A stretch of 64,000 nt of DNA from Bacteroidota bacterium (GTDB lineage: Bacteria > Bacteroidota > Bacteroidia > Bacteroidales > CAIXZF01): positions 62,001 through 126,000 of the forward strand of contig JAKLIX010000005.1 of assembly GCA_022709385.1 (NCBI GenBank), given 5' to 3'. The notes beneath the pieces were generated by a model that saw only the letters and a program-made list of their open reading frames with translations, was not told the origin of the DNA and searched no databases. Shown here in pieces: positions 1-64,000 of this stretch. Numbering within the stretch: position 1 is the first letter of the stretch; every line of letters begins with the position of its first letter. The position numbers and the translations under genes were made by a program.

Positions 1-239
1 TTTACACTTCCTTTTCATGCCTTTCATTCCTGCCCACCGACCGGCATTTTCATCAATGATGATTGATAATGAGTGAAATACATTATATATGCAGCATCAT
101 CTGAAAACACATACCAGAAAAAAAACAAAGGCCTGTTTCGAATCTGCTTGGATATTTCGCCCGCAATGCGTATCTTGGTTGAATAAATCCGACCTTTGGC
201 AGCTGAAAAATGATGTATCATTGAATAACAAAACTCAAT
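1..239. other. Leading intergenic region
   Basis: No convincing gene is seen here. A small inverted repeat, ATCAAT at 52-57 and ATTGAT at 62-67, is present. GACCTTTG at 191-198 is one base away from the Bacteroidota -7 element TAnnTTTG and could drive the gene at 240, but no -33 TTG lies at the right spacing. The stretch probably holds the promoter of the first gene and nothing else that can be supported. Confidence 0.4.
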
Positions 240-932
240 ATGGCTGAACTCTTATGGAAATACATGGAAGAACGCCTTCAGCAAAAAGGCTATCTTCCGG
301 TTGATCAGCGACATGGCCCGGTCATTACCCTGTCGCGGGAGGCGGGATGCTCTGCAAATCCCATTGCCCGCGCCCTGCTTAAACTGATCCAGCATGAGCG
401 ACCTGAGAAAGAGAAGCAGTGGAAAATCGTGAACAAGGAAATTGTCCATGAAGCCGCCAGGGAGCTGGAGATTTCACCGGACAAGATCACTTATGTATTC
501 AAGGCAGAAGAAAGGAAACTGCTGGATGAGATGCTGGCAGCCCTTACATCACGCTATTACAAGAGTGATCAGCGGATCAGGAAGACCATCACCGGGGTGA
601 TCCGGAGGATCATCGACGATGGTTACGTGATCATGGTGGGTCGCGGCGGGGTTGCCTTTACAAGGGGAAAGACCAATGCACTCAATGTCTTCCTGCAGGC
701 TCCCCTCGATTGGAGGATCCGCAATGTGTCGGAGAAATACCGTATCCCTTATGAAAAAGCAGCCGTGATGGTGGCGGCCACCGACAAGGAAAGGAAGCTG
801 CTTACAGAGCATTTTCAGGGAAAGAAGGTTGATCCCTGTATTTACGACGTCGTCATCAATGCTTCCAGCTTCAGCATCGAGCAGACTGCAGCATTGCTCC
901 ACCAGATGGCGAAAGCCAAATCCCTGATCTGA
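240..932 (+). CDS. Cytidylate kinase-like family protein
   Basis: A 230-residue cytosolic protein resembling the cytidylate-kinase-like family (P-loop nucleoside monophosphate kinase fold). The N-terminal strand-loop PVITLSREAGCSANPIA (about residues 27-43) matches the family pattern ItiSRe.Gs.g..Ia in place of a canonical Walker A. The segment VIMVGRGGVAFTRG near residue 135 and the basic lid-like region with RIRNVSEKYRI near 165 also fit. No signal peptide or membrane segment is seen. The substrate is unknown; many such proteins in Bacteroidota are annotated only by fold and are not the canonical Cmk. The next gene starts 4 bases after the stop, so the two are probably co-transcribed. The ATG at 240 is the first in frame. 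Confidence 0.75.
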   Translation: MAELLWKYMEERLQQKGYLPVDQRHGPVITLSREAGCSANPIARALLKLIQHERPEKEKQWKIVNKEIVHEAARELEISPDKITYVFKAEERKLLDEMLAALTSRYYKSDQRIRKTITGVIRRIIDDGYVIMVGRGGVAFTRGKTNALNVFLQAPLDWRIRNVSEKYRIPYEKAAVMVAATDKERKLLTEHFQGKKVDPCIYDVVINASSFSIEQTAALLHQMAKAKSLI

Positions 933-936
933 ATCT

Positions 937-2043
937 ATGAATCCCGGCCGGCCTGTGTTGCTTCTTGATGAAGCCAGGGCAAGAAATAACCTTGAGCGAA
1001 TGACAAAGAAGGTTGATGCCGCGCGACTGCGGTTCAGGCCTCATTTCAAAACACATCAGTCGCATGAAATCGGGCGGTGGTTCAGGGAAAAGCAGGTGGA
1101 TGCCATTACCGTTTCCTCCCTGTCCATGGCCATCTATTTCATAGCCGACGGATGGACCGACATCACCATCGCTTTCCCTCTCAATATCCACGAAATCAAA
1201 GTTTTAAACACTATCCCTGAGGCCATCAGCCTTGGATTGCTGGTCAATTCACCCACCACGGCCCTGAAGCTCTGTGAAACTGCAGACAGGCCCTACAACT
1301 GTTGGATAGAGGCAGACACAGGATTCGGCCGTTCCGGGATCGAAGCTTCAGACTCAGATGCTTTCAGGCAGATCATTCATATCCTTCAAAGCAATCCCCA
1401 TCTCTTTGTCGCCGGATTGCTTTCGCACTTCGGACATACATACCAGGCAAAAGACAAAGCGGAAGTGAGCAGGATTTACAACACAGGCATGAATGCCCTG
1501 CAAGCCCTCCGCAACCGGCTGCAACCGGTCTGTCCCGACATGCAGATCAGTGTCGGCGACACCCCGTCATGCAGTATGCTGGATGATTTCGGGGAAGCGG
1601 ATGAACTCAGGCCGGGTAACTTTATTTATTACGACCTGATGCAGGCGGCGATCGGCTCATGCCGGATCGAAGACATTGCCGTTGCCCTGTCAGTGCCCGT
1701 GGTGGAAATACATCACGGCAAACGCCAGCTTATCGTGCACGGTGGCGCGATACATCTGTCGAAAGACAGCATGCCGGGCGAACACGGCCAGCCTGTTTTC
1801 GGCAGGGTAAGCCGCCTGGAAGATAAGGGATGGGGGCCACCCCTTGAAGGTGTTTATGTGAAAAGCCTCAGCCAGGAGCACGGGGTGCTGCAGTTCCGGT
1901 CAGACATCCCGGCAGATATCGAAACCGGAAGCCTGCTGGGCATTCTTCCGGTGCACAGCTGCCTGACGGCGGATGCCGCAGGAGCCTGTATGACCACCGG
2001 AGGAGCATTCATCGGGATGCTTGACAAACGACTGGTTTATTGA
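937..2043 (+). CDS. DSD1-family PLP enzyme (D-threonine aldolase / D-serine dehydratase-like)
   Basis: A 368-residue protein with an alanine-racemase-type N-terminal PLP barrel and a C-terminal D-serine-dehydratase-like domain. The motif RFRPHFKTHQ places the likely Schiff-base lysine at residue 38. The GLLSHFGHTY and SVGDTPS segments are typical barrel signatures. Near the C-terminus, LPVHSCLTADA corresponds to the PxHxC metal-binding region that activates catalysis in this family. The family cleaves or dehydrates D-3-hydroxy amino acids, and the exact substrate cannot be set from sequence. It follows the kinase-like gene with a 4-base gap. The next protein's best start lies 26 bases after its stop. 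Confidence 0.8.
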   Translation: MNPGRPVLLLDEARARNNLERMTKKVDAARLRFRPHFKTHQSHEIGRWFREKQVDAITVSSLSMAIYFIADGWTDITIAFPLNIHEIKVLNTIPEAISLGLLVNSPTTALKLCETADRPYNCWIEADTGFGRSGIEASDSDAFRQIIHILQSNPHLFVAGLLSHFGHTYQAKDKAEVSRIYNTGMNALQALRNRLQPVCPDMQISVGDTPSCSMLDDFGEADELRPGNFIYYDLMQAAIGSCRIEDIAVALSVPVVEIHHGKRQLIVHGGAIHLSKDSMPGEHGQPVFGRVSRLEDKGWGPPLEGVYVKSLSQEHGVLQFRSDIPADIETGSLLGILPVHSCLTADAAGACMTTGGAFIGMLDKRLVY

Positions 2044-2069
2044 TTAATTTTACATTGAAAATCATGCAT

Positions 2070-3161
2070 ATGAAAAGGAATCCGATTCTCATCCTGCTGA
2101 TCCTGGTTTGGTATTCAGGCTTTTCCCAGACCCTGTCCTCACCCGAAAGTGTGGTACTGGATCCCGCAACAGGCAATTATTACATCTCAAGTCCCGGTAA
2201 CAACAGCATCCTGAAAAGAGACCCGGCCAGCAATCTCAGTATTTTCCAGCCTTCCTCACCCTGGTGTTCCGCACCAAAAGGCCTGTGTATCGTGAACAAT
2301 ATCCTGTATGCCACTGACATTACTTATGTCAGAGGCTACGACCTCGACAGCGGTACGGTAGTGATGAGCCTGCTGGTCAACGGAGCCGTTTTCCTGAACG
2401 ATATCGTGGCCGACGGTAACGGGCAGTTCCTGTATATCACCGACACCCAGGGCTGGAAGATCTATCAACTGGATATCGCCAGCCAGACAGCAAGTCCCTG
2501 GCTGACCAGCGGCATCGTTTCACCCAACGGCATTTACTGCGACTATCTCTCAAACCGGCTGCTGATCGTGGAGTTCTCAACCAACGGAACAATCAAAGGC
2601 ATCGACCTGAACACACAGGCCATCAGTACCCTGGTGGCTCCCACCCCGGGCATGCTCGACGGCATCGCCAGGGATGCACAGGGATACTGGTATATCTCAA
2701 GCTGGGCCACCAATAAGGTTTACCGCTATCATCACACCCTGCTCGGCACCCCGCTCGAAGTCAGCGTGAACGGCACCGTCAACGGTCCGGCCGATGTTTT
2801 CGTGAACAAGACGACCAATCCCGAAATGCTGGTGATCCCCAGCATGAATAACAACCAGGTGTACTTTGTTCCACTGGCATGGACCGAAATGAATGAAGCC
2901 CCGCAGACACCCGCACCCCGCCTCTTTCCAAACCCGGCAGGACAAAGCACTGTCCTTGAATATTACGCATACAAGGATACTCCAATGGATATCAAGATCA
3001 TCAACCTGAACGGACAGGAAGTTTACCGTCATACAATTAAACCGGTACAGCCGGGAATCTGCAGGCAAACACTCGAACTGGAACAACTCAGTCCGGGTAG
3101 CTACCTGCTCAGCTTCAGTGCTGGTGAAGCGGTCCATCATCTCCCCTTAACAAAGAATTAA
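2070..3161 (+). CDS. Secreted NHL/SMP-30-like beta-propeller protein with T9SS sorting domain
   Basis: About 363 residues from the ATG at 2070, chosen because it gives a clean signal peptide (MKRNPILILLILVWYSGFSQ). A TTG at 2040 and an ATG at 2064 are upstream alternatives. The body has repeated propeller-like blades with patterns such as NDIVADGNGQFLYITDTQG and LDGIARDAQGYWYISSW, as in NHL/SMP-30 (gluconolactonase-like) proteins. The C-terminus from RLFPNPAGQ is a type A T9SS sorting domain ending in SPGSYLLSF, so the protein should be exported to the cell surface. The function of the propeller is unknown; it may be binding rather than enzymatic. Confidence 0.75.
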   Translation: MKRNPILILLILVWYSGFSQTLSSPESVVLDPATGNYYISSPGNNSILKRDPASNLSIFQPSSPWCSAPKGLCIVNNILYATDITYVRGYDLDSGTVVMSLLVNGAVFLNDIVADGNGQFLYITDTQGWKIYQLDIASQTASPWLTSGIVSPNGIYCDYLSNRLLIVEFSTNGTIKGIDLNTQAISTLVAPTPGMLDGIARDAQGYWYISSWATNKVYRYHHTLLGTPLEVSVNGTVNGPADVFVNKTTNPEMLVIPSMNNNQVYFVPLAWTEMNEAPQTPAPRLFPNPAGQSTVLEYYAYKDTPMDIKIINLNGQEVYRHTIKPVQPGICRQTLELEQLSPGSYLLSFSAGEAVHHLPLTKN

Positions 3162-3217
3162 TATCCCGTCCAGAACCAAATGGCGGGAAAGCTGTTTAAT
3201 TATTAAACCTTCCTGTC

Positions 3218-4003
3218 ATGAAGAAACGTTACACCCTCATTATCTGGACTTCGGCACTTGTGATGGCCGGAGCCATTGTTGTTTCCGCATTTTCTCCTAC
3301 CGGTGCACCCGCAGGTTATACCGGTTCACCCGGCGACGGGCAGAACTGTACTTCCTGCCATGGCGGTACGGCTACCAACGTGAACAACTGGATCAGTTCC
3401 AACATCCCTCCTTCAGGCTATGTACCGGGGCAGACCTACCAGATCACCGCCACCAACAACCACAGCGGCAGTGCCAAGTTCGGCTTCCAGGTTTCGCCTC
3501 AGAGCCTTTCCGGCACGCTGATGGGAACCCTCACTGCGGGGACCAACAACAAGCTGGTCGGTAACAACAAATATGTGACCCATATGCTGGCCAATAATAC
3601 AGACAATGTGTGGACATTCGACTGGACGGCCCCTGTTGCAGGCAGCGGTACGGTTACTTTCTACGGGGCATTTGCCCGGGGAAATCCAGGTCCTGTAGCA
3701 CTTTCCACGCTGGCAGTCACTGAAAACACCACCGGCATTGAAAATCAAGCTGATTACAATGAAAGCTTCCGGCTTTATCCTAACCCGGCTGCCGATCATG
3801 TGAACCTGCACCTTCCCTCAGGCACCGCCGGACCGGTAAGCATCCGCGTGAGCGATCTGCGCAGTGGCATAAAGGTTCTGGAACAAACGATTCTTTCCGG
3901 TAACAGCCACCGCCTCGATTGCTCCATGCTGCCGAAAGGGATCTATGCTGTTGATATCAGCACCGAAACCGGCACCATCAGCGAAAAGCTGATCCTGCAA
4001 TAG
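3218..4003 (+). CDS. T9SS protein with Reeler-like (choice-of-anchor V) domain and a CTSCH motif
   Basis: A 261-residue secreted protein with an N-terminal signal segment (residues 1-24). CTSCH at residues 44-48 in the context DGQNCTSCHGG is a CxxCH c-type heme attachment motif. It is followed by a beta-sandwich resembling the Reeler / choice-of-anchor V domain (GYVPGQTYQITATNN, GFQVSP, VTFYGAFARGN). A T9SS type A sorting domain starts at FRLYPNPAADH and ends with SEKLILQ. In this family the CxxCH motif is frequent, but heme binding has not been shown to my knowledge. It lies 56 bases after the propeller gene on the same strand and may share its transcript. Confidence 0.75.
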   Translation: MKKRYTLIIWTSALVMAGAIVVSAFSPTGAPAGYTGSPGDGQNCTSCHGGTATNVNNWISSNIPPSGYVPGQTYQITATNNHSGSAKFGFQVSPQSLSGTLMGTLTAGTNNKLVGNNKYVTHMLANNTDNVWTFDWTAPVAGSGTVTFYGAFARGNPGPVALSTLAVTENTTGIENQADYNESFRLYPNPAADHVNLHLPSGTAGPVSIRVSDLRSGIKVLEQTILSGNSHRLDCSMLPKGIYAVDISTETGTISEKLILQ

Positions 4004-4033
4004 TCCGTATCGCGGTCACCGGGATGATGCACT

Positions 4034-5242
4034 TCAATGGATTTCCAGCAGGAAGTCCCTGAGATTCATGAATTCGATTCCCTCGTGATTACCCCTGGCA
4101 AATTCATCCAGGGTAATTACATATTTTTTGAAATTGTCCCGAATTAAAAGCAGATTACCAAATTCTCTTTCAAATGTTTTCTCGTCGGCGACGCTCAGGC
4201 ATACCTGAACATACATCGTTTGATCGTCCTTTGCTGCAATGAAGTCAATCTCCTTATCAGCCAGTTTACCGATATAAACCTTGTAGGAATGCTGTAGCAG
4301 GTGCCTGAAAACCAGTCCTTCAAGATACTTATGGATATTTTTCGGATCATAGGGCTTAATTACATGACACAATCCAAGATCTTCAAAATAAAACTTATCA
4401 TTCAGTTCAAACAAGCGTTTACCGGCAATATCATATCGTTTTACCCGGTGTATGAGATAGGATGACTCAAGAAAATGCAAATAATCAATAATCGTTTTGG
4501 TTGAGATTGCTAAATGTTGTGATTTTAGAAATTCACTGATGCGATTCGCAGATACTAAGCTGCCTGCATTGTCAGCAATAAATGCCATCAGGTTATTCAG
4601 AAAGCTGAAATTACGAACATTAAACCTTTGAACGATGTCTTTGAATAAAATTGTATTCAGCACATTACGAAGATACTCCTGACGAACCTGGTCATTGTCC
4701 TCCAAATGAATAAGAAAAGGCATACCACCCTGCTGTATGAATTTCCACATGGCTGCAGGGGTATTTTCAAGCTTGTGAAAATGCAGGTACTCCCCGTATG
4801 AAAGACAATGAACCTGTATTTCGACATACCTTCCCGACAACAAGGTGGCCAGTTCGCCGGAGAGTAATGTGGCATTGCTTCCGGTACAATAAATGTCAAA
4901 ACCACCCTTTGAAAGCATTCCCCGTATAGCCTTCTCAAAATGCATGATCTCCTGGATCTCGTCAATGAAAACAAAGCATTGCCGGTCTGGCAGCTTCCTT
5001 TCATTTACATAGTTCCACAGGCTTTTATCATCGCTGATTTCCTCATAATCAGGATGTTCCTTATTTATATACAAAATCCTGGCTTCGGGTTGCTTCAGGC
5101 GTATATGGTCGATGGTCTGAAGCATGATATAACTCTTTCCTGAACGCCTCTGACCGGTGAAAACCTTAATCAATGGCTTTCCGATGAAAGGGAGTACCCT
5201 ATTCAGGTATATAGTCCGTGGGATATAGTCTGGAATCATCAT
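4034..5242 (-). CDS. AAA-family ATPase with DUF4143-type C-terminal domain
   Basis: A 402-residue ATP-binding protein of the large AAA_14/DUF4143 family common in Bacteroidota. Walker A is GQRRSGKS at residues 30-37 and Walker B is VFIDEIQE around 91-98. A winged-helix-like part (SEFLKSQHLAISTKTIIDYLHFLESSYLIHRV in pieces) follows, then the DUF4143 nuclease-like tail with EIDFIAAKDDQTMYVQVCLS, which resembles the PD-(D/E)xK arrangement. No function is established. The gene stands alone, convergent with the preceding T9SS gene (30-base gap), and its base composition is more A/T-rich than its neighbours, hinting at horizontal acquisition. Its promoter region is a striking palindrome (5252-5299). 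Confidence 0.85.
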   Translation of the reverse strand: MMIPDYIPRTIYLNRVLPFIGKPLIKVFTGQRRSGKSYIMLQTIDHIRLKQPEARILYINKEHPDYEEISDDKSLWNYVNERKLPDRQCFVFIDEIQEIMHFEKAIRGMLSKGGFDIYCTGSNATLLSGELATLLSGRYVEIQVHCLSYGEYLHFHKLENTPAAMWKFIQQGGMPFLIHLEDNDQVRQEYLRNVLNTILFKDIVQRFNVRNFSFLNNLMAFIADNAGSLVSANRISEFLKSQHLAISTKTIIDYLHFLESSYLIHRVKRYDIAGKRLFELNDKFYFEDLGLCHVIKPYDPKNIHKYLEGLVFRHLLQHSYKVYIGKLADKEIDFIAAKDDQTMYVQVCLSVADEKTFEREFGNLLLIRDNFKKYVITLDEFARGNHEGIEFMNLRDFLLEIH

Positions 5243-5251
5243 TTGTGTATT

Positions 5252-5299
5252 ATGATAAATAAAAATTCAAAATTACGAATTTTATTTATCATGGTAAAT
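5252..5299 (-). promoter_or_regulatory. Palindromic promoter/operator of the DUF4143 ATPase
   Basis: Perfect 13-base inverted arms, ATGATAAATAAAA (5252-5264) and TTTTATTTATCAT (5280-5292), flank CAAAATTA (5268-5275). On the minus strand CAAAATTA reads TAATTTTG, a perfect TAnnTTTG -7 element. A second imperfect palindrome, ATTTATCATGGTAAAT (5284-5299), shares one arm. The arrangement suggests a repressor binding both sides of the promoter of the ATPase gene, or an RNA hairpin at the transcript start. No -33 TTG is evident. Confidence 0.55.
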
Positions 5300-5305
5300 A
5301 TTTTT

Positions 5306-8074
5306 TCATGGAAAATAACTCCCGTTCACATCCCCCATGCAAACCGCCTTCAATGAGAATGCCGTGTGCTGCATTGCCCCGATACTGAAGGCGGGTGCCT
5401 CACAATACCAATCCCCTGCCGGGAAGGCATTCACTGCACCGATAAAGCGTTTCCCGATGTAAAGGGCGTCCAGGCTGTTGACCGCCTGGTTGTCGTCCAC
5501 GTCGGCTGCCTTCAGGGAAAGCCCCGTGAGATGGATGAGATGTACGAAATGTCTCAATACCAGCAGGGCGTCGGTCGAATTGCAGCCGCCCCAGGGGATT
5601 TCCGGAATGACCACCAGGCTGTACTGTCCCCTGCAAAGGTTTTCAAAAGAGAAACATCCCGCAGTGTCCGACTGAGTCACTGCCATTTCCAGACCGTTCT
5701 GCCGCAGCGCCACACTGCAAGCGGCGAGCCAGCTTTCCGCACTGTTGGCATATTTGATGGTACCGTCGATGGTGTATTTCCCGATACTAAGGCTATGGTT
5801 TCCGCCTTGCAGCAGACACCCGCCCTGAATGATCCCGTCGGTTCCTGTATGCCTGGCTGCAGAAAACACAGTGTCGATGAAAATATAAGCGCTGTCTGAG
5901 GCCTTCAGGTCGGCCGCCCAGACCGTCACGCTCCGTCCGCCCGGCAGGTTTTCAGCCAGGTGAGCGGCCATGCCGGTATCTCCTTCATGACTGAAGAGAT
6001 AAATCGCGTCATCCCAGTCGACACCCGTTGAGATGCTGTTGCTGATCAGGCTTCCGCCTGCCTGCACCTGGCCGGCAGTGTCGCCGATGCTGATCGTATG
6101 CAGGAACAGGACAGTGTCTGAAACAAAGGGTGGCCTGATCTCCAGACGCCATTTACCCGGGGTTCCGTGAAGGGTATCAGGCTGTGTGAGCGGCGGGTAG
6201 TTTGTTCCGTTGACCCAGTACTCATAGCCTGTCCCGCCGGTAAGCCTGACCGTGCCATTTTCCGGAAGCAGTGTCCTGAGCGACAACCTGCCGCTTCCGT
6301 TTTCGACATCAAGGTCGGTTCCGTCATAGGTCATGATGTGTCCCGGTACTTCCTCCATGATCAGCGCTCCGCTGACTTGCGGCCGGTTGACGGTGTGAAA
6401 CTGGACAAAGGCATCCCGCTGGCCATTATGATCCGGATTCAGACAAAGATGATCCAGTACGATCATCCTGTCAGGTTTGTGAAAGAGCAGGCGCCTGGTG
6501 AACTTCCTGACCCTGCTGCTGTCGTATGAAAGGCTGGCATCGCTGTTTTGGTATGCCCAGGCGGTATCTGCGGCGTATTGGTTCCATCTCCCTCGCTGGA
6601 AGGCGGGAGAGAAAATGTCGTTATAATTCATCAGTGCGGGTGAATAAATCTGTCCGCCGTCATTTGCAACAACCTCATTACCATAGAGATAAACACTACT
6701 TGAATCAAAGACGCAAAGCGAATTGTGGGCAATGGTCCGGGTGTAGTAATTTTTAAAGTGGCTTCCCCCGTAGGTATCGTAAAATCCTGCATCAATCAGC
6801 AGGGGATTGTGGTGAAATACCGCAAAAGTGTTGTTGTCGCGGTGTTCATGTGAAGCCCTTTTGGAAGGGGAGTTAAAAAACCAGACGAGTACGGCATCCT
6901 CTTCCCATGAGGTGCGGCTTACGCTCAGCCCGACCTTGTCTGCCCACCAGTTGAGGGGAGGTAAGGGTTTGGCGACCGGCGGCATGGTAAAATCCTTATA
7001 CAGCAGCTTACGAAAAACCGGAACAGTCCAGGTGATGAACTGTGCTTGCGAGTAATACTGTGCCAACCAGCGGCTGCGGTCATCCTGGAAGATCTGCGCA
7101 TGACGGTAGATCACATTGTCGGCGGACAGGCCGGTCATACCGTCGCCCAGGTGGATGGTCCAGTGGTCGGGTCTGATGAAGTACCAGTATTGGTTGATGG
7201 ATTCCTGCACCCAGGGAAGGTCGGTGTAGAAATTCTTACCAGTGGCAAAAAGCATGTCATCGAAAAGCTGGAACTGGTCCGTGAGGCTCCACATGGCGTA
7301 GGCCGCGCCCCAGTTCCAGCCGCCGTCGTCGTCGCGGTAATGCGAATAGCAGGGCAGGAATCCATTGATCCACTTGTCGTAAACCGTTTGATACCAGGAA
7401 AGGACGGTATCCTGCTGCCCGCTGCTGAGGCCGTCGGCCATATACAGCGCGAGGTTGTTGCGCATGGCAAAGACGCAGTTCAGGGCATTGTGGCTCGACA
7501 CGTAGCTGTTCCCTGCAGAAGAAAGGATGTACAGATCCATGAACTTCCTTTGCATGCGGTAATGTGCCAGGGCCAACTGCTGACGGTCGCTTGCCGGTAA
7601 GGAGTCATGGCACCAGTCGAGCAGCAGGCTGGCGGCATCACTGAACGTACGGATCAGTGTTTCGCGCTGGTACCATTCCATGGCGTCAAGGTTCACCGTA
7701 TCGAGGTATTCCGTGCATTTCCTGACCAGGAAGCGGCAACGTTTCAGCTGGAGGGGTTCATGATTCACGCGCCAGAGGAAGACTGTGAACACCGCCTGCC
7801 ACTGGGCCCATTGCGAAGACCATGTCCAGGTCCATTGGCTTGTGTCACTACCTGTCATAAACAGTTCCGGGTCGTTGATCCAGTTGTTGTTGTAGCGGTT
7901 CAGGAAATCATTGTAGGTGGCTCCGCATTCGCCCTGGAAACGGTGCTGGGCAATCCAGTCCAGTCGTCCGGCAGCAGCGTAGATCCTGGGACGGGACTGT
8001 TGAATGGCAGGGTAGTCCTGGGCAAAGGTAATCAGGGTGAAGCAGATGATTTGAATAAGTAGCAGTATTCGCAT
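5306..8074 (-). CDS. Secreted heparinase II/III-like protein with C-terminal dockerin-like module
   Basis: A 922-residue exported protein with signal peptide MRILLLIQIICFTLITFAQ. The N-terminal half is an alpha-toroid-like region (WTWTWSSQWAQWQAVF, WGAAYAMWSLTDQF). The central region ASHEHRDNNTFAVF, LLIDAGFYDTYG and TRTIAHNSLCVFD matches heparinase II/III-like lyases, so a polysaccharide-lyase role on uronic-acid glycans is likely. Residues about 771-922 are the dockerin-like module shared by four proteins here: a small regulatory-like sandwich, WGGCNSTDALLVLRHFV, then DVDDNQAVNSLDAL, and a final CMGDVNGSY. It has no T9SS sorting domain. It is divergent from the FkbM gene at 8180. TTACTTTG, one mismatch from TAnnTTTG, sits upstream on its strand. 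Confidence 0.8.
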   Translation of the reverse strand: MRILLLIQIICFTLITFAQDYPAIQQSRPRIYAAAGRLDWIAQHRFQGECGATYNDFLNRYNNNWINDPELFMTGSDTSQWTWTWSSQWAQWQAVFTVFLWRVNHEPLQLKRCRFLVRKCTEYLDTVNLDAMEWYQRETLIRTFSDAASLLLDWCHDSLPASDRQQLALAHYRMQRKFMDLYILSSAGNSYVSSHNALNCVFAMRNNLALYMADGLSSGQQDTVLSWYQTVYDKWINGFLPCYSHYRDDDGGWNWGAAYAMWSLTDQFQLFDDMLFATGKNFYTDLPWVQESINQYWYFIRPDHWTIHLGDGMTGLSADNVIYRHAQIFQDDRSRWLAQYYSQAQFITWTVPVFRKLLYKDFTMPPVAKPLPPLNWWADKVGLSVSRTSWEEDAVLVWFFNSPSKRASHEHRDNNTFAVFHHNPLLIDAGFYDTYGGSHFKNYYTRTIAHNSLCVFDSSSVYLYGNEVVANDGGQIYSPALMNYNDIFSPAFQRGRWNQYAADTAWAYQNSDASLSYDSSRVRKFTRRLLFHKPDRMIVLDHLCLNPDHNGQRDAFVQFHTVNRPQVSGALIMEEVPGHIMTYDGTDLDVENGSGRLSLRTLLPENGTVRLTGGTGYEYWVNGTNYPPLTQPDTLHGTPGKWRLEIRPPFVSDTVLFLHTISIGDTAGQVQAGGSLISNSISTGVDWDDAIYLFSHEGDTGMAAHLAENLPGGRSVTVWAADLKASDSAYIFIDTVFSAARHTGTDGIIQGGCLLQGGNHSLSIGKYTIDGTIKYANSAESWLAACSVALRQNGLEMAVTQSDTAGCFSFENLCRGQYSLVVIPEIPWGGCNSTDALLVLRHFVHLIHLTGLSLKAADVDDNQAVNSLDALYIGKRFIGAVNAFPAGDWYCEAPAFSIGAMQHTAFSLKAVCMGDVNGSYFP

Positions 8075-8179
8075 AGTGCATCATTGATTCTTTTATAAAG
8101 GTAGACAAAGTAATTCACTCCCTGCATCCTAAAACCTCCGTATCTTCGCAAACAACAATCCGGAAACAGATTCACCCCT

Positions 8180-9064
8180 ATGTGCATACGCCGCCGCAGG
8201 ATATTCGCCGGGATCAGGCAGTGTGACCTGCCCCTGACCGGGAAGTTATCCAATCTCCTGGCAAAGAGTTTTCTTCCGCCACCGCGAACTGAAGTGACCA
8301 TACGGACGCTTCACGGCTTCAGGATGACCATTAATCCGGTGATCGATGCCGGGGTGGAAAGGAGCCTGTACCGTTTCGGCACCTATGAAGCGGGAACGCT
8401 TTACTGGATGAAGCAACTGCTGGCCGAAGGGGGTTGTTTTGCCGACGTGGGGGCCAACATCGGGCTGATGTCGCTGCATGCATCAAGGCTGGTCGGGGAG
8501 AAGGGCCGTGTGATCGCTTTTGAACCAAACCCGGTAACAAGGGAACTGCTGCTCCGCAACATTGCGCTTAACGGCTGCAACAACATCAGGGTCGAATCCT
8601 ACGCGATATCGGCAGAGTCAAAAGAAGGGAAGATATACGACCGCTGGGATGTGAACCGGGGCGGCGCCACGCTGATCAAACCTTCAGGGGATGCGACTTC
8701 CTATGATATCCGGGAGATCAGCCTGACGGCCTGGTTTGAAGGTCAGACCGGACCCGACCTGGTAAAAATCGACATCGAAGGCTACGAACTGGAAGCCCTC
8801 AAGGGTGCGAGGGGCTTGTTGGAAAGCGAAAAGCCCCCTGTGCTGATCATTGAATGTTCGGCTGTGAGAGCTGCCGGCTACCACATGGATGTCAGGGATA
8901 TCTTTGACCTGCTTACAGGTTGCGGATACCGGGTTTTCAAATCAAAGAAGGAAAAGATCAAAGGCCTGAAGGAAGTCCGGAACGCTAATGAGCTCCCCCT
9001 GCACGACAACATCTATTGTTTACCCTCAGGCATGCCCGGACAGCTTGAGCGGCTGCCTTTCTGA
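8180..9064 (+). CDS. FkbM-family methyltransferase
   Basis: A 294-residue SAM-dependent methyltransferase. The SAM motif I region is GCFADVGANIGLMSLHASR (about residues 90-108), followed by RVIAFEPNP, and KIDIEGYELEALKGA is the FkbM signature. The N-terminus is basic without a clear signal peptide. FkbM proteins commonly O-methylate sugars or polyketides, and the adjoining glycosyltransferase suggests a role in surface polysaccharide modification. Its 3' end overlaps the convergent glycosyltransferase gene by 52 bases. TATCTTCG at 8141-8148 resembles the -7 element with one mismatch. Confidence 0.85.
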   Translation: MCIRRRRIFAGIRQCDLPLTGKLSNLLAKSFLPPPRTEVTIRTLHGFRMTINPVIDAGVERSLYRFGTYEAGTLYWMKQLLAEGGCFADVGANIGLMSLHASRLVGEKGRVIAFEPNPVTRELLLRNIALNGCNNIRVESYAISAESKEGKIYDRWDVNRGGATLIKPSGDATSYDIREISLTAWFEGQTGPDLVKIDIEGYELEALKGARGLLESEKPPVLIIECSAVRAAGYHMDVRDIFDLLTGCGYRVFKSKKEKIKGLKEVRNANELPLHDNIYCLPSGMPGQLERLPF

Positions 9065-10152
9065 GCGGAATCCCGTATTTCCGGTAATGCTGTCAGGGCA
9101 TGGCCTCTTTTGTCGAGGGGATAGCGTTCCACGATCCTTGCCCTGGCCTTTCGCCCTGCCTCCTCCTTGTTTTCCAGCGACAAGGCCCTGACGATCACCT
9201 CCCTGAGTAAGGCCGTGTCACGTTTTCCCAGGACAAATCCCGTATCGCCGGCGATCTCAGGAAGGATATTGACTGCCGACACGATGGGGATGCATTCGCA
9301 GCTCATGGCTTCACAGAGTGCAAGTCCGAAACCTTCAAAGATGCTGAGCTGCATATGAAAGCGGCAGCGGCTGTATTGCTGTTTCAATTCCTCCATCGTC
9401 AACCTGCCGGTAAATATCACATTACCGGGCAGCGGTCCGGAAGGAGGCGAACAGCCCACAATATGGAATAAGCAGTCAGGAAAATCCCCTGCCACCTGTA
9501 AAATCAGGTCACCTCCTTTTAACACAAACTGGCCTTGACCGATAACCGCAATGAACGTATTGTCTTCTTTACGGATATCCGGAAGTTTTTCCCAGAACAT
9601 GGTGTTCAGTCCGTTACCGATTACAGTGTAAGGTGTTTTCAGATGCGGGAAAAAGTGCTTGTATCCCTGCCGGATTTCTTCAGGCTTTCCACTATCATAG
9701 AAACTATTTTCCATATACACCAGTGATTCACTCACCGGCAGCAGTCGTGTGGCCAGGTGCATCGACAGGCGGCATGCAGCCCTCGACATTTTCTTCCGGA
9801 GGCTGCCATATGGAACCGATGGTATGGAGGCGCATTCTGTGCCATGCAGGATGAGAAACACCGGTTTGCCGGTCAGTCTGCCAAACAGTCCGGGCAGGAT
9901 GGCCCAATAGCCGGCAAAGGAAACAAAGATGGCCTTTGTCCCCCTGATTTCCAGGCAAAGCATCAGGATTTGCCGCAGGAGATTCAGCGGGAGTGTAAGG
10001 GGGTTCCTCCACGGGAACAGCTGGGAGACCAGGCGGTAAGATTTTCCGAGCAATGCCAGGTCGTTTTTGATAAAGCCCGAATCGACCGGTGAAATGTAAA
10101 TGATCTTTCTGAAGGCTTTATGTTCAGGCATGCCGGTTTTGGGTTTCCGCAA
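9013..10152 (-). CDS. GT4-like glycosyltransferase
   Basis: A 379-residue GT-B fold glycosyltransferase. The C-terminal donor-binding half holds FEGFGLALCEAMSCECIPI, the E-x7-E pattern of family 4 enzymes (about residues 265-285). The preceding VIGQGQFVLKGGDLIL region fits the Rossmann linker. The N-terminal half, with FVSFAGYWAILPGLFGRLTG and LILHGTE, fits the acceptor domain. No signal peptide is present. The sugar and acceptor are unknown. It lies 46 bases after the SGNH-like gene on the same strand, so it may be the tail of that transcript. The last 16 codons or so overlap the end of the FkbM gene. Confidence 0.8.
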   Translation of the reverse strand: MRKPKTGMPEHKAFRKIIYISPVDSGFIKNDLALLGKSYRLVSQLFPWRNPLTLPLNLLRQILMLCLEIRGTKAIFVSFAGYWAILPGLFGRLTGKPVFLILHGTECASIPSVPYGSLRKKMSRAACRLSMHLATRLLPVSESLVYMENSFYDSGKPEEIRQGYKHFFPHLKTPYTVIGNGLNTMFWEKLPDIRKEDNTFIAVIGQGQFVLKGGDLILQVAGDFPDCLFHIVGCSPPSGPLPGNVIFTGRLTMEELKQQYSRCRFHMQLSIFEGFGLALCEAMSCECIPIVSAVNILPEIAGDTGFVLGKRDTALLREVIVRALSLENKEEAGRKARARIVERYPLDKRGHALTALPEIRDSAQKGSRSSCPGMPEGKQ

Positions 10153-10198
10153 AGGTAAGCAGGCAGGGGGATGCTTGCGCCATTCCTGCCTTATTTTC

Positions 10199-11476
10199 TC
10201 AGAAGACCGTTCTGGAACCGTTCACATCCCCGTAACACAGCCCTTTGATCTCCACCTGAACGTTGCTGCTGCCGTCGAACAGCACTTCCATATTTTCAAA
10301 GATCCAGTCGCCTGAAGGAAAGCCGTAGATCAGTCCCACAAACCTCCTCGCCGCCATCAGGGCATCCGTGGCATTGATGATATGGTTGCCGTCGAGGTTG
10401 GCAGCTTCTTCTCTCAGACCGGTCAGGGCAATGAGGCTCACAAAGTGTTTGAGTATCAGCAGGGCATCATCGGAGTTCACCCCTCCCCAGGCAATGGAGG
10501 TTGCCGGTTCAAGCCGGTAAAAACCCGGGGCCAATGCCGGAAAGGAAAAGCTACCGTTACCATCTGTGATGCTTGAATCGGCGATGGTGCAGCATCCCAC
10601 CTTGAGATACACTTTTACTCCGGCAAGGGGGGTTGAATCCGCATTGTCGTAAAACACGGTTCCGCCGAGATCTGCCAGTCCCAAAAGCGTTTCGTAAGCA
10701 ATGGCGGCATCAAAGGTTTCGTTCACCAATTGGGGAGCAACAAGCTGGGTTGCGGCGGCATTGGGGTGACTGTCCCAGGCAGATACGGCATAGACAGGAT
10801 TCAGAAATCCCTGTGCATTGGCCACTTTGTGGAAATAATCGAACACATACACATTGGGCGGAAACGGTCCGTACACCGGGTCAAGGCCTGCGGCCAGGGT
10901 ATCTTTGGCCCATTTGCTGAAACGGTGGGAACGCTGGGCTTCGGCATAGTTGGTTGCATTCTGAACAAGGGGTGCATTGGTCCAGATCACGAAAAAGTGT
11001 TCAGGATGACCGGCCATCACCGACACGAAGTTCCGCCAGTGCCATTTATAATTATAGACGCTTTTCAGTGTCGGATTCAGGGTGTCGGATGGCTGTCCTT
11101 CCGAAACAATGCTTGAGCATGGATAACAGGATTTGATCATCAGGATGGGGTTACCCGGGCAGTAATTGCAGATATCTTCGGGGTAAGCATCGGTGAAAAT
11201 GGTATGCCAGGTAGACCATTCATTGTCGTTGTAAGCAGGGAACCAGGTTTCGGTCATGCTGACAGCCTGTGAGCCCGTATATCCGTGGGCCTGGTTGTAC
11301 AGCTGGATTTGCTGTGGAACGCTGGTGTTGCTGCCATTGGGCCCCCAGATATTCCCGCCTGTGCTGTGATGCAGGAAGATGCCGTTGCGGATGACGGGAT
11401 TCTGGCTGAAAGTGTATCCAATAAAAACAAATGTCAGCAGAAAACTGATGGTTCGCGACAGACCGGAAGCATTCAT
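10199..11476 (-). CDS. Secreted SGNH-like protein with C-terminal dockerin-like module
   Basis: A 425-residue exported protein (signal peptide ending FVFIGYTFSQ). The N-terminal half begins GIFLHHSTGGNIWG, a pattern seen in SGNH/GDSL-like hydrolases, with NPILMIKSCYPCS and HFFVIWTNAPL as plausible central strands. The catalytic residues are not securely assigned. Residues about 272-425 form the shared dockerin-like module: GTVFYDNAD sandwich, WGGVNSDDALLILKHFV, LDGNHIINATDAL, and CYGDVNGS near the end. It has no T9SS sorting domain. The stop of the upstream lipoprotein gene is 3 bases away, so the two are very probably co-transcribed with the CotH gene before it. Confidence 0.7.
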   Translation of the reverse strand: MNASGLSRTISFLLTFVFIGYTFSQNPVIRNGIFLHHSTGGNIWGPNGSNTSVPQQIQLYNQAHGYTGSQAVSMTETWFPAYNDNEWSTWHTIFTDAYPEDICNYCPGNPILMIKSCYPCSSIVSEGQPSDTLNPTLKSVYNYKWHWRNFVSVMAGHPEHFFVIWTNAPLVQNATNYAEAQRSHRFSKWAKDTLAAGLDPVYGPFPPNVYVFDYFHKVANAQGFLNPVYAVSAWDSHPNAAATQLVAPQLVNETFDAAIAYETLLGLADLGGTVFYDNADSTPLAGVKVYLKVGCCTIADSSITDGNGSFSFPALAPGFYRLEPATSIAWGGVNSDDALLILKHFVSLIALTGLREEAANLDGNHIINATDALMAARRFVGLIYGFPSGDWIFENMEVLFDGSSNVQVEIKGLCYGDVNGSRTVF

Positions 11477-11479
11477 ATC

Positions 11480-11881
11480 TCAGAGTTTGCTTATTTCGAA
11501 TGTACCTGCATCCACCTTTTGTTTGTTCCGGGTGATTTCCACCCGTTTCACCACGGCGGTCTGCCCGGCAAGGGTAGTATCCTCTGCATAAACATACAGG
11601 GTATAATCTCCCTTGCGAAGGTACTTAAATTCGAAACGTCCGTCAGGGCCTGTTCTAATCCGGTCGCTGTAGCTTACATCATCGCCGTAAACGATATAGA
11701 CCCATTCATCGGCACCCATATAAGTCCCCTGGATCACCAGCATGTTCACATTGTAATCCGTTACATGGACGGCACCGCTGATACTGGAATTGCCGCCGCT
11801 TCCCGCTTCCTTTTGGCAGGATGCAAGCAGGATGGCAAACAGGCTTGCGATAAGTATCGCGGATTTTCTGTTCCTAATCAT
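11480..11881 (-). CDS. Lipoprotein with carboxypeptidase-regulatory-like domain (copy 1)
   Basis: A 133-residue predicted lipoprotein: signal segment with lipobox LASC, then CQKEAGSGGN. The mature part is one beta-sandwich with SYSDRIRTGPDGRFEFKYL and KGDYTLYVYAEDTT, like carboxypeptidase-regulatory or CNA-B domains. It is clearly paralogous to the protein at 17337-17750, sharing GG.(A/S)SI.G...V.DYN near the N-terminus and the SYSDR.RT..DG.FEF.YLRKG core. It follows the CotH gene by 25 bases and precedes the SGNH-like gene by 3 bases. The role is unknown; it may be a periplasmic or surface-anchored partner of the CotH/VTC group. Confidence 0.75.
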   Translation of the reverse strand: MIRNRKSAILIASLFAILLASCQKEAGSGGNSSISGAVHVTDYNVNMLVIQGTYMGADEWVYIVYGDDVSYSDRIRTGPDGRFEFKYLRKGDYTLYVYAEDTTLAGQTAVVKRVEITRNKQKVDAGTFEISKL

Positions 11882-11906
11882 GATATCATGTCAGTTGATG
11901 AAGTGG

Positions 11907-14444
11907 TCAGGGCAGGTAAACCAATTTCAGGCTTTTGGCGGTATTTCCGGTTTTAAAATTCAGGAAATACAGTCCGGGGCTGAGATTCATTGATGCCGGA
12001 TCAATGTGTATGAAATGTTTGCCGGATTCCATCCTGGCTGAGGGAGTATGGAGATCGGCTATGAATTTTCCGTCGGGCTGGAAAAGTTTCAGGTTGACGG
12101 ATGCTGCGGCAGGCAGGTCGATCACCAGGGTGATGTTGTCTTTGGCGGGGGAGGGGAAGAGATACGCTTCAGGATGTTTTGGAGATTCCTGCCGGGGATT
12201 CACCTGGGTAATCAGTGAGAAATGTGCCACAAGCGTATCACTTTGGTTCAGGTTGACCAGGGCTGTATCGGAAGCGGCATTGGGGATGAAGGTCTGGCTG
12301 TTGGAAGACCAGTGGTCGAAATAATAGCCGGCATTGGGATAGGCTGCAAGCCTGGTGCCGATACCGCCGAAGTATGTACCGGTCCACGGATATACGAATA
12401 TCGGGATAGAATTGAGTATCACGGATCCTGCATCAGGAGGATCAACCTTAATGGTTACCTGGTAAGGACCGTTGAGTCCGTAACAATTGGTAAATCCGTT
12501 GCTTAGCCAGGCACACCTGGTACTGACAAAATCGCGGAGTTCCTGCACGTTGGATTTCCATTCGTTGTATGTTCCGCTCCATCTTTGCGCCTGCCTGGTC
12601 ATTTCCGGGTCGATGATATTTTCGGTGCTGTCGAGCTGTGCGAGCATGTTGTCGCAACTGAAGACCGTATTCCACAGGTCGATCTGGCGGGTGATATAAT
12701 ATCTGTTAATTTCAGAATTCTGTCTCAGGTGATTGAGCAGGGCCATATGGCCCTTTGGGTCGGAAGAACCCGTCAGCCCGTCCACATTGCAGGGATTGGC
12801 GTAGGGGGTGGTATTGGGGATATTGGTATAATTGATATAGTGGCCGAAGGTGGCATCATTGTCCCAAAGGATCCATCCCCATTTCAGGTGGGTGCCGGTG
12901 CTGTCAAGACCACGCCACCAGCCGAGATTCCAGTTCAGCCAGTCGGAGCACACCGTCATCGAATTAACGATCACATAGTCAACCAGGCTTTTGTAATCGA
13001 TGCGGGTATCCACATAGGTATAATTGGCGGGGATTGCCATATTCATGGCCATGACGGTGTTATACAGCGCATTCCAGTCGTTGATGGCCTGCGTACCGCC
13101 ATATTCGGCCCAGGTGCTGCCCCAGTGGAGGATGAACTGGAGGTTGTATTTATCCTGACCGTAATAATAGCTGGTATAATCATGGTCGTCGCATTTCTCC
13201 CGGATGTCATACACTCCCCAATACTGGCCGTTGAGGTACACGATGGCTTTCTCCGAACGTCTGAGGTTCAGATTCATCCCTCCTATGTCCACCAGGCTGT
13301 GGATGTAAGCATCGCGCATATGGGCACTGCCTTCATTGGCGGAATGGTGATCGGCAGGATAATTATCATCTCCGGCGGCTCTGAGGATGATGCGCTGGAA
13401 ATTCTTCCGGTACGACCAGTTGAAGAGGAATTCCTCGATACTGTGATTGTATGCCATCTCATCGCGTGAAATGAAATCAATGCTGCGGTGGCTGAGTGCC
13501 CAGGAATCCTGCCCGTGCTTGTTAAACTCTCCGTAAGTAGTGGCGGTACGTTCACCGTTCAGGTTGAAATACTCAAAAGATCCGTGGGGTTCCAGGGCTG
13601 AGTTCCCGTTTGCAAGTGTGTTCAGTTGTGTTCCGGCAATGGAAACAACTACGGTGGTGTGATTTTCGTTGATAAAATAGGTATTAAACCTGACAAGACT
13701 TGGCAGCACTTCCGGGTCGGCGCTGATGGTGATGGCCTTGATGATTGTGGTAGCGGCAACAGTGATGGGGTTCGAGTATATGGGACTGGAGATACCCGGC
13801 TCCGTTCCATCCAGGGTATAATGAATATCCGCATTGGTTTCGAGGGTTGAAAGGTATATGGTGATGGGCGTAGTGTAAAATCCCGCCGGCAGGTTGTAAT
13901 CGGGGCGGTCGGCGTAGCGGTAATAGGGAGTAGCCGTACTGTTGGAGGCATTGATGGTGGGCGAGGTGAAGATACTCCAGGCTGAAGCCCCGTTGATCGT
14001 TCTTCCGCGTGAGTGGCCAAGGTGGGTTTTCTTGCGCAGCTTGAGCGAATCCACGATCGCTCCGGAAGGATCGGCAAGAATGATAAACTCACTGTTGTTC
14101 TTTGTTTGTGTGAGCCTGAAGCTGGTGTGATAATGGGTTCCTGAAACCTCGTCCCTTCCCGACGTCCAGAACCGCCTGAACCCATTGGCTGTGATGTTCA
14201 CTCCCGAAGGTATCTGCCACTTGGTGACATTGGCTGAGTCATCGCTCAGGTAATAGCCCGACAAGTCCACGGTGCTGCCTCCTGCGTTATAAAGCTCGAA
14301 CCAGTCCTCATACTTGCCGTAATTATCCTGGAACTGGGTCAGATTGGAGCAGGAATACTCATTGATCACAACCTGGGAACATACCTGGAACACGGTTAAC
14401 GAAAACAGCAGACCGGGTAAAATCAAACGTATGGCTTTTCTCAT
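11907..14444 (-). CDS. CotH kinase-family T9SS protein with lamin-tail and chitobiase-like domains
   Basis: An 845-residue exported protein. Order: signal peptide (ending VFQVCSQ); lamin-tail domain (VVINEYSCSN, DWFELYNAGGSTVDLSGYYL; about 25-130); chitobiase/FN3-like domain (IHYTLDGTEPG; about 190-250); CotH kinase-like domain (about 280-600) with IVYLNGQYWGVYDIREK and GWILWDNDATFG, the latter resembling the metal-binding DxD..FG part; a B-repeat-like segment (VTIKVDPPDAGSV); and a T9SS domain from YLFPSPAKDN. CotH proteins in Bacillus are atypical kinases acting on spore-coat proteins; in Bacteroidota the substrate is unknown. It sits at the end of the VTC/DUF4956/DUF2490 operon after a 99-base gap that contains its own -7-like site. 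Confidence 0.85.
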   Translation of the reverse strand: MRKAIRLILPGLLFSLTVFQVCSQVVINEYSCSNLTQFQDNYGKYEDWFELYNAGGSTVDLSGYYLSDDSANVTKWQIPSGVNITANGFRRFWTSGRDEVSGTHYHTSFRLTQTKNNSEFIILADPSGAIVDSLKLRKKTHLGHSRGRTINGASAWSIFTSPTINASNSTATPYYRYADRPDYNLPAGFYTTPITIYLSTLETNADIHYTLDGTEPGISSPIYSNPITVAATTIIKAITISADPEVLPSLVRFNTYFINENHTTVVVSIAGTQLNTLANGNSALEPHGSFEYFNLNGERTATTYGEFNKHGQDSWALSHRSIDFISRDEMAYNHSIEEFLFNWSYRKNFQRIILRAAGDDNYPADHHSANEGSAHMRDAYIHSLVDIGGMNLNLRRSEKAIVYLNGQYWGVYDIREKCDDHDYTSYYYGQDKYNLQFILHWGSTWAEYGGTQAINDWNALYNTVMAMNMAIPANYTYVDTRIDYKSLVDYVIVNSMTVCSDWLNWNLGWWRGLDSTGTHLKWGWILWDNDATFGHYINYTNIPNTTPYANPCNVDGLTGSSDPKGHMALLNHLRQNSEINRYYITRQIDLWNTVFSCDNMLAQLDSTENIIDPEMTRQAQRWSGTYNEWKSNVQELRDFVSTRCAWLSNGFTNCYGLNGPYQVTIKVDPPDAGSVILNSIPIFVYPWTGTYFGGIGTRLAAYPNAGYYFDHWSSNSQTFIPNAASDTALVNLNQSDTLVAHFSLITQVNPRQESPKHPEAYLFPSPAKDNITLVIDLPAAASVNLKLFQPDGKFIADLHTPSARMESGKHFIHIDPASMNLSPGLYFLNFKTGNTAKSLKLVYLP

Positions 14445-14471
14445 GTGGTAATGTTAAAACTATCCGGATTT

Positions 14472-14479
14472 CAAAATTA
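14472..14479 (-). promoter_or_regulatory. -7 element upstream of the first CotH gene
   Basis: CAAAATTA on the plus strand reads TAATTTTG on the minus strand, a perfect TAnnTTTG, 28 bases before the CotH start at 14444. No TTG at -33 spacing is seen, so it may be an internal promoter in the 99-base gap after the DUF2490 gene or a chance match in an A/T-rich stretch. Confidence 0.35.
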
Positions 14480-14543
14480 AGCTATTTTTAAATTAAGGTT
14501 AAGGAAAAGTTAAGCAAGCTTCTCCAGTTCCAAACCATATCCC

Positions 14544-15233
14544 TTATAAGGAAAAATAATACCCAATCCCTGTAACATAATCAAATTCAGGGTTTTTCAC
14601 ACCATATTCCCGCTGGAAAAGGTAAAACAGTTCGAACATATGCTTACGGTTGAGGCGGTATTCCACCCCTGCCATATAGCGGGTCTGATTAATCCCCTGG
14701 TTTTGCTTCAGCTCCAATGGCAGGAAAAGCTCGGCATTCACATAGGGTTCGAACGCTGACTTATTATTGTATGAAAGATTGAGTCTGAAACGGGTGGTAT
14801 ATTCGGGTATTTTTCCGTCCGGACTGGAATACAAGTCGGTGAACTGAGTCTGGAATCTTGTTCTGAAGGACATTCTGATCCTGTCAACTTTCTCGCGGAT
14901 CGTAACCTGTGCATACCAGCGGTGCCTTGTGCTGTAAGAATCGTCGAGGCGTCGTTTGCCGGAGAATCTGTAATTTGCCGACACTCTCAGGTTTTTGTGA
15001 AGCCTGTAATCCAGTCCCATGTCGGCAAAGATTGTTCCTGCCTCACTGATGTTTTCGTTGAAACGGGATTCTGCGGACATGGTGACTGAAAACCTGGAGG
15101 TGACTTTCTTTTCTGCATTCAGGCTGAGCCATAAACCGGCATCATTCACCTGGGCTGAAACAAGGGACGCCGTGTGCAGGTTGCAGACAAGGACTGCAAA
15201 CAGACCAATACGGAACAGAAGGGGAATCTTCAT
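14544..15233 (-). CDS. DUF2490 outer-membrane beta-barrel protein
   Basis: A 229-residue protein with a signal peptide and alternating amphipathic strands typical of an outer-membrane barrel of the DUF2490 family (DAGLWLSLNAEKKV, FADMGLDYRLHKNLRVSANYRFSG, and the terminal FDYVTGIGYYFSL with a C-terminal aromatic/leucine end). The function is unknown; transport or an envelope scaffold role is possible. It overlaps the DUF4956 stop by one base, so both are translated from one transcript. The genomic link to VTC and CotH genes is the main clue to its role. Confidence 0.8.
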   Translation of the reverse strand: MKIPLLFRIGLFAVLVCNLHTASLVSAQVNDAGLWLSLNAEKKVTSRFSVTMSAESRFNENISEAGTIFADMGLDYRLHKNLRVSANYRFSGKRRLDDSYSTRHRWYAQVTIREKVDRIRMSFRTRFQTQFTDLYSSPDGKIPEYTTRFRLNLSYNNKSAFEPYVNAELFLPLELKQNQGINQTRYMAGVEYRLNRKHMFELFYLFQREYGVKNPEFDYVTGIGYYFSL

Positions 15234-15988
15234 TATTCCGTTTCGGTTTTCCTGGTTTCGTAATAGTAAACCATGATCTCCGCGGCATCCCGCATGTAAT
15301 TCACCCTGGAGATCTTGACCCGGTGAACCGGCAGCCCGGTTCGTTTCCGGATGTCTTCAAGCAGGATCTCCATTTTATCGGGTGTGATGTTTTCAGTGTT
15401 GTCGTAATAGATCAGCCTGGAATGTTCCCTGCGGAAGAAGATATTGCTGTCATAGATAAAGGTCAGCAGGAATATCACGGCATTGATAATGATAAGTTCA
15501 TGGTACTCCAGTTCGATGGCGCTGATCAGGCCGATGCCGATAAAGATGAAAAGATAGGTCAGTTCCTTCATGGAGACGCTTTCAGTACGGTATCTGAGCA
15601 TGGAGAAAACCGCAAAAAGTCCGAAAGCAGCCCCGACCGATATTTTGATCTTGTTCAGCAGGAAGGTCAGCATAAAGATCATCACATTGAACATCAGATA
15701 GGTGAAGATGTTCTCATGGTGGCCTCCGTTGCGTCTGAAGACAAACAGGATGATCAACATGAAGCTGACCAGGTCGATCAGCAGGTAAACGAAGAAGGCC
15801 TGGTTTACCTCCACCACATCCTTTTTCTTGTCTGATTTCTTGTCTTTCTTGTCATCCTTGCTCTCCGCGGCATCTTCCTGTGCAAGAGAAATGAGGCCTG
15901 TTTCGGTTTCCTGTGCCCTGACCGGTACACCCGGGGTGGCCAGTGCCGCAAACAGCAGAAGAAAGAGACACAGCTTAATTGTCTTCAT
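15233..15988 (-). CDS. DUF4956 integral membrane protein
   Basis: A 251-residue protein with a signal-like N-terminus (MKTIKLCLFLLLFAALATPG...RAQ), then a highly charged linker rich in Lys and Asp (around residues 40-58), then about four membrane helices (FFVYLLIDLVSFMLIILFVF, IFTYLMFNVMIFMLTFLL, and two more), with FGLFAVFSMLRYRTESVSMKE between them, and a C-terminal soluble domain of about 80 residues. This matches DUF4956, which I recall occurring beside VTC-domain genes; its function is unknown. It overlaps the VTC gene by 14 bases, which suggests translational coupling. It may anchor or feed the VTC protein at the inner membrane. Confidence 0.8.
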   Translation of the reverse strand: MKTIKLCLFLLLFAALATPGVPVRAQETETGLISLAQEDAAESKDDKKDKKSDKKKDVVEVNQAFFVYLLIDLVSFMLIILFVFRRNGGHHENIFTYLMFNVMIFMLTFLLNKIKISVGAAFGLFAVFSMLRYRTESVSMKELTYLFIFIGIGLISAIELEYHELIIINAVIFLLTFIYDSNIFFRREHSRLIYYDNTENITPDKMEILLEDIRKRTGLPVHRVKISRVNYMRDAAEIMVYYYETRKTETE

Positions 15989-16748
15989 GGCTGATTTTAT
16001 TGATACGTCTGATTTTGGATCTGAAATTATTCGTTTTCACCTGATCATACAGACTTACAATCCCGAGGATGTATTTACTGACAGACAAGCGTCGGATATG
16101 CATCTGTTTCATCAGGTCGAGAAAGGGAGATGATGATGATTTCTGCATTTTCAGTTCTGCGATCACCAGGGCAGGATAGGATGCAGTGCCCGATCCGTTG
16201 GTATAGGAAAGCTGAGTATCGATGGTGAGACGTTCCCGATTGCTGAGGTTCACCAGGGTAATCCTTTTGTAATTGATCCATAGCCGGGGCAGAAGGGTAA
16301 GCTCTGACAAGGCCGGGCGTGCTCTCATAAAGGTATCAGCATCCCCGCTGATGGATTCTTCTATCTCCAGTCTCTTTATTCTTTCCTTAATTGTCCGGGC
16401 GTGGTTGTTCTTGAATTTAATCTCAAAATAACTCTGACCACTGTCCAGATACGACCTGTACCTGACCTTGTACCGGTTCATATGTCGGTTGTGGTGAAGC
16501 CGGTAGAAAAGCATATCCTCTGTGTCGAAGTACAGGTTGCTGTATCGGTTCTCGATGGTCTTCCTCACCTGGAGCACGTGGTATTCGGGCATCAGTGCCA
16601 GCAATACTTCAGGCAGCTGCCGCAGGTTGAACACAAATTTGGTGTCAATCCTGTCCATCAGGGCTACCTGATCCATCTCCCTGAGTGTGATGGTCCGGTA
16701 CTGAGATAATATGTCATTCAAATCCTGCATGGAAGTCAGTAAGGTCAA
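15975..16748 (-). CDS. VTC-domain polyphosphate polymerase-like protein
   Basis: A 257-residue soluble protein of the VTC / CYTH-like tunnel fold. Family features seen are MDRIDTKFVF near the N-terminus, YSNLYFDTEDMLFYRLHHN, the basic strand RYKVRYRSY, EIKFKNN and later RLTIDTQLSY, AELKMQ and SVSKYILG, all charged residues expected to line the tunnel. In yeast Vtc4 this fold makes polyphosphate from ATP. For bacterial homologues the product is inferred, not shown here. The start at 16748 is used; an ATG at 16730 is also possible. It lies 25 bases after the small secreted protein gene and overlaps the DUF4956 gene by 14 bases. Confidence 0.8.
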   Translation of the reverse strand: MTLLTSMQDLNDILSQYRTITLREMDQVALMDRIDTKFVFNLRQLPEVLLALMPEYHVLQVRKTIENRYSNLYFDTEDMLFYRLHHNRHMNRYKVRYRSYLDSGQSYFEIKFKNNHARTIKERIKRLEIEESISGDADTFMRARPALSELTLLPRLWINYKRITLVNLSNRERLTIDTQLSYTNGSGTASYPALVIAELKMQKSSSSPFLDLMKQMHIRRLSVSKYILGIVSLYDQVKTNNFRSKIRRINKISHEDN

Positions 16749-16773
16749 TGATCACCGGTTATTTCCCAATTTA

Positions 16774-17340
16774 TCAGTAATAGTCGTATGCATATTTTTT
16801 TGAGGATTGTACCTTCCCGGAAGGATCCAAAACCTGCTTTGTGACTTTCAACTTCTTTTTATTATGGGTGAAAACAGTCTTCTTCATCAGCTCCCCGCGC
16901 TCATCATACACAGTCTCACTGGTTTTTTCGCCGTCTGCCCCGTATGTAAACAGGGTTTTTCCCTTCAGTTTCCCGGCCGCATCCCATTCCAGTTCTTCCG
17001 TCTTGTCACCCATGGCATTGTATCTGAACTGCAGCCTGTAATTGATGTTTTTCGAAGGATTGAAGAAACTCTCAGCTGTTTTGTTACCGTCGCCGTCGTA
17101 TGTTACCAGGATTTTGCTGATGATGGTGCCATCCGGAGCGTAGGTGATGCTGGTGGTGAGTTTCCCGCTCTTATCGTATTCCTCGTAGGATTCCTTCACC
17201 ATCTGACCTCCCTGGTCTTCTGTCCAGGTGGTAAGCGATCTGATTTTGTTGGCTTTGATCTCTTTCTTACTCTGGCCGGTAACCGGAAGCGAAATGGCTA
17301 TTGCACAGGTCAACAGCAGGGTAAATTGTATTAATTTCAT
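16774..17340 (-). CDS. Secreted protein with YD/RHS-like short repeats
   Basis: A 188-residue exported protein (signal peptide ending SLPVTGQS). The mature part has tandem repeats of about 21-23 residues, with patterns YDKSGKLTTSITYAPDG, YDGDGNKTAESFF, YNAMGDKTEELEWDAAG and YGADGEKTSETVYDERG. They resemble YD or MORN-like beta-hairpin repeats. No enzyme motif is seen. It overlaps the upstream lipoprotein gene by 4 bases (ATGA type), so it belongs to the VTC operon. It may be a periplasmic binding or scaffold element. Confidence 0.65.
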   Translation of the reverse strand: MKLIQFTLLLTCAIAISLPVTGQSKKEIKANKIRSLTTWTEDQGGQMVKESYEEYDKSGKLTTSITYAPDGTIISKILVTYDGDGNKTAESFFNPSKNINYRLQFRYNAMGDKTEELEWDAAGKLKGKTLFTYGADGEKTSETVYDERGELMKKTVFTHNKKKLKVTKQVLDPSGKVQSSKKYAYDYY

Positions 17341-17750
17341 TGAAAGATAACTATATCGGGCGTTTCAACATGCTGTTTCCGTTTTGTAATCTCAACCTCC
17401 AGGATGACGGGGACAGGGGCATTGGTTTGCAGGGTCGAATCCCTGGAATAGGCATACACCCTGTAATGTCCTTTTCGAAGATACCGGAATTCGAAGGTGC
17501 CGTCATAGTTGGTTCTGAGCCTATCGCTGTACGACTTGTCATCTCCGCACACCAGGTATACTTCCACATCTCCGCCGTAATATTCTTCTTCAAGTACGGT
17601 AAAGGTTGCATTATAATCTTTCACATAAATTTTGCCATAGATAGAAGCTTCGCCTCCGAAGCCGGGCTCCTTTTCACAGGCACCCAGCAGGATGGAGATG
17701 CACGCAAGCAGGCAGGCTTTATACAGTGACATTGTCAGCATTCTGTCCAT
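17337..17750 (-). CDS. Lipoprotein with carboxypeptidase-regulatory-like domain (copy 2)
   Basis: A 137-residue predicted lipoprotein with lipobox LGAC (MSLYKACLLACISILLGAC if started at the ATG at 17732; ATGs at 17741 and 17750 are alternatives). The mature domain has SYSDRLRTNYDGTFEFRYL and KGHYRVYAYSRDST. It is paralogous to 11480-11881, so the operon is bracketed by two copies. It begins 12 bases after the propeller gene stop. The 4-base overlap with the next gene indicates translational coupling. The partner is unknown. Confidence 0.75.
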   Translation of the reverse strand: MDRMLTMSLYKACLLACISILLGACEKEPGFGGEASIYGKIYVKDYNATFTVLEEEYYGGDVEVYLVCGDDKSYSDRLRTNYDGTFEFRYLRKGHYRVYAYSRDSTLQTNAPVPVILEVEITKRKQHVETPDIVIFQ

Positions 17751-17762
17751 GCCTGGTTTTCA

Positions 17763-18959
17763 TTAACGGTAAATGGCGATTTTCCTGACACCTGCTCCGC
17801 AGGAGACCAGGTAGATGCCTTCTGCCCAGCCGGCAGTGGCCGTGGTGAATTCTCCGGACATATTGCCCTTGTATATCGTTCTCCCCACATTATCCATGAT
17901 ACGTATGGGGTGCTGGCCGGGTTTCCCTGTTATGATCGACAGCTGAGCCGAGGCAGGATTATGACTGACTGTAAAAGCATTGCTTTCAAGGGCGTCATTC
18001 AGGCCGAGATTCCCAGGGATCACGCAGGAAACACCGCCACCTGTAGCCACCCAGAGATTATCCGACTGGTCGGTGGCCACCCTGATCACCATATCGTTAA
18101 CCAGGCCGTCGGCAGGGGTGAGGCTCACCCAGTTGCTTCCGTCAAAACGGCTTAATCCTCCCTCCAGAATGTAAATATCGAACATTCCCGCCCAGATTTT
18201 CCCCTGGCTGTCGGTGGTCAGGTCGGCCACGAAATTGCTGTAGAGTCCGTCGTTTACGGTATGATTGCCGGTCACCTGGCCTGCTGCATTAAGAACCGAT
18301 ATGCCGTAATAACTTCCTGCCCAGATATTTCCGTTTGCATCTGCGGTTATCGTCAGAATATTGTCGTCGAGCAAGCCATTGGCCATGGTAATGTATGAAA
18401 AGCCGGTCCCGCTGTTTCTGGCGAGTCCGCCCATGATGGTACCCACCCACATGGTTCCGGCATCGTCAAAATAGATGAAGACGGGCAATCCCTGGCTAAG
18501 GTTATAACTCAGGAAGTTGGTGCCATCGTAGCGCGACAGTCCTGAAGGCGTGGCAAACCACACATGCCCCTGAGCGTCGGCAGCAATATGGGTGACTGTA
18601 TTGTTAATCAAACCGTTGCCAGTAGTGAAAGAGGTCCAGTTCTGACCGTCGAAGCGGCTCACTCCGAAATCAGTGCCCACCCACACCCTGTTGTTTGCAT
18701 CCACGGCGATACAATTGATATAGTTATCGATGACCCCATGGGGTGTGGTATACACCACCCAGTTGGTATCGTTGTAGCGGGCCACGCCCGACTGGGTTCC
18801 GAACCACTTGACATTGTTCTGGTCTATGGCCACACCGGTGACATTGTCATCGGGCAGGCCGCTGTTGGCATTGGTGAAGTTCTTGAAAAAAGTCTGACCC
18901 GTCAGGCTGCCTGCACATGCCAGCAGCATTACAAGCGAGCAGATTAAATACTTTTTCAT
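17763..18959 (-). CDS. T9SS two-component-regulator-propeller-like protein
   Basis: A 398-residue exported protein (signal peptide ending CAGSLTGQ). It has about seven propeller blades of the 'two component regulator propeller' type, each with N.VTxIAxDxxGxxWxGTxxGxSRYDG-like repeats (for example VKWFGTQSGVARY, VWVGTDFGVSRFDG). The usual hybrid kinase part is absent. The C-terminus from SNAFTVSHNPASAQ to RKIAIYR is a T9SS sorting domain, slightly divergent because it has HNPAS where FPNPA is usual. It is the first gene of a run leading into the lipoprotein/VTC operon (12-base gap). The ligand is unknown. Confidence 0.8.
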   Translation of the reverse strand: MKKYLICSLVMLLACAGSLTGQTFFKNFTNANSGLPDDNVTGVAIDQNNVKWFGTQSGVARYNDTNWVVYTTPHGVIDNYINCIAVDANNRVWVGTDFGVSRFDGQNWTSFTTGNGLINNTVTHIAADAQGHVWFATPSGLSRYDGTNFLSYNLSQGLPVFIYFDDAGTMWVGTIMGGLARNSGTGFSYITMANGLLDDNILTITADANGNIWAGSYYGISVLNAAGQVTGNHTVNDGLYSNFVADLTTDSQGKIWAGMFDIYILEGGLSRFDGSNWVSLTPADGLVNDMVIRVATDQSDNLWVATGGGVSCVIPGNLGLNDALESNAFTVSHNPASAQLSIITGKPGQHPIRIMDNVGRTIYKGNMSGEFTTATAGWAEGIYLVSCGAGVRKIAIYR

Positions 18960-18999
18960 GGTGCAATTATTTAAATGAATAAATGAAACATCAGTCTAA

Positions 19000-19052
19000 T
19001 ATACCGAAAGAATACAGGAATGCGAAAAATTGTTCCCGGAGTCATCGGTATA
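19000..19052. repeat. Dispersed inverted-repeat element, copy A
   Basis: A 53-base element bounded by TATACCGA (19000-19007) and TCGGTATA (19045-19052). It is similar over its whole length to 37842-37893. A second pair, AATACAGG (19011-19018) and CCTGTATT (19053-19060), allows an alternative hairpin. The right end lies inside the arylsulfotransferase gene and provides its last codons and stop (TAC CGA TGA on the minus strand). Confidence 0.65.
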
Positions 19053-20988
19053 CCTGTATTTTCGAAAAGGAGAAGTTTCCATCCGACGATCTCAGTCTGA
19101 GCAGATAAAATCCGGGCTTCAGCCCATCGAGGCTGATGGCATTCATGTTCAGGCCATGGAATACGAGGCGTCCGAGACCGTCAAGGAGGCCGACTTCGAA
19201 ATCCTTTTCCCTGGTAAGCCTGCCACGAAGGTACAATGTATTTCTGGCTGGATTGGGAAAAATGATGAGTGCCGGTTCTGCATCATCGTCATTGATGCCG
19301 ACACCCGTGAAGTTAAAAGGGTCGGAAAGCTGGGACAGGCAGGCGTTGCTGTTTCCGGTCTGCACCTGATAGAGTCCGTTCTGCAGGGGTGTATACAGCT
19401 GCGCCGTGGCGCCGTTGATGGGCTGACCGGCAAGGTACCACTGGTAGGTGGCAGCCTGGCTGCTGATCAGGTCTCCTCCCGATTGTGTAATAAGCGGCGT
19501 TGCGGGAAGCGGGTTCACGGTCACCGTCACCGAAGCAGTGGCGCTGTCGCTGCCGCTGACAGCTTTGACGGTATAAACGGTGGTGGTGGCGGGGTACACC
19601 CATGGATTCTGAAGGGTGGAAGCGAAACCGGCAGGATCGGAAGTCCAGGTATATACCACATTGGTTCCTCCGGTTACAGCGGCACTGAGCTGGGAAGAAT
19701 CGCCATCGCAGATGACAGCCGGGCTGGCCGTCGCCGTAACAGAATAGCCGGCAACGTAAGCGGCCGTATAGCGGAAAGCCTGTGCAGGTGTTCCGGAAAC
19801 CGATTTACTCCAGACCACTATATTGTTCGAATCTATCTCGTAGATATATCCTGAACCCGCGATACAGATCAGCACATTGCCGTTTGGCAGCTGCTGCGAA
19901 TTACCCATATCCTGGGTGGCATTCCCCGTATAGGTATGCCTCCATTCATAGGTGGAAGGCGCATAGGCTTGTCCGGCGGTATGCAGGTAGTTGTAACCGT
20001 CATATGGCGGATAAATCCTGTCGATACAGCTCTTATTGCCGCTACCTCCTTTATTATTGAAAGCCACAAGGCTTCCTGCATGCGGCAATCCGGTCTGTAT
20101 CCAGTGGGCATCGTGCATGACATTAAATATGGTAGTCCCGGAAGCACCGTATGCTGTGGGATTGCCCCAGCGATAAAGAATGTCTCCTCCCTTTCCTGAA
20201 TTGCCTCCGCTATGGCCTGCGGCTTCAGCCGTAGTGGTGCTGTGGTCTATCACCCAGTACTCGTTTAGATAATGTGAACTGACTACGATCTGGTCCAGTT
20301 CCGGGTTGTAGTCGATGCCGTTCATGTGTACCCAGTCCTTCTTGAGACTGTAATTGATATTCATGAGTTCCGGGTGATCAAGGATAGAAGTGACATAATT
20401 ATCCTTGGCAGAATTATGATTCTGGCAGAGATGATCCCATAATTTCCATTCCCAGACCACAGTGCCTGTCGTTGCCCCGGTCGGTTGCACCTCCATGATC
20501 TTCTCTGACCATACGGTGATATTCTGGGCAGAACCGGCCTGCACAGCCTGTGCCGCGGTCTTCACTTCGTAGGAGATCATCAGCACATTGCCGTTGGGCA
20601 TGGGGTGGATGTCGTGGTGAAGACAATAGGTGGATGAAGAATGAGTAAAATCCCAAAGCACAGTTCCATTCCAGTCAACCTTCTGCACCCTGCCTGTCAT
20701 ACCGCCTCCGAACAGCACATTGCCCTGGTTGCTGACTGTCCTTACCAGGGTTCCTCCCGGGAGAAGGTAGCTGGAGTAGCCTGTCCTGGCCGTGGATGCG
20801 AAAGTCCAGCTGTGATAGGTGGCCCCGCTCATGTTTATAAGATAAGCCTTGGTACTGCTCATGGTGCTGTAAAGGGTATAATCGCCCCAGGGTGCACCCT
20901 GTGAATATGCCAGGGACACTGACATTCCAAGCAGGATGATCAGTACAGCGGGATTCAGCTTCAATTTTTGTTTCATACAGATAAGCAT
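19042..20988 (-). CDS. Arylsulfotransferase (ASST)-like T9SS protein
   Basis: A 648-residue protein, or 644 from the ATG at 20976, which gives the cleaner signal peptide ending SLAYSQ. The N-terminal two thirds match the arylsulfotransferase propeller: HHDIHPMPNGNVLM (residues 124-137, with candidate catalytic histidines), MNGIDYNPELDQIVVSSH, RWGNPTAYG and VMHDAHWI. ASST enzymes move sulfate between phenolic compounds without PAPS. An Ig-like domain (about 415-500) and a short Ig_like-type segment (ATYQWYLAGQPINGATAQ) precede the T9SS domain from IIFPNPARNT to SKIQVYR. It starts 7-19 bases after the second CotH gene, so the pair is co-transcribed. Its stop codon lies inside a dispersed repeat. 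Confidence 0.8.
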   Translation of the reverse strand: MLICMKQKLKLNPAVLIILLGMSVSLAYSQGAPWGDYTLYSTMSSTKAYLINMSGATYHSWTFASTARTGYSSYLLPGGTLVRTVSNQGNVLFGGGMTGRVQKVDWNGTVLWDFTHSSSTYCLHHDIHPMPNGNVLMISYEVKTAAQAVQAGSAQNITVWSEKIMEVQPTGATTGTVVWEWKLWDHLCQNHNSAKDNYVTSILDHPELMNINYSLKKDWVHMNGIDYNPELDQIVVSSHYLNEYWVIDHSTTTAEAAGHSGGNSGKGGDILYRWGNPTAYGASGTTIFNVMHDAHWIQTGLPHAGSLVAFNNKGGSGNKSCIDRIYPPYDGYNYLHTAGQAYAPSTYEWRHTYTGNATQDMGNSQQLPNGNVLICIAGSGYIYEIDSNNIVVWSKSVSGTPAQAFRYTAAYVAGYSVTATASPAVICDGDSSQLSAAVTGGTNVVYTWTSDPAGFASTLQNPWVYPATTTVYTVKAVSGSDSATASVTVTVNPLPATPLITQSGGDLISSQAATYQWYLAGQPINGATAQLYTPLQNGLYQVQTGNSNACLSQLSDPFNFTGVGINDDDAEPALIIFPNPARNTLYLRGRLTREKDFEVGLLDGLGRLVFHGLNMNAISLDGLKPGFYLLRLRSSDGNFSFSKIQVYR

Positions 20989-20995
20989 ATTTTTT

Positions 20996-23296
20996 TTATA
21001 AAAGAACGAATTTGCTTTGATGGGAACTTGTCAAGGTATTCAGGGTGAGCAGGTAAACTCCCCGCGAAAGCCCACTGACATCGATCATGCGTGTTTGCCG
21101 GCCTGCCACTCCGGATCCGGTAAGGGAAAGGGTACGGATAAGCATCCCTTGTGCATCGAAAATATTGACCTCACCGACACCGGGATGACCGTCGTATTCG
21201 ATGTACATCAAGTTTTGTGCAGGATTTGGATAAAGCCTTATACCGGCTGAATGATACACGGGAATGAAATTCCGAAGGCCTTTCGATGGCTGCATTTTCA
21301 CAAAGGGACCGTATCCGTTCGGGTAGCGTCCTGTCGAGAGTCCGGGCGACTGCAGGCCGTAAATCACCGAATCGATGAGGGTGCCTGATTCGCTGTTGAC
21401 CCTGATCTGTCCTCCTTCAGCAGGAAGTGAAATATCCGCCGTGATTTCCGTCCCCGTCTGAAACTCCAGCGGTTGCAGCACCAGGTAGGCGTGCGCAAGC
21501 ATCAGGGTATCGGGGAAAGGCCATTGGAAAGGATTATCCGGGGAATCTGACAACCACTGCCCCTTCAGACTTACAGTTTCACGGGTATTATTAAATATTT
21601 CCAGCCATGCCAGGGGCCGGACGGCGCCTTCGGAAACATCGCAGGCGGGTGCTTTGATCTCGTTGATCACCACATCACCGGGAACCAGCCGGGACTGGAG
21701 GTTGTAAAACTCGAAGGCCGCTCTTGCCGGGCTAAAACTGCCGGCACTGTCATTTTCGGCGTAACAATAATATTGGAGTACCACTCCTGTGACGGTAACA
21801 GAAACACCAAATATCCCGTCACCTGGCAGTTCGTCCTGATGTAATCCGTCGTCAAACATTTCAAGGGGAGTGAAGACCTCCCGGCTGCTTTGCCGCAAAA
21901 AAAGCGTCAGGACGCCGGCACCGGGTGCCCTTACGTTGAAAAGGCATTCCTGCCCCCTGAGCGGTAACTGGGGATCATGTGTCACATCGGAAATGACAGG
22001 TGCACCCTGGTATCCGGGGTAAGAAGCCAGGTAAGCGATCCTTGCCTCCATCAGCGATTTAATACCGGGATAAGCCGTCAGGCCGCCACTGCCGCCAACA
22101 GTAGTGTCGAGATTCAGAAGGAAATCAGCATATGAGTAAAACTTATTGCTGTCGGCCATTACATAAGAATCCGCGATATCCTGCCACTGGGCGGCCAGCC
22201 GGTAATATTCCCCGTTGACAAAGTTCTCCTCTGCAATGGTCCGGATATGTGCCAGGTACATTTTTCGCAGGGTGTCGTTTTTAAACAGCCGTGACATGAG
22301 TGGTCGCGGTGACACGGAAAAGCTGAGGTGCTGCAGGGGATCAAGGACGATGAGCTCATCCATGCTCAGTCCGAGATAATGATTCGAACCGTCTGAATTT
22401 CTGAACGAACCGAACGACATGTTCAAATCCCAGGGAATCGGGTTGAAAAGCCCGAGATCATCCTGGTACATATAATAATTCTGGGCGTAGCCGATATACG
22501 AATCCAGGTTCAGGGTCACGTAATTGAAAGCATGCATCCAGAGTGTCTGATCCACATTCAGGACTGTTCCAATTTGATCCGGGTCATTGTTCAGAATATC
22601 AGTAAGATGCACGATGGACTTCCATCCCGTGTCCGATTCCAGTTCGTAGTAGGGCAGGTATGCCGAAGTGTCACTTCCGCGGTAACTCAGGTTGGCATTC
22701 TGCCCGAATGGATATTGTAACTGGGCAGGGCTTCCTTTGAAGAAACAGTTGTCGTTGGATGGGAAATGCCTGCCGATGAATCCTTTATCCACCGATTCCA
22801 CATTGGTATAAAGACCCGCGAGGGTATCGTTCACATACACATTGGCAAAACCTGCCCGGCTGGCCGGCATATACTTGCGGGCGATATGGTATGCCAGCAC
22901 TTCCCTCACAAAGGAAGGGTCATGGATTACATTGCTCAGCTTCAGCTTGGTAAATCCTTCGTGATTGCGGTTATTGATCTTGTAATCCAGTTCAATGTTG
23001 AACGGGTTTTTAGCTGAACCAGGATTCCAGGAGCTGTATCCTTTGTAACGGATTCCGGCGTCTTTGTATAAGTGCCCGTCAATCAGCACATCACCCGTGA
23101 TTCTGCCCTGGCCGGCCTCAATCAGGCTGTCGAGCAGGTGGGCCCAATGCTGGTCATGAAAATATATCCTGACTTCATGTACCTGTTCAGGGGAATAAAA
23201 ATCCATCTGTGCCATCGCATGATTCCCGTGCCCGAACACAGTCGTCATCAGCAAAACACAGATTATCTGATACTTAAAATTAAAAGCAGCCTTCAC
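20996..23296 (-). CDS. Second CotH kinase-family T9SS protein
   Basis: A 766-residue exported protein starting with GTG at 23296 (signal ending HGNHAMAQ). The CotH domain spans about residues 35-400: VRIYFHDQHWAHLLD, FNIELDYKINNRNHEGFTKLKL in pieces, SFVREVLAYHIARKYMPAS, VNDTLAGLYTNVESVDKGF and NPIPWDLNMSFGSF, the last a canonical CotH motif. A short Ig-like segment, then a lamin-tail domain (VVINEIKAPACD, AWLEIFNNTRETVSLKGQWL; about 550-660), and a T9SS domain from IRLYPNPAQN follow. Unlike the first CotH protein, the lamin-tail domain is after the kinase. It is paired with the arylsulfotransferase gene. Upstream is a strong inverted repeat at 23334-23363. Confidence 0.85.
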   Translation of the reverse strand: MKAAFNFKYQIICVLLMTTVFGHGNHAMAQMDFYSPEQVHEVRIYFHDQHWAHLLDSLIEAGQGRITGDVLIDGHLYKDAGIRYKGYSSWNPGSAKNPFNIELDYKINNRNHEGFTKLKLSNVIHDPSFVREVLAYHIARKYMPASRAGFANVYVNDTLAGLYTNVESVDKGFIGRHFPSNDNCFFKGSPAQLQYPFGQNANLSYRGSDTSAYLPYYELESDTGWKSIVHLTDILNNDPDQIGTVLNVDQTLWMHAFNYVTLNLDSYIGYAQNYYMYQDDLGLFNPIPWDLNMSFGSFRNSDGSNHYLGLSMDELIVLDPLQHLSFSVSPRPLMSRLFKNDTLRKMYLAHIRTIAEENFVNGEYYRLAAQWQDIADSYVMADSNKFYSYADFLLNLDTTVGGSGGLTAYPGIKSLMEARIAYLASYPGYQGAPVISDVTHDPQLPLRGQECLFNVRAPGAGVLTLFLRQSSREVFTPLEMFDDGLHQDELPGDGIFGVSVTVTGVVLQYYCYAENDSAGSFSPARAAFEFYNLQSRLVPGDVVINEIKAPACDVSEGAVRPLAWLEIFNNTRETVSLKGQWLSDSPDNPFQWPFPDTLMLAHAYLVLQPLEFQTGTEITADISLPAEGGQIRVNSESGTLIDSVIYGLQSPGLSTGRYPNGYGPFVKMQPSKGLRNFIPVYHSAGIRLYPNPAQNLMYIEYDGHPGVGEVNIFDAQGMLIRTLSLTGSGVAGRQTRMIDVSGLSRGVYLLTLNTLTSSHQSKFVLL

Positions 23297-23333
23297 CTCC
23301 CTGACAGGACCGGAAAAAATTTAACACAAACTT

Positions 23334-23363
23334 CACCTGTTTTTAACAATGAAAAAACAGGTG
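23334..23363. promoter_or_regulatory. Inverted repeat in the leader of the second CotH gene
   Basis: CACCTGTTTTT (23334-23344) and AAAAACAGGTG (23353-23363) form perfect 11-base arms around an 8-base loop. It lies 38 bases before the CotH start and about 120 bases after the LamG stop on the same strand. No T-tract follows directly on either strand, so an operator or leader hairpin is more likely than a plain terminator. Confidence 0.5.
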
Positions 23364-23479
23364 GTTTAAAAATAACATAATATTAGACCACGAAACGCAA
23401 TAAAGTTTACCGGGCTGGTCTTTTTTTTTTACACGGAACAAGCGCCCTGTTGAACTGAGAACATGCAGGCTGCGGCAAC

Positions 23480-24736
23480 TTAATATACCACTACCCGGCT
23501 TTGATATTTTCTGCCACTTCCATTCATGTGCAACCAGTACACTCCCGGATTTAACCTGCTTATCTTCATTTCCGCGGATGGCATTCCATCGGTGTTCTGG
23601 CGCATGACGACCTTTCCGAGCATATCTGTCATTTCGATGACTCCCGCTTTTTCCGGAGGAATATTTTCAATAAACACCATATCCCGTGCAGGATTTGGGA
23701 AGACAAGAAGACCGGATTTCCCGTCGCGGTTGATTCCTGTCAGATCAAAGTTGAAAGGGAGGCTCCAGGCGGTGCAGCCGCTGGTATCGGACACAAATAC
23801 CTTATAGATGCCATACTGGGTCGGGGTATAGGTTTGCTGGGTAGCGCCCGGGATAAGAGTCGTTCCAAAATACCACTGGTTGCCGGAGGTATAGGAACTG
23901 ACAAGGTTGGGTGCCACGTAGGTGATGGTAGGCATTGGCAGGGAAGTGTTATTGAAGGGCACCTGCGACGACCAGCTGGTGTTCACGGCAGTACCGGTAT
24001 TGAAGCCACTTCCGAGATCAGCCAGCACATTGCCTGCATTTTCATTCATTCTCCAGTACCCGGCAAGGCCATTCTGAAGTGCAGGATCGATATGGTCGTT
24101 CATGCCTGCCAGGATTTCAGCCTGGCTGAGGGCCCTGTTCCACACCCTGACTTCATCGATCAGGCCGTTGAAATACCGCGACATGCTCCAGACTGTATCC
24201 GCCAGTGCCCCGATACGCGCTTTATAGCCCGTGGAAGGATAAATGGTTCCGCTGAAGGCAAAGCTACCCATAGGATTACCGTCAATATAAAGGGACATAG
24301 TACTACCGTCGAAAGTCCCTGCCACATGCTGCCAGGTATTAAGTACCAGGGAACCCGCAGGGCTGAGCACCTCCTGCCAGCCGACGGGAGATCCGCCGAT
24401 CGCCCCGGCAATATTGAAGGATAATATCCCGTTCCCTCCGCAACGCAATACATAGCCGAACATGGAACTGCCCCATGCGTGTTTGCAGAAAATCGAATTC
24501 CCTGTGGAACCGGAAGCAAATACCTTCGGATTGATCCATGCCTCGATGGTCAATGCATTGGTGATCTCAAGCTGATTCAGGCTCCCGATACGTACAAATG
24601 ATGTACTCCCGTTGAAATCGAGGGAGGAGGTATTGGGAATGCAGGGCTGGGCCTGCAGGAGTGAACACTGAGCCGTGAACAGCGAACAGTAAATGATTAG
24701 CAGAATAAATGGCGGTTTGCAGTGGTTTTTCATCAT
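23480..24736 (-). CDS. T9SS protein with LamG/concanavalin-like domain
   Basis: A 418-residue exported protein (signal ending CSLLQAQ). Residues about 35-245 are a LamG-like jelly-roll: SLDFNGSTSFVRIGSL, LTIEAWINPKVFASG, WQHVAGTFDGSTMSLYIDG and GLIDEVRVWNRALSQAEI are hallmark strings. It is followed by an Ig-like segment ending in GIYKVFVSDTSGC, and a T9SS domain from LLVFPNPARDM to YQSRVVVY. Likely carbohydrate- or protein-binding at the surface. It is the most upstream gene of the minus-strand group and is divergent from the gene at 24940. Confidence 0.8.
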   Translation of the reverse strand: MMKNHCKPPFILLIIYCSLFTAQCSLLQAQPCIPNTSSLDFNGSTSFVRIGSLNQLEITNALTIEAWINPKVFASGSTGNSIFCKHAWGSSMFGYVLRCGGNGILSFNIAGAIGGSPVGWQEVLSPAGSLVLNTWQHVAGTFDGSTMSLYIDGNPMGSFAFSGTIYPSTGYKARIGALADTVWSMSRYFNGLIDEVRVWNRALSQAEILAGMNDHIDPALQNGLAGYWRMNENAGNVLADLGSGFNTGTAVNTSWSSQVPFNNTSLPMPTITYVAPNLVSSYTSGNQWYFGTTLIPGATQQTYTPTQYGIYKVFVSDTSGCTAWSLPFNFDLTGINRDGKSGLLVFPNPARDMVFIENIPPEKAGVIEMTDMLGKVVMRQNTDGMPSAEMKISRLNPGVYWLHMNGSGRKYQSRVVVY

Positions 24737-24939
24737 GGTATATTTTAATTGATAAAATTAATCATTCCCCTTTGATCAGGTGAAACTGTGGATATTTTTT
24801 TTCCGACCTTTGTAAGCCAATCGCGAATCACATGAAATGTCCATGTTCGCAGACACAACCGAAAATGATAATATACCCGGACATTCTCCCGCATGAAGCG
24901 GGACAGGCATCTGACCATTAAAATCAAAATTATTATCAC

Positions 24940-25386
24940 ATGAAAAAGACCCTTCGCCTGATCTGCCTCTCCTTCCTGCTGGCTTCAGTATTTACCGCCT
25001 CTGCCCAGGAAAAGCCGATGGTTTTGAGTTTCGAGGAATTTGAAACCTGGATGAAAGAACTAAGTCCCTTTGGTTATCCTTACACCGAAACCGGGAAAAA
25101 CGGTGAAGAATACCTGGCTACCTTCCTCAACCGGGAAACCCTCAAGATGATCGGCATCACCATGGCTCCCCTTTCGGCTTTTGATAACCACAAACAGTTC
25201 AAAGGTGCGGAGGTTTACGACCTGAAAGGACACCAGGCAGTTTTTTACGGGTTACAGAACTTCTGGAACCTGACCGTTGCCCTGCCCTCGCTCAATGCCT
25301 GCCTGCAAATCACGACTGTATACCTTGATGCCAGTAAACAGGAGCTCGAGAAAGAACTTGAAAAAACAGGCGCTCTGAAAAAATAA
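24940..25386 (+). CDS. Small secreted protein of unknown function
   Basis: A 148-residue exported protein with signal peptide MKKTLRLICLSFLLASVFTASAQ. No domain is recognised. The mature part is mixed alpha/beta (VLSFEEFETWMKELSPFGYPY, EVYDLKGHQAVFYGLQN) and ends with a short charged helix KQELEKELEKTGALKK. It has no T9SS domain, so it is probably periplasmic. It stands alone, followed by a short terminator-like hairpin at 25452. Confidence 0.65.
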   Translation: MKKTLRLICLSFLLASVFTASAQEKPMVLSFEEFETWMKELSPFGYPYTETGKNGEEYLATFLNRETLKMIGITMAPLSAFDNHKQFKGAEVYDLKGHQAVFYGLQNFWNLTVALPSLNACLQITTVYLDASKQELEKELEKTGALKK

Positions 25387-25451
25387 TCAGTTTTCTGTCC
25401 GGCTGCGATTGGCCGGCTGCTCCTGACCTGATGCATGACCCGTTGAATTAT

Positions 25452-25470
25452 CCTGCTCTGCAGGTTTTTT
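25452..25470 (+). terminator. Short terminator-like hairpin
   Basis: CCTGC (25452-25456), loop TCT, GCAGG (25460-25464), then six T. It sits 66 bases after the small secreted protein. The stem is only 5 bases, so it may be weak. Confidence 0.4.
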
Positions 25471-25546
25471 CGGACAGGTACCAAACCATTGTACCTCCTG
25501 CTTGTTATGTTTAGTTATTACAATTATATCCTTGAACACTAAATGT

Positions 25547-26212
25547 ATGCAGATCCAATCCGAACTCAATTTTAAACCATATCCCATCAGCAACATTCAG
25601 CATCTGAACAGCAACTCATACCTGTTGTCTTTTCAGAGGGATTTCGATTTCCATGCCGGTCAGATTCTTGCCCTGAAGATTGCGGACGCCGACACACCCC
25701 GTTATTACAGTATCGCCAGCGGAATCAATGATCCGCAGATCGATATCCTTTTCAACGTAAAACCCGGCAGTACATTCAGTCCGAGACTCGCAGGGCTTGT
25801 TCCCGGCGACCTCCTTCAGGTTTCAAGTCCGGCAGGGATGTTTCTCGGAACTGCCGGACCGGATATCTGGATCGCCGCCGGCACGGGAATAGCTCCGTTC
25901 AGGAGTATGATGCGGTCTGGATTGTCAAACGGAAAGATCCTCCTGCAGGGAGCTTCAGCACCTGAATCCCTGTATTTCGCTGAAGAGTTCAGAGCGGCTC
26001 TGGGCGAAGCCTATGTCCCCTGTCTGAGCAGACACAGTCAGCCCGGAATATTCCACGGAAGAGTAACAGATTATCTGCGCCAGCTTGATCAAATCGACAC
26101 TGAGAAAACCCATTACCTTTGCGGGAGTGCTGAGATGGTGGTTGACACAAGAGATATACTTACGGAGAGGGGGGTGCCGTTCGGGAAGGTGCTGGCGGAG
26201 GTTTATTTTTAG
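25547..26212 (+). CDS. FAD-binding oxidoreductase (ferredoxin-NADP reductase type)
   Basis: About 221 residues from the ATG at 25547; the frame is open from a TTG at 25502 but that start adds a poorly supported extension. The FAD domain has RYYSIASG (RxYS motif) and the NAD(P) domain has WIAAGTGIAPFRSM (GTGIAPF motif), with CGSAEMV near the C-terminus. There is no iron-sulfur domain, so it needs a separate electron partner, perhaps a flavodoxin, ferredoxin or flavohemoprotein. It is cytosolic. It is followed by degenerate short repeats and then rlmN. The physiological partner is not evident from the neighbourhood. Confidence 0.8.
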   Translation: MQIQSELNFKPYPISNIQHLNSNSYLLSFQRDFDFHAGQILALKIADADTPRYYSIASGINDPQIDILFNVKPGSTFSPRLAGLVPGDLLQVSSPAGMFLGTAGPDIWIAAGTGIAPFRSMMRSGLSNGKILLQGASAPESLYFAEEFRAALGEAYVPCLSRHSQPGIFHGRVTDYLRQLDQIDTEKTHYLCGSAEMVVDTRDILTERGVPFGKVLAEVYF

Positions 26213-26264
26213 GGTGATGAAGTTACGAAGTGATGGGGTTATGAAGTGATGAGGTGATGGGATT
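26213..26264. repeat. Degenerate GAAGTGATG-type direct repeats
   Basis: Between the reductase stop and rlmN the sequence repeats units such as GATGAAGTTACGAAGTGATG and GTTATGAAGTGATGAGGTGATG. These are imperfect tandem repeats about 20 bases long, a type of intergenic minisatellite. It is not coding in any supported frame. Confidence 0.6.
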
Positions 26265-26276
26265 TTTTGTTCACAT

Positions 26277-27293
26277 ATGATACTGCTTGGCAAGAATCTG
26301 GATGAACTGGAAGCGCTGGTTCGGGCTGAAGAGATGCCTTCTTATACCGGAATGCAGCTTGCCCGCTGGCTTTACGGATCTGAGGCAGCTTCGTTCGCTG
26401 AGATGAGCAATCTTTCGAAACAAAGCAGAACTGTACTGGAGAACAAGTACCAGACCGGTTTTTCTGAGCATGTGAAAGTCAGTGTTTCCGCTGACGGTAC
26501 GCGAAAATATCTTTTCCCCACGGGAGGCGGCAGATTTATCGAAACCGCCTTCATGCCCGAAGCCCGCCGCAATACCCTGTGTTTGTCGACCCAGGTGGGA
26601 TGCAAGATGGGATGTCTTTTCTGTATGACGGCCCGCCAGGGATTCCAGGCCAACCTCAGTGCAGGGGAAATCGTTAACCAGCTCCGCAGTTTACCGGAAA
26701 GGAACCGGGTTACCAATATCGTCTACATGGGGATGGGCGAACCTTTCGACAATACGGAAGAAGTCCTGAAAAGCCTGGAGATCTTGACTGCTCCTTGGGG
26801 ATTCGCCATCAGTCCGAAGAAAATTACCGTCTCCACCATCGGTCTCATACCCGGCATGATTCAATTCCTTGAAAAGACACGCTGTAATCTTGCCATCAGC
26901 CTTCATTCGCCTTTTGATGAGGAAAGAAGGAAACTGATGCCGGTACAGCATGTATATCCCATCCGGGATGTCATCCGGGAACTGATCCGTACCGATGCAG
27001 GCAGGCAGCGGAAGATTTCCTTTGAATACATCCTTTTCAGGGGAATTAACGACAGCGACGGGCATATCAGAGAGATGGCAAGGCTGCTGAACAAGCTCCC
27101 CTGCAGGGTCAACCTGATGCGCTTTCACCCGGTCCCCAATGCACCCCTGGAAGGAGCGGATGAAGCCAGCCTGGTCAGGTTCCGCGACGCTTTGAATGCC
27201 AAAGGGATTATCGCAACCATCAGGCAATCGAGGGGTATCGACATCGAAGCTGCCTGCGGTTTGCTATCGACCAAGGCCATGCTCAGCAAATAA
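26277..27293 (+). CDS. rlmN: Dual-specificity RNA methyltransferase RlmN
   Basis: A 338-residue radical-SAM enzyme that methylates C2 of A2503 in 23S rRNA and A37 in some tRNAs. The cluster-binding cysteines are C109, C113 and C116 in VGCKMGCLFCMTARQGF. The GEIVNQL, MGMGEPFDN and SLHSPFDEERRKLMPV segments are family hallmarks. A C-terminal cysteine in DIEAACGLL is the expected resolving/thiyl residue. The length is typical for the family. The permease follows 4 bases after the stop, so the two are likely co-transcribed without obvious functional connection. Confidence 0.95.
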   Translation: MILLGKNLDELEALVRAEEMPSYTGMQLARWLYGSEAASFAEMSNLSKQSRTVLENKYQTGFSEHVKVSVSADGTRKYLFPTGGGRFIETAFMPEARRNTLCLSTQVGCKMGCLFCMTARQGFQANLSAGEIVNQLRSLPERNRVTNIVYMGMGEPFDNTEEVLKSLEILTAPWGFAISPKKITVSTIGLIPGMIQFLEKTRCNLAISLHSPFDEERRKLMPVQHVYPIRDVIRELIRTDAGRQRKISFEYILFRGINDSDGHIREMARLLNKLPCRVNLMRFHPVPNAPLEGADEASLVRFRDALNAKGIIATIRQSRGIDIEAACGLLSTKAMLSK

Positions 27294-27297
27294 GGCC

Positions 27298-28539
27298 ATG
27301 GACAGTGCAAGCCTCACCCTGATCATCTTCATCCTGACCTATACCGGTATCATTTTCACGCGCCTGCCATGGATCAATATCGACAGGCCGTCGGCTGCAT
27401 TTTTCGGAGCCATCGCGCTGATCGTAAGCGGATGCCTGACCTTACCCGAAGCCGTTGCTGCCGTCGATTTCAACACCATCGCCCTGCTGCTCGGAATGAT
27501 GATCATCATCTCAACACTGCAGCTGGACGGCTTCTTCTCACTGCTCGCAGCCAAAACCATTGCCTGGTCAGGGACCCAGAGAAGACTACTGACAATCATC
27601 GTGCTTGTAACTGCAATTGCCAGCGCATTCCTCGTAAATGATGCGGTAGTCCTGATTTTTACACCCGTCATTCTCTCGATCTGCCGTTCATCGGGACGCA
27701 ATCCCCTCCCCTACCTGATCGGAGAGATCCTTGCCTGCAATGTCGGAAGCGTGATGACCATGACCGGAAATCCACAGAACATGCTGATCGGGATCAACTC
27801 TGGTATGGATTATCACGATTTCATGCTGCGGCTGCTGCCGGTCACACTGCTGAGCCTGCCTGTGGTAATCCTCGCAATCAGGCTGCTTTACCGGTCGGAA
27901 TTCAGAAAAAAAGAGTATATTCGTTTCAGTGACACTGGATTTCAGTACCATTTTTCCTCCATGAAATGGTCTGTCCCCGTCTTTTTCCTGACCATCATCA
28001 TGTTTTTCTTTTCCCCTGCACACGGACTTTCGTTGCCGGTGATCGCCCTGGCCGGCGGCTCCCTGATCCTGATCGTGGGAAGGATCAAGCCATCCCGCAT
28101 CATCCGCCAGGTTGACTGGGTACTGCTGTTGTTCTTCGCATCCCTCTTTATCGTAGTGCACGCAGTGGAAAAGGAAGGGCTGCTTGGCAGCCTGGCCGGA
28201 TCAGCACTGCTGCAGGAAAACACAAAGGGTTTGATCAAGCTTCATGCTGTCAGTCTGGTGCTGTCGCAGATCGTAAGTAATGTACCCTTCACCGTAATTA
28301 TGTTACCGGTGATGAAGGCAAGCGGAAGTGAAGTCCTTTGGCTCGCACTGGCTTCTGCTTCCACGCTGGCCGGTAATGCCACCATCATCGGCGCCATGGC
28401 CAACCTGATCGTGATCGAATCCGCGGAAAAAGAAGGGGTGAAGATCAGGTTCATGGAATTCCTGAAACCGGGTCTGATAGTGACCATCGTCAGCCTGATG
28501 CTTTCAGTGGCAGTCCTTGCACTTGAGTTTCACCCGTGA
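27298..28539 (+). CDS. SLC13/ArsB-type (ion transporter superfamily) permease
   Basis: About 413 residues from the ATG at 27298, which starts directly in the first membrane helix; upstream in-frame ATG codons overlap rlmN and are rejected. About 10-11 membrane helices are seen. The motif LVNDAVVLIFTPVILSICR and the later QIVSNVPFTVIMLPVM, with TLAGNATIIGAMANLIV, form the inverted-repeat pattern of the ArsB/NhaD/citrate-transporter superfamily. The substrate could be a dicarboxylate, sulfate or arsenite; nothing nearby decides. Confidence 0.8.
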   Translation: MDSASLTLIIFILTYTGIIFTRLPWINIDRPSAAFFGAIALIVSGCLTLPEAVAAVDFNTIALLLGMMIIISTLQLDGFFSLLAAKTIAWSGTQRRLLTIIVLVTAIASAFLVNDAVVLIFTPVILSICRSSGRNPLPYLIGEILACNVGSVMTMTGNPQNMLIGINSGMDYHDFMLRLLPVTLLSLPVVILAIRLLYRSEFRKKEYIRFSDTGFQYHFSSMKWSVPVFFLTIIMFFFSPAHGLSLPVIALAGGSLILIVGRIKPSRIIRQVDWVLLLFFASLFIVVHAVEKEGLLGSLAGSALLQENTKGLIKLHAVSLVLSQIVSNVPFTVIMLPVMKASGSEVLWLALASASTLAGNATIIGAMANLIVIESAEKEGVKIRFMEFLKPGLIVTIVSLMLSVAVLALEFHP

Positions 28540-28753
28540 TGCTTCAGGGTTCATGGAATATCCTGTGACAACCGGTGAAACGTATTCATGGGGTAAAGCA
28601 TTGTCCCAGCTGATGTGCTGCATTTTCAACCAATAGTGTATTCTGAATAAGAGACGGCATTAACATTTCACAAACAACATGTTCCATCCTTCACACGTAA
28701 TTTTAAGCCTGTGAACTTAAAAAAAGTTTTTTTAACTTAAGTCGATTAATCAA

Positions 28754-28761
28754 TATCTTTG
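28754..28761 (+). promoter_or_regulatory. -7 element upstream of the Omp28-like genes
   Basis: TATCTTTG matches the Bacteroidota -7 element TAnnTTTG exactly, 41 bases before the ATG at 28803. A T-rich stretch at about 28726-28733 sits where the -33 element would be but lacks TTG. It probably drives the two Omp28-like genes. The rest of the 28540-28802 gap holds nothing else recognised. Confidence 0.6.
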
Positions 28762-28802
28762 TGGTGTCAAATAACGCATTATTAATTCATTAAGTTTTTT
28801 TT

Positions 28803-30842
28803 ATGAAAAGAATTACCCTCATTTTCACCCTCTTACTGGCTGCCGGTATGGTTTTCGGGCAGTATTACTACATTCCCCACGTTCCGGCAGGACAAAATCC
28901 CGGCGGACTGAATACCGATGATGAATATCCGGTCGGAGGCGGACTTACCACCGGCTGGACCGTTGTACTCGGCCCCAGCCAGGCTACCCCGGCCTGGTCG
29001 AATGTGGTGACCATTCCCTTCAATTTCACTTTCAACGGGAACGCTGTCACCGGTTTTAAGGTATCTTCCTCCGGCGTGCTCACTTTCACCACCAGTGTCA
29101 CGGGTACGGCACCATCCTACACCAATCAGGCACTGCCGCATGCCAGCATTCCCGACAATTCAGTGTGTGTCTGGGGTGTGGCCGGCACAGGAACAAACGA
29201 CAATATCGTCACAAAAACCTTCGGTACGACGCCTAACCGCCAGTTCTGGGTTTTCTACACTTCATATACCGGGGAGTCGCCCTGGCAGTACTGGAGTTTT
29301 GTCCTCGAAGAAACCACCAATAAGATTTATGTGGTCGACCAGCGTTTCACCACCCCTGCAGCCACCCTCACCGTCGGCATCCAGATCAATGCCACCACTG
29401 CAGTGCAGGTCAACGGTTCACCCAACCTGAACAACCTCAGCGGCGCCGATCCCAGTCCGGCCGACAACTGTTATTATGAATTCATCCCCGGCTCCCTGCC
29501 CGATTACGATATCTGGATGCAGGAAATCGACCTCTACCCCATTCAGGTTTTGAGCAACGCCCCTTACACCATCGAAGGCACCCTTGCCAATTCAGGCGCC
29601 AACACCCTGAACAGCTTCGACCTGAGTTACTCCGTAAACAATGGAGCACCCGTGACCGCCAACATCACCGGATTGAATGTAGCCACTTACGGAACTTACA
29701 ACTACCAGCATCCTCAGACCTGGACTCCGGCCGCAACAGGTACCTACAACCTGAAAGTCTGGTCATCGAACGTTAACGGGAATGTGGACCAGAATCCCGC
29801 CAATGACACCTTGTACCTGACGGTCAATGTGGTCAACGCCATTGTGCAGCGTCTTCCTCTGCACGAGGCATTTACCAGTTCCACCTGCGCACCCTGTGTT
29901 GCCGGGAACCAGAACCTGAGCACCATCTTCACCAATAATCCCAACCACTGGACCTGCATCAAATACCAGATGAGCTGGCCCGGCAGCGGTGATCCCTATT
30001 ATACGGCTGAAGGGGGAGACCGCAGAACCTATTACGGAGTGAACAGCGTGCCCCAGCTTTGGGTTGACGGCGGGCTGGGAATCAACACCTCCGGCTATAC
30101 CGCAGCCCAGCTGAATGCTGCCTATACCAATCCCTCCTTTGTAAACCTGACAGCCACCAGCCAGATCCTGTGGCCCAAATCGGTGAATATGAACATCAGC
30201 ATCAATCCCGTTGCCGACATCAGCAGCAGCAACCTGGTGATGCATGTGGCCATTTTCGAATATGTCACCCACAACAATGTGGGCGGGAACGGTGAGACCT
30301 CATTCAATTACGTGATGAAGAAAATGGTCCCCGATGCCCAAGGTACCGCGCTTTCTCCCCTGACAGCCGGTCAGACCGTGACACAGAACCTTAGCTATAC
30401 TTTCAACGGCAATTATCGCCTGCCGGCCAATGCATCCTCCCCCATCAACCATGCCATCGAGCATTCAGTGGAGGAGTTCTCTGATCTGGGCGTTATCGTG
30501 TGGCTGCAGGACGCCGCAACCAAAGAAGTATTCCAGAGCTGCTACTCCACCATCATCGTCGGTGACCAGGAAATCAGCAGTCCCGACGGCATCGTCGGTA
30601 TCTTCCCGAATCCGGCCAACCAGACCACTAACATTCATTACTTCATGGAAGGAAGCAAACAGGTGGCGCTGGAGCTGTACAACATGACCGGACAAAAGGT
30701 ATATGAATACAAGCCCGGTACGCTGGCATCAGGTTCCAACATCCTGACCATTGACACACAGGATCTGCCTGCAGGATTATATGTTGCCAGGCTGCAACTG
30801 GGTGAAAATACGCAAGTGCAAAAAGTACAGATTGCTCATTGA
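28803..30842 (+). CDS. Omp28-like T9SS protein with thioredoxin-type CxxC (1)
   Basis: A 679-residue exported protein (signal peptide about 1-19, MKRITLIFTLLLAAGMVFG). The N-terminal 240 residues form a surface beta domain (GVLTFTTSVTG, QFWVFYTSYTG), followed by an Ig-like linker (YSVNNGAPVTANITGL). The Omp28 domain starts near residue 350 with LHEAFTSSTCAPCVAGN; C362 and C365 form a CAPC redox motif. SFNYVMKKMVPD is typical of the family. The T9SS domain begins VGIFPNPANQ. Possibly an extracellular thiol-disulfide or binding protein; no function is proven. It is followed after 33 bases by a related gene, forming a pair. Confidence 0.8.
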   Translation: MKRITLIFTLLLAAGMVFGQYYYIPHVPAGQNPGGLNTDDEYPVGGGLTTGWTVVLGPSQATPAWSNVVTIPFNFTFNGNAVTGFKVSSSGVLTFTTSVTGTAPSYTNQALPHASIPDNSVCVWGVAGTGTNDNIVTKTFGTTPNRQFWVFYTSYTGESPWQYWSFVLEETTNKIYVVDQRFTTPAATLTVGIQINATTAVQVNGSPNLNNLSGADPSPADNCYYEFIPGSLPDYDIWMQEIDLYPIQVLSNAPYTIEGTLANSGANTLNSFDLSYSVNNGAPVTANITGLNVATYGTYNYQHPQTWTPAATGTYNLKVWSSNVNGNVDQNPANDTLYLTVNVVNAIVQRLPLHEAFTSSTCAPCVAGNQNLSTIFTNNPNHWTCIKYQMSWPGSGDPYYTAEGGDRRTYYGVNSVPQLWVDGGLGINTSGYTAAQLNAAYTNPSFVNLTATSQILWPKSVNMNISINPVADISSSNLVMHVAIFEYVTHNNVGGNGETSFNYVMKKMVPDAQGTALSPLTAGQTVTQNLSYTFNGNYRLPANASSPINHAIEHSVEEFSDLGVIVWLQDAATKEVFQSCYSTIIVGDQEISSPDGIVGIFPNPANQTTNIHYFMEGSKQVALELYNMTGQKVYEYKPGTLASGSNILTIDTQDLPAGLYVARLQLGENTQVQKVQIAH

Positions 30843-30875
30843 TCGCAGGTATAATTTATCTTTAATCCTGTCAAG

Positions 30876-32744
30876 ATGAGAAATATCATTGCTACGGCAT
30901 TGCTTGTCCTCAGCGTGAGCCTGCTCCAGGCCCAGGAAAGGCTGGTGCTTTTCGAAGAGTTCACCAATGCCTCCTGCGGACCCTGTGCTGCCACTAATCC
31001 CTCCCTGAACGAGTTACTCGACGACAATGTGGCCAAGGCGGTATCTGTCAAATACCAGACGGTTTGGCCAGGTACCGACCCGATGAACGCCCATAATCCG
31101 ACCCAGGTAGCCACCAGGGTAACCTATTATGGCATCACAGGTGTTCCCGACGGCGTACAGGACGGACTGTGGCACGATCATCCCGGGAATTACACCCAGA
31201 CGACCCTCAACAACCGCCAGGCGATCCCGTCACCTTTCCTGGTTCAGGTGCAGCATCAGCTGTCCCCGGGCAACGATACCCTTTTCTGCCAGGCCACCAT
31301 TAAATGTGTGTCACCCCTGACAGTGACCGGCACCCTGGTTGCCCATACGGCAATTGTTGAGCGTAACATCTATTTCGCCTCGGCACCCGGTTCCAACGGG
31401 GAAAAGCATTTCGAAAGCGTGATGAAGAAAATGCTACCGACCGATCAGGGAAGTACCCTGCCCACAAGCTGGAGCACCGGTGATTCCACAGTACTGAGTT
31501 TCTCCTGGCCCCTGGCCAATGTTTACAACCCGCTGCAACTTTCGGTCGTGGTCTTCATCCAGGGGAACACTACCAAGGAAGTTTACCAGGCCGGTTTCAG
31601 CTACCCGCTGCTGTCGGCCGATGCAGGGATAGTGGCTGTTACAGGCAGCACCCTGAGTTGTACCTCCTCAGTGACCCCCACGGTGATGTTGCGGAACTTT
31701 TCCTCTATCCCTCTGGACTCTGCCACCATCGGCTATGTGATCAGCGGAGGAACGCCGCAAACCTTTGTCTGGACCGGCAATCTCGGTTATTATCACAAAG
31801 CTGCCGTAACCCTGCCTGTGATCAACCTTCCAGGGCCGGGCTTATATACATTGAAAGTGTATGCCAGCCTGCCCAACGGAAATCCTGACCAGGTAGCTCA
31901 AAACGACACAGCGGTTTCCACCCTTACCTATCTGAATGTTCCGGCCGCAGCCCCCATCAGCCAGGACTTCTCCCTTCCCGACTTTCCTCCACTGAACTGG
32001 TCGCTGGAGAATCCGGGAAACGACACTTACAAGTGGAGAAGGGCAAGTGCCAGTCACAACGGAGGTTCTGGCAGTGCCGTGATTGATTTCTACAACATCA
32101 CCGCCGGGAAAGAAGACTACCTGAACACACCACGAACCGACCTGAGCAACGTAACCGGAAACGCAGTCATTGAATTCTACATGGCGCATAAACGTTACAG
32201 TGCTTCCTACTCAGACCGCCTGCAGGTGCAGGTTTCCACCGATTGCGGCCTTACCTGGGCCACGGTTTGGGACAAACAGGGTGCCAACCTTGCCACAGTC
32301 ACAGGTTACGTTACTTCTTCCTATGTGCCCGCTGCCGGCGACTGGCGTCAGGAACAGGCAGATCTTAGCGCTTATGTGGGTAATGCCGACATCCTGATCA
32401 GATTCAGAGCCCTCAGCGGCTACGGCAATAACCTGTATATAGACGATGTGAACATCATGGCCGGTACCGTGGGCATCGATCAGGCCCTCCTACAGGCAGA
32501 GCTGAATCTGTTCCCGAATCCTTCCACCGGATTGTTCAATCTGACACTCACAACCGACATACAGGAAAGCATGCGTATCACCGCCTGCGACCTGATCGGA
32601 AACATCGTTTACAGCAATACAGGCCAATACAGAACCAACGAGCTTGTGAGCCTCGATCTGAATCACCTGCCTGCCGGTACTTACACTGTGTTCGTGCAGG
32701 CAGCTTCTGCATCGGTACAACAAAAAGTGGTGCTGATCCGCTAA
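30876..32744 (+). CDS. Omp28-like T9SS protein with thioredoxin-type CxxC (2)
   Basis: A 622-residue exported protein (signal ending VSLLQAQ). The Omp28 domain is at the very N-terminus: LVLFEEFTNASCGPCAATN with C34 and C37 (CGPC, the thioredoxin active-site sequence), and FESVMKKMLPTDQG later. An Ig-like domain and a MAM/jelly-roll-like region (DYLNTPRTDLSNVTGNAVIEF) follow, then the T9SS domain from LNLFPNPSTG to QQKVVLIR. The domain order differs from the preceding gene, so they are related but not simple duplicates. A strong terminator is 25 bases after the stop. Confidence 0.8.
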   Translation: MRNIIATALLVLSVSLLQAQERLVLFEEFTNASCGPCAATNPSLNELLDDNVAKAVSVKYQTVWPGTDPMNAHNPTQVATRVTYYGITGVPDGVQDGLWHDHPGNYTQTTLNNRQAIPSPFLVQVQHQLSPGNDTLFCQATIKCVSPLTVTGTLVAHTAIVERNIYFASAPGSNGEKHFESVMKKMLPTDQGSTLPTSWSTGDSTVLSFSWPLANVYNPLQLSVVVFIQGNTTKEVYQAGFSYPLLSADAGIVAVTGSTLSCTSSVTPTVMLRNFSSIPLDSATIGYVISGGTPQTFVWTGNLGYYHKAAVTLPVINLPGPGLYTLKVYASLPNGNPDQVAQNDTAVSTLTYLNVPAAAPISQDFSLPDFPPLNWSLENPGNDTYKWRRASASHNGGSGSAVIDFYNITAGKEDYLNTPRTDLSNVTGNAVIEFYMAHKRYSASYSDRLQVQVSTDCGLTWATVWDKQGANLATVTGYVTSSYVPAAGDWRQEQADLSAYVGNADILIRFRALSGYGNNLYIDDVNIMAGTVGIDQALLQAELNLFPNPSTGLFNLTLTTDIQESMRITACDLIGNIVYSNTGQYRTNELVSLDLNHLPAGTYTVFVQAASASVQQKVVLIR

Positions 32745-32769
32745 AGTACTTGCTTCATATTGTGAAAGA

Positions 32770-32800
32770 GGGCGTTTCTTCAGGGAAGCGCCCTTTTTTT
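32770..32800 (+). terminator. Rho-independent terminator after the Omp28 pair
   Basis: GGGCGTTTC (32770-32778), loop TTCAGG, GAAGCGCCC (32785-32793) and seven T. Nine paired bases with one G-T wobble, followed directly by the T-tract: the clearest terminator in the window. Confidence 0.85.
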
Positions 32801-32852
32801 ATGGATTCTCCGGCCTCCATGCATCTTCATGGTGTAACCAAAGCCAGAAGCC

Positions 32853-33632
32853 ATGAAAACAACAGCTTTTATCCGTGAGAACCTCGATGAAATCGTCTTC
32901 ACGGGCAGAAACACAGCCTACGGAGCTTATGAGATCCGTAAAAAGTATGCAAAAACCCTGAATGAAGGGACTGCAATCGCGGTGCTGATCCTGCTTGTCG
33001 GCACATCCATCCCGCTGATCGCCAACTACTACCGCAATCAGTCACATTACAGCCCGTCCACGGAAATCAGCGTGGAGATCACCACCATGCCCTCCCCGCC
33101 TCCGCCCCCACTGCCTCCCATCCCTCCGGATATGGCACAAACCGAACGCATGACACGATTTCTCAAACCCATCATCACCCTTGACACCAGCGAAACGAGC
33201 GAATTGCTGACACAGTCGGAGTTGAATACCATGAATTTCAATCAGCACATCGACACCACACCGCCTGATTTCACCATAAAGGAACCAGACAGGGTGATCC
33301 AGGAAGCACCCCGCACGGAGCCTTTTACCGTAGTGCAGGAGATGCCCGAGTTCCCGGGTGGAAACGAAGCCATGCACCTTTTTCTTAAAAAACACCTGGT
33401 GTATCCGCCCCTGGCAAGGTCCAACGACATTTTCGGGACAGTTTATGTGGCTTTTACCGTTGACGAAACCGGAGAGGTGATTGATCCTGAAGTGAAAAAA
33501 GGCGTGGGCTACGGCTGCGATGAGGAAGCCATGCGCGTGATCAGCATGATGAAATGGAAGCCGGGCAGACAGGCCGGGAAAGCCGTACCCGTGAGGTTCA
33601 CGATCCCGATCAGGTTTGTGCTGCAAGGTTAA
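32853..33632 (+). CDS. TonB-like energy transducer
   Basis: A 259-residue inner-membrane protein. A short cytosolic N-terminus (residues 1-38, with [22 protein letters not shown], a typical Bacteroidota motif) leads to one membrane helix (about 41-60), then a proline-rich periplasmic stretch ([14 protein letters not shown]), and a TonB C-terminal domain ([16 protein letters not shown] to [12 protein letters not shown]) with [15 protein letters not shown] and [15 protein letters not shown]. It transmits proton-motive force to outer-membrane TonB-dependent receptors. No ExbB/ExbD or receptor gene is in the window. It stands alone between a terminator and a repeat tract. Confidence 0.9.
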
Positions 33633-33635
33633 TGC

Positions 33636-33798
<163 letters not shown>

Positions 33799-33819
33799 AG
33801 GGCGAGTGTCTGGGCGAGG

Positions 33820-34860
33820 TCAGGGTGTGGGGACCTGAGCATTGAAGCGGTAGGTGGCGGCAGAGATGCGGGCGATCAGACCGGCCTGCATCTCAAGGTC
33901 ATGACCGCGGGTCATGACGACCAGGAGATAAGGATTTCCTTCCAGGTACACAATTCCTGCTTCCGAAAGCAGATGGAGTTCCGCTTCAGCCTGCTCCCCG
34001 AATTTGTGAGCGACAGTAAGCCCGGCTGGCAGGTCCCTGGTAATCCCTTTCCTGAAAGTACATTGCGTGAGCAGGTCAAGTGCCGCATCGGAAGAAGCAT
34101 CATTCAGATAGCGCGCATCAAAAAGAACCCTGAAAAACCTGGAATAATCATTCGCAGTGAGTGCATAATTCATATCGTCAAGCTGCGGGCGCGACAGCCC
34201 CAGATCGGCAAACAACTGCCTGAACAAGTCGTTATCCATGTTCTGACCCAGCAGATACGCGGCATAATTATCCGAATCCCTGATCATGTATAATAACAGT
34301 TCGCTCACCTTGTATGATTTGCCGCTCCGGACAGCGCTGCCTTCGAAAGTTTGCCCGGGTATGCTTCCTGAAGGACTGCCGAAATAAATCTCCCTCGAAA
34401 GAACGCCCTGCGACATCTCCGCCATTTTCAGCCAGGTCATCATGATGGGAACTTTAAGCAGGCTTCCGGCCCTGCAGGCTATACGGTCTCCGGCTTCAGT
34501 CCACTGGCCATTCACAAGCTGCAGGTGAAACACCGTGGCATTTTCAAGACCGCCGGCCTGCTTCGCCTGGTCTATCATTAGCTGAAGTTCTTCTCTCAAT
34601 GGATTCATCAGCTTTGATTGATGCCCCATATACGCAAAGCGAAGGGGTACCACCAGATCGGAGCCTTTTCCACTGAATTCGACATAAGATTCCGTGGATC
34701 CTTCCACCTCACTGCCAAGGTTCTTCAGCGGCACGGATACGAGAAACATACTCCTGTATTGCCAGAATAAGAAAAGAATCAGGATCAGGTTAAATCCAAG
34801 CAGATATACCAGGGGTATTGATTTCCTGATTTTTGAAGATGATTTTCGGACAGCACTCAT
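33820..34860 (-). CDS. Membrane-anchored class-A beta-lactamase-like serine hydrolase
   Basis: A 346-residue protein with an N-terminal membrane anchor (about residues 16-34). The serine hydrolase motifs are in order: SLLK at 133-136 (SxxK, catalytic serine 133), SDN at 196-198, and KFG at 287-289 in place of KTG/KSG. This fits the beta-lactamase2 / class A-like family, but the altered third motif and absence of a clear Glu166 pattern make true beta-lactamase activity uncertain; a peptidoglycan-related peptidase or esterase is as likely. It faces the periplasm. It is divergent from AsmA. Confidence 0.75.
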   Translation of the reverse strand: MSAVRKSSSKIRKSIPLVYLLGFNLILILFLFWQYRSMFLVSVPLKNLGSEVEGSTESYVEFSGKGSDLVVPLRFAYMGHQSKLMNPLREELQLMIDQAKQAGGLENATVFHLQLVNGQWTEAGDRIACRAGSLLKVPIMMTWLKMAEMSQGVLSREIYFGSPSGSIPGQTFEGSAVRSGKSYKVSELLLYMIRDSDNYAAYLLGQNMDNDLFRQLFADLGLSRPQLDDMNYALTANDYSRFFRVLFDARYLNDASSDAALDLLTQCTFRKGITRDLPAGLTVAHKFGEQAEAELHLLSEAGIVYLEGNPYLLVVMTRGHDLEMQAGLIARISAATYRFNAQVPTP

Positions 34861-35014
34861 CGGGTAAAAAGCCGGATACGCTTTGTGTAGTCGTGAAAAA
34901 TGAACAGCCCTGTCCTGTTAGTAAGCTAAGCCCGGAATAGTTGCCCGGAGATCACAATAATTATCATAAGAATATCGTATTTTGCAGCATCATCCATCAA
35001 TTAAATCCATCGTC

Positions 35015-37804
35015 ATGAAAACAGGCATCCTCAGGAACAAGGCCTTCAAGATCACGGGGATCATCCTCGGCGCTCTGATTCTGCTGCTCATTACCCTGCC
35101 ATTTGTATTTCAAAACAAACTGGTGGGAGTGCTTAAACAAAGCATCAACGAAAATCTGACGGCCGTGGTCGATTTCAAAGACCATCACCTGAGCCTGTTC
35201 CGTTCCTTCCCGAATTTTTCCCTCGAACTGGAACAGCTTAGTGTGGCAGGGACAGGAGCATTTAGCCAGGACACCCTGTTCCGCACCGAGAGCATTGATC
35301 TTACCCTGGATCTTTTCAGTGTGCTTTTCGGTTCCCGTTATAAAATCAGTAAGATCGGACTGGTAAACCCACGCGTAAAACTCATTGTGTCGGAGGAAGG
35401 CAGGGCAAACTGGGATATTGTGAAGGAAAGTGCGGACACGGTGAAGGAAGCGGCAGAAGAACCATCCGCTTTCAAACTGTCCATCGACAAGGTCAGGATA
35501 CGGCAGGGCATGTTGGTGTATGATGACCGGTCGGCATCCATGAAAGCAATGCTGAATGGGATGGACCTGAGCCTGAAGGCTGACATGGACGGAGATCTCA
35601 GCCATATGTGGATCACTGCCGTCATCAGCGAAACCGGGTTTACCTATGCGGGTATCCCCTATCTGAACAAGATACAGACCAGGATCAAATCAGAACTGAA
35701 GGCAAACCTGGAGACCATGCGTTTCGACTTTAAAGACAACGAGATATCCCTCAATGAGCTTGTGTTTGGGCTCGACGGCTGGTTTGCGATGCCCGGGGAC
35801 GACATGGAGATGGATCTGGCTTTTGCAGCAGAGAAAGCAGCTTTCAGGCAATTTCTTTCCCTGGTTCCCGCCATTTACAGCAAGGACTTTGCCTCCGTTG
35901 AAACCAGCGGCAGCCTGGCTTTTGAGGGCAAGGTCAAGGGCACATACAACGACAAGACCATACCTTCATTCAGCATCCGGCTTCAGGTCGCGGATGCCAT
36001 GTTCCGCTACCCCGCCCTGCCGGCAGCCGTGACCAATATCGGGATGGATGTCAGTCTTGCCAATCCCGACGGCGATCCTGACCATACGGTGATCGACATC
36101 AAGAAATTACATGCGGCACTGGCGGGCAACCCGGTGGATGTTACGATGCTGGTCAGCAGACCGGTATCAGATCCAACGCTCAGGGGAAGCATCAAAGCCA
36201 GGATGAACCTTGCCGATGTCGGCAAGGTCTATCCCTTGTCCGCGGAAGATCAACTGAACGGAATCATCAACACCGATATCCGTCTCAATGGCAGCCTGTC
36301 GGCTATCGAACAGAAGCGATATGAAGCTTTTCAGGCAGACGGCATATTAACGGTCAGCGACATGCAGTACAAAGGAAAGGATTTTCCGCAGGGAATGCAG
36401 TTGAAGACCCTGCGACTGCTCTTTTCACCACAGCATGTGGATATGCCGGAGGCCGATCTGAAATTCGGACGTTCCGATCTGAATGCCAGCGGAAAGCTAT
36501 TCAATATCCTGGCTTATGTGCTGAAAGGAGAACAACTGGAAGGAAGCTTTGAGAGCCGGTCGGCCCTGATCGACCTGAATGAATTCACCGGAGGTGAAAC
36601 CGGAACGACAGCATCGGATACTTCAGCCTTATCGGTAATCAGGGTTCCCGCAAACATCCGCTTCAATGCCCGGACCTCGGTGGACCGCCTGCTTTACGAA
36701 AACATGGATATGCGCAATGTTTCGGGCAACCTCACCATCGCAGATGAAAAACTAAGCCTCGACCGCCTGAGCATGCAACTGCTGGGCGGAACCATGGCGG
36801 TATCGGGTGATTACGATTCAAAACCCGAACAGCCTGAAATGAACTTCAGCCTGGATGCTTCCCGGATTGATATCCCCGGTGCTTATAAAACCTTTGGCAC
36901 TGTACAGAAACTGGCGCCCGTGGCGGAACGCTGTTCGGGAAAAGTCAGTATGAAAGTAATGCTTCACGGACGGCTTGACCATCAGATGACTCCTGTGTAC
37001 GAAAAGCTGTTTGCCAAAGGCAGCCTGATTGCCGAGAATCTGGAAATCAGCGATCTGCCTATAATCGACAAGATTGCGGAAACCCTGAAAATGAATACGC
37101 TCAAACGTTTGTCTGTACCCAACACCAGGATGGAGCTCACGATCAAAGAGGGCAAACTCGAGGTACAACCTTTCACTTACACTGTCCAAGGCATTAAAAC
37201 TACCGCAGGAGGCTGGAATGCGCTGGATCAGCGCATCGCTTACGATGTGTTGATGGAGATTCCACGTTCCATGTTCGGCGGACAGGCCAACACGGCCCTG
37301 GACGGCCTGGTGAAAAAAGCCGGCAGCCAGGGTTTGAAGATCGATCCGGGAAGCACGGTAGTAATCGCAGCCAAGATCGGCGGCACTTTTATGAAGCCTG
37401 AGGTCAGTGCCGACCTGAAAAAAAGCATGCAGTCGGCCATGGAGGATATCAAGGAACAGATCAGCACACAGGTTCAGGAAAAAGTGAAGGAAGAGATCAG
37501 GGAAGTAAAAGAAGACCTGAGTGCCAAAGCAGCGAAAATCATCGCCGACGCGGAGTCCCAGGCACAAAAGATACGTGATGAGGCAGCAAAAACAGGAGAA
37601 GCACTGATCAGTGAAGCTGAAAAGCAGGGCCAGGCGCTGGTAAACAAGGCCGGCAATCCCATTGCCAAAGCGGCAGCAAAGGAAACCTCCCGGCAAATGG
37701 TGAAAACCGCAAGGGATAAAGCTGCGAAAATCCGGCAGGAAGCTGATGGCAAAGCCGCCCGGATAGTGGAAGATGCAAGGAAAGAGGCAGAAAAAATAAA
37801 ATAA
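35015..37804 (+). CDS. AsmA-family protein
   Basis: About 929 residues from the ATG at 35015; a start at 34982 would add 11 residues. An N-terminal membrane helix (about 7-29, FKITGIILGALILLLITLPFV in part) is followed by the AsmA chorein-like repeated beta architecture (IDLTLDLFSVLFG, GLVNPRVKLIVSEEGRANWDI, and AsmA-2 region FTYTVQGIKTTAGGWNALDQRIAYDV). The last 110 residues are a charged coiled coil rich in Ala, Lys and Glu. AsmA-like proteins span the periplasm and are linked to lipid transport to the outer membrane. It stands alone, followed by the dispersed repeat at 37842. Confidence 0.9.
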   Translation: MKTGILRNKAFKITGIILGALILLLITLPFVFQNKLVGVLKQSINENLTAVVDFKDHHLSLFRSFPNFSLELEQLSVAGTGAFSQDTLFRTESIDLTLDLFSVLFGSRYKISKIGLVNPRVKLIVSEEGRANWDIVKESADTVKEAAEEPSAFKLSIDKVRIRQGMLVYDDRSASMKAMLNGMDLSLKADMDGDLSHMWITAVISETGFTYAGIPYLNKIQTRIKSELKANLETMRFDFKDNEISLNELVFGLDGWFAMPGDDMEMDLAFAAEKAAFRQFLSLVPAIYSKDFASVETSGSLAFEGKVKGTYNDKTIPSFSIRLQVADAMFRYPALPAAVTNIGMDVSLANPDGDPDHTVIDIKKLHAALAGNPVDVTMLVSRPVSDPTLRGSIKARMNLADVGKVYPLSAEDQLNGIINTDIRLNGSLSAIEQKRYEAFQADGILTVSDMQYKGKDFPQGMQLKTLRLLFSPQHVDMPEADLKFGRSDLNASGKLFNILAYVLKGEQLEGSFESRSALIDLNEFTGGETGTTASDTSALSVIRVPANIRFNARTSVDRLLYENMDMRNVSGNLTIADEKLSLDRLSMQLLGGTMAVSGDYDSKPEQPEMNFSLDASRIDIPGAYKTFGTVQKLAPVAERCSGKVSMKVMLHGRLDHQMTPVYEKLFAKGSLIAENLEISDLPIIDKIAETLKMNTLKRLSVPNTRMELTIKEGKLEVQPFTYTVQGIKTTAGGWNALDQRIAYDVLMEIPRSMFGGQANTALDGLVKKAGSQGLKIDPGSTVVIAAKIGGTFMKPEVSADLKKSMQSAMEDIKEQISTQVQEKVKEEIREVKEDLSAKAAKIIADAESQAQKIRDEAAKTGEALISEAEKQGQALVNKAGNPIAKAAAKETSRQMVKTARDKAAKIRQEADGKAARIVEDARKEAEKIK

Positions 37805-37841
37805 GGCCTGCCATCCCTCATCCTGTTATTAAGACTCGTTT

Positions 37842-37893
37842 TATACCGAAAGGACACAGGTATGCGATGTGTGTATCCAGCGTCATCGGTATA
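37842..37893. repeat. Dispersed inverted-repeat element, copy B
   Basis: A 52-base element bounded by TATACCGA (37842-37849) and TCGGTATA (37886-37893), similar throughout to 19000-19052 (shared internal ACAGG, ATGCGA and GTCATCGGTATA). It lies between AsmA and the FISUMP gene. On the minus strand the flanking codons read ...FQLYR-stop, like the end of a T9SS sorting domain, so it may be a trace of an old gene end or a mobile 3' element. Confidence 0.6.
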
Positions 37894-38030
37894 ACTGAAA
37901 CTTACCGAAAACTGCTTCGCATTTTCACTTAGATTCAGTATAAATAATCAGTTCCGGACAACGTTTGCGGTTTCCGGCAGTCATATTTGATTGTTTAATA
38001 ACTTTTCATTCTTTTGACAAAACCAATTCC

Positions 38031-39233
38031 ATGAAAACAACAGTCAGACTTACCGTCTTCATTTCATTCATTCTTTTCTGTTTTCCCTTTAGCGGGAAAT
38101 CCCAGGCAGGCGACAACATCATCCGGGGTTATGTTCAGTATGACAATACGGAAGGAAGTATCCTGCAACAGGTGAAAATTTATCTCACCAACCTGAGCGG
38201 GAGCAAATTAGATTCAACGACTACCAACCTGGGAGGCTACTTTGTATTTTACGGAGTATTACCCGGCAGTTTCAGGCTGGTAACCGCAGCCTCAAAACCC
38301 TGGGGCGGTGTAAGCGCTAACGACGCCCTGCTTGTTTTCCGGCATTTTGTCGAGATGGACACCCTGGAAGGCATGTCGCTCCTGGCCGCAGATGCAGACG
38401 GCAACCAGTACGTGAATGTCACGGATGCCATGGCCATCATGGCAAGGGTAACGGGTGTGAGAAATACCCTGCCGGCAGGGGATTGGTGTTTCGAGCAACC
38501 CATTGTGAATACTGGAGTTGCGCCGGCCATGGTGTATATCCACGGCCGCTGCAGGGGTGACATCGACGGCAGTCACAGCCCGGTAGTCACTCCGGGATTC
38601 AGTTGCGGAACAGGCCTGGTTGACAGCCGCAATAACGAAATATACCCCACGGTTCAGATCGGAAGCCAGTGCTGGACGGCAAAAAGCATGAATATCGGCA
38701 GCCAGATCCAGGGAAATCAGGCAGCCTCGAACAACCAGGTTATTGAAAAGTATTGTTATAATAACATCCAGGATAACTGCAGGAATTACGGGGCCCTTTA
38801 CGACTGGAATGAAATGATGCAATATGCCGTTAACGAAGGGGCACAGGGGATTTGTCCGACCGGCTGGCATGTTCCGACCGACAATGAATGGTGCAGCATG
38901 CTGAATGCGGTTGAACCGGGAATTTCCTGCACACAGACCGGACTGCAGGGCATGAAGGTGGGCGGAAAGCTGAAGGAAGCAGGATATGAACACTGGAACT
39001 CCCCGAACACCGATGCCACAAATGAAGTCGGTTTCACGGTTCTTGGTGCAGGAATGGGGTACAACAACAATTTTTTCAGTGCGATACTCAGCACCGGAGC
39101 CATCTGGACTTCCACCCAGCATACTTACCAGAACAATGCATGGTACCGTTCATTCAGCAGCAACCACGGACAGGTGATGCGCAACGGTTTATCGAAATCG
39201 AACAGGGTTTCCGTCAGGTGCATCCTTGATTGA
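38031..39233 (+). CDS. FISUMP-domain protein with internal dockerin-like module
   Basis: About 400 residues from the ATG at 38031, which gives the signal peptide MKTTVRLTVFISFILFCFPF...SQ; the frame is open from 37965 but without a signal sequence. Residues 33-182 are the shared dockerin-like module (GYVQYDNTEG sandwich, WGGVSANDALLVFRHFV, ADADGNQYVNVTDAM, CRGDIDGSH). Residues about 190-400 are the FISUMP (Fibrobacter major paralogous) domain: EIYPTVQIGSQCWTAKSMN, GALYDWNEMM, CPTGWHVPTDNEW and SVRCILD at the end, with several cysteines. No T9SS domain. Here the module is N-terminal, unlike the heparinase-like and SGNH-like proteins. The function is probably surface binding. Confidence 0.8.
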   Translation: MKTTVRLTVFISFILFCFPFSGKSQAGDNIIRGYVQYDNTEGSILQQVKIYLTNLSGSKLDSTTTNLGGYFVFYGVLPGSFRLVTAASKPWGGVSANDALLVFRHFVEMDTLEGMSLLAADADGNQYVNVTDAMAIMARVTGVRNTLPAGDWCFEQPIVNTGVAPAMVYIHGRCRGDIDGSHSPVVTPGFSCGTGLVDSRNNEIYPTVQIGSQCWTAKSMNIGSQIQGNQAASNNQVIEKYCYNNIQDNCRNYGALYDWNEMMQYAVNEGAQGICPTGWHVPTDNEWCSMLNAVEPGISCTQTGLQGMKVGGKLKEAGYEHWNSPNTDATNEVGFTVLGAGMGYNNNFFSAILSTGAIWTSTQHTYQNNAWYRSFSSNHGQVMRNGLSKSNRVSVRCILD

Positions 39234-39242
39234 TACGGCATT

Positions 39243-42200
39243 TTATTTTCGCAGCATACTGCTTATCAATCCATAAAGATCATTCCTTTTAAAGGGTTTC
39301 GAAAGGTAGGCATCAAAACCCTGAGACAGGTAGTTGGCTTCATCCCCTTTCATGGCGTAAGCGGTGAGCGCAGCCACAGGCAGACCGGCAAGCCCGGGCT
39401 GTCTGCGGATAAAATTCAGTACATCGATACCGTCCATTTCCGTTCCCAGGTGAATATCCAGCAATACGGCATCATAGCGGTTCTCACTCAGTTTTTCCAA
39501 GGCTTCCTGACCACTGGAAGCAACATCCACTGCAATTGTCCCTCTGAGAAACGAAATCATGAGTGACTGGTTGATGACATCATCCTCAACAAGCAGGGCT
39601 CTGATATTCCGTTCTTTCAGGGCAGACAGCTGCAGGATATCCGGTTGCATTTCTGCCTGCGCCGTTTGCTGTTGCATCTCTCCGCCCGTACCGGTCAGGG
39701 GTAATCGCACGATAAATTCCGTCCCCTGCCCCAGGCTGCTGTTCACGCTGATGGTTCCGTTCATTTTCTCCACAAAACGTTTGGTAATGGAAAGACCCAG
39801 ACCGCTTCCCTCAAAATGCCTGGAATAGCCCTCGCTCACCTGGCGGAATTCATCAAAAATGGTCTCATGAAACTCCTCGGGTATGCCAATCCCGGTATCC
39901 TGAACACTGCATACCGCGCAATTCCCGTAAGGGCCTTCCTCCAGATCGATGGTGACTGTAATTCCACCCGACATGGTGTATTTCAATGCATTGTTGATAA
40001 GGTTGTGAAACACACTGCTGAGCATGCGTTCATTCGATTGCATATAAATATGATCACGCGAAGTGTCAAACGAAAGATACAACTGCTTTTTTAAAGCACC
40101 CGGCATATATGATTTGACCACAGATTGCGCCAGGACAACCAGGTCAAGCATATTGACGGAAATTTCAGTCTGTTCGGCTTCCAGCTTTGACAGGTCGAGG
40201 ATCAGATTCAGGGTTTCCATCAGGCGGTTACCACTCTCGAGGATGTAAGATGCCATTTTGGTCTGTTCTGCATCCAGCCGGCTTTCATTCAGCAGTTCCG
40301 CATATCCGAGAATCCCCGTCATCGGTGTTCTCAGTTCGTGGCTCATATTGGCAAGGAAAGAAGTTTTGAGCCTTTCGCTTTCCTCTGCTTTTTCTTTGGC
40401 TGCAAGCAGCTGTGTCATGATATTCTTCTTCTCCGAGATGTCCTCTTTCAGCCCCAGGAAATGCGTGATCTTGCCCTGTTGGTTGAGGATGGGTGAAATA
40501 ATGGCGTTTTCCCAGTATAAGTCCCCGTTCTTTTTCCGGTTCTGTATCTCTCCATTCCAGTCGCCTCCTGCAGTAATTGTTCTCCAGAGGTGCTCATAAA
40601 ACGCTTCATCCTGGGCGCCGGACTTCAGGATACGCGGATTCTGGCCGATCACATCCTCCATGCTGTAGCCGGTGATCTCGCAAAATTTCGGATTTACGTA
40701 CTCAATGCAGCCTGCAGGGTCTGTAATTACAATGCTTACCGGACTTTGCTCAATGGCTTTCGACAGCATCAGGGCCTCCTCCTGGCTTCTTTTTCTTTCG
40801 ATGTAATTACTCAGCTGGTTTGCAACAATCTCAAGAATATCGACACTTTGCCTGTCAAAGGCCGCAGGATTATCATAACTCTGTACCACAATGGCTCCGG
40901 TCACCTTCCCGCCGATATTCAGGGGAACACCGAGCCAAACCTCAGCCCTGGCCCCGATATATTCAATTTCACCCCGGTCGGCAAGTGCCTTGATTTCATC
41001 TTTCCTGATGAGCAGCGGGGCTTTGGCCATGATGACCTTTCCGGTCAGCGACTTTTCGGCAGTCCAGTACCCCGGAACGGCATCTTTCTCATCCTTTTCA
41101 AAGGGCGCAAATAATAAATTCCGCTTTTCATCATAAAAAGCCACAAAGAAATTGGTGGCATCGATCATCTTGTTCAATTCGTGCTGTACGATACTGAAAA
41201 GTTCATTCAGCAGGTCTACCGAAACCACCGCATTGGCAATATTATACTGGATCTGCTGGATCAATTCTGTCCGCTTGCGCTGTGTGATATCTCTGCAGAG
41301 GGTAAATATCAGCGGACTGTCGTCAACCCTTGCCCCGCTGGCCGAAACCTCCACATCAAGCACCGTCCCGCCTTTCCTGTGATGTTTTGTTTCAAAAGTC
41401 TGGCTCACCGATACGATATCCGAAAACACTTTCCTGATTTCTGATTCCTCATGAACGGCATCAATCTCCCAGATTCGCCTGCTCCTGAGCTCCTCAAAGG
41501 TATAATCCAGCATTTCAGCAAATCTCCGGTTGGCATCTACCAGACGGTAATCCTGGTCGAAAATGGCAATGCCGTCATAAGATGCATCCATCAGGATTTT
41601 TCTCCTCATGGCCTCACTCTTCAAAGCGCTTTCCGTACTTTTCCTTTCCTGGGCATTGCTCAGAATCTGCGCCAGGACATGCAAAATATTCAGTTCATCA
41701 TCATCCCATATCCGGATGTCATGAACGGCGTCGAAACCGACGAATCCTACGCAACGGCCTTTCACAAACAGCGGAAGGGTAATCAGGGTTTGGATATCCT
41801 GGGCCTCAAGGATGGCTCTCAATTCGCTTTTCTCCGGCAAATCAGCCACCCGCGGAATATGAATGAGTTTCCCGGCAAGATGCGATTCCACCCATTCCGG
41901 GATGGCGTCATTGGGCACAGCCTGCAGATTGTCGATCTCCGGCCTTGTCCCGGGCGAACACCATTCATGGGTGTTGGTCATGATACCCTTGATGAAATCA
42001 TAGCTGAACAGATAGGCCCGGTCGACCTTTATAAATTCACCCACCATCACCAGCGTTTTTGAGATCTGCTCATCCAGCTGGTCAACAGGCATATTGACAA
42101 ATTCCGTGGCCAGCTTCAACAACATCTGCTGTAATTCCAGGCTTCGTTCCAGCTTTTGTTCCACCTCCTTTCTCCTGCTGATGTCTGTGTGCTGGATAAT

Positions 42201-43907
42201 AACATGACTCAGACGCTTGTTCTCGTCGAAAATCGGGTAGGCCCAGTTGTCGTACCAGACCTTTTTCTTCTCTTTCACATCCACCTGCTGGGAGGGAGAT
42301 TCGGAAGCATGGCCGATATCGAACAACACCTGCCATTCAACAGTTTTCCCTTCCCGAAATACCTTAGCAAGGACCTTATCGATCCCTTTACTGATAATTT
42401 CCTGATCATTGAAAATATTATATACCTTTCCTTCAATATGTTGCGGTTCGACCCCGAATATCTGGCTGAGCTTGCTGTTGACGCGCTCACACCAGCCTTC
42501 ATGATCCAGGATCTGCGTGCTAACGGAAGATTGCAGGAACATCTGCTCGAAGAAATTTTTCTGTTGCTTCAGTGCTTCCTCAAACTGTTGCTGCAATGTG
42601 ATATCCCTGACCGTGGTAAGCAGAAGTTGCGCATTCTCATGCTGAATCAGATCGGTATTGACAAGGGCACTGAAGACCGTACCGTCTTTGCGGCGGAGCC
42701 TGACATGCCAGTCGCGCAGGAAACCGCTTTGTTTCAGCTGCCCGATCAGGTAATTTCTGTCTGTTGCATCCTGGTACATCGCACTTACGCTCAATCCTTT
42801 CAATTCCTCCAGAGAATACCCCAACAGCTTCAGCATGGCAGGATTCGCCTCATACATATTTCCTTGCTGATCGGCCAGTCCGACACCCACCGGTATGGTT
42901 TCATACAGTAATCTGTATTTCTCCTCAGAGGCTTTCAGTGTATCTGCCGCTTTTTTTCGTTCGGTGATGTTCCTGACAGTCGTCTGCACAGCCGGTTTTC
43001 CGTCAAAAACAACAGGGATCCCGATTACATCCACATCGATGACACGGCCCTGCAGATCGAGAAATTTCTCCTCGGTAAAAGGAGCAGGCTCCATGGTTTC
43101 ATATATCCTGCCAATCCGCCCTGCCGCCAATTGTCTGAACTCAGGGTGGACATATTCCATCAGCGGCCTTTGCTGCATCTGATCGAAAGAATCTGCACCA
43201 ACCATACTGATGGCTGCCTGGTTGGCAAACAGCAATTTTCCGCCCGCATGCACAATGATGGCATCGGGCGAGAGATTCACCATCTGCCTGTATTTCTCTT
43301 CACTCTCAGCCAGTCGGCTTTCACTTTCCTTTCTTGCTTCATTTTCATTCTTCAGATCCTCCAGCAGGTTCAACATGGCAATCCGGTTATCATCCAGTTC
43401 CCGGGTCCTGTCCCCGATAAGCCTGGAGAGTTCCTCAGTGTTGATTCGCCGGCCCCCACCAGCAGTCCTGATCTTCATCATAGCTCTGACCAGGGTTTTG
43501 AATTCAGTTTCATCAAAGGGCTCTGAGAAAAATGCATCGGCACCGGCTTCCATGGCCATGATCCTGCTTTGTTTGCCGGTATCACGGGAGGTGATGACAA
43601 CCACCGGGATTTGCTTCAGCAACGGATCCTTTCTGATACCTTCAATCGTCCCGAAACACTCCCTGTCTGCATTCATGCTATCCATTACGATCAGATCAGG
43701 TTCCTTTGTTCCATACTGGCTGAACCAGGACGACCCATCCGTAACAGTCAGTATCTCAGTTTCGGGAAAAGTGACAATGATCAGCTTTTCCAGATCCTGC
43801 ATACGATCAGGATCGTGCTGAATTACCAGTATTTTATCCGGATCAGGCTTCATATTGTTCATAGGGTTTCGGATAGCATTCTGAATAGTATTTTTGTTTG
43901 TTAACAA
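39243..43907 (-). CDS. Multi-PAS/GAF hybrid sensor histidine kinase with two receiver domains
   Basis: A 1554-residue cytosolic hybrid kinase. Order, roughly: receiver 22-145 (Asp76 in LIVMDSMN; the conserved lysine is replaced by Glu129 in FFSEPF); a short coiled segment; PAS 205-325; PAS 330-450; PAS 460-600; GAF 600-770; PAS 775-890; GAF 895-1040; PAS 1045-1170 (ITGYSMEDVIGQNPRIL); HisKA with SHELRTP near 1200; HATPase with NALKYT, DTGIGIP and GSGLGLSI; and a second receiver (LLDIHLG, YLSKPF) at the end. No membrane segment is present. It starts 19 bases after the membrane PAS sensor, with which it is co-transcribed. The start at 43907 is used; ATG codons at 43862 and 43853 are possible. 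Confidence 0.9.
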   Translation of the reverse strand: MLTNKNTIQNAIRNPMNNMKPDPDKILVIQHDPDRMQDLEKLIIVTFPETEILTVTDGSSWFSQYGTKEPDLIVMDSMNADRECFGTIEGIRKDPLLKQIPVVVITSRDTGKQSRIMAMEAGADAFFSEPFDETEFKTLVRAMMKIRTAGGGRRINTEELSRLIGDRTRELDDNRIAMLNLLEDLKNENEARKESESRLAESEEKYRQMVNLSPDAIIVHAGGKLLFANQAAISMVGADSFDQMQQRPLMEYVHPEFRQLAAGRIGRIYETMEPAPFTEEKFLDLQGRVIDVDVIGIPVVFDGKPAVQTTVRNITERKKAADTLKASEEKYRLLYETIPVGVGLADQQGNMYEANPAMLKLLGYSLEELKGLSVSAMYQDATDRNYLIGQLKQSGFLRDWHVRLRRKDGTVFSALVNTDLIQHENAQLLLTTVRDITLQQQFEEALKQQKNFFEQMFLQSSVSTQILDHEGWCERVNSKLSQIFGVEPQHIEGKVYNIFNDQEIISKGIDKVLAKVFREGKTVEWQVLFDIGHASESPSQQVDVKEKKKVWYDNWAYPIFDENKRLSHVIIQHTDISRRKEVEQKLERSLELQQMLLKLATEFVNMPVDQLDEQISKTLVMVGEFIKVDRAYLFSYDFIKGIMTNTHEWCSPGTRPEIDNLQAVPNDAIPEWVESHLAGKLIHIPRVADLPEKSELRAILEAQDIQTLITLPLFVKGRCVGFVGFDAVHDIRIWDDDELNILHVLAQILSNAQERKSTESALKSEAMRRKILMDASYDGIAIFDQDYRLVDANRRFAEMLDYTFEELRSRRIWEIDAVHEESEIRKVFSDIVSVSQTFETKHHRKGGTVLDVEVSASGARVDDSPLIFTLCRDITQRKRTELIQQIQYNIANAVVSVDLLNELFSIVQHELNKMIDATNFFVAFYDEKRNLLFAPFEKDEKDAVPGYWTAEKSLTGKVIMAKAPLLIRKDEIKALADRGEIEYIGARAEVWLGVPLNIGGKVTGAIVVQSYDNPAAFDRQSVDILEIVANQLSNYIERKRSQEEALMLSKAIEQSPVSIVITDPAGCIEYVNPKFCEITGYSMEDVIGQNPRILKSGAQDEAFYEHLWRTITAGGDWNGEIQNRKKNGDLYWENAIISPILNQQGKITHFLGLKEDISEKKNIMTQLLAAKEKAEESERLKTSFLANMSHELRTPMTGILGYAELLNESRLDAEQTKMASYILESGNRLMETLNLILDLSKLEAEQTEISVNMLDLVVLAQSVVKSYMPGALKKQLYLSFDTSRDHIYMQSNERMLSSVFHNLINNALKYTMSGGITVTIDLEEGPYGNCAVCSVQDTGIGIPEEFHETIFDEFRQVSEGYSRHFEGSGLGLSITKRFVEKMNGTISVNSSLGQGTEFIVRLPLTGTGGEMQQQTAQAEMQPDILQLSALKERNIRALLVEDDVINQSLMISFLRGTIAVDVASSGQEALEKLSENRYDAVLLDIHLGTEMDGIDVLNFIRRQPGLAGLPVAALTAYAMKGDEANYLSQGFDAYLSKPFKRNDLYGLISSMLRK

Positions 43908-43926
43908 GCCTCTTCCCCTGCCGGAC

Positions 43927-45027
43927 TTATTCCGCGATGGGGTATTTCGCGGGTTTCCCCGATTCCTTCAGCAGCATGTTCACTTCCTTCTTCAGTTCAA
44001 TGATCCTGATTTCCCTGCCAACTGTAAGCCGCTGAAAACGTTCCAGTTCCTCTATTTTTTGAAGCAGTGCCTCAGCATTCCTCTTCCTTTCCGTCACATC
44101 GCGAAGGTTTAAAATGATGCCACTGATTCCCGGCTGATGTAGAAAATTCTGTCCGACGACCTCCATGCTGCAATAGTGGCCGTCGGCATGCCTGAATAAT
44201 ATCTCTGACACGGAAATATTTTCCGGATGAAGCAGCAGGTCCTCCAGACGCTCCACAACAGCCGGAAGATACTCAGGATGAACCAATTCCAGCGAACTGC
44301 TTCCGAGCAGTTTTTCAGCATCGTAACCCATCAGGGGAGTCACTGCAGGACTGAGGTACTTTATTACGGCATCCTTGTCAATCACGGCGATAATATCGGC
44401 CGAGTTCTGCACCAGCAGGCGGAAAGTGTTTTCCTGCAGTGACAACAGACGCAGCGTTTTTTTCCTTTCCTGCTGGTCTGCCAGGACTTTCCCTATCAGT
44501 ACCGTAATAAGCGGATAAAACAGGAAAACAGTGACGGCCACCAGCCGCAGGGTTTCCCTGATATGGACGGATGGCAGCGAAAACATCAGGATGATCATCA
44601 CCAGATGTACGATCAGTCCCATTAAATACAGGCGTTTCCATGTAACTTCCCGCTGCTTTTCCCTGCTGTCAACGAAAAAGTAATACCCGATCAGAAATGC
44701 GGTCAGGATGGTCGTGACGCCCATGATGACACCCGGCCCTCCCAGCCAGAGCCTGTATGCGAATGCGATGACCACGGCGATGAGCCCGGAAACAGGCCCG
44801 AAGAAAAATGTACACAGGCTGATAACAATGGTCCGCCCGTCGAAAATCAACCCCTTCTCAATGACAAAGGGGTAGCGCATTCCTACCAAGGCGATCAGCC
44901 CGAACAGCAAGCCCTGCAACACCTTTCCCCGAAGCGATGCCCTGTCGCAGATATTGTCGATGAAACCCGACAACACACTCAGCGCCACGAGTGCGAAAAG
45001 GTTGTACAATAATTCGATGACTACCAT
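43927..45027 (-). CDS. LytS-like membrane PAS sensor without kinase domain
   Basis: A 366-residue membrane protein. About six helices in the first 185 residues match the 5TM-LYT sensor region (CTFFFGPVSGLIAVVIAFAYRLWLGG in pieces, GVIMGVTTILTAFLIGYYFF). A PAS domain follows (FRLLVQNSADIIAVIDKDAVIKYL), then a coiled segment ending ERFQRLTVGREIRIIELKKEVN in part. There is no kinase, cyclase or other output domain; this C-terminal helix is usually a linker to a histidine kinase. It is first in the operon with the hybrid kinase (19-base gap), so it probably feeds that kinase. A perfect -7 element precedes it at 45047-45054. Confidence 0.85.
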   Translation of the reverse strand: MVVIELLYNLFALVALSVLSGFIDNICDRASLRGKVLQGLLFGLIALVGMRYPFVIEKGLIFDGRTIVISLCTFFFGPVSGLIAVVIAFAYRLWLGGPGVIMGVTTILTAFLIGYYFFVDSREKQREVTWKRLYLMGLIVHLVMIILMFSLPSVHIRETLRLVAVTVFLFYPLITVLIGKVLADQQERKKTLRLLSLQENTFRLLVQNSADIIAVIDKDAVIKYLSPAVTPLMGYDAEKLLGSSSLELVHPEYLPAVVERLEDLLLHPENISVSEILFRHADGHYCSMEVVGQNFLHQPGISGIILNLRDVTERKRNAEALLQKIEELERFQRLTVGREIRIIELKKEVNMLLKESGKPAKYPIAE

Positions 45028-45046
45028 GGCAATTAATAACAGTCAG

Positions 45047-45054
45047 CAAACATA
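45047..45054 (-). promoter_or_regulatory. -7 element of the sensor operon
   Basis: CAAACATA on the plus strand reads TATGTTTG on the minus strand, a perfect TAnnTTTG, 20 bases before the sensor start at 45027. No TTG is seen at -33 spacing. Confidence 0.5.
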
Positions 45055-45341
45055 ACAAAAAAATTTCGGATAATCTCCTGACTGCATCTCATAGATTGCT
45101 TACTAAGAAACCGCTTGCGGATACCGTTTAAAACCTGTTCAAAACACTGCAAATCACATATCGATAAAATTAAGATGCATCGGTGGCTCTTTCTTTGGAC
45201 ATACGGCCACGACGTCATCCCACGCGGATTGTACTGATTTTTGTTATTTTTTTGTTAATGCACTCATTTCCTGACTCTTTAAACATTTCTTGATTGTTTC
45301 ATCCAAGACTTCATTTCATTACGTCAGGCGATTCATTAAAT

Positions 45342-45348
45342 AAGGAGG
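45342..45348 (+). promoter_or_regulatory. Strong Shine-Dalgarno sequence of the giant gene
   Basis: AAGGAGG, 5 bases before the ATG at 45354, is a near-perfect Shine-Dalgarno. Bacteroidota genes usually lack one, so it both fixes the start and is unusual in this window. Confidence 0.75.
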
Positions 45349-45353
45349 CCCTT

Positions 45354-48300
45354 ATGTCAAAATTTTCCATTTTCTCATTTATTTTCCTCATGGTGTGCCT
45401 GTCACGGACCTTTGGTCAGATTTCAGGCGACAGCGTGGTATGCAGTGGCGAAACGGAACTCTACTCAGGTCCGGTGATTCCCGGTGCAACATATTCATGG
45501 AATGTCACGGGAGGGACGATCTCCGGTCCTTCTAACACCGGCAGTGTCACCATCCATTGGCCGAATGCCGGCAGCGGCTCCATCCTGCTAACCGTCTTTT
45601 TGCCCAACAACACGCAGCAAACCCATGTGTTTCAGGTGATGGTGCATTCCCTTCCCCAGCCCGTGATCACCCACCAGCCCTATCCGGGCTGTCCGCCGGG
45701 CCATGGCAGGGGCGGCGGTGCCGGAAGCCCTGACCAGGGTGGCGGAAATGACTGTGAATTGGTTTGCAAGGGTGCCACCATTACCTACACTACCGCACTG
45801 AACCCGGGCAACACTTACCTGTGGACCTCGGGAGGCGCTTTTTCCGTTACCGGGGCCAATACAAATACCGTAGTGGTAAGCTGGGACAACAGTCCTTTCG
45901 GATTTCTCACCGTGTATGAGACCAACCAGTGGGGTTGCACGGATTCAGCCACCATCTGTATCGAAAAAGTGGATCTTCCGGTGGCTTCGTTTACACATCA
46001 GCTTAACGTCTGTAAATTCTCCAATGTGAATTTCACCAACCTGAGTACCGGAGCTACCTCCTTTCAGTGGTACTTCGGCGACGGCGGCACCTCCACCCAG
46101 CAGCATCCCGCTCATGCATACAGCAACAGCGGAACATATACCATCACCCTGATCGCAACCAACGATTGTTTCTGCGCCGATACTTTCCAGAGTGTAATCC
46201 AGGTGGATTCCTTTCCCGGTCCTGAAATCAGCTGTCCTTCAACCGTTTGTGCCTTTGATACGGCCACATATACCAGTGCTGCCGGCAATTGCACCCACAA
46301 CTGGTTTGTGACCGGCGGCACGATCATCGGACCATCCAACCAGCCTTCGGTAAGCGTTGTTTGGGGAGCCGGTCAGACCGGCAGCCTGGGCCTGACTGTT
46401 TCCGGCTGCGGCGGGACCTGCAGCGACACTACCTGGCTTATTATTCCCATCATACCGGCTAACGGGACCATCAGCGGCCCGCCCAAGGTTTGTCCGGGCG
46501 AATGTGCCACATACAGCCTGCCGAAATTCAGCGGGGCCACTTACAGCTGGAGCCTGAACAACGGCAGTTGCGGAGCGATCCAGGATTCCTCCTGTTGTGA
46601 ACAGATCACCATTTGCTGGCCTGCCACAAGCTTTTTCTGCACGGATACGCTGACTGTAACCTTCTGGGATCAGTTCCTCGGCTGTGGCGGAACGGCTCAA
46701 ATGGTCATCCGGCTCCGCCCCGAACTCAGTATCTTTGGTCAAAAGGAAGGATGTTCGAACGGAATCTCAAGCTTCTTTGCTTTTGGAGGCATCAATTGTA
46801 TGTGGAACGTCAGTCCCGCCGGACCGGCCTACTCCCCCGGGCCATCCCCTTCGCTCAACGTGAACTGGAACGGACTGACCGGTACCTATGTGGTAAGCGC
46901 CTATCCTGTCAATCCCAACCAGGTTTGCAATGACTCAGCCACCGTGCTTGTCAATGTGATCAACCCGCCTGCAGCACCGGTGATTACCGGTGACAGCATC
47001 GTATGCCCCGGCTCGGTGCATCAATACTGCGCAACGGGTTCAGGCGTCATACAATGGACCGTGACGGGAGGCAGCCCGTCCAACGGCAGCGGTAACTGTA
47101 TCTCCGTCACCTGGGGCAATACCCCTCCTTTCGCTATCCAGGCTGTCGCTCAGATGGCCCAGTCACCCTATTGCACTTCCGATCCCGCCGTGATGAATAT
47201 TATCTTGCCGGTCAACCCGCCGGTCCCTGCCTTCAGCGGCTCAGCCATTGCATGCGCCAACGCGGTCAGCAATTATTCCACTCCTACCCTGTATCCGGCC
47301 GGGGCCGCGTTCACCTGGACACTTACCCCTTCCAATGCGGGAACCATCATTTCAGGTCAGGGAAGCCCGGCAATACAGGTGGAATGGGGTAATAATGCAC
47401 CCCAGACAGTGGTCCTCAGTCTGAATGTCGTGTTGTGCGGGCAGACTGTCGGCGCTGCCTTCAATATCCAGTTGAATCCCGCTCCCAATCCGGTGATCGT
47501 ACAAACGGGCAACCTTTGTCCCGGTAGTCCTGCCCAACTCAGCGCCACGGGCGGCAGTTTCGTTGCCTTTCAATGGAGCGGTCCCGGAGGATTCACGGCA
47601 ACAGGAAATCCCGTAAGCATCACCCAGGCCGGTCTTTACCAGGTCACCGTCACCGATGCAGGCGGCTGTTCAGGACTCACACAACTGCTGGTTCATGAAA
47701 CAGGAAGCCCGGTGGCCGCCATTAGCGCACAAAATCCATTATCTTACTGTATAGGAGCCTCTTACAATGTGACACTTTGTGCCTTGGGAAACCCGAATTA
47801 CAGCTATGCCTGGTCCAATGCAGCCACTTCCCAGTGTATTACGGTATCGAATCAGGGCAATTACCAGGTGACCGTGACCGACCTGTCGAACGGTTGCTTC
47901 GCTGTCTCCAACCTGCTTACTGTCTCGGAAATTCCCTGTCAGCCGGATACAGGCACCTGTATTCCCACGGGCAGCGTAAGTTTCACGTATTCAGGATGTA
48001 ATCCCGTTTCCTTCCTGAATACATCTGTCAACGCAAGCTCATTCTCCTGGAATTTCGGGGATCTCAGCTCCTCGAACCAGACCAATCCGACGCACACCTA
48101 TAATGCGGCAGGATTCTTCCTTGTGTCGCTTTACGGCTATGTCCCCGATGCTTCCGGTACCGACTCCTGCCTGCTGGTGGATACCGCCCTGATCGAAATA
48201 CCCCTGCTTCCTCGCTTTAATTATACGGCAGGCTGTTATGGCGACTCGGCCTGCTTCACCGACAACAGTGTCTTTACGGCCGGAAACAACATCACTTCCT

Positions 48301-51300
48301 GGTTCTGGGATTTCGGCGACGGCAACAATTCAAGCCTTCAGAATCCCTGCCACCTGTACGCCACCAGCGGTACCTTCATCGTTACCCTCACCATTTCCAA
48401 CGGTCCCTGCACCACCTCGTGGTCAGACACCCTTGTGGTGCTGCCGCAACCCGCTGCGGCCTTCACTTTCAGCAATGCAAACTGCGTGAACAGCCCGGTA
48501 TTTTTCAGCGACCAGTCTACAACCAACATCAACTACTGGAACTGGAATTTCGGCAATGCGGGCACTTCCCTGAACCAGAATCCGGCCCAGGCATATTCAC
48601 TTGCTGCCACCTATCCTGTTACCCTGATTGTCCATGACATCAACGGCTGTTACGACACCATCACCATCCCGGTCACTGTGAATCCGAACAATCTCGGCGG
48701 CAATATCACCGCCTTCCCCGACAGCATCGTCTGTGCCGGCACTCCCGTGATCCTGGCGGCCCCTGCCTGTTCAGGCTGTACTTACCTCTGGAGCAACGGC
48801 AGCACCAACGACAGCATCACTGTTACTACCAGCGGGTTTTACCAGGTGCAGGTCAGCGATCAGAACGCCTGTACCTATTCAACTTATATCAGGGTGATTG
48901 TAAACCAGTTGCCCTCCGCCCAGATCATCGGACCCACCGATGCCTGCATCAACGATTTTGTGTCTTTGTCGGTTCTGTATAATCCCAACTGGCTGTATTC
49001 CTGGATCAGCAACGACACCAGCGTGAACGGCCAGACGGCACCCGGTGTCTTTCTGACAGCTGCCTCACCCGGCCTTATCAATTTCAGTGTGGTCCTAACA
49101 GACACGGTGACGGGCTGCACTGATACCACCGCTGTCCACCTGTTCAGCGTGCATCCGGTACCAGGGTCTCCTGTCATCACTCCCCTTACGGCCACAACGG
49201 TGTGCGAAGGCGACAGCATCCTGCTGCTGATGACCCATCCCGACTCCACAATCAGCCTGAGCTGGAGTACCGGTGAAGTGAACGATACCCTGGTGGTCAC
49301 CAAAGACGGCTGCTATGATGCGATTGCCACCAATATTTACGGCTGCAGCAGCACTACCACCTTCTGCGTCACCGTAAACGAATTGCCTGAGTTGTGTTCC
49401 TTTTACGAAGGTTGCTTCGACACCTGTGCACCCTATACCATCGCCGGTCCGGCCGGCGGAAGCTCCTACCAGTGGCTGCTGAACGGCATCCCGATCACCG
49501 GTGCCGACAGTCAGTACTATACCGCAACGCTTAGCGGAGCATATTCACTTATCGTTACCAACAGTTTCGGATGTACGGATACCACAGGGGTGCTCAACCT
49601 GAACCTCTATCCCTGTCCGGGCGATGCCTGCGTGGAATTTCTCATCGACACGGTGTATTGTGATCCCGCCACCGGTCAATATGCCATGCAATTCCACATC
49701 ATCAACCATACCAATATCGTATTGACCGAAATCCATCTGCAATTGCTGCCACCCAACCTTGGGGCAGGCTATTTCCCTGGCGCTTTTATTCAAACGGTCC
49801 AGCCCGGAGATACCTCGGCCACAATGAGCACGGTCATTTCCAACGCAACGGCCGGTGATACGCTATGTTTCCGTACCAATGTGTTTACCTATGATGAAAA
49901 CAACATTGAAGTACTGGTCTGCTCATCCGACACCCTCTGCTTTGTACTTCCACCCTGCGGAAATGACACCACCTGCTGTTCGCTTGATTTTATCAGCGAC
50001 TCGCTCTGGTGTGTCACCGATCCTACAGGGGCGTCCGCTTATCACTTTAATATTGTGGTGGAAGGTTGCGGCATCCTGGATGTCCAGCTGGTCAGCCAGG
50101 GCAATATCACACTGAACAGTCCTTATGTGCTGAATGGAGGGCAGATCACCATCAGCGGGATATATTATCCCACTAACATTACATATCTCTGCCTGCTTTT
50201 CATGATGCATGATTCCACTACCTATTGTGCCGACACTATTGTATGTTTCGACCTGCCTCCTTGTCCGCCTCCCGTACTGCCTTGTGAAATGGGGTACAAT
50301 CACCTCATTTGTGCAGGACAATCTTCTGTATTTCAGCAATTTATTGTTTTTCCCGGCGTGACATATACCTGGCAGTTTCCGGGTGGAAGCCCATCTTCAG
50401 CGACAGGAGCGGGACCTCATACCATCACCTACTTAAGCCCGGGGGTCTATCCCGTTCAGCTTAGCATGAGCAACCAGCAAGGCACAGTAATCTGCTCAGA
50501 TTCCATTACAGTACTCGCTGCACCGATCGCAACGATCACACAGTCAGGCAATTTCCTTGTCGCATCGCCACCGGGCATGATGTATCAATGGTACACCTAC
50601 CCTGTTACCCAGGCCACGCTGATCAGCGGGGCCACTGCACAAACCTACAATCCTTCCTCCAGTGGTATTTACTGTGTAGTGGTGCAGAATTCCGTCGCTT
50701 GTGCGGATACAACCTGCATTGACTTTATGTATGAAGATGCCTGCGTTGCATTCCTCATTGATACAGTTTACTGTGATCCGGCCACCGGACAGTACGGGAT
50801 GCAGTTCCATATCATCAACCAGACCAACATCGTACTGACCGAAATCCACCTGCAGCTTCTGCCTCCCAACCTCGGAGCGGGTTATTTCCCGGGTGCGTTT
50901 ATTCAAACGGTCCAACCCGGAGATACCTCGGCTCTGATGACCACGGTCATTTCCAACGCAACGGCCGGTGACACGCTTTGTTTCCGTACGAATGTCTTTA
51001 CATATGACCCAGTTGGAACAGAGATACTGGTCTGCTCATCCGACACCCTCTGCTTCGTGCTTCCACCCTGCGGAAATGACACCTCCTGCTGTTCGCTCGA
51101 TTTTGTAAGCGACTCGCTCTGGTGTGTCACCGATCCCACAGGAGCACCAGCTTATCACTTTAATATCGTGGTGGAAGGCTGCGGTACCCTGGATGTGCAG
51201 CTTTCCAGTCCTGGAAATATCAGCCTGAACGGCCCCTTTATCCTGACCGGAGGACAGTTCACCCTCAGCGGCACCTATTATCCGGGCAGTAATACCGCAC

Positions 51301-53306
51301 TTTGCCTGCTTTTTATAATGCATGATTCCACTGCGTATTGTGCCGACACCATTGTCTGTTTCGACCTGCCTCCCTGTCCGCCTCCTTCACTCCCCTGCGA
51401 ATGGGGATTCAATCACTTTATCTGCGCCGGACAGTCCTCTGTATTCCAGCACTTCTATTTTGTCCCCGGTGTCAGCTACAACTGGCAGTTCCCCGGAGGC
51501 ACTCCTTCAACGGCAGCCGGAACCGGGCCGCATACCGTCACCTACCCGAATCCGGGAGTCTATCCCGTACAGTTGACCATGAGCAACCAGCAGGGCAGCG
51601 TGATCTGCATCGATTCCATTACCGTATATCCGGCTCCCGTGGCTTCCGTTCTGCAGACAGGCCTCAGCCTCACCGCATCACCCGCCGGAATGTCCTACCA
51701 GTGGTACCAGTATCCGGTCAGCCAGGCCACCCTGATCAGCGGAGCCGTTTCACAAACCTATGTCCCCGGTGTCAGCGGAACTTTCTGCGTGGTGGTACAA
51801 AATGCGGCCGGCTGCTCCGATACGGCCTGTATCGACTTTCTCTACAACGATCCATGTGAAGGACTGCAGGCCCTGTTCAGTGTCAGTGCCAACTGGCTGA
51901 CGGCTCATTTCACCGACCTGAGTACGGCCACCCCTCCCCTGTTCATCACGGGCTGGAACTGGAACTTCGGAGATCCGGCTTCCGGTGTAAACAATACCTC
52001 TGCCTTACAGAACCCCGTCCATCATTTCACCGCCACGGGATATTACACTGTCTGCCTGGTAATTACGGCCATCAACGAAGCCACCGGTTCTTTCTGCTAT
52101 GATACTGTCTGTATGGAGATCTACGTGAAGAAAAGACCGAAACTGGTGGGAACCGTCGTTTACCTTAATGATGTGCTCACTCCCATGCCCAATACCCTGG
52201 TCAGCCTGCTGTCCGGAGGCAATGTGATTGCGGTGGACACCACCGGACCGGACGGCTCATGGGAATTCAGTCCGGTCAACGAGGGCACTTACACCCTGCA
52301 GGTAAATACCGCCAAACCCTGGGGAGGCGTGAACGCCACCGATGCCCTGATCATTCTCAAACATTTTGTACAGCTCAGCCTTTTGCAGGGGTTGAAGCTG
52401 CAGGCCGCCAATGTCGACCTGAACCCGGTGGTCAATTCCATCGATGCCCTGATGGTCAGCCGCAGGTTCACCGGCCTGATGTCTTCCTTCCTGGTAGGCG
52501 ACTGGATGATTGAACATCCGGTGGTGAACTTCGCCGGTGACAGCATGTTCCGGAGCATTCATGCCCTTTGTTTCGGAGATGTCAATGGATCCTACGTCCC
52601 GCCTGCACTGAAGCCCTCACCGGAACTCAGGCTTGAACAGCATGGGCAGGTGATTGCCGTTCAGGGGGCAGCGGAAATCGAGCTTCCCCTTAGCTTTAAA
52701 AACGATGTGCAGGTTTCGGCCGTTTCCCTGGTGCTCGACTTCCCCGCACAAGCCATGGAAGTGCTGGATATCACTGCAGGCACCGATCCTGAACGGCTCG
52801 TATACCATGTCAGCGACGGGCAGGCCAGGATCGCATGGTTTACTTCGGAAAACAAGCATTGGCCGGCCGGGGAAGCGGTATTTGTATTGCGGCTGAAACT
52901 GAATGAAGGAACGGCAGCCATACTCACGGATGACTTTTTAAACTGCGGAAACGAAAGCAGCATCGCTGGTTTCGACGCCATGACCCTGCACGGGCAAACC
53001 ATACAGTACCCGGGAATCAGCTTTGTGGGCAAGGCTTTTGAAGCCGGGCAGAATGTCCCCAATCCCTTCTCAGGCAATACGGTCATTCCCTGGTATCAAC
53101 CGGAAGAGGGACATATCAGACTGACTGTTCATGATATACTCGGGAAAGAGATCAGGAACCTGCACGACGGGATGCTTCCGGCCGGAACGCACTCGGTGGT
53201 GCTGGAAGCAGCCGGGCTGGAGCGCGGTATTTATTTTTACCGTATTGAGTATTCAGCAAAACACAGCGCAGCCAAGGAAAGCAGAAGGATCAGCCTGGTG
53301 AAATAA
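45354..53306 (+). CDS. Giant T9SS surface protein: PKD/Ig-like repeats, tandem duplication, dockerin-like and cohesin-like domains
   Basis: A 2650-residue exported protein; the start at 45354 is fixed by the Shine-Dalgarno and the signal peptide MSKFSIFSFIFLMVCLSRTFGQ (the frame is open from 45294). Residues about 20-1420 are PKD-like and Ig-like domains, with at least four clear PKD domains (FQWYFGDGGTS, FSWNFGD, WFWDFGDGNNSS, WNWNFGNAG). Residues 1424-1794 and 1795-2165 are a near-identical 371-residue tandem duplication. A further PKD domain (WNWNFGDPASG) follows. Residues about 2266-2414 are the dockerin-like module (WGGVNATDALIILKHFV, NVDLNPVVNSIDAL, CFGDVNGSY). Residues about 2421-2555 look cohesin-like. 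The end, from QNVPNPFSGN to SLVK, is a T9SS sorting domain. It is a likely cell-surface adhesin or scaffold and is cysteine-rich. It is monocistronic. Confidence 0.85.
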   Translation: MSKFSIFSFIFLMVCLSRTFGQISGDSVVCSGETELYSGPVIPGATYSWNVTGGTISGPSNTGSVTIHWPNAGSGSILLTVFLPNNTQQTHVFQVMVHSLPQPVITHQPYPGCPPGHGRGGGAGSPDQGGGNDCELVCKGATITYTTALNPGNTYLWTSGGAFSVTGANTNTVVVSWDNSPFGFLTVYETNQWGCTDSATICIEKVDLPVASFTHQLNVCKFSNVNFTNLSTGATSFQWYFGDGGTSTQQHPAHAYSNSGTYTITLIATNDCFCADTFQSVIQVDSFPGPEISCPSTVCAFDTATYTSAAGNCTHNWFVTGGTIIGPSNQPSVSVVWGAGQTGSLGLTVSGCGGTCSDTTWLIIPIIPANGTISGPPKVCPGECATYSLPKFSGATYSWSLNNGSCGAIQDSSCCEQITICWPATSFFCTDTLTVTFWDQFLGCGGTAQMVIRLRPELSIFGQKEGCSNGISSFFAFGGINCMWNVSPAGPAYSPGPSPSLNVNWNGLTGTYVVSAYPVNPNQVCNDSATVLVNVINPPAAPVITGDSIVCPGSVHQYCATGSGVIQWTVTGGSPSNGSGNCISVTWGNTPPFAIQAVAQMAQSPYCTSDPAVMNIILPVNPPVPAFSGSAIACANAVSNYSTPTLYPAGAAFTWTLTPSNAGTIISGQGSPAIQVEWGNNAPQTVVLSLNVVLCGQTVGAAFNIQLNPAPNPVIVQTGNLCPGSPAQLSATGGSFVAFQWSGPGGFTATGNPVSITQAGLYQVTVTDAGGCSGLTQLLVHETGSPVAAISAQNPLSYCIGASYNVTLCALGNPNYSYAWSNAATSQCITVSNQGNYQVTVTDLSNGCFAVSNLLTVSEIPCQPDTGTCIPTGSVSFTYSGCNPVSFLNTSVNASSFSWNFGDLSSSNQTNPTHTYNAAGFFLVSLYGYVPDASGTDSCLLVDTALIEIPLLPRFNYTAGCYGDSACFTDNSVFTAGNNITSWFWDFGDGNNSSLQNPCHLYATSGTFIVTLTISNGPCTTSWSDTLVVLPQPAAAFTFSNANCVNSPVFFSDQSTTNINYWNWNFGNAGTSLNQNPAQAYSLAATYPVTLIVHDINGCYDTITIPVTVNPNNLGGNITAFPDSIVCAGTPVILAAPACSGCTYLWSNGSTNDSITVTTSGFYQVQVSDQNACTYSTYIRVIVNQLPSAQIIGPTDACINDFVSLSVLYNPNWLYSWISNDTSVNGQTAPGVFLTAASPGLINFSVVLTDTVTGCTDTTAVHLFSVHPVPGSPVITPLTATTVCEGDSILLLMTHPDSTISLSWSTGEVNDTLVVTKDGCYDAIATNIYGCSSTTTFCVTVNELPELCSFYEGCFDTCAPYTIAGPAGGSSYQWLLNGIPITGADSQYYTATLSGAYSLIVTNSFGCTDTTGVLNLNLYPCPGDACVEFLIDTVYCDPATGQYAMQFHIINHTNIVLTEIHLQLLPPNLGAGYFPGAFIQTVQPGDTSATMSTVISNATAGDTLCFRTNVFTYDENNIEVLVCSSDTLCFVLPPCGNDTTCCSLDFISDSLWCVTDPTGASAYHFNIVVEGCGILDVQLVSQGNITLNSPYVLNGGQITISGIYYPTNITYLCLLFMMHDSTTYCADTIVCFDLPPCPPPVLPCEMGYNHLICAGQSSVFQQFIVFPGVTYTWQFPGGSPSSATGAGPHTITYLSPGVYPVQLSMSNQQGTVICSDSITVLAAPIATITQSGNFLVASPPGMMYQWYTYPVTQATLISGATAQTYNPSSSGIYCVVVQNSVACADTTCIDFMYEDACVAFLIDTVYCDPATGQYGMQFHIINQTNIVLTEIHLQLLPPNLGAGYFPGAFIQTVQPGDTSALMTTVISNATAGDTLCFRTNVFTYDPVGTEILVCSSDTLCFVLPPCGNDTSCCSLDFVSDSLWCVTDPTGAPAYHFNIVVEGCGTLDVQLSSPGNISLNGPFILTGGQFTLSGTYYPGSNTALCLLFIMHDSTAYCADTIVCFDLPPCPPPSLPCEWGFNHFICAGQSSVFQHFYFVPGVSYNWQFPGGTPSTAAGTGPHTVTYPNPGVYPVQLTMSNQQGSVICIDSITVYPAPVASVLQTGLSLTASPAGMSYQWYQYPVSQATLISGAVSQTYVPGVSGTFCVVVQNAAGCSDTACIDFLYNDPCEGLQALFSVSANWLTAHFTDLSTATPPLFITGWNWNFGDPASGVNNTSALQNPVHHFTATGYYTVCLVITAINEATGSFCYDTVCMEIYVKKRPKLVGTVVYLNDVLTPMPNTLVSLLSGGNVIAVDTTGPDGSWEFSPVNEGTYTLQVNTAKPWGGVNATDALIILKHFVQLSLLQGLKLQAANVDLNPVVNSIDALMVSRRFTGLMSSFLVGDWMIEHPVVNFAGDSMFRSIHALCFGDVNGSYVPPALKPSPELRLEQHGQVIAVQGAAEIELPLSFKNDVQVSAVSLVLDFPAQAMEVLDITAGTDPERLVYHVSDGQARIAWFTSENKHWPAGEAVFVLRLKLNEGTAAILTDDFLNCGNESSIAGFDAMTLHGQTIQYPGISFVGKAFEAGQNVPNPFSGNTVIPWYQPEEGHIRLTVHDILGKEIRNLHDGMLPAGTHSVVLEAAGLERGIYFYRIEYSAKHSAAKESRRISLVK
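49623..50735 (+). repeat. Tandem duplication unit 1 in the giant gene
   Basis: A 1113-base unit (371 codons) from the codons for DACVEFLIDTVYC to CIDFMYE. It is repeated immediately by 50736-51848 with very high protein similarity and exactly equal length. Contents: a cysteine-rich beta region (HIINHTNIVLTEIHLQLLPP, GDTLCFRTNVFTYD), then a PKD-like part (YTWQFPGGSPS) and an Ig-like part (MMYQWYTYPVTQATLI). Confidence 0.9.
50736..51848 (+). repeat. Tandem duplication unit 2 in the giant gene
   Basis: Second 1113-base unit, from DACVAFLIDTVYC to CIDFLYN. It keeps the reading frame and boundaries of unit 1. Stretches such as the GAFIQTVQPGDTSA region are nearly unchanged also at base level, showing a recent in-frame duplication. 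Confidence 0.9.
52149..52595 (+). other. Dockerin-like module (giant protein copy)
   Basis: Codes for residues 2266-2414. A regulatory-like sandwich (GTVVYLNDVL, DGSWEFSPV, GTYTLQV), then WGGVNATDALIILKHFV, a calcium-loop pattern DLNPVVNSIDAL, GDWMIEHP and CFGDVNGSY. The same architecture is coded at 5309-5764 and 10202-10663 (minus strand) and 38127-38576 (plus strand). Confidence 0.75.
52617..53012 (+). other. Cohesin-like domain
   Basis: About 130 residues between the dockerin-like module and the T9SS domain, with the cohesin-type pattern: ELPLSFKNDVQVSAVSLVLD, then AMEVLDITAG, GQARIAWFTSEN, and GEAVFVLRLKLNEG. The order of strands (a stretch with alternating hydrophobic residues, then the LEV-like strand, then RIAWF, then the F.L.LK strand) is what cohesins show, but identity cannot be measured here. 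Confidence 0.5.
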
Positions 53307-53324
53307 TGATGCGGTCATGGTGCC

Positions 53325-53357
53325 GTTGTAATATATTCCCCATTCTTTGTAGGTTTG
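53325..53357 (+). promoter_or_regulatory. Promoter of the lipoprotein/isochorismatase group
   Basis: GTTG at 53325-53328 (-33) and TAGGTTTG at 53350-53357 (-7, exact TAnnTTTG) with a 21-base spacer, a good Bacteroidota promoter. The expected transcript start is near 53364. Confidence 0.65.
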
Positions 53358-53425
53358 CAGTATTACAACCACATTGAGCAGGAGTGATTCCGGCAAATCA
53401 GTTTAAACGCAGTCCTTATCTGAAC

Positions 53426-54124
53426 ATGCCCAAAGAAGCAGGGGGCATGTTCCCCTCGCTGTTGTTGATCTTTTTGATGTCAATCGTCATCTTGTCGCTT
53501 GTTTCATGCAGGCCGGATAATGCCGTGACTAAGCTGGATCCGGGATACCCTTCAGACTCCTTGCCGGAGATCCATCCCTGGATGATCAAACCCGACGGTT
53601 CGGGACCGGCCATGTGGCTCGACAGGAAACAGTCCGACGGAAGGTATATCCGGGAACCAATCAACATGGTGATCGTGGACCGGATGGCAGGCAGCCGGGA
53701 AGATGCCGTGAACAGACTTACGGAAGCCATGACCCGTGCAGGTTTCGCCCCGCGTTTCGGCCATAGCGGCGGATACCTTGGAATGATCGGTGGCAGGCGC
53801 TATCCCCAGCAACCTGATCAACCGGATTACGCCTTTTCCGATTGCATGTGGGCCTTCCCCAACAACCACTGCAGGCTTTTCGGCCCGGCCTTTTACATGG
53901 GTGCCTGGATCTGGACCGGCTCATGCAGCCGGGAAAAAGGCATCTCTCATGATTATGTTTCATTCATGGTTTCCAGGGAAAAACTGGCTGACGCGCTTGT
54001 CAGGTATGCGAACGCCACCAGGGCAGGCAATATGAACCTCGGCAACAGGATGGATGATGCCACCGCCGGTACCGGTGATCACGACGGCTTTGCCGCCCTG
54101 CTAATCCTGCATGGAACACGATGA
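53426..54124 (+). CDS. Lipoprotein, possibly LssY-C-like
   Basis: About 232 residues from the ATG at 53426 (a GTG at 53384 and an ATG at 53447 are alternatives; all keep the signal). The lipobox is LVSC, giving a mature CRPDN... end. The body has EPINMVIVDRMAGSREDAV, TRAGFAPRFGHSGGY, PNNHCRLFGP, GAWIWTGSCSREKG and TAGTGDHDGFAALLIL. The general order resembles the LssY C-terminal domain (a phosphatase-associated domain of unknown function), but I am not sure. It overlaps the next gene by 4 bases. Confidence 0.65.
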   Translation: MPKEAGGMFPSLLLIFLMSIVILSLVSCRPDNAVTKLDPGYPSDSLPEIHPWMIKPDGSGPAMWLDRKQSDGRYIREPINMVIVDRMAGSREDAVNRLTEAMTRAGFAPRFGHSGGYLGMIGGRRYPQQPDQPDYAFSDCMWAFPNNHCRLFGPAFYMGAWIWTGSCSREKGISHDYVSFMVSREKLADALVRYANATRAGNMNLGNRMDDATAGTGDHDGFAALLILHGTR

Positions 54125-54675
54125 GGCCGCAGCGTGCATACATACAACAGCCATGGAAACGGATGCTGAAGACCGGTTTCCTGTTTCTGACCGTCATGGC
54201 CGTCAGTTGCGCTGAGCAGCCCGGCGAGCGGGCAATTCAACTGACTCTTGAAGGAGCCTGCAACGGCAGTTATACCTTCCGCCAACTGCAGTGGGCAAGG
54301 ATCAACAATCCCGGATTACCGGAAAAGTCAAGCCTGGGTTTCTTCACCGATCCCCTCGCGGGAGATCAGCCGCTCAACCTTGCCGTTGTGCTTGGAAACC
54401 TTGGCGGAAAAGAAATCCAAACCGGCGACTACACTGCCGTGAAGGTCAGCCGCGACATTCCGGCATTCCGTGCAGGAATAAAACAGGGATTCATGACCAT
54501 CGTTCCGGCCGGACAACAGCCACCCCGTGAAGAATTTTACACTACATCGGGAACAATTAAAATTACGGAATACAGCAGCGACAGCCTGGTACAGGGGACC
54601 TTCAGCCTGATCCTGGCAAATCCTGAAGGCAGCAAATGGATCTCAGCCAGGGGTAGCTTCCGGCTGCTGCTCTGA
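54121..54675 (+). CDS. Lipoprotein of unknown function
   Basis: A 184-residue predicted lipoprotein with lipobox AVSC (MLKTGFLFLTVMAVSC if started at the ATG at 54163). The ATG at 54121 overlaps the previous stop (ATGA), which suggests translational coupling; an extra basic N-terminal stretch would then precede the signal. The mature part is beta-rich (IQLTLEGACNGSYTFRQLQW, GTFSLILANPEGSKWISARGSF) and has no recognised domain. Confidence 0.65.
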   Translation: MRPQRAYIQQPWKRMLKTGFLFLTVMAVSCAEQPGERAIQLTLEGACNGSYTFRQLQWARINNPGLPEKSSLGFFTDPLAGDQPLNLAVVLGNLGGKEIQTGDYTAVKVSRDIPAFRAGIKQGFMTIVPAGQQPPREEFYTTSGTIKITEYSSDSLVQGTFSLILANPEGSKWISARGSFRLLL

Positions 54676-54752
54676 TTTCCCGGATGATGCGAACCTGATA
54701 TAACATATTTATATACAAGATGTTACACAATATCTCTTCATTGATTATCAGG

Positions 54753-55349
54753 ATGATATCCAAAAAATTCAAACCAGGAAACCTGCTTCAGCTTGTGCTG
54801 CTTTTGTGTCTGCCGGCGGCTCATCCCGCAGTCGGACAGGATAGCGAATTTCAGGATAGCAGCTTCCTGATGATCCTCGACATGCAGGAGTTTTACACTT
54901 CAGTACATTGCACCGACAGCGCATCCGAAAACGCCATCAGGGCCATGAACACACTGATTGAAAGGACCAGTCCTGACCAGGTCATCTATGTTACCTCCGC
55001 TTCCCTCAGCTTGTCATTATCCTGGAAGGGCATCCGTGTGGATACGGTTTACCGGCATAGCCTGGACAAACGGTTGAAGGTGGTGAACGAACGCCTGTTT
55101 GATAAAACAAGCGGGAATGCTTTCAGTTCCGGAGCCCTCACAGCCTTTCTCACAGCAAAGGGTGCAAAGGAAATCACGGTAGTGGGGCTGATGGCCGAAA
55201 AATGTGTAAAGCAAAGCCTGCTTGGAGGGCTGGAGAAGGGATTCAGGATGGTCACCTACCCGGAAGCACTTATCGCAAAGGATGGAAAGAGCAAGCAAAA
55301 GACCATGATACGCCTGGCAAAAAAGGGAGTCAGACTGGTTTACCGCTAA
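54753..55349 (+). CDS. Exported isochorismatase-like cysteine hydrolase
   Basis: About 198 residues from the ATG at 54753, which gives a signal peptide (MISKKFKPGNLLQLVLLLCL...VGQ); an ATG at 54720 would extend it. The isochorismatase-like fold is seen from FLMILDMQEFY (catalytic Asp), LFDKTSGNAFSSGAL (candidate catalytic Lys) and VVGLMAEKCVKQSLLGGL (catalytic Cys). Family members hydrolyse amides or isochorismate; a periplasmic location is unusual. The gene is 77 bases after the lipoprotein and probably in the same transcript. Confidence 0.75.
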   Translation: MISKKFKPGNLLQLVLLLCLPAAHPAVGQDSEFQDSSFLMILDMQEFYTSVHCTDSASENAIRAMNTLIERTSPDQVIYVTSASLSLSLSWKGIRVDTVYRHSLDKRLKVVNERLFDKTSGNAFSSGALTAFLTAKGAKEITVVGLMAEKCVKQSLLGGLEKGFRMVTYPEALIAKDGKSKQKTMIRLAKKGVRLVYR

Positions 55350-55455
55350 CCCACCGGCAGCACACCGGCAACCCGGCACAATAGCGTAAAGGTGTTTATT
55401 GAATACCCATTATATTTATTTATGTCTAATCGCTTTTGAGCGGAAATCAACCAAG

Positions 55456-57183
55456 CTACAGGTCAGATAATCCATTGGATATCAGCCATTCCAAATCCCG
55501 GTGCTGCTGCATCATGGCTTCCAGATGCTCCCTGATTTCCTGTGCAAGGGACGGCATTGCGGCATGCTGCTTCAGGCATTGCAGCATTTCCAGGGGCAGC
55601 AGCCATTCCCTCTGAAGATGTTTTACCTGATGCCAGAGCATGGGAAGCACTTCAGGATCAGTCAATTGTTCGGCCACTCCCCTTACAAGCTGGTATTTAC
55701 CGTGTAAATCGAGGCTTTCGGGCGAATGGACGATCTTGTGGGTCTTTTCCCCGGGTACGGGGAATGAGAAACCGAAGCCTTCAGGATCGGCCGGGCCGGG
55801 AAATGCAGATATAATTTCCGACCCGACAGCCATATCATAGGCACCCCATTCCGGTCGAAACAGCACGTCTTCTCCCATGCGTACCTCACAACTGGAAAAA
55901 GTTATCAGCAGGTTCTTTCCGTCTTTTCTTAAGATATGTTCAGGTACACCCTTCACCTCCACCCCGGAATCGAACACCAGCCTGCATTCCCTGCCGTGAA
56001 CGACACCGGACTGCAGGAAATCCCCTTCTGAGAGCAGTTCCGGCGGCACGGAAACATGCTGAAGCTTCCCGGCAGGAGATCCAAAACCGTGGGGATGGCG
56101 GTCTTTCCCGTGACCGGGCAGCATGTGGTGATGGTAGTTGAGGGTCACGGGGCCCGTCCACTGAAGGTAAACGGGTTCACCGGCGCTGTTGCATCGAAAG
56201 GCTGTAAGCGTACCGGAAACCTGCAGGCCGGAAGCATATACAACCGTAGCCGTATGTCCCGATCCCAGGGCCTTGTCCAGCGCGGCTTTCCCCCCGGTCT
56301 GCAGGGCCATGGTATTGCCAAACTCTTCCAGTACCCGGCCCAGATGTTCAAAATCAGGCGTCACAAAGAGCTGGGGTTGTTTGGTAGTAATGTCGAAACC
56401 GGTATGCATGGCATCCAGCGTATAGGGAAGCTTTTTCACGCCATTGTTGAGTGCGGAGAAACTTTCCCCGATAGAGGATAACAGGCCGGCTCCATAGATC
56501 TTCGGTTGCTTCAGATCCCCGATGAGGCCGTATTCCACCGTCCACCAGTGCAGATTCCGTATCAGTGCCATCTCCGATGGAGGGCCCATGCTTTTCTCAA
56601 TACTTTGCAGATTCAGCAAGGCCTTTTGTATGTCGGCGGCAGTAGAATACGGATCGGCCTTGACAATACTCAGGTGGCGTATGGCTTCGTAGAGGTCGTA
56701 GTCCCTTGCCGAGCTGAATGCCTTGCTGCCGAGCTCCCCGAAACGCACCAGGTAGGCGGCATATTCCGGATCGGCAATGATGGGCGCATGGCCGGCAGCT
56801 TCATGAATGATATCCGGAGCCGGGGTGTATTCCACCTGGTCGATGGGACGGATATCCGCAGCGATCACCAGGACATGGTATGCCTGGAACTCCATGAACG
56901 CCGAGGGAGGGATGAAGCCATCCACGGCAACCGCAGCCCAGCCTATCTCTTTCAGGATACGGTTCATCCCGTACATATGGGGGATATAATCGAGACTGAT
57001 CCCGGTTTTACCGAGGCCATCGAGGTAAGAACCGTGAGCCACCTTACTGAGATATTTCACATTCTGCCGCATCACGTAGCGCCAGATGGCGTGATCCTGC
57101 GCAGTATAATCATTGTAGGGCTGGTCAATCACCAGGCTCATCAGGTGTTTGGGCAGTTTGTCAAGGACTTCGTTGGTTTCCAT
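55456..57183 (-). CDS. phhA: Phenylalanine-4-hydroxylase-type aromatic amino acid hydroxylase, extended
   Basis: A 575-residue cytosolic enzyme that converts phenylalanine to tyrosine using O2 and a pterin. The catalytic domain is in residues about 20-330. The iron ligands are predicted to be His127 and His132 in PDIIHEAAGHAP and Glu217 in HWWTVEYGL. The remaining 240 residues (TVVYASGLQVSGTLTAF, VSVPPELLSEGDFLQSG, RGVAEQLTDPEVLPML) form an extra domain not present in the classical 260-residue bacterial PhhA; I do not recognise its function, although similar long forms are usual in Bacteroidota. Last gene of the aromatic operon, 9 bases after the flavin reductase gene. Confidence 0.9.
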   Translation of the reverse strand: METNEVLDKLPKHLMSLVIDQPYNDYTAQDHAIWRYVMRQNVKYLSKVAHGSYLDGLGKTGISLDYIPHMYGMNRILKEIGWAAVAVDGFIPPSAFMEFQAYHVLVIAADIRPIDQVEYTPAPDIIHEAAGHAPIIADPEYAAYLVRFGELGSKAFSSARDYDLYEAIRHLSIVKADPYSTAADIQKALLNLQSIEKSMGPPSEMALIRNLHWWTVEYGLIGDLKQPKIYGAGLLSSIGESFSALNNGVKKLPYTLDAMHTGFDITTKQPQLFVTPDFEHLGRVLEEFGNTMALQTGGKAALDKALGSGHTATVVYASGLQVSGTLTAFRCNSAGEPVYLQWTGPVTLNYHHHMLPGHGKDRHPHGFGSPAGKLQHVSVPPELLSEGDFLQSGVVHGRECRLVFDSGVEVKGVPEHILRKDGKNLLITFSSCEVRMGEDVLFRPEWGAYDMAVGSEIISAFPGPADPEGFGFSFPVPGEKTHKIVHSPESLDLHGKYQLVRGVAEQLTDPEVLPMLWHQVKHLQREWLLPLEMLQCLKQHAAMPSLAQEIREHLEAMMQQHRDLEWLISNGLSDL

Positions 57184-57192
57184 AATAAATTG

Positions 57193-58080
57193 TTAATCAG
57201 CCATCAGCAGGCAAAGCGCTTCCCAGTTCAGTCCGGATGCCAGCATGCTTTTGGCGGCCAGTTGAAAGGACTTGCTGCGTTCGGCAGGCTCTGGACAGCC
57301 CGGGAAGAGGTCTCGGAAACGGGGATCGTCCATCAATGCGCGTATATCCCTTTCATCAGGAAGGCGTTCATTGTTCCCGAGTTTTCCAAGTTCATTGCCG
57401 TTCAACAAGATGCTGTGCCTGATCCGTTCCGGGAGACTGTCGATGCCGATGCCGGTTTTTTCCAGGGGCTTATCCACCTTAAACAGTTGATCTCCAAAGG
57501 CTTTTATGTAATATGCTCCGCCCATGCGCCCGACCAAACGGATGCGGTTCGGGTCGATATTTCCCCGGGCATCAAGTACCGCTTCATCCACGTGGACCAT
57601 TTTGATGGTACAGATCACCAGGTTGGCGGCTCCCCCGCCCTCACCCGTCTCAATGACTTCTCTGACCTCACACTCGAATTGCACCGGCGACTCCGCCACG
57701 CGGAAAGGTTTGACGCTGAGCGAGGGAAGAGCGGTGAAGCCGGCTTTTTCAAATTCATTCACCCCTTTGGCGTATTCCGTGCTGGCCAGGTTCACCTGCT
57801 CCACCATATCGAAGGTCACCACATTGATGACCACTTCGGGTACTTCCTTGATATTCTGATACGTATGCTTGGTGGTATTGTCCCTGCCGCGCCTTGAGGG
57901 GGAGAAAATCAAAGTGGACGGATTCACCCCAAAAGCATTGAAGAAGCTGAAAGGTGAGAGGTTGGGCCTGCCGTTCGCGTCGATGGTGCTGGCAAAGGCG
58001 ATGGGACGGGGTGCCACGGCCTCAAGCATCAGGCGGTGCAGTTGCTGATGCGATACCGATGCCGGATCGATCGTTTTCAT
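57193..58080 (-). CDS. Flavin reductase-family protein
   Basis: About 295 residues from the ATG at 58080. The FMN-binding split-barrel is seen: PRPIAFASTIDANGRPNLSPFSFFNAFG, PPTLIFSPSRRG-like (STLIFSPSRRGRDNTTKHT) and NVVTFDMVEQVNLAST. In related clusters it accompanies homogentisate-pathway genes; its substrate is unknown. It may be a flavin reductase or a flavin-dependent enzyme that acts on a pathway intermediate. Its start overlaps the fahA stop by 4 bases (ATGA), showing tight translational coupling. Confidence 0.85.
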   Translation of the reverse strand: MKTIDPASVSHQQLHRLMLEAVAPRPIAFASTIDANGRPNLSPFSFFNAFGVNPSTLIFSPSRRGRDNTTKHTYQNIKEVPEVVINVVTFDMVEQVNLASTEYAKGVNEFEKAGFTALPSLSVKPFRVAESPVQFECEVREVIETGEGGGAANLVICTIKMVHVDEAVLDARGNIDPNRIRLVGRMGGAYYIKAFGDQLFKVDKPLEKTGIGIDSLPERIRHSILLNGNELGKLGNNERLPDERDIRALMDDPRFRDLFPGCPEPAERSKSFQLAAKSMLASGLNWEALCLLMAD

Positions 58081-59390
58081 TTGGACAGGGTTTGAAGGGC
58101 CGGTAAAATCCGGGTGACACATTCGCCAAAACCCATACGCAAACCATCTTTTTCGCAGCTTGCTTTCATCACCACCACATCATGATCCTCCAGGAAAGTG
58201 CGCTCCCTGCCGTCGGAATACTGAATGCTGTCTCTTCCGTTCCAGGTGATCTCGAGCAATGAGCCGAAGGATTCCCTGTCAGGGCCGCTGATGGTGCCGC
58301 TTGCACACAGATCGCCCACCCTCATGTTGCATCCGTTCACTGTATGATGGGCCAGTTGCTGGGCCATATTCCAATAAAGATAACGGAAATTGGAAAGGCA
58401 TACCCGTTTGGCTTCGGCACCCTCAGGCTGTATCCATACCTCAAGCCGGATGTCGAAACTGCGTTTCCCTTCAAAACTGAGGTAGGGCAGCACGGGATCC
58501 TGGGGCGGACCCGCCACCCGGAAAGGCTCCAGGGCTTCCATCGTTACGATCCAGGGTGATACCACCGAACCGAAATTTTTGGAAAGGAATGGACCGAGAG
58601 GAACATACTCCCACTTTTGTATATCCCTGGCTGACAAATCGTTAAATATCATCATCCCGAAGATATGATCCTCAGCCTCCGCCGTACTGACGCTGCTGCC
58701 CGACGGATTGTCCTTTCCGACCACAAAGGCCATTTCCAGTTCGAAATCGAGGTTGCGGGAGGGTGAAAAAACAGGCCCGTCGTTACCCGGATTGATCTGA
58801 CCCGACGGTCGTTTCACCGGTGTGCCGGAAACCATGATGGATGAGCTGTGGCCGTGATAAGCAACCGGAAGATGCTTCCAGTTGGGCAACAGGGCGTTTT
58901 TCGGATCGCGAAACATGAGCCCTACATTGGTTGCATGCTCCAGGCTCGAATAAAAATCGGTGTAATCGCCAACCCTGACGGGAAGCAGCATCTCCACTTC
59001 CTTAGCCGACAGCAGTGCCTGATTGCGAAACACTACCTTATCCCGCAAACTGCCATCTTCCTCCGAGAAGATACTGAGAAGCCTTTCCCTGACGGCCTTC
59101 CACACCGGTTTTCCCAGAGCGATAAAGTCGTTGAGACTGTCCTGCCTGAACACCCGGACCAGATCCTGAGGCAGGGTGGAGAAATAGCCTGCTTCGGCCA
59201 GCACCGAGAGATCCACCACGGTGTCTCCGATACGGGTCGCAGCCCTTGGCTTTAACCAGGCATTGTGTATGATCCCGAACGGCAGGTTCCAGAGTGGAAA
59301 ATCGCTGTCGGCCGCTACCGGTAACCATGAAGCAGGGAAGGGATTCATCTTCAGGGCTTCTTCCGGGCTGTGATTGCTGTCTTGATGCAT
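58077..59390 (-). CDS. fahA: Fumarylacetoacetase
   Basis: About 437 residues from the ATG at 59390, where a purine-rich leader precedes it; upstream in-frame codons overlap hppD and are rejected. It hydrolyses fumarylacetoacetate to fumarate and acetoacetate, the last step of tyrosine degradation. Hallmarks: YHGHSSSIMVSGTPVKRP (histidine/serine active-site region), LDFELEMAFVVG, IFNDLSARDIQKWEYVPLG, LSKNFGSVVSPWIV and CNMRVGDLCASGTISGP. The length is typical. It is 19 bases after hppD. Confidence 0.95.
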   Translation of the reverse strand: MHQDSNHSPEEALKMNPFPASWLPVAADSDFPLWNLPFGIIHNAWLKPRAATRIGDTVVDLSVLAEAGYFSTLPQDLVRVFRQDSLNDFIALGKPVWKAVRERLLSIFSEEDGSLRDKVVFRNQALLSAKEVEMLLPVRVGDYTDFYSSLEHATNVGLMFRDPKNALLPNWKHLPVAYHGHSSSIMVSGTPVKRPSGQINPGNDGPVFSPSRNLDFELEMAFVVGKDNPSGSSVSTAEAEDHIFGMMIFNDLSARDIQKWEYVPLGPFLSKNFGSVVSPWIVTMEALEPFRVAGPPQDPVLPYLSFEGKRSFDIRLEVWIQPEGAEAKRVCLSNFRYLYWNMAQQLAHHTVNGCNMRVGDLCASGTISGPDRESFGSLLEITWNGRDSIQYSDGRERTFLEDHDVVVMKASCEKDGLRMGFGECVTRILPALQTLSK

Positions 59391-59409
59391 CTCTCTGATT
59401 ATATATACT

Positions 59410-60507
59410 TTATAATGTTCCCCGCCTGGCTTGTTCTCTTTCGATGGATTCAAACAGGGCTTTAAAATTTCCTTTCCCGAAGGAAGTGGCTCCTTTTCGC
59501 TGGATGATCTCGAAAAAGACCGTGGGCCGGTCGAGCACCGGTTTGGTGAACAGTTGCAGCAGGTATCCCTCGTCATCCCTGTCGATCAGGATATTGAGCC
59601 TTTTCAGCACCTCCAGGTCCTCTTCAATCAGTCCGACACGCTCCGTTACCGTTTCGTAATAGGTGTCGGGAACATGCAGGAATTCCACGCCCCTGGCCCT
59701 GAGTTCACGAATGGTGTGGATGATGTCACCGGTGGCCATGGCCACATGCTGGACACCCGAACCACGGTAAAATTCGATGTATTCCTCGATCTGGCTTTTC
59801 TTCTTCCCGATGGCCGGTTCATTGATGGGAAACTTGATGTAGCCGTTCCCGTTGCTCATCACCTTGCTCATCAGGGCGGTGTATTCCGTGCTGATATCCT
59901 TGTCGTCGAAAGAGACCAGGTTGCGGAAACCCATTACATCCTCATAAAACTTCACCCAGATGTCCATCTGGCCCCAGTCCACATTGCCCACCATGTGATC
60001 GATGTACTTTAAACCCGTTTCGGCAGGCCTGTACGGGGGTTCCCAGGCAATATAGCCGGGCAGGAAAGCGCCTTGATAGTTCCTGCGTTCGACAAACACA
60101 TGAACAGTTTCTCCATAAGTATGGATACCGGCTCTTACCACCTCTCCATGGGCGTCCTTTTCCACCACAGGCTCGAAATAAGGCCGTGCGCCTCTTTTCA
60201 CGGTTTCCTCAAACGATTTCCGCGCATCGTCGACCCAGAGGGCAACCACTTTCACGCCGTCGCCGTGCCTGTTATGGTGTCCGGCGATGTGGTTATCCGG
60301 ATCCAGTGATGAAGTAAGCACAAAGCGGATCTTATCCTGCTTCAGCACATACGAAGTCCGGTCTTTCAATCCGGTTTCCAATCCGGCATAAGCCAGCGGC
60401 TGAAAACCAAAGGCGGTCTGGTAATAATGGGCTGCCTGTTTGGCATTGCCCACATAAAATTCAACGTAATCGGTGCCGTTGATCGGCAAAAAATCATTGG
60501 TGTTCAT
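59410..60507 (-). CDS. hppD: 4-hydroxyphenylpyruvate dioxygenase
   Basis: A 365-residue non-heme iron enzyme that makes homogentisate from 4-hydroxyphenylpyruvate and O2. Two VOC domains are seen. The predicted iron ligands are the His in KYIDHMVGNV, the His in GVQHVAMATGD and the Glu in VFFEIIQRKG. The C-terminal GKGNFKALFESIEREQ is typical. It follows hmgA after a 217-base gap filled with tandem repeats. Confidence 0.95.
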   Translation of the reverse strand: MNTNDFLPINGTDYVEFYVGNAKQAAHYYQTAFGFQPLAYAGLETGLKDRTSYVLKQDKIRFVLTSSLDPDNHIAGHHNRHGDGVKVVALWVDDARKSFEETVKRGARPYFEPVVEKDAHGEVVRAGIHTYGETVHVFVERRNYQGAFLPGYIAWEPPYRPAETGLKYIDHMVGNVDWGQMDIWVKFYEDVMGFRNLVSFDDKDISTEYTALMSKVMSNGNGYIKFPINEPAIGKKKSQIEEYIEFYRGSGVQHVAMATGDIIHTIRELRARGVEFLHVPDTYYETVTERVGLIEEDLEVLKRLNILIDRDDEGYLLQLFTKPVLDRPTVFFEIIQRKGATSFGKGNFKALFESIEREQARRGTL

Positions 60508-60553
60508 TGGTGATGTGATGTGGGGTTGGGGTTGGTTATTTTATTTTAGGGGG

Positions 60554-60723
60554 TTTATTGCTATAAAGCCGTACGGGTGGGTTTATTGCCATAAACCCGT
60601 ACGGGGGGGGGTTATTGCTATAAAGCCGTACGGGAGGGTTGATTGCTATAAAGCCGTACGGGGGGGGGGTTATTGCTATAAAGCCGTACGGGGGGGTTTA
60701 TTGCCATAAAGCCGTACGGGGGG
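60554..60723. repeat. Six-unit tandem repeat between hmgA and hppD
   Basis: Six copies of a 27-31-base unit with consensus TTTATTGCYATAAAGCCGTA followed by CGGG and a variable run of G. Each unit has a TTTAT-TGCY-ATAAA hairpin (4-base loop) and the 8-base palindrome CCGTACGG. Units begin at about 60554, 60582, 60612, 60639, 60670 and 60697. Unit differences are mostly in the G-run length. There are no spacers. Confidence 0.9.
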
Positions 60724-60724
60724 T

Positions 60725-61888
60725 TTAATTTGCCGGGTTCCACGACAGGTAATATTCCGGGTCTTCGATGGCCATGGCCTGGCGGGTAATCATCAGGGGA
60801 TTGAAGGTATCGACCATCACGGCCAGTTCCCGGGTTTCCCTGGCGCCCAGGCTGCGTTCGACCGCTCCGGGATGAGGACCGTGCACCAGGCCGATGGGAT
60901 GCAGCGTGATCTGTCCTTTGCTGACATGATTGCGGCTCATGAAATCCCCGTCCACATAGTACAGCACCTCGTCCGAATCCACATTGCTGTGGTTGTACGG
61001 AACGGGAATCGCATCAGGGTGATAGTCGTACAGCCTCGGAACAAAGGCGCACATCACGAAATTCCTGGCATCAAAGGTCTGGTGAACAGGAGGCGGCTGG
61101 TGGATACGACCGGTAATGGGCTCGAAATCATGGATAGAAAGCGCATAGGGATAGTGATAGCCGTCCCAGCCTGCCACATCGAAGGGATGGGTTGCAAAGT
61201 GATAGGGATACAGCATGTCATCCTTCTTGACATAGACTTTAAAATCACCTTTCTCATCATGCGTGATCAGTTCCATGGGCTTGCGGATGTCGCGCTCGTA
61301 AAAGGGTGCATGCTCCAGGAGCTGTCCGGCACGGTTGACATACCGCCTTGGAAAACGCACATAGCCAAAGGCTTCCACGATGAACAGGCGGTTGTCCCCG
61401 GTGTCGAAATGCATCTGGTAAGTCACCCCTTTGGGCACCACCAGGTGATCACCCTCCCGGAAGGGCAGCACCCCGTACATGCTGATCAGCTTTCCCGAAC
61501 CCAGATGTACGAAGATGACCTCATTGGCCGAGGCATTCCTGAAAAAATGATCTGTCATGCTCCTGCGCGGTGCAGCCACACTGATATACACATCCTGGTT
61601 GGCAAGTACGATCACCCGGCTGCCGATATAATCCTCAGCCGGCGCAATCTGAAAGCCCTGGAAACTCCGGTGACGGGTGTTCTTCTCCAGCACGATATCC
61701 GGGGCCAGGCTGCGCGCTTCATCAATGGCGCTGACCATGGTGGGGGGATATACATGATAGGTCAGCGAATACAAATCCGAAAAGCCTTCGGTAGAAACCA
61801 GCTGCTCGGCATAAAGCCCGCCGCCTTCCTTGCGGAACTGTACGTGACGTTTGGCAGGAATATTTCCAAGTTTGTGATAATGAGGCAT
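60725..61888 (-). CDS. hmgA: Homogentisate 1,2-dioxygenase
   Basis: A 387-residue iron enzyme that opens the homogentisate ring to maleylacetoacetate using O2. Hallmarks: KRHVQFRKEGGGLYAEQLVSTEGFSDLYS in pieces at the N-terminus, PYHFATHPFDVAGWDGYHYP, CAFVPRLYDYHPDAIPVPYNHSN in pieces and LHPIGLVHGPHPGA, which carry the expected metal-binding His and Glu residues. It is shorter than the 430-445-residue proteobacterial/animal enzyme but normal for this phylum as far as I recall. First gene of the operon; no exact TAnnTTTG lies in the 147 bases upstream. Confidence 0.95.
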   Translation of the reverse strand: MPHYHKLGNIPAKRHVQFRKEGGGLYAEQLVSTEGFSDLYSLTYHVYPPTMVSAIDEARSLAPDIVLEKNTRHRSFQGFQIAPAEDYIGSRVIVLANQDVYISVAAPRRSMTDHFFRNASANEVIFVHLGSGKLISMYGVLPFREGDHLVVPKGVTYQMHFDTGDNRLFIVEAFGYVRFPRRYVNRAGQLLEHAPFYERDIRKPMELITHDEKGDFKVYVKKDDMLYPYHFATHPFDVAGWDGYHYPYALSIHDFEPITGRIHQPPPVHQTFDARNFVMCAFVPRLYDYHPDAIPVPYNHSNVDSDEVLYYVDGDFMSRNHVSKGQITLHPIGLVHGPHPGAVERSLGARETRELAVMVDTFNPLMITRQAMAIEDPEYYLSWNPAN

Positions 61889-62035
61889 ATAGTAAGATCG
61901 ATTGGTATACTCAAATCAACAAATGAACGGGACTTTTGTTTGCAGCTTTTTTATTGCAATACAGGCCGGACAGATGTAACTTTTGCCTGCTCCCGGCGTC
62001 ATATAGCAAACAAGCGACCCAAACCTGATCACACC

Positions 62036-62470
62036 ATGAATACAGATCATACTTCCCCTCGTTTCCTGAATAATCTTGAAAGTCTGACCATGATCCTGCT
62101 GCTGGCAGCACTGCTGTGTCTGTCAGCCACCGTTGGATATGAGCGTGGCAGCCGTCACAGCGACATCCGGGTTAAAATACCCCTGGTCCGGACCCATCTC
62201 CCGGACACCATCCTTCCTGAAGACACGAACCATCAGCAATACTGGATCAGCGAAATCATCAAGGCATCAGGAAGAAGCAGTTGCGACCGGACTGCCCTGG
62301 CCGACACTGCCGGTCCGATCGCGTCATCCACAAAGCTTCCGGCCGATTACTGGAAAAAGGAAGTTCACAGGATCGTTGACCGGGAACAGAACAAACCGCT
62401 CGAGATGATGTTGTTCGATAAGTATTACTGGACACACTACCTGCTTGAGCACAGGCTCGAAGTGGAATAG
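62036..62470 (+). CDS. Small single-pass membrane protein of unknown function
   Basis: A 144-residue protein from the ATG at 62036 with one membrane segment (about residues 18-34, LTMILLLAALLCLSATVGY) and a 110-residue exported tail rich in charged residues with paired Tyr/Trp (QQYWISEI, PADYWKKEV, KYYWTHYLLEHRL). No domain is recognised. It is divergent from hmgA and convergent with the S46 peptidase gene, from which it is 11 bases apart. The frame continues open upstream antisense to hmgA, but that part is a shadow. Confidence 0.6.
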   Translation: MNTDHTSPRFLNNLESLTMILLLAALLCLSATVGYERGSRHSDIRVKIPLVRTHLPDTILPEDTNHQQYWISEIIKASGRSSCDRTALADTAGPIASSTKLPADYWKKEVHRIVDREQNKPLEMMLFDKYYWTHYLLEHRLEVE

Positions 62471-62481
62471 TCCCCGCCTTT

Positions 62482-64000
62482 TCAGTAAACGAGCTTCATT
62501 TCATTCAGCAGGTGTCCCGCACCGCAGACTTTATCCACCACAAACAGGCAGTAGCGGACATCGAGGGTGATATTGCGGCACTGCCTGATGTCGTAGTTGA
62601 TGTCGCTCATGGTGCCTTCCCAGTTCCTGTCGAAGTTGATCCCGATCAGTTGGCCGTCGGCATTGAACACCGGGCTGCCTGAGTTCCCGCCAGAGGTATG
62701 GTTGGTTGCAATGAAACAGGTACGAAGCATCCCGCGCTGATCGGCATATTTTCCAAAGTCCCTTGCCTGGTAAAGCGCTTTGAGCCTCGGATCCACGGCA
62801 TAATCTTCCACCGCGGGATCCTCTTTCTCCAGGATACCTGCCAGGGTAGTATAGTAATCGTAATGCACGGCATCGCGGGGGGTGTAATCCATCACCTGGC
62901 CATAGGCAACACGCAGGGTCAGGTTGGCATCGGGATAAAAACGCTTGCCCGGCGACATTTCCATTAAAGCCTTCACATATACCCGCTGGAGACTGTCGGT
63001 AATATCGCGGTAGCCCGATAATTCATCCGCGATCTTTTCGCGGTAGGTGTCTGAGAAGCTTACGGCCAGACGGACAAAGGGGTCTTTTAGCAGTTTCTTG
63101 TGACGGGAAGGCTTATAATGTTCCAGAAAGTCAAGCAGTTTTTCTTTGGAAACCAGCATGGATTCCTGAAATGCGTCATTAGTAAACCGCTGATAATCTG
63201 TTCCGTACTTTTTCCTGATCTCCGCGAAAACCCCGGGCAGGTAGGCCTGGTCGGTATGTGTGGCATACTCCGACAGCAGATAGGGCATCACTGCCCGGTC
63301 GACGGAAGGATTGTAGTTCTTGTAGAAATCGGGGATGCTGCTGATGAGCCGGGAAAGCTCCTCATCTACCGCTTTTCCCTGCTCCGACAGCATGATCAGC
63401 TTGTTGAAGCGTCCGGCCAGCCTCACCAGTTCGATCCCGAGCCCGGCTTCGGTATAGTAAACATAGGCCAGGGATACAGGCGTCATCTTTTTATACACCG
63501 CTTCGAATGCGCCAAGCAAGCCCTGGTAGGTAGTTTTGCGGTTGCGTTCACCCATCACCCAGGTGCTGAATTCCCTCTCCGCTTCCCTTTTGTTTTGTAC
63601 CGTTCCGAGCCGTTTCAGACCATTGTTCTCTCCTGTCCATTTTTTCCAACCGTTGGCAATACCGGCTGCCTTGGCGGCATACTGTATCCTGGTGAGCGGA
63701 TCCTGCGCCATGAATTGATTGATGGCATCCAGCCTCCTTCCCCTGAGCCGGATGCGCACCGGATTCTCCACTTCCGAGACCAGGCTCACCGCCCAGGAAG
63801 GGATGAACTGCTGGGTTCGCCCGGGATAACCAAACACAAAGGTAAAATCCTCCTTTTCATAGCCTTTCATGCTGATTGTCAGACTCTTCTTCGGCTTATA
63901 CGGAACATTCTCCTCCGACCATTCCGCAGGAAGGTTATCTTTCCCTGCATAGATGCGGAACATACTGAAGTCCCCGGTATGCCTCGGCCACATCCAGTTG
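62482..64000 (-). CDS. dpp11: S46-family dipeptidyl-peptidase, DPP11 type (N-terminus beyond window)
   Basis: Partial: the C-terminal 505 residues or so are inside; the frame stays open to the window edge (NWMWPRHTGDFSMFR continues leftward), so the signal peptide and catalytic His lie outside. The catalytic Asp is probably in RHTGDFS, and the catalytic Ser is in HTSGGNSGSPV, 430 residues further on, matching the known spacing of S46 enzymes. Eighteen residues after the Ser is an Arg in NFDRNWEG. In Porphyromonas gingivalis DPP11 the same Ser655-Arg673 spacing sets Asp/Glu specificity at P1, while DPP7 has Gly there. A periplasmic enzyme that frees acidic dipeptides. Confidence 0.9.
   Translation of the reverse strand, partial: NWMWPRHTGDFSMFRIYAGKDNLPAEWSEENVPYKPKKSLTISMKGYEKEDFTFVFGYPGRTQQFIPSWAVSLVSEVENPVRIRLRGRRLDAINQFMAQDPLTRIQYAAKAAGIANGWKKWTGENNGLKRLGTVQNKREAEREFSTWVMGERNRKTTYQGLLGAFEAVYKKMTPVSLAYVYYTEAGLGIELVRLAGRFNKLIMLSEQGKAVDEELSRLISSIPDFYKNYNPSVDRAVMPYLLSEYATHTDQAYLPGVFAEIRKKYGTDYQRFTNDAFQESMLVSKEKLLDFLEHYKPSRHKKLLKDPFVRLAVSFSDTYREKIADELSGYRDITDSLQRVYVKALMEMSPGKRFYPDANLTLRVAYGQVMDYTPRDAVHYDYYTTLAGILEKEDPAVEDYAVDPRLKALYQARDFGKYADQRGMLRTCFIATNHTSGGNSGSPVFNADGQLIGINFDRNWEGTMSDINYDIRQCRNITLDVRYCLFVVDKVCGAGHLLNEMKLVY

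What the first reader, a model, noticed from the sequence alone, without database searches (positions are those of the whole stretch)
52149..53303. Possible cohesin/dockerin-like scaffold with a T9SS anchor
Seen: of the four module-bearing proteins, only the giant protein also has a domain with a cohesin-like strand pattern (residues about 2421-2555) and a T9SS sorting domain. The other three lack T9SS signals, so they would need another way to stay on the surface. Inferred: dockerin-like modules of the lyase-like, SGNH-like and FISUMP proteins could bind the cohesin-like domain, giving a surface complex for glycan processing. A module and a cohesin-like domain in the same chain would also allow giant-to-giant polymerisation. 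Established: cohesin-dockerin scaffolds are known in clostridial cellulosomes; I know of no described T9SS version like this.
Basis: inference. Interest (0 to 1): 0.9.

Follow-up and report, generated by a model that had tools for sequence, protein, structure and literature searches.

The report
Type-IX-anchored, cellulosome-like docking system
The tail of this giant protein joins a dockerin-related module with one calcium loop apparently split in two, a domain predicted to have the cohesin fold, and a type IX secretion signal; the genome holds about 97 matches to each of the two domain kinds, which would let proteins that lack a sorting signal plug onto surface scaffolds, much as in a cellulosome.

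Summary

Of 83 dockerins in fetched stretches, 40 of 41 in tail-bearing proteins are followed by a cohesin; 0 of 42 without a detected tail are. Tail-less proteins include C25 and M14 peptidases and heparinase-like lyases.

The module is no standard dockerin. It is predicted to be nested in a CnaB-like domain, and half of calcium loop 1 sits about 82 residues downstream (GDVNGS): found in 98 modules, none with a contiguous loop 1, and in 0 of 27 others.

Two cohesin classes exist. The giant's is class B, found after dockerins; class A makes up the scaffolds. In the smallest system found, two of three tail-less dockerin genes sit in a run with the only cohesin gene (class A, T9SS tail). So the window dockerins more likely bind class A than the giant's domain. 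Binding is untested. A tail-anchored scaffoldin was already proposed for Ca. Stygibacter. New variant.

The parts
45294..53306 (+). Giant protein (2670 aa as ORF; likely start ATG at 45354): signal peptide, PKD repeats, X-dockerin, cohesin-like domain, T9SS tail
   Evidence: ORF; translation; PF18911 7 stretches; signal peptide by a crude script; start inferred from P0005 length
52140..52307 (+). First part of the CnaB/transthyretin-like X module (residues 2283-2338)
   Evidence: PF13620 2284-2338 E 0.0077, below its cut-off; model strands 9-64, CnaB/TTR matches spanning model residues 6-154
52323..52343 (+). Calcium loop 1, second half (GGVNATD, loop positions 6-12)
   Evidence: conserved N 68/71 and D 70/71 in the PF00404 set; loop assignment is inference
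52410..52445 (+). Calcium loop 2, contiguous (NVDLNPVVNSID)
   Evidence: sequence; residue counts of loop 2
52503..52574 (+). Last strands of the X module, after the dockerin helices (model 130-153)
   Evidence: DSSP of model; the 95-residue CnaB domain 8bdw_A aligned over 88 residues within model 6-154
52575..52592 (+). Calcium loop 1, first half (GDVNGS, loop positions 1-5), moved downstream
   Evidence: D 71/71, N or D 71/71, S 64/71; motif in 98 modules without contiguous loop 1 and in 0 of 27 others; loop assignment is inference
52623..53033 (+). Cohesin-fold domain, class B (residues 2444-2580)
53058..53303 (+). T9SS type A sorting domain (Por_Secre_tail)
   Evidence: PF18962 residues 2589-2658 E 1.7e-4, TIGR04183 22.6 bits, both just below curated cut-offs
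5306..8074 (-). Heparinase II/III-like lyase ending in an X-dockerin, no T9SS tail
   Evidence: PF07940 E 1.7e-12, NF045571 E 7.6e-36 but far below its cut-off; module modelled at pLDDT 94
5309..5773 (-). X-dockerin module of the lyase, ends GDVNGSYFP at the C-terminus
10199..11476 (-).
   Evidence: translation; dockerin 10205-10501 at 126 bits; Pfam sees only the X module
37965..39233 (+). FISUMP protein: signal peptide, X-dockerin (about 38121-38582), Fib_succ_major domain, no T9SS tail
   Evidence: PF09603 E 1.1e-30; dockerin 38289-38582

Best explanation
The tail of the giant is likely one element of a T9SS-anchored, cellulosome-like docking system, in which dockerin-bearing proteins without a sorting signal would be held at the surface by class A cohesins of tail-bearing scaffold proteins.

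Shown by sequence: the dockerin modules follow one plan, an X (CnaB-like) module with dockerin repeats and a downstream GDVNGS-type motif; about half are followed by a cohesin-like domain and a T9SS tail, and the rest sit in proteins without a detected tail; multi-cohesin proteins with T9SS tails exist in the genome.

Predicted: the dockerin is inserted in the CnaB fold, and the domain after it has a cohesin fold.

Inferred: GDVNGS completes calcium loop 1; dockerins bind class A cohesins in trans and need calcium. The class B cohesin next to the tail is either a second docking site or an in-chain partner of its own dockerin. The giant is then an anchored PKD-rich protein that can itself plug into scaffolds, not the scaffold for the other three window proteins. 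How the tail-less proteins cross the outer membrane is unexplained.
For: Genome counts: 97 dockerin matches (134 of 134 candidates scored), 97 cohesin matches (110 of 121 scored), at least 150 CTDs (150 of 273 scored) and SprA.

In 96 ORFs from the fetched stretches: 40 of 41 tail-bearing dockerin proteins have a cohesin right after the dockerin, 0 of 42 without a detected tail do; scaffold-like proteins with 3-9 cohesins. Classes A 48 and B 42.

Tail-less proteins include a C25 peptidase, M14, two Hepar_II_III and a metallophosphatase.

The same-family genome G296 has 46 PF00404 dockerins and 86 A3 cohesins. Of the other 38 relatives, G299 has 38 and 1; the remaining 37 have 0-2 and 0-10.

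In G152, 2 of 3 tail-less dockerin genes form a same-strand run with the only cohesin gene (class A, SdrD repeats, CTD). In G066, G267, G051 and G062 a dockerin-cohesin-CTD gene lies in a run with a 3-6-cohesin gene.

Loop exclusion: motif in 98 modules without contiguous loop 1, in 0 of 27 others. Folds.
Against: No binding was tested. Genome G287 has two split-dockerin proteins and no cohesin at E 1e-3. Genome G299 has 38 dockerins (the 20 fetched are canonical) but only 1 (A3) or 6 (PF00963) cohesins.

In the 296-genome sample 47 of the 76 other genomes with the dockerin profile lack the cohesin profile; many of those hits are weak or cover only the first 63 or so model positions. PF00963 sees only 1 of 34 cassette cohesins. 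A seed-only class A profile sees 8 of 34 at E below 1e-3, and not the giant's.

Model 1 has pTM 0.84 over three domains, which would also fit in-chain packing of cohesin and dockerin. In G013 and G034 the post-dockerin cohesin scores higher with class A than B. Tail-less proteins have no known way out. One of the 42 tail-less frames (170 aa) seems to hold a cut tail.
Confidence: 0.62

Rival explanations
1. The class B cohesin is only a partner of the dockerin in the same chain: dockerin and cohesin clasp each other as a rigid spacer before the T9SS tail, and no proteins are recruited through it.
For: A cohesin follows the dockerin directly in 40 of 41 tail-bearing dockerin proteins; pTM 0.84 for the three-domain model; genomes G172 and G184 have one cohesin match each, in the same chain as a dockerin, there of the contiguous-loop kind.
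Against: 42 of 83 dockerins have no cohesin after them; G152 has dockerins and a cohesin only on separate proteins; scaffold cohesins are a separate class.
Confidence: 0.2
2. The X-dockerin is itself a surface-retention or export tag that replaces the T9SS tail and has no cohesin partner.
For: It stands at the C-terminus in place of a CTD in 25 of 71 proteins, including a C25 peptidase, a family that elsewhere often carries CTDs (the last point from general knowledge); G287 has it without a cohesin match.
Against: In 34 of 71 proteins it stands before a CTD (Pfam sees 31 of 34 CTDs at E 0.01), where a second tag would be redundant; cohesins expand with it in the two family members.
Confidence: 0.1
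3. Dockerin-like and cohesin-like domains are only structural building blocks that expanded together by duplication of the cassette, without a specific interaction.
For: Cohesin- and dockerin-like domains occur in non-cellulosomal proteins (general knowledge); cassettes duplicate as a unit (A5, 34 members), which by itself produces co-occurrence.
Against: The downstream D and N/D are kept in all 70 own modules scored although they lie about 82 residues from the other half; class A cohesins in G152 and the scaffolds are not part of the cassette.
Confidence: 0.08

Closest known systems
Candidatus Stygibacter (Cloacimonadota) cellulosome-like complex, PMC8542988 (passages read)
   Same: Signal-peptide enzymes with C-terminal dockerins including a C25 peptidase; a large cohesin-repeat protein with a CTD, cited to a T9SS review; interaction inferred from sequence.
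   Different: Other phylum; the passages I saw do not mention a split or nested dockerin, a dockerin-cohesin-CTD cassette or two cohesin classes. Its sequences were not compared here.
Clostridial cellulosome, type I cohesin-dockerin (e.g. 1ohz, 4dh2, 6kge)
   Different: T9SS tails as anchors (cellulosome anchors elsewhere recalled as SLH or sortase); first calcium loop split; dockerin predicted nested in a CnaB-like domain; cohesin directly after the dockerin in tail-bearing proteins.
X-dockerin modules of clostridial scaffoldins (4u3s_B, 4wi0_B; weak matches)
   Same: An Ig-like X module paired with a dockerin.
   Different: Here the dockerin lies inside the X module, before its last strands; that X precedes the dockerin in those proteins is recalled.
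Archaeoglobus fulgidus non-cellulosomal cohesin (2xdh)
   Same: Best PDB cohesin match by sequence of both alignments searched (A2 and A4).
   Different: Archaeal protein; its surroundings were not examined.
Dockerins reported by PF00404 in Bacteroidota single-cell genomes of cockroach gut (PMC10266427, passages read)
   Same: Dockerin-domain proteins in Bacteroides, Alistipes and another Bacteroidales genome.
   Different: Cohesin reported there only in a Christensenellales genome; no T9SS link drawn in the passages.

Membership tests
Cohesin domain | Cohesin fold | tested here: met
   [not shown]
Cohesin domain | Sequence recognised by the family profile PF00963 | tested here: not met
   Giant's domain not hit; 1 of 34 cassettes. 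The alignment profile does hit 2xdh_A at 2.6e-7
Dockerin type I | Two contiguous F-hand calcium loops | tested here: not met
   Loop 2 contiguous; loop 1 not contiguous in 70 of 70 own modules scored. Filed as dockerin-related, not as a canonical type I dockerin
Dockerin type I | Sequence relation to known dockerins | tested here: met
   A1 profile hits 2ccl_B 2.5e-7, 1ohz_B 1.3e-6 and others; Foldseek 4uyq_B TMt 0.75, rmsd 1.9
Cellulosome-like system | Multi-cohesin scaffold and enzyme-borne dockerins in one genome | tested here: met
   Proteins with 3-9 cohesins; dockerin-bearing peptidases and lyases
Cellulosome-like system | Cohesin binds dockerin, calcium-dependent | not testable with these tools
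   No complex prediction or assay available
Cellulosome (cellulose-degrading) | Cellulases and cellulose-binding modules | not tested
   No glycoside hydrolase family in the dockerin proteins scanned, but no systematic CAZyme search
T9SS type A cargo | Signal peptide and Por_Secre_tail at the C-terminus, T9SS present | tested here: met
   Giant: (PF18962 and TIGR04183 both slightly under their cut-offs; signal peptide by a crude script); SprA over cut-off
T9SS type A cargo | Same, for the lyase, SGNH-like and FISUMP proteins | tested here: not met
   No CTD family; lyase and SGNH-like end right after the dockerin

The most novel reading that the evidence does not exclude
A hitch-hiking secretion system: X-dockerins with a split calcium loop bind cohesins of T9SS cargo already in the periplasm, so that dozens of proteins without a sorting signal ride through the type IX translocon on their anchored carriers and are displayed as a surface complex; the class B cohesin acts as the in-chain gate or second socket.
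Probability: 0.25. Interest if true: 0.93.

Novelty: new variant of a known kind. Interest (0 to 1): 0.77.

Why it matters
If right, Bacteroidota have a cellulosome-like organisation of surface enzymes built on the type IX secretion system. That would explain how many exported proteins without T9SS signals in this genome could stay on the surface, and it poses a testable question about co-export. A dockerin nested in a CnaB-like domain, with one calcium loop assembled from two distant pieces, would be a new form of the module. It could offer a new orthogonal binding pair for protein engineering.

Tried and rejected
Rejected: the giant as the scaffold for the other three window proteins (one class B cohesin only). 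Rejected: the cohesin resemblance as chance. Not used as proof: co-occurrence in the 296-genome sample (29 of 37 cohesin genomes against 47 of 258 others, own genome left out, p 6e-13), because shared ancestry and single-chain cassettes inflate it; likewise the rank correlations in the 39 relatives (0.46 and 0.40).

Led nowhere: PF00963 alone for the giant; the coordinates of the models were not available, so the distance of GDVNGS to the first calcium site was not measured; PMC3035643 (Peer et al. 2009, known from a reference list) is not held. Literature searches. They cover only the open PubMed Central subset, so absence there is weak. Papers seen as passages: PMC8542988, PMC10266427, PMC5831590, PMC8810776, PMC9763041, PMC12098361; the rest as listings.

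Selection to tell: the 18 neighbourhood regions were chosen, so they are not a random sample. Among the 8 sample genomes other than the own one with dockerin-profile hits above 60 bits, five (G066, G267, G051, G062, G152; G051 and G062 share a genus) have a cohesin gene next to the dockerin gene, two (G013, G034, one genus) have further cohesins in the same or a cut-off protein, and one (G287) has none. One search scored at most 16 and at most 14 candidates per genome. In one search three of 18 neighbourhood dockerins were left unscored; of the 27 modules without the motif, 20 met the script's strict rule for a contiguous loop 1 and 7 did not, though by eye these read as contiguous (four printed, three). 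For G296 three motif variants were missed by the stricter pattern and counted. C1_327019, a poor module, was left out of A1 and. Class labels rest on two profiles made from this genome's own sequences.
Full report
OBSERVATION. The ORF at window 45294-53306 (+) encodes a PKD-rich giant. Its last 390 residues hold a CnaB/SdrD_B-like X module, a dockerin match, a further domain and a Por_Secre_tail. Three other window proteins carry the same X-dockerin and no detected T9SS domain: the heparinase II/III-like lyase (5306-8074 -), the FISUMP protein (37965-39233 +), and the 425-aa protein at 10199-11476 (-), which PF00404 misses and the family profile finds at 126 bits.

THE DOCKERIN IS NOT STANDARD. 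In the 71 PF00404 matches of the genome the first calcium loop lacks its first half. The sequence typically starts GGVNATDAL, and a motif of the type GDVNGS stands downstream, in 69 of 71 cases 80-84 residues after the N of the first half-loop. Its D is kept in 71 of 71, N or D in 71 of 71, S in 64 of 71. In register with loop 2 these are positions 1-5, those missing upstream. The exclusion test found the motif in 98 modules, none with a contiguous loop 1 (70 own, 19 of G296, 9 of other genera), and not in 27 others (20 of G299, 1 of G296, 6 of other genera): 20 of the 27 have a contiguous loop 1 by the strict rule and 7 by eye; 3 were not scored. In the lyase module modelled alone (A6; pLDDT 94, block 151-160 with most of the motif 96), CnaB, transthyretin and carboxypeptidase-D-type domains align almost whole (for example 89 of 95 residues of 8bdw_A, 78 of 82 of 3e8v) across model residues 6-155. 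A dockerin (4uyq_B) aligns over 62 columns at rmsd 1.9. So the dockerin helices (74-118) are predicted to be inserted before the last strands of the X domain, and GDVNGS follows the last strand.

GENOME CENSUS. 97 dockerin matches (two partial or weak) and 97 cohesin matches (110 of 121 candidates scored). In the fetched stretches I found 83 dockerins and 90 cohesins in 96 ORFs. Of 41 dockerin proteins with a T9SS tail, 40 have a cohesin directly after the dockerin; the remaining one has a domain of 18.2 bits there with the profile, below the cut-off used. Of 42 without a detected tail none has a cohesin there, and 3 have one before the dockerin. Of these 42, 29 end within four residues of the module, 10 carry a FISUMP domain after it, 2 have a short extension, and one 170-aa frame seems to hold a cut tail. 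Scaffold-like proteins include a 6522-aa chain with nine cohesins followed by dockerin-cohesin-CTD, a 1219-aa chain with four cohesins and a CTD, a 609-aa chain with three and a CTD, and an 8081-aa frame with five cohesins (cut by the stretch) and a PF18962 match. Two profiles separate class A (48 domains) from class B (42 domains). The tail-less dockerin proteins include a C25 peptidase, M14 peptidases, two Hepar_II_III lyases, a metallophosphatase, Kelch and beta-helix proteins. Of 71 frames, 63 could be tested for a signal-peptide-like start by a crude script; 61 show one, none with a lipobox.

OTHER GENOMES. Of 40 relatives including the own genome, the own one (71 PF00404 dockerins, 97 cohesins by A3) and the same-family G296 (46, 86) stand out. 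G299 has 38 dockerins (20 of 20 fetched are canonical) and 1 cohesin by A3 (6 by PF00963). The other 37 have 0-2 and 0-10. In a 296-genome phylum sample, own genome included, the dockerin profile hits 77 and the cohesin profile 38. In G152, with three dockerin matches (6 of 6 candidates scored) and one cohesin match (8 of 8 scored), two tail-less dockerin proteins (CotH-like and DMFA2_C) lie in a same-strand run with the single cohesin protein, which is class A with SdrD repeats and a T9SS tail; the third, elsewhere, carries a polysaccharide deacetylase domain. In G066, G267, G051 and G062 a dockerin-cohesin(B)-CTD gene is in a run with a gene of 3-6 cohesins, class A by score (in G066 with one single-cohesin gene between). 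G287 has split dockerins without a cohesin match. SprA is over cut-off in all six genomes checked. Relatives covering at least 88% of the giant's 396-residue tail occur in 77 further proteins at E below 1e-28, with varied domains in front; those with a source name are Bacteroidota. The nearest named carriers of the giant itself are MAGs called Bacteroidales bacterium Ja_bin-4767 and Sphingobacteriales bacterium D1_MAG_00006.

MECHANISM. The pattern fits docking in trans: proteins either carry a T9SS tail or rely on a dockerin, and tail-bearing class A cohesin proteins exist to hold the latter. Class B cohesins are found after dockerins in tail-bearing proteins; whether they are sockets or in-chain partners is open. 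The giant is a tail-bearing PKD protein that may plug into class A scaffolds, and it is not the best candidate to hold the other three window proteins. How tail-less proteins leave the periplasm is unexplained; co-export bound to a carrier is possible and untested.

KNOWN OR NEW. A cellulosome-like complex with a CTD-bearing cohesin protein was proposed for Ca. Stygibacter (PMC8542988; passages read). Dockerins have been listed in some Bacteroidota single-cell genomes (PMC10266427; passages). PMC5831590 (passages) states that its Bacteroidetes genome, consistent with others, lacks cohesins and dockerins. My searches listed no paper whose title or abstract start concerns split or nested dockerins or the cassette, within an open subset only. 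I rate this a new variant of a known kind.

Noticed in passing
window 55456-61888 (-): A run of likely tyrosine/phenylalanine catabolism genes: biopterin-dependent hydroxylase, flavin reductase, fumarylacetoacetase, HPPD-like glyoxalase, homogentisate dioxygenase-like.
   Followed up: no
window 28803-32744 (+): Two tandem Omp28-like proteins (below the family cut-off) with T9SS tails; a related Omp28-like protein elsewhere (L041:10299-11855 -) ends in an X-dockerin instead of a tail.
   Followed up: partly
window 39243-45027 (-): A large PAS/GAF hybrid histidine kinase and a 5TMR-LYT/PAS protein lie directly beside the giant, on the other strand.
   Followed up: no
[not shown]
   Followed up: no
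G299 loci L101-L120: A genome of the same order has 38 PF00404 dockerins; the 20 fetched have two full loops and mostly end the protein, with few cohesins in the genome: apparently a separate expansion.
   Followed up: partly
G000, 10 of 71 PF00404 dockerin proteins: Fib_succ_major (FISUMP) domains repeatedly follow an X-dockerin in tail-less proteins; the role of this pairing is unknown.
   Followed up: no
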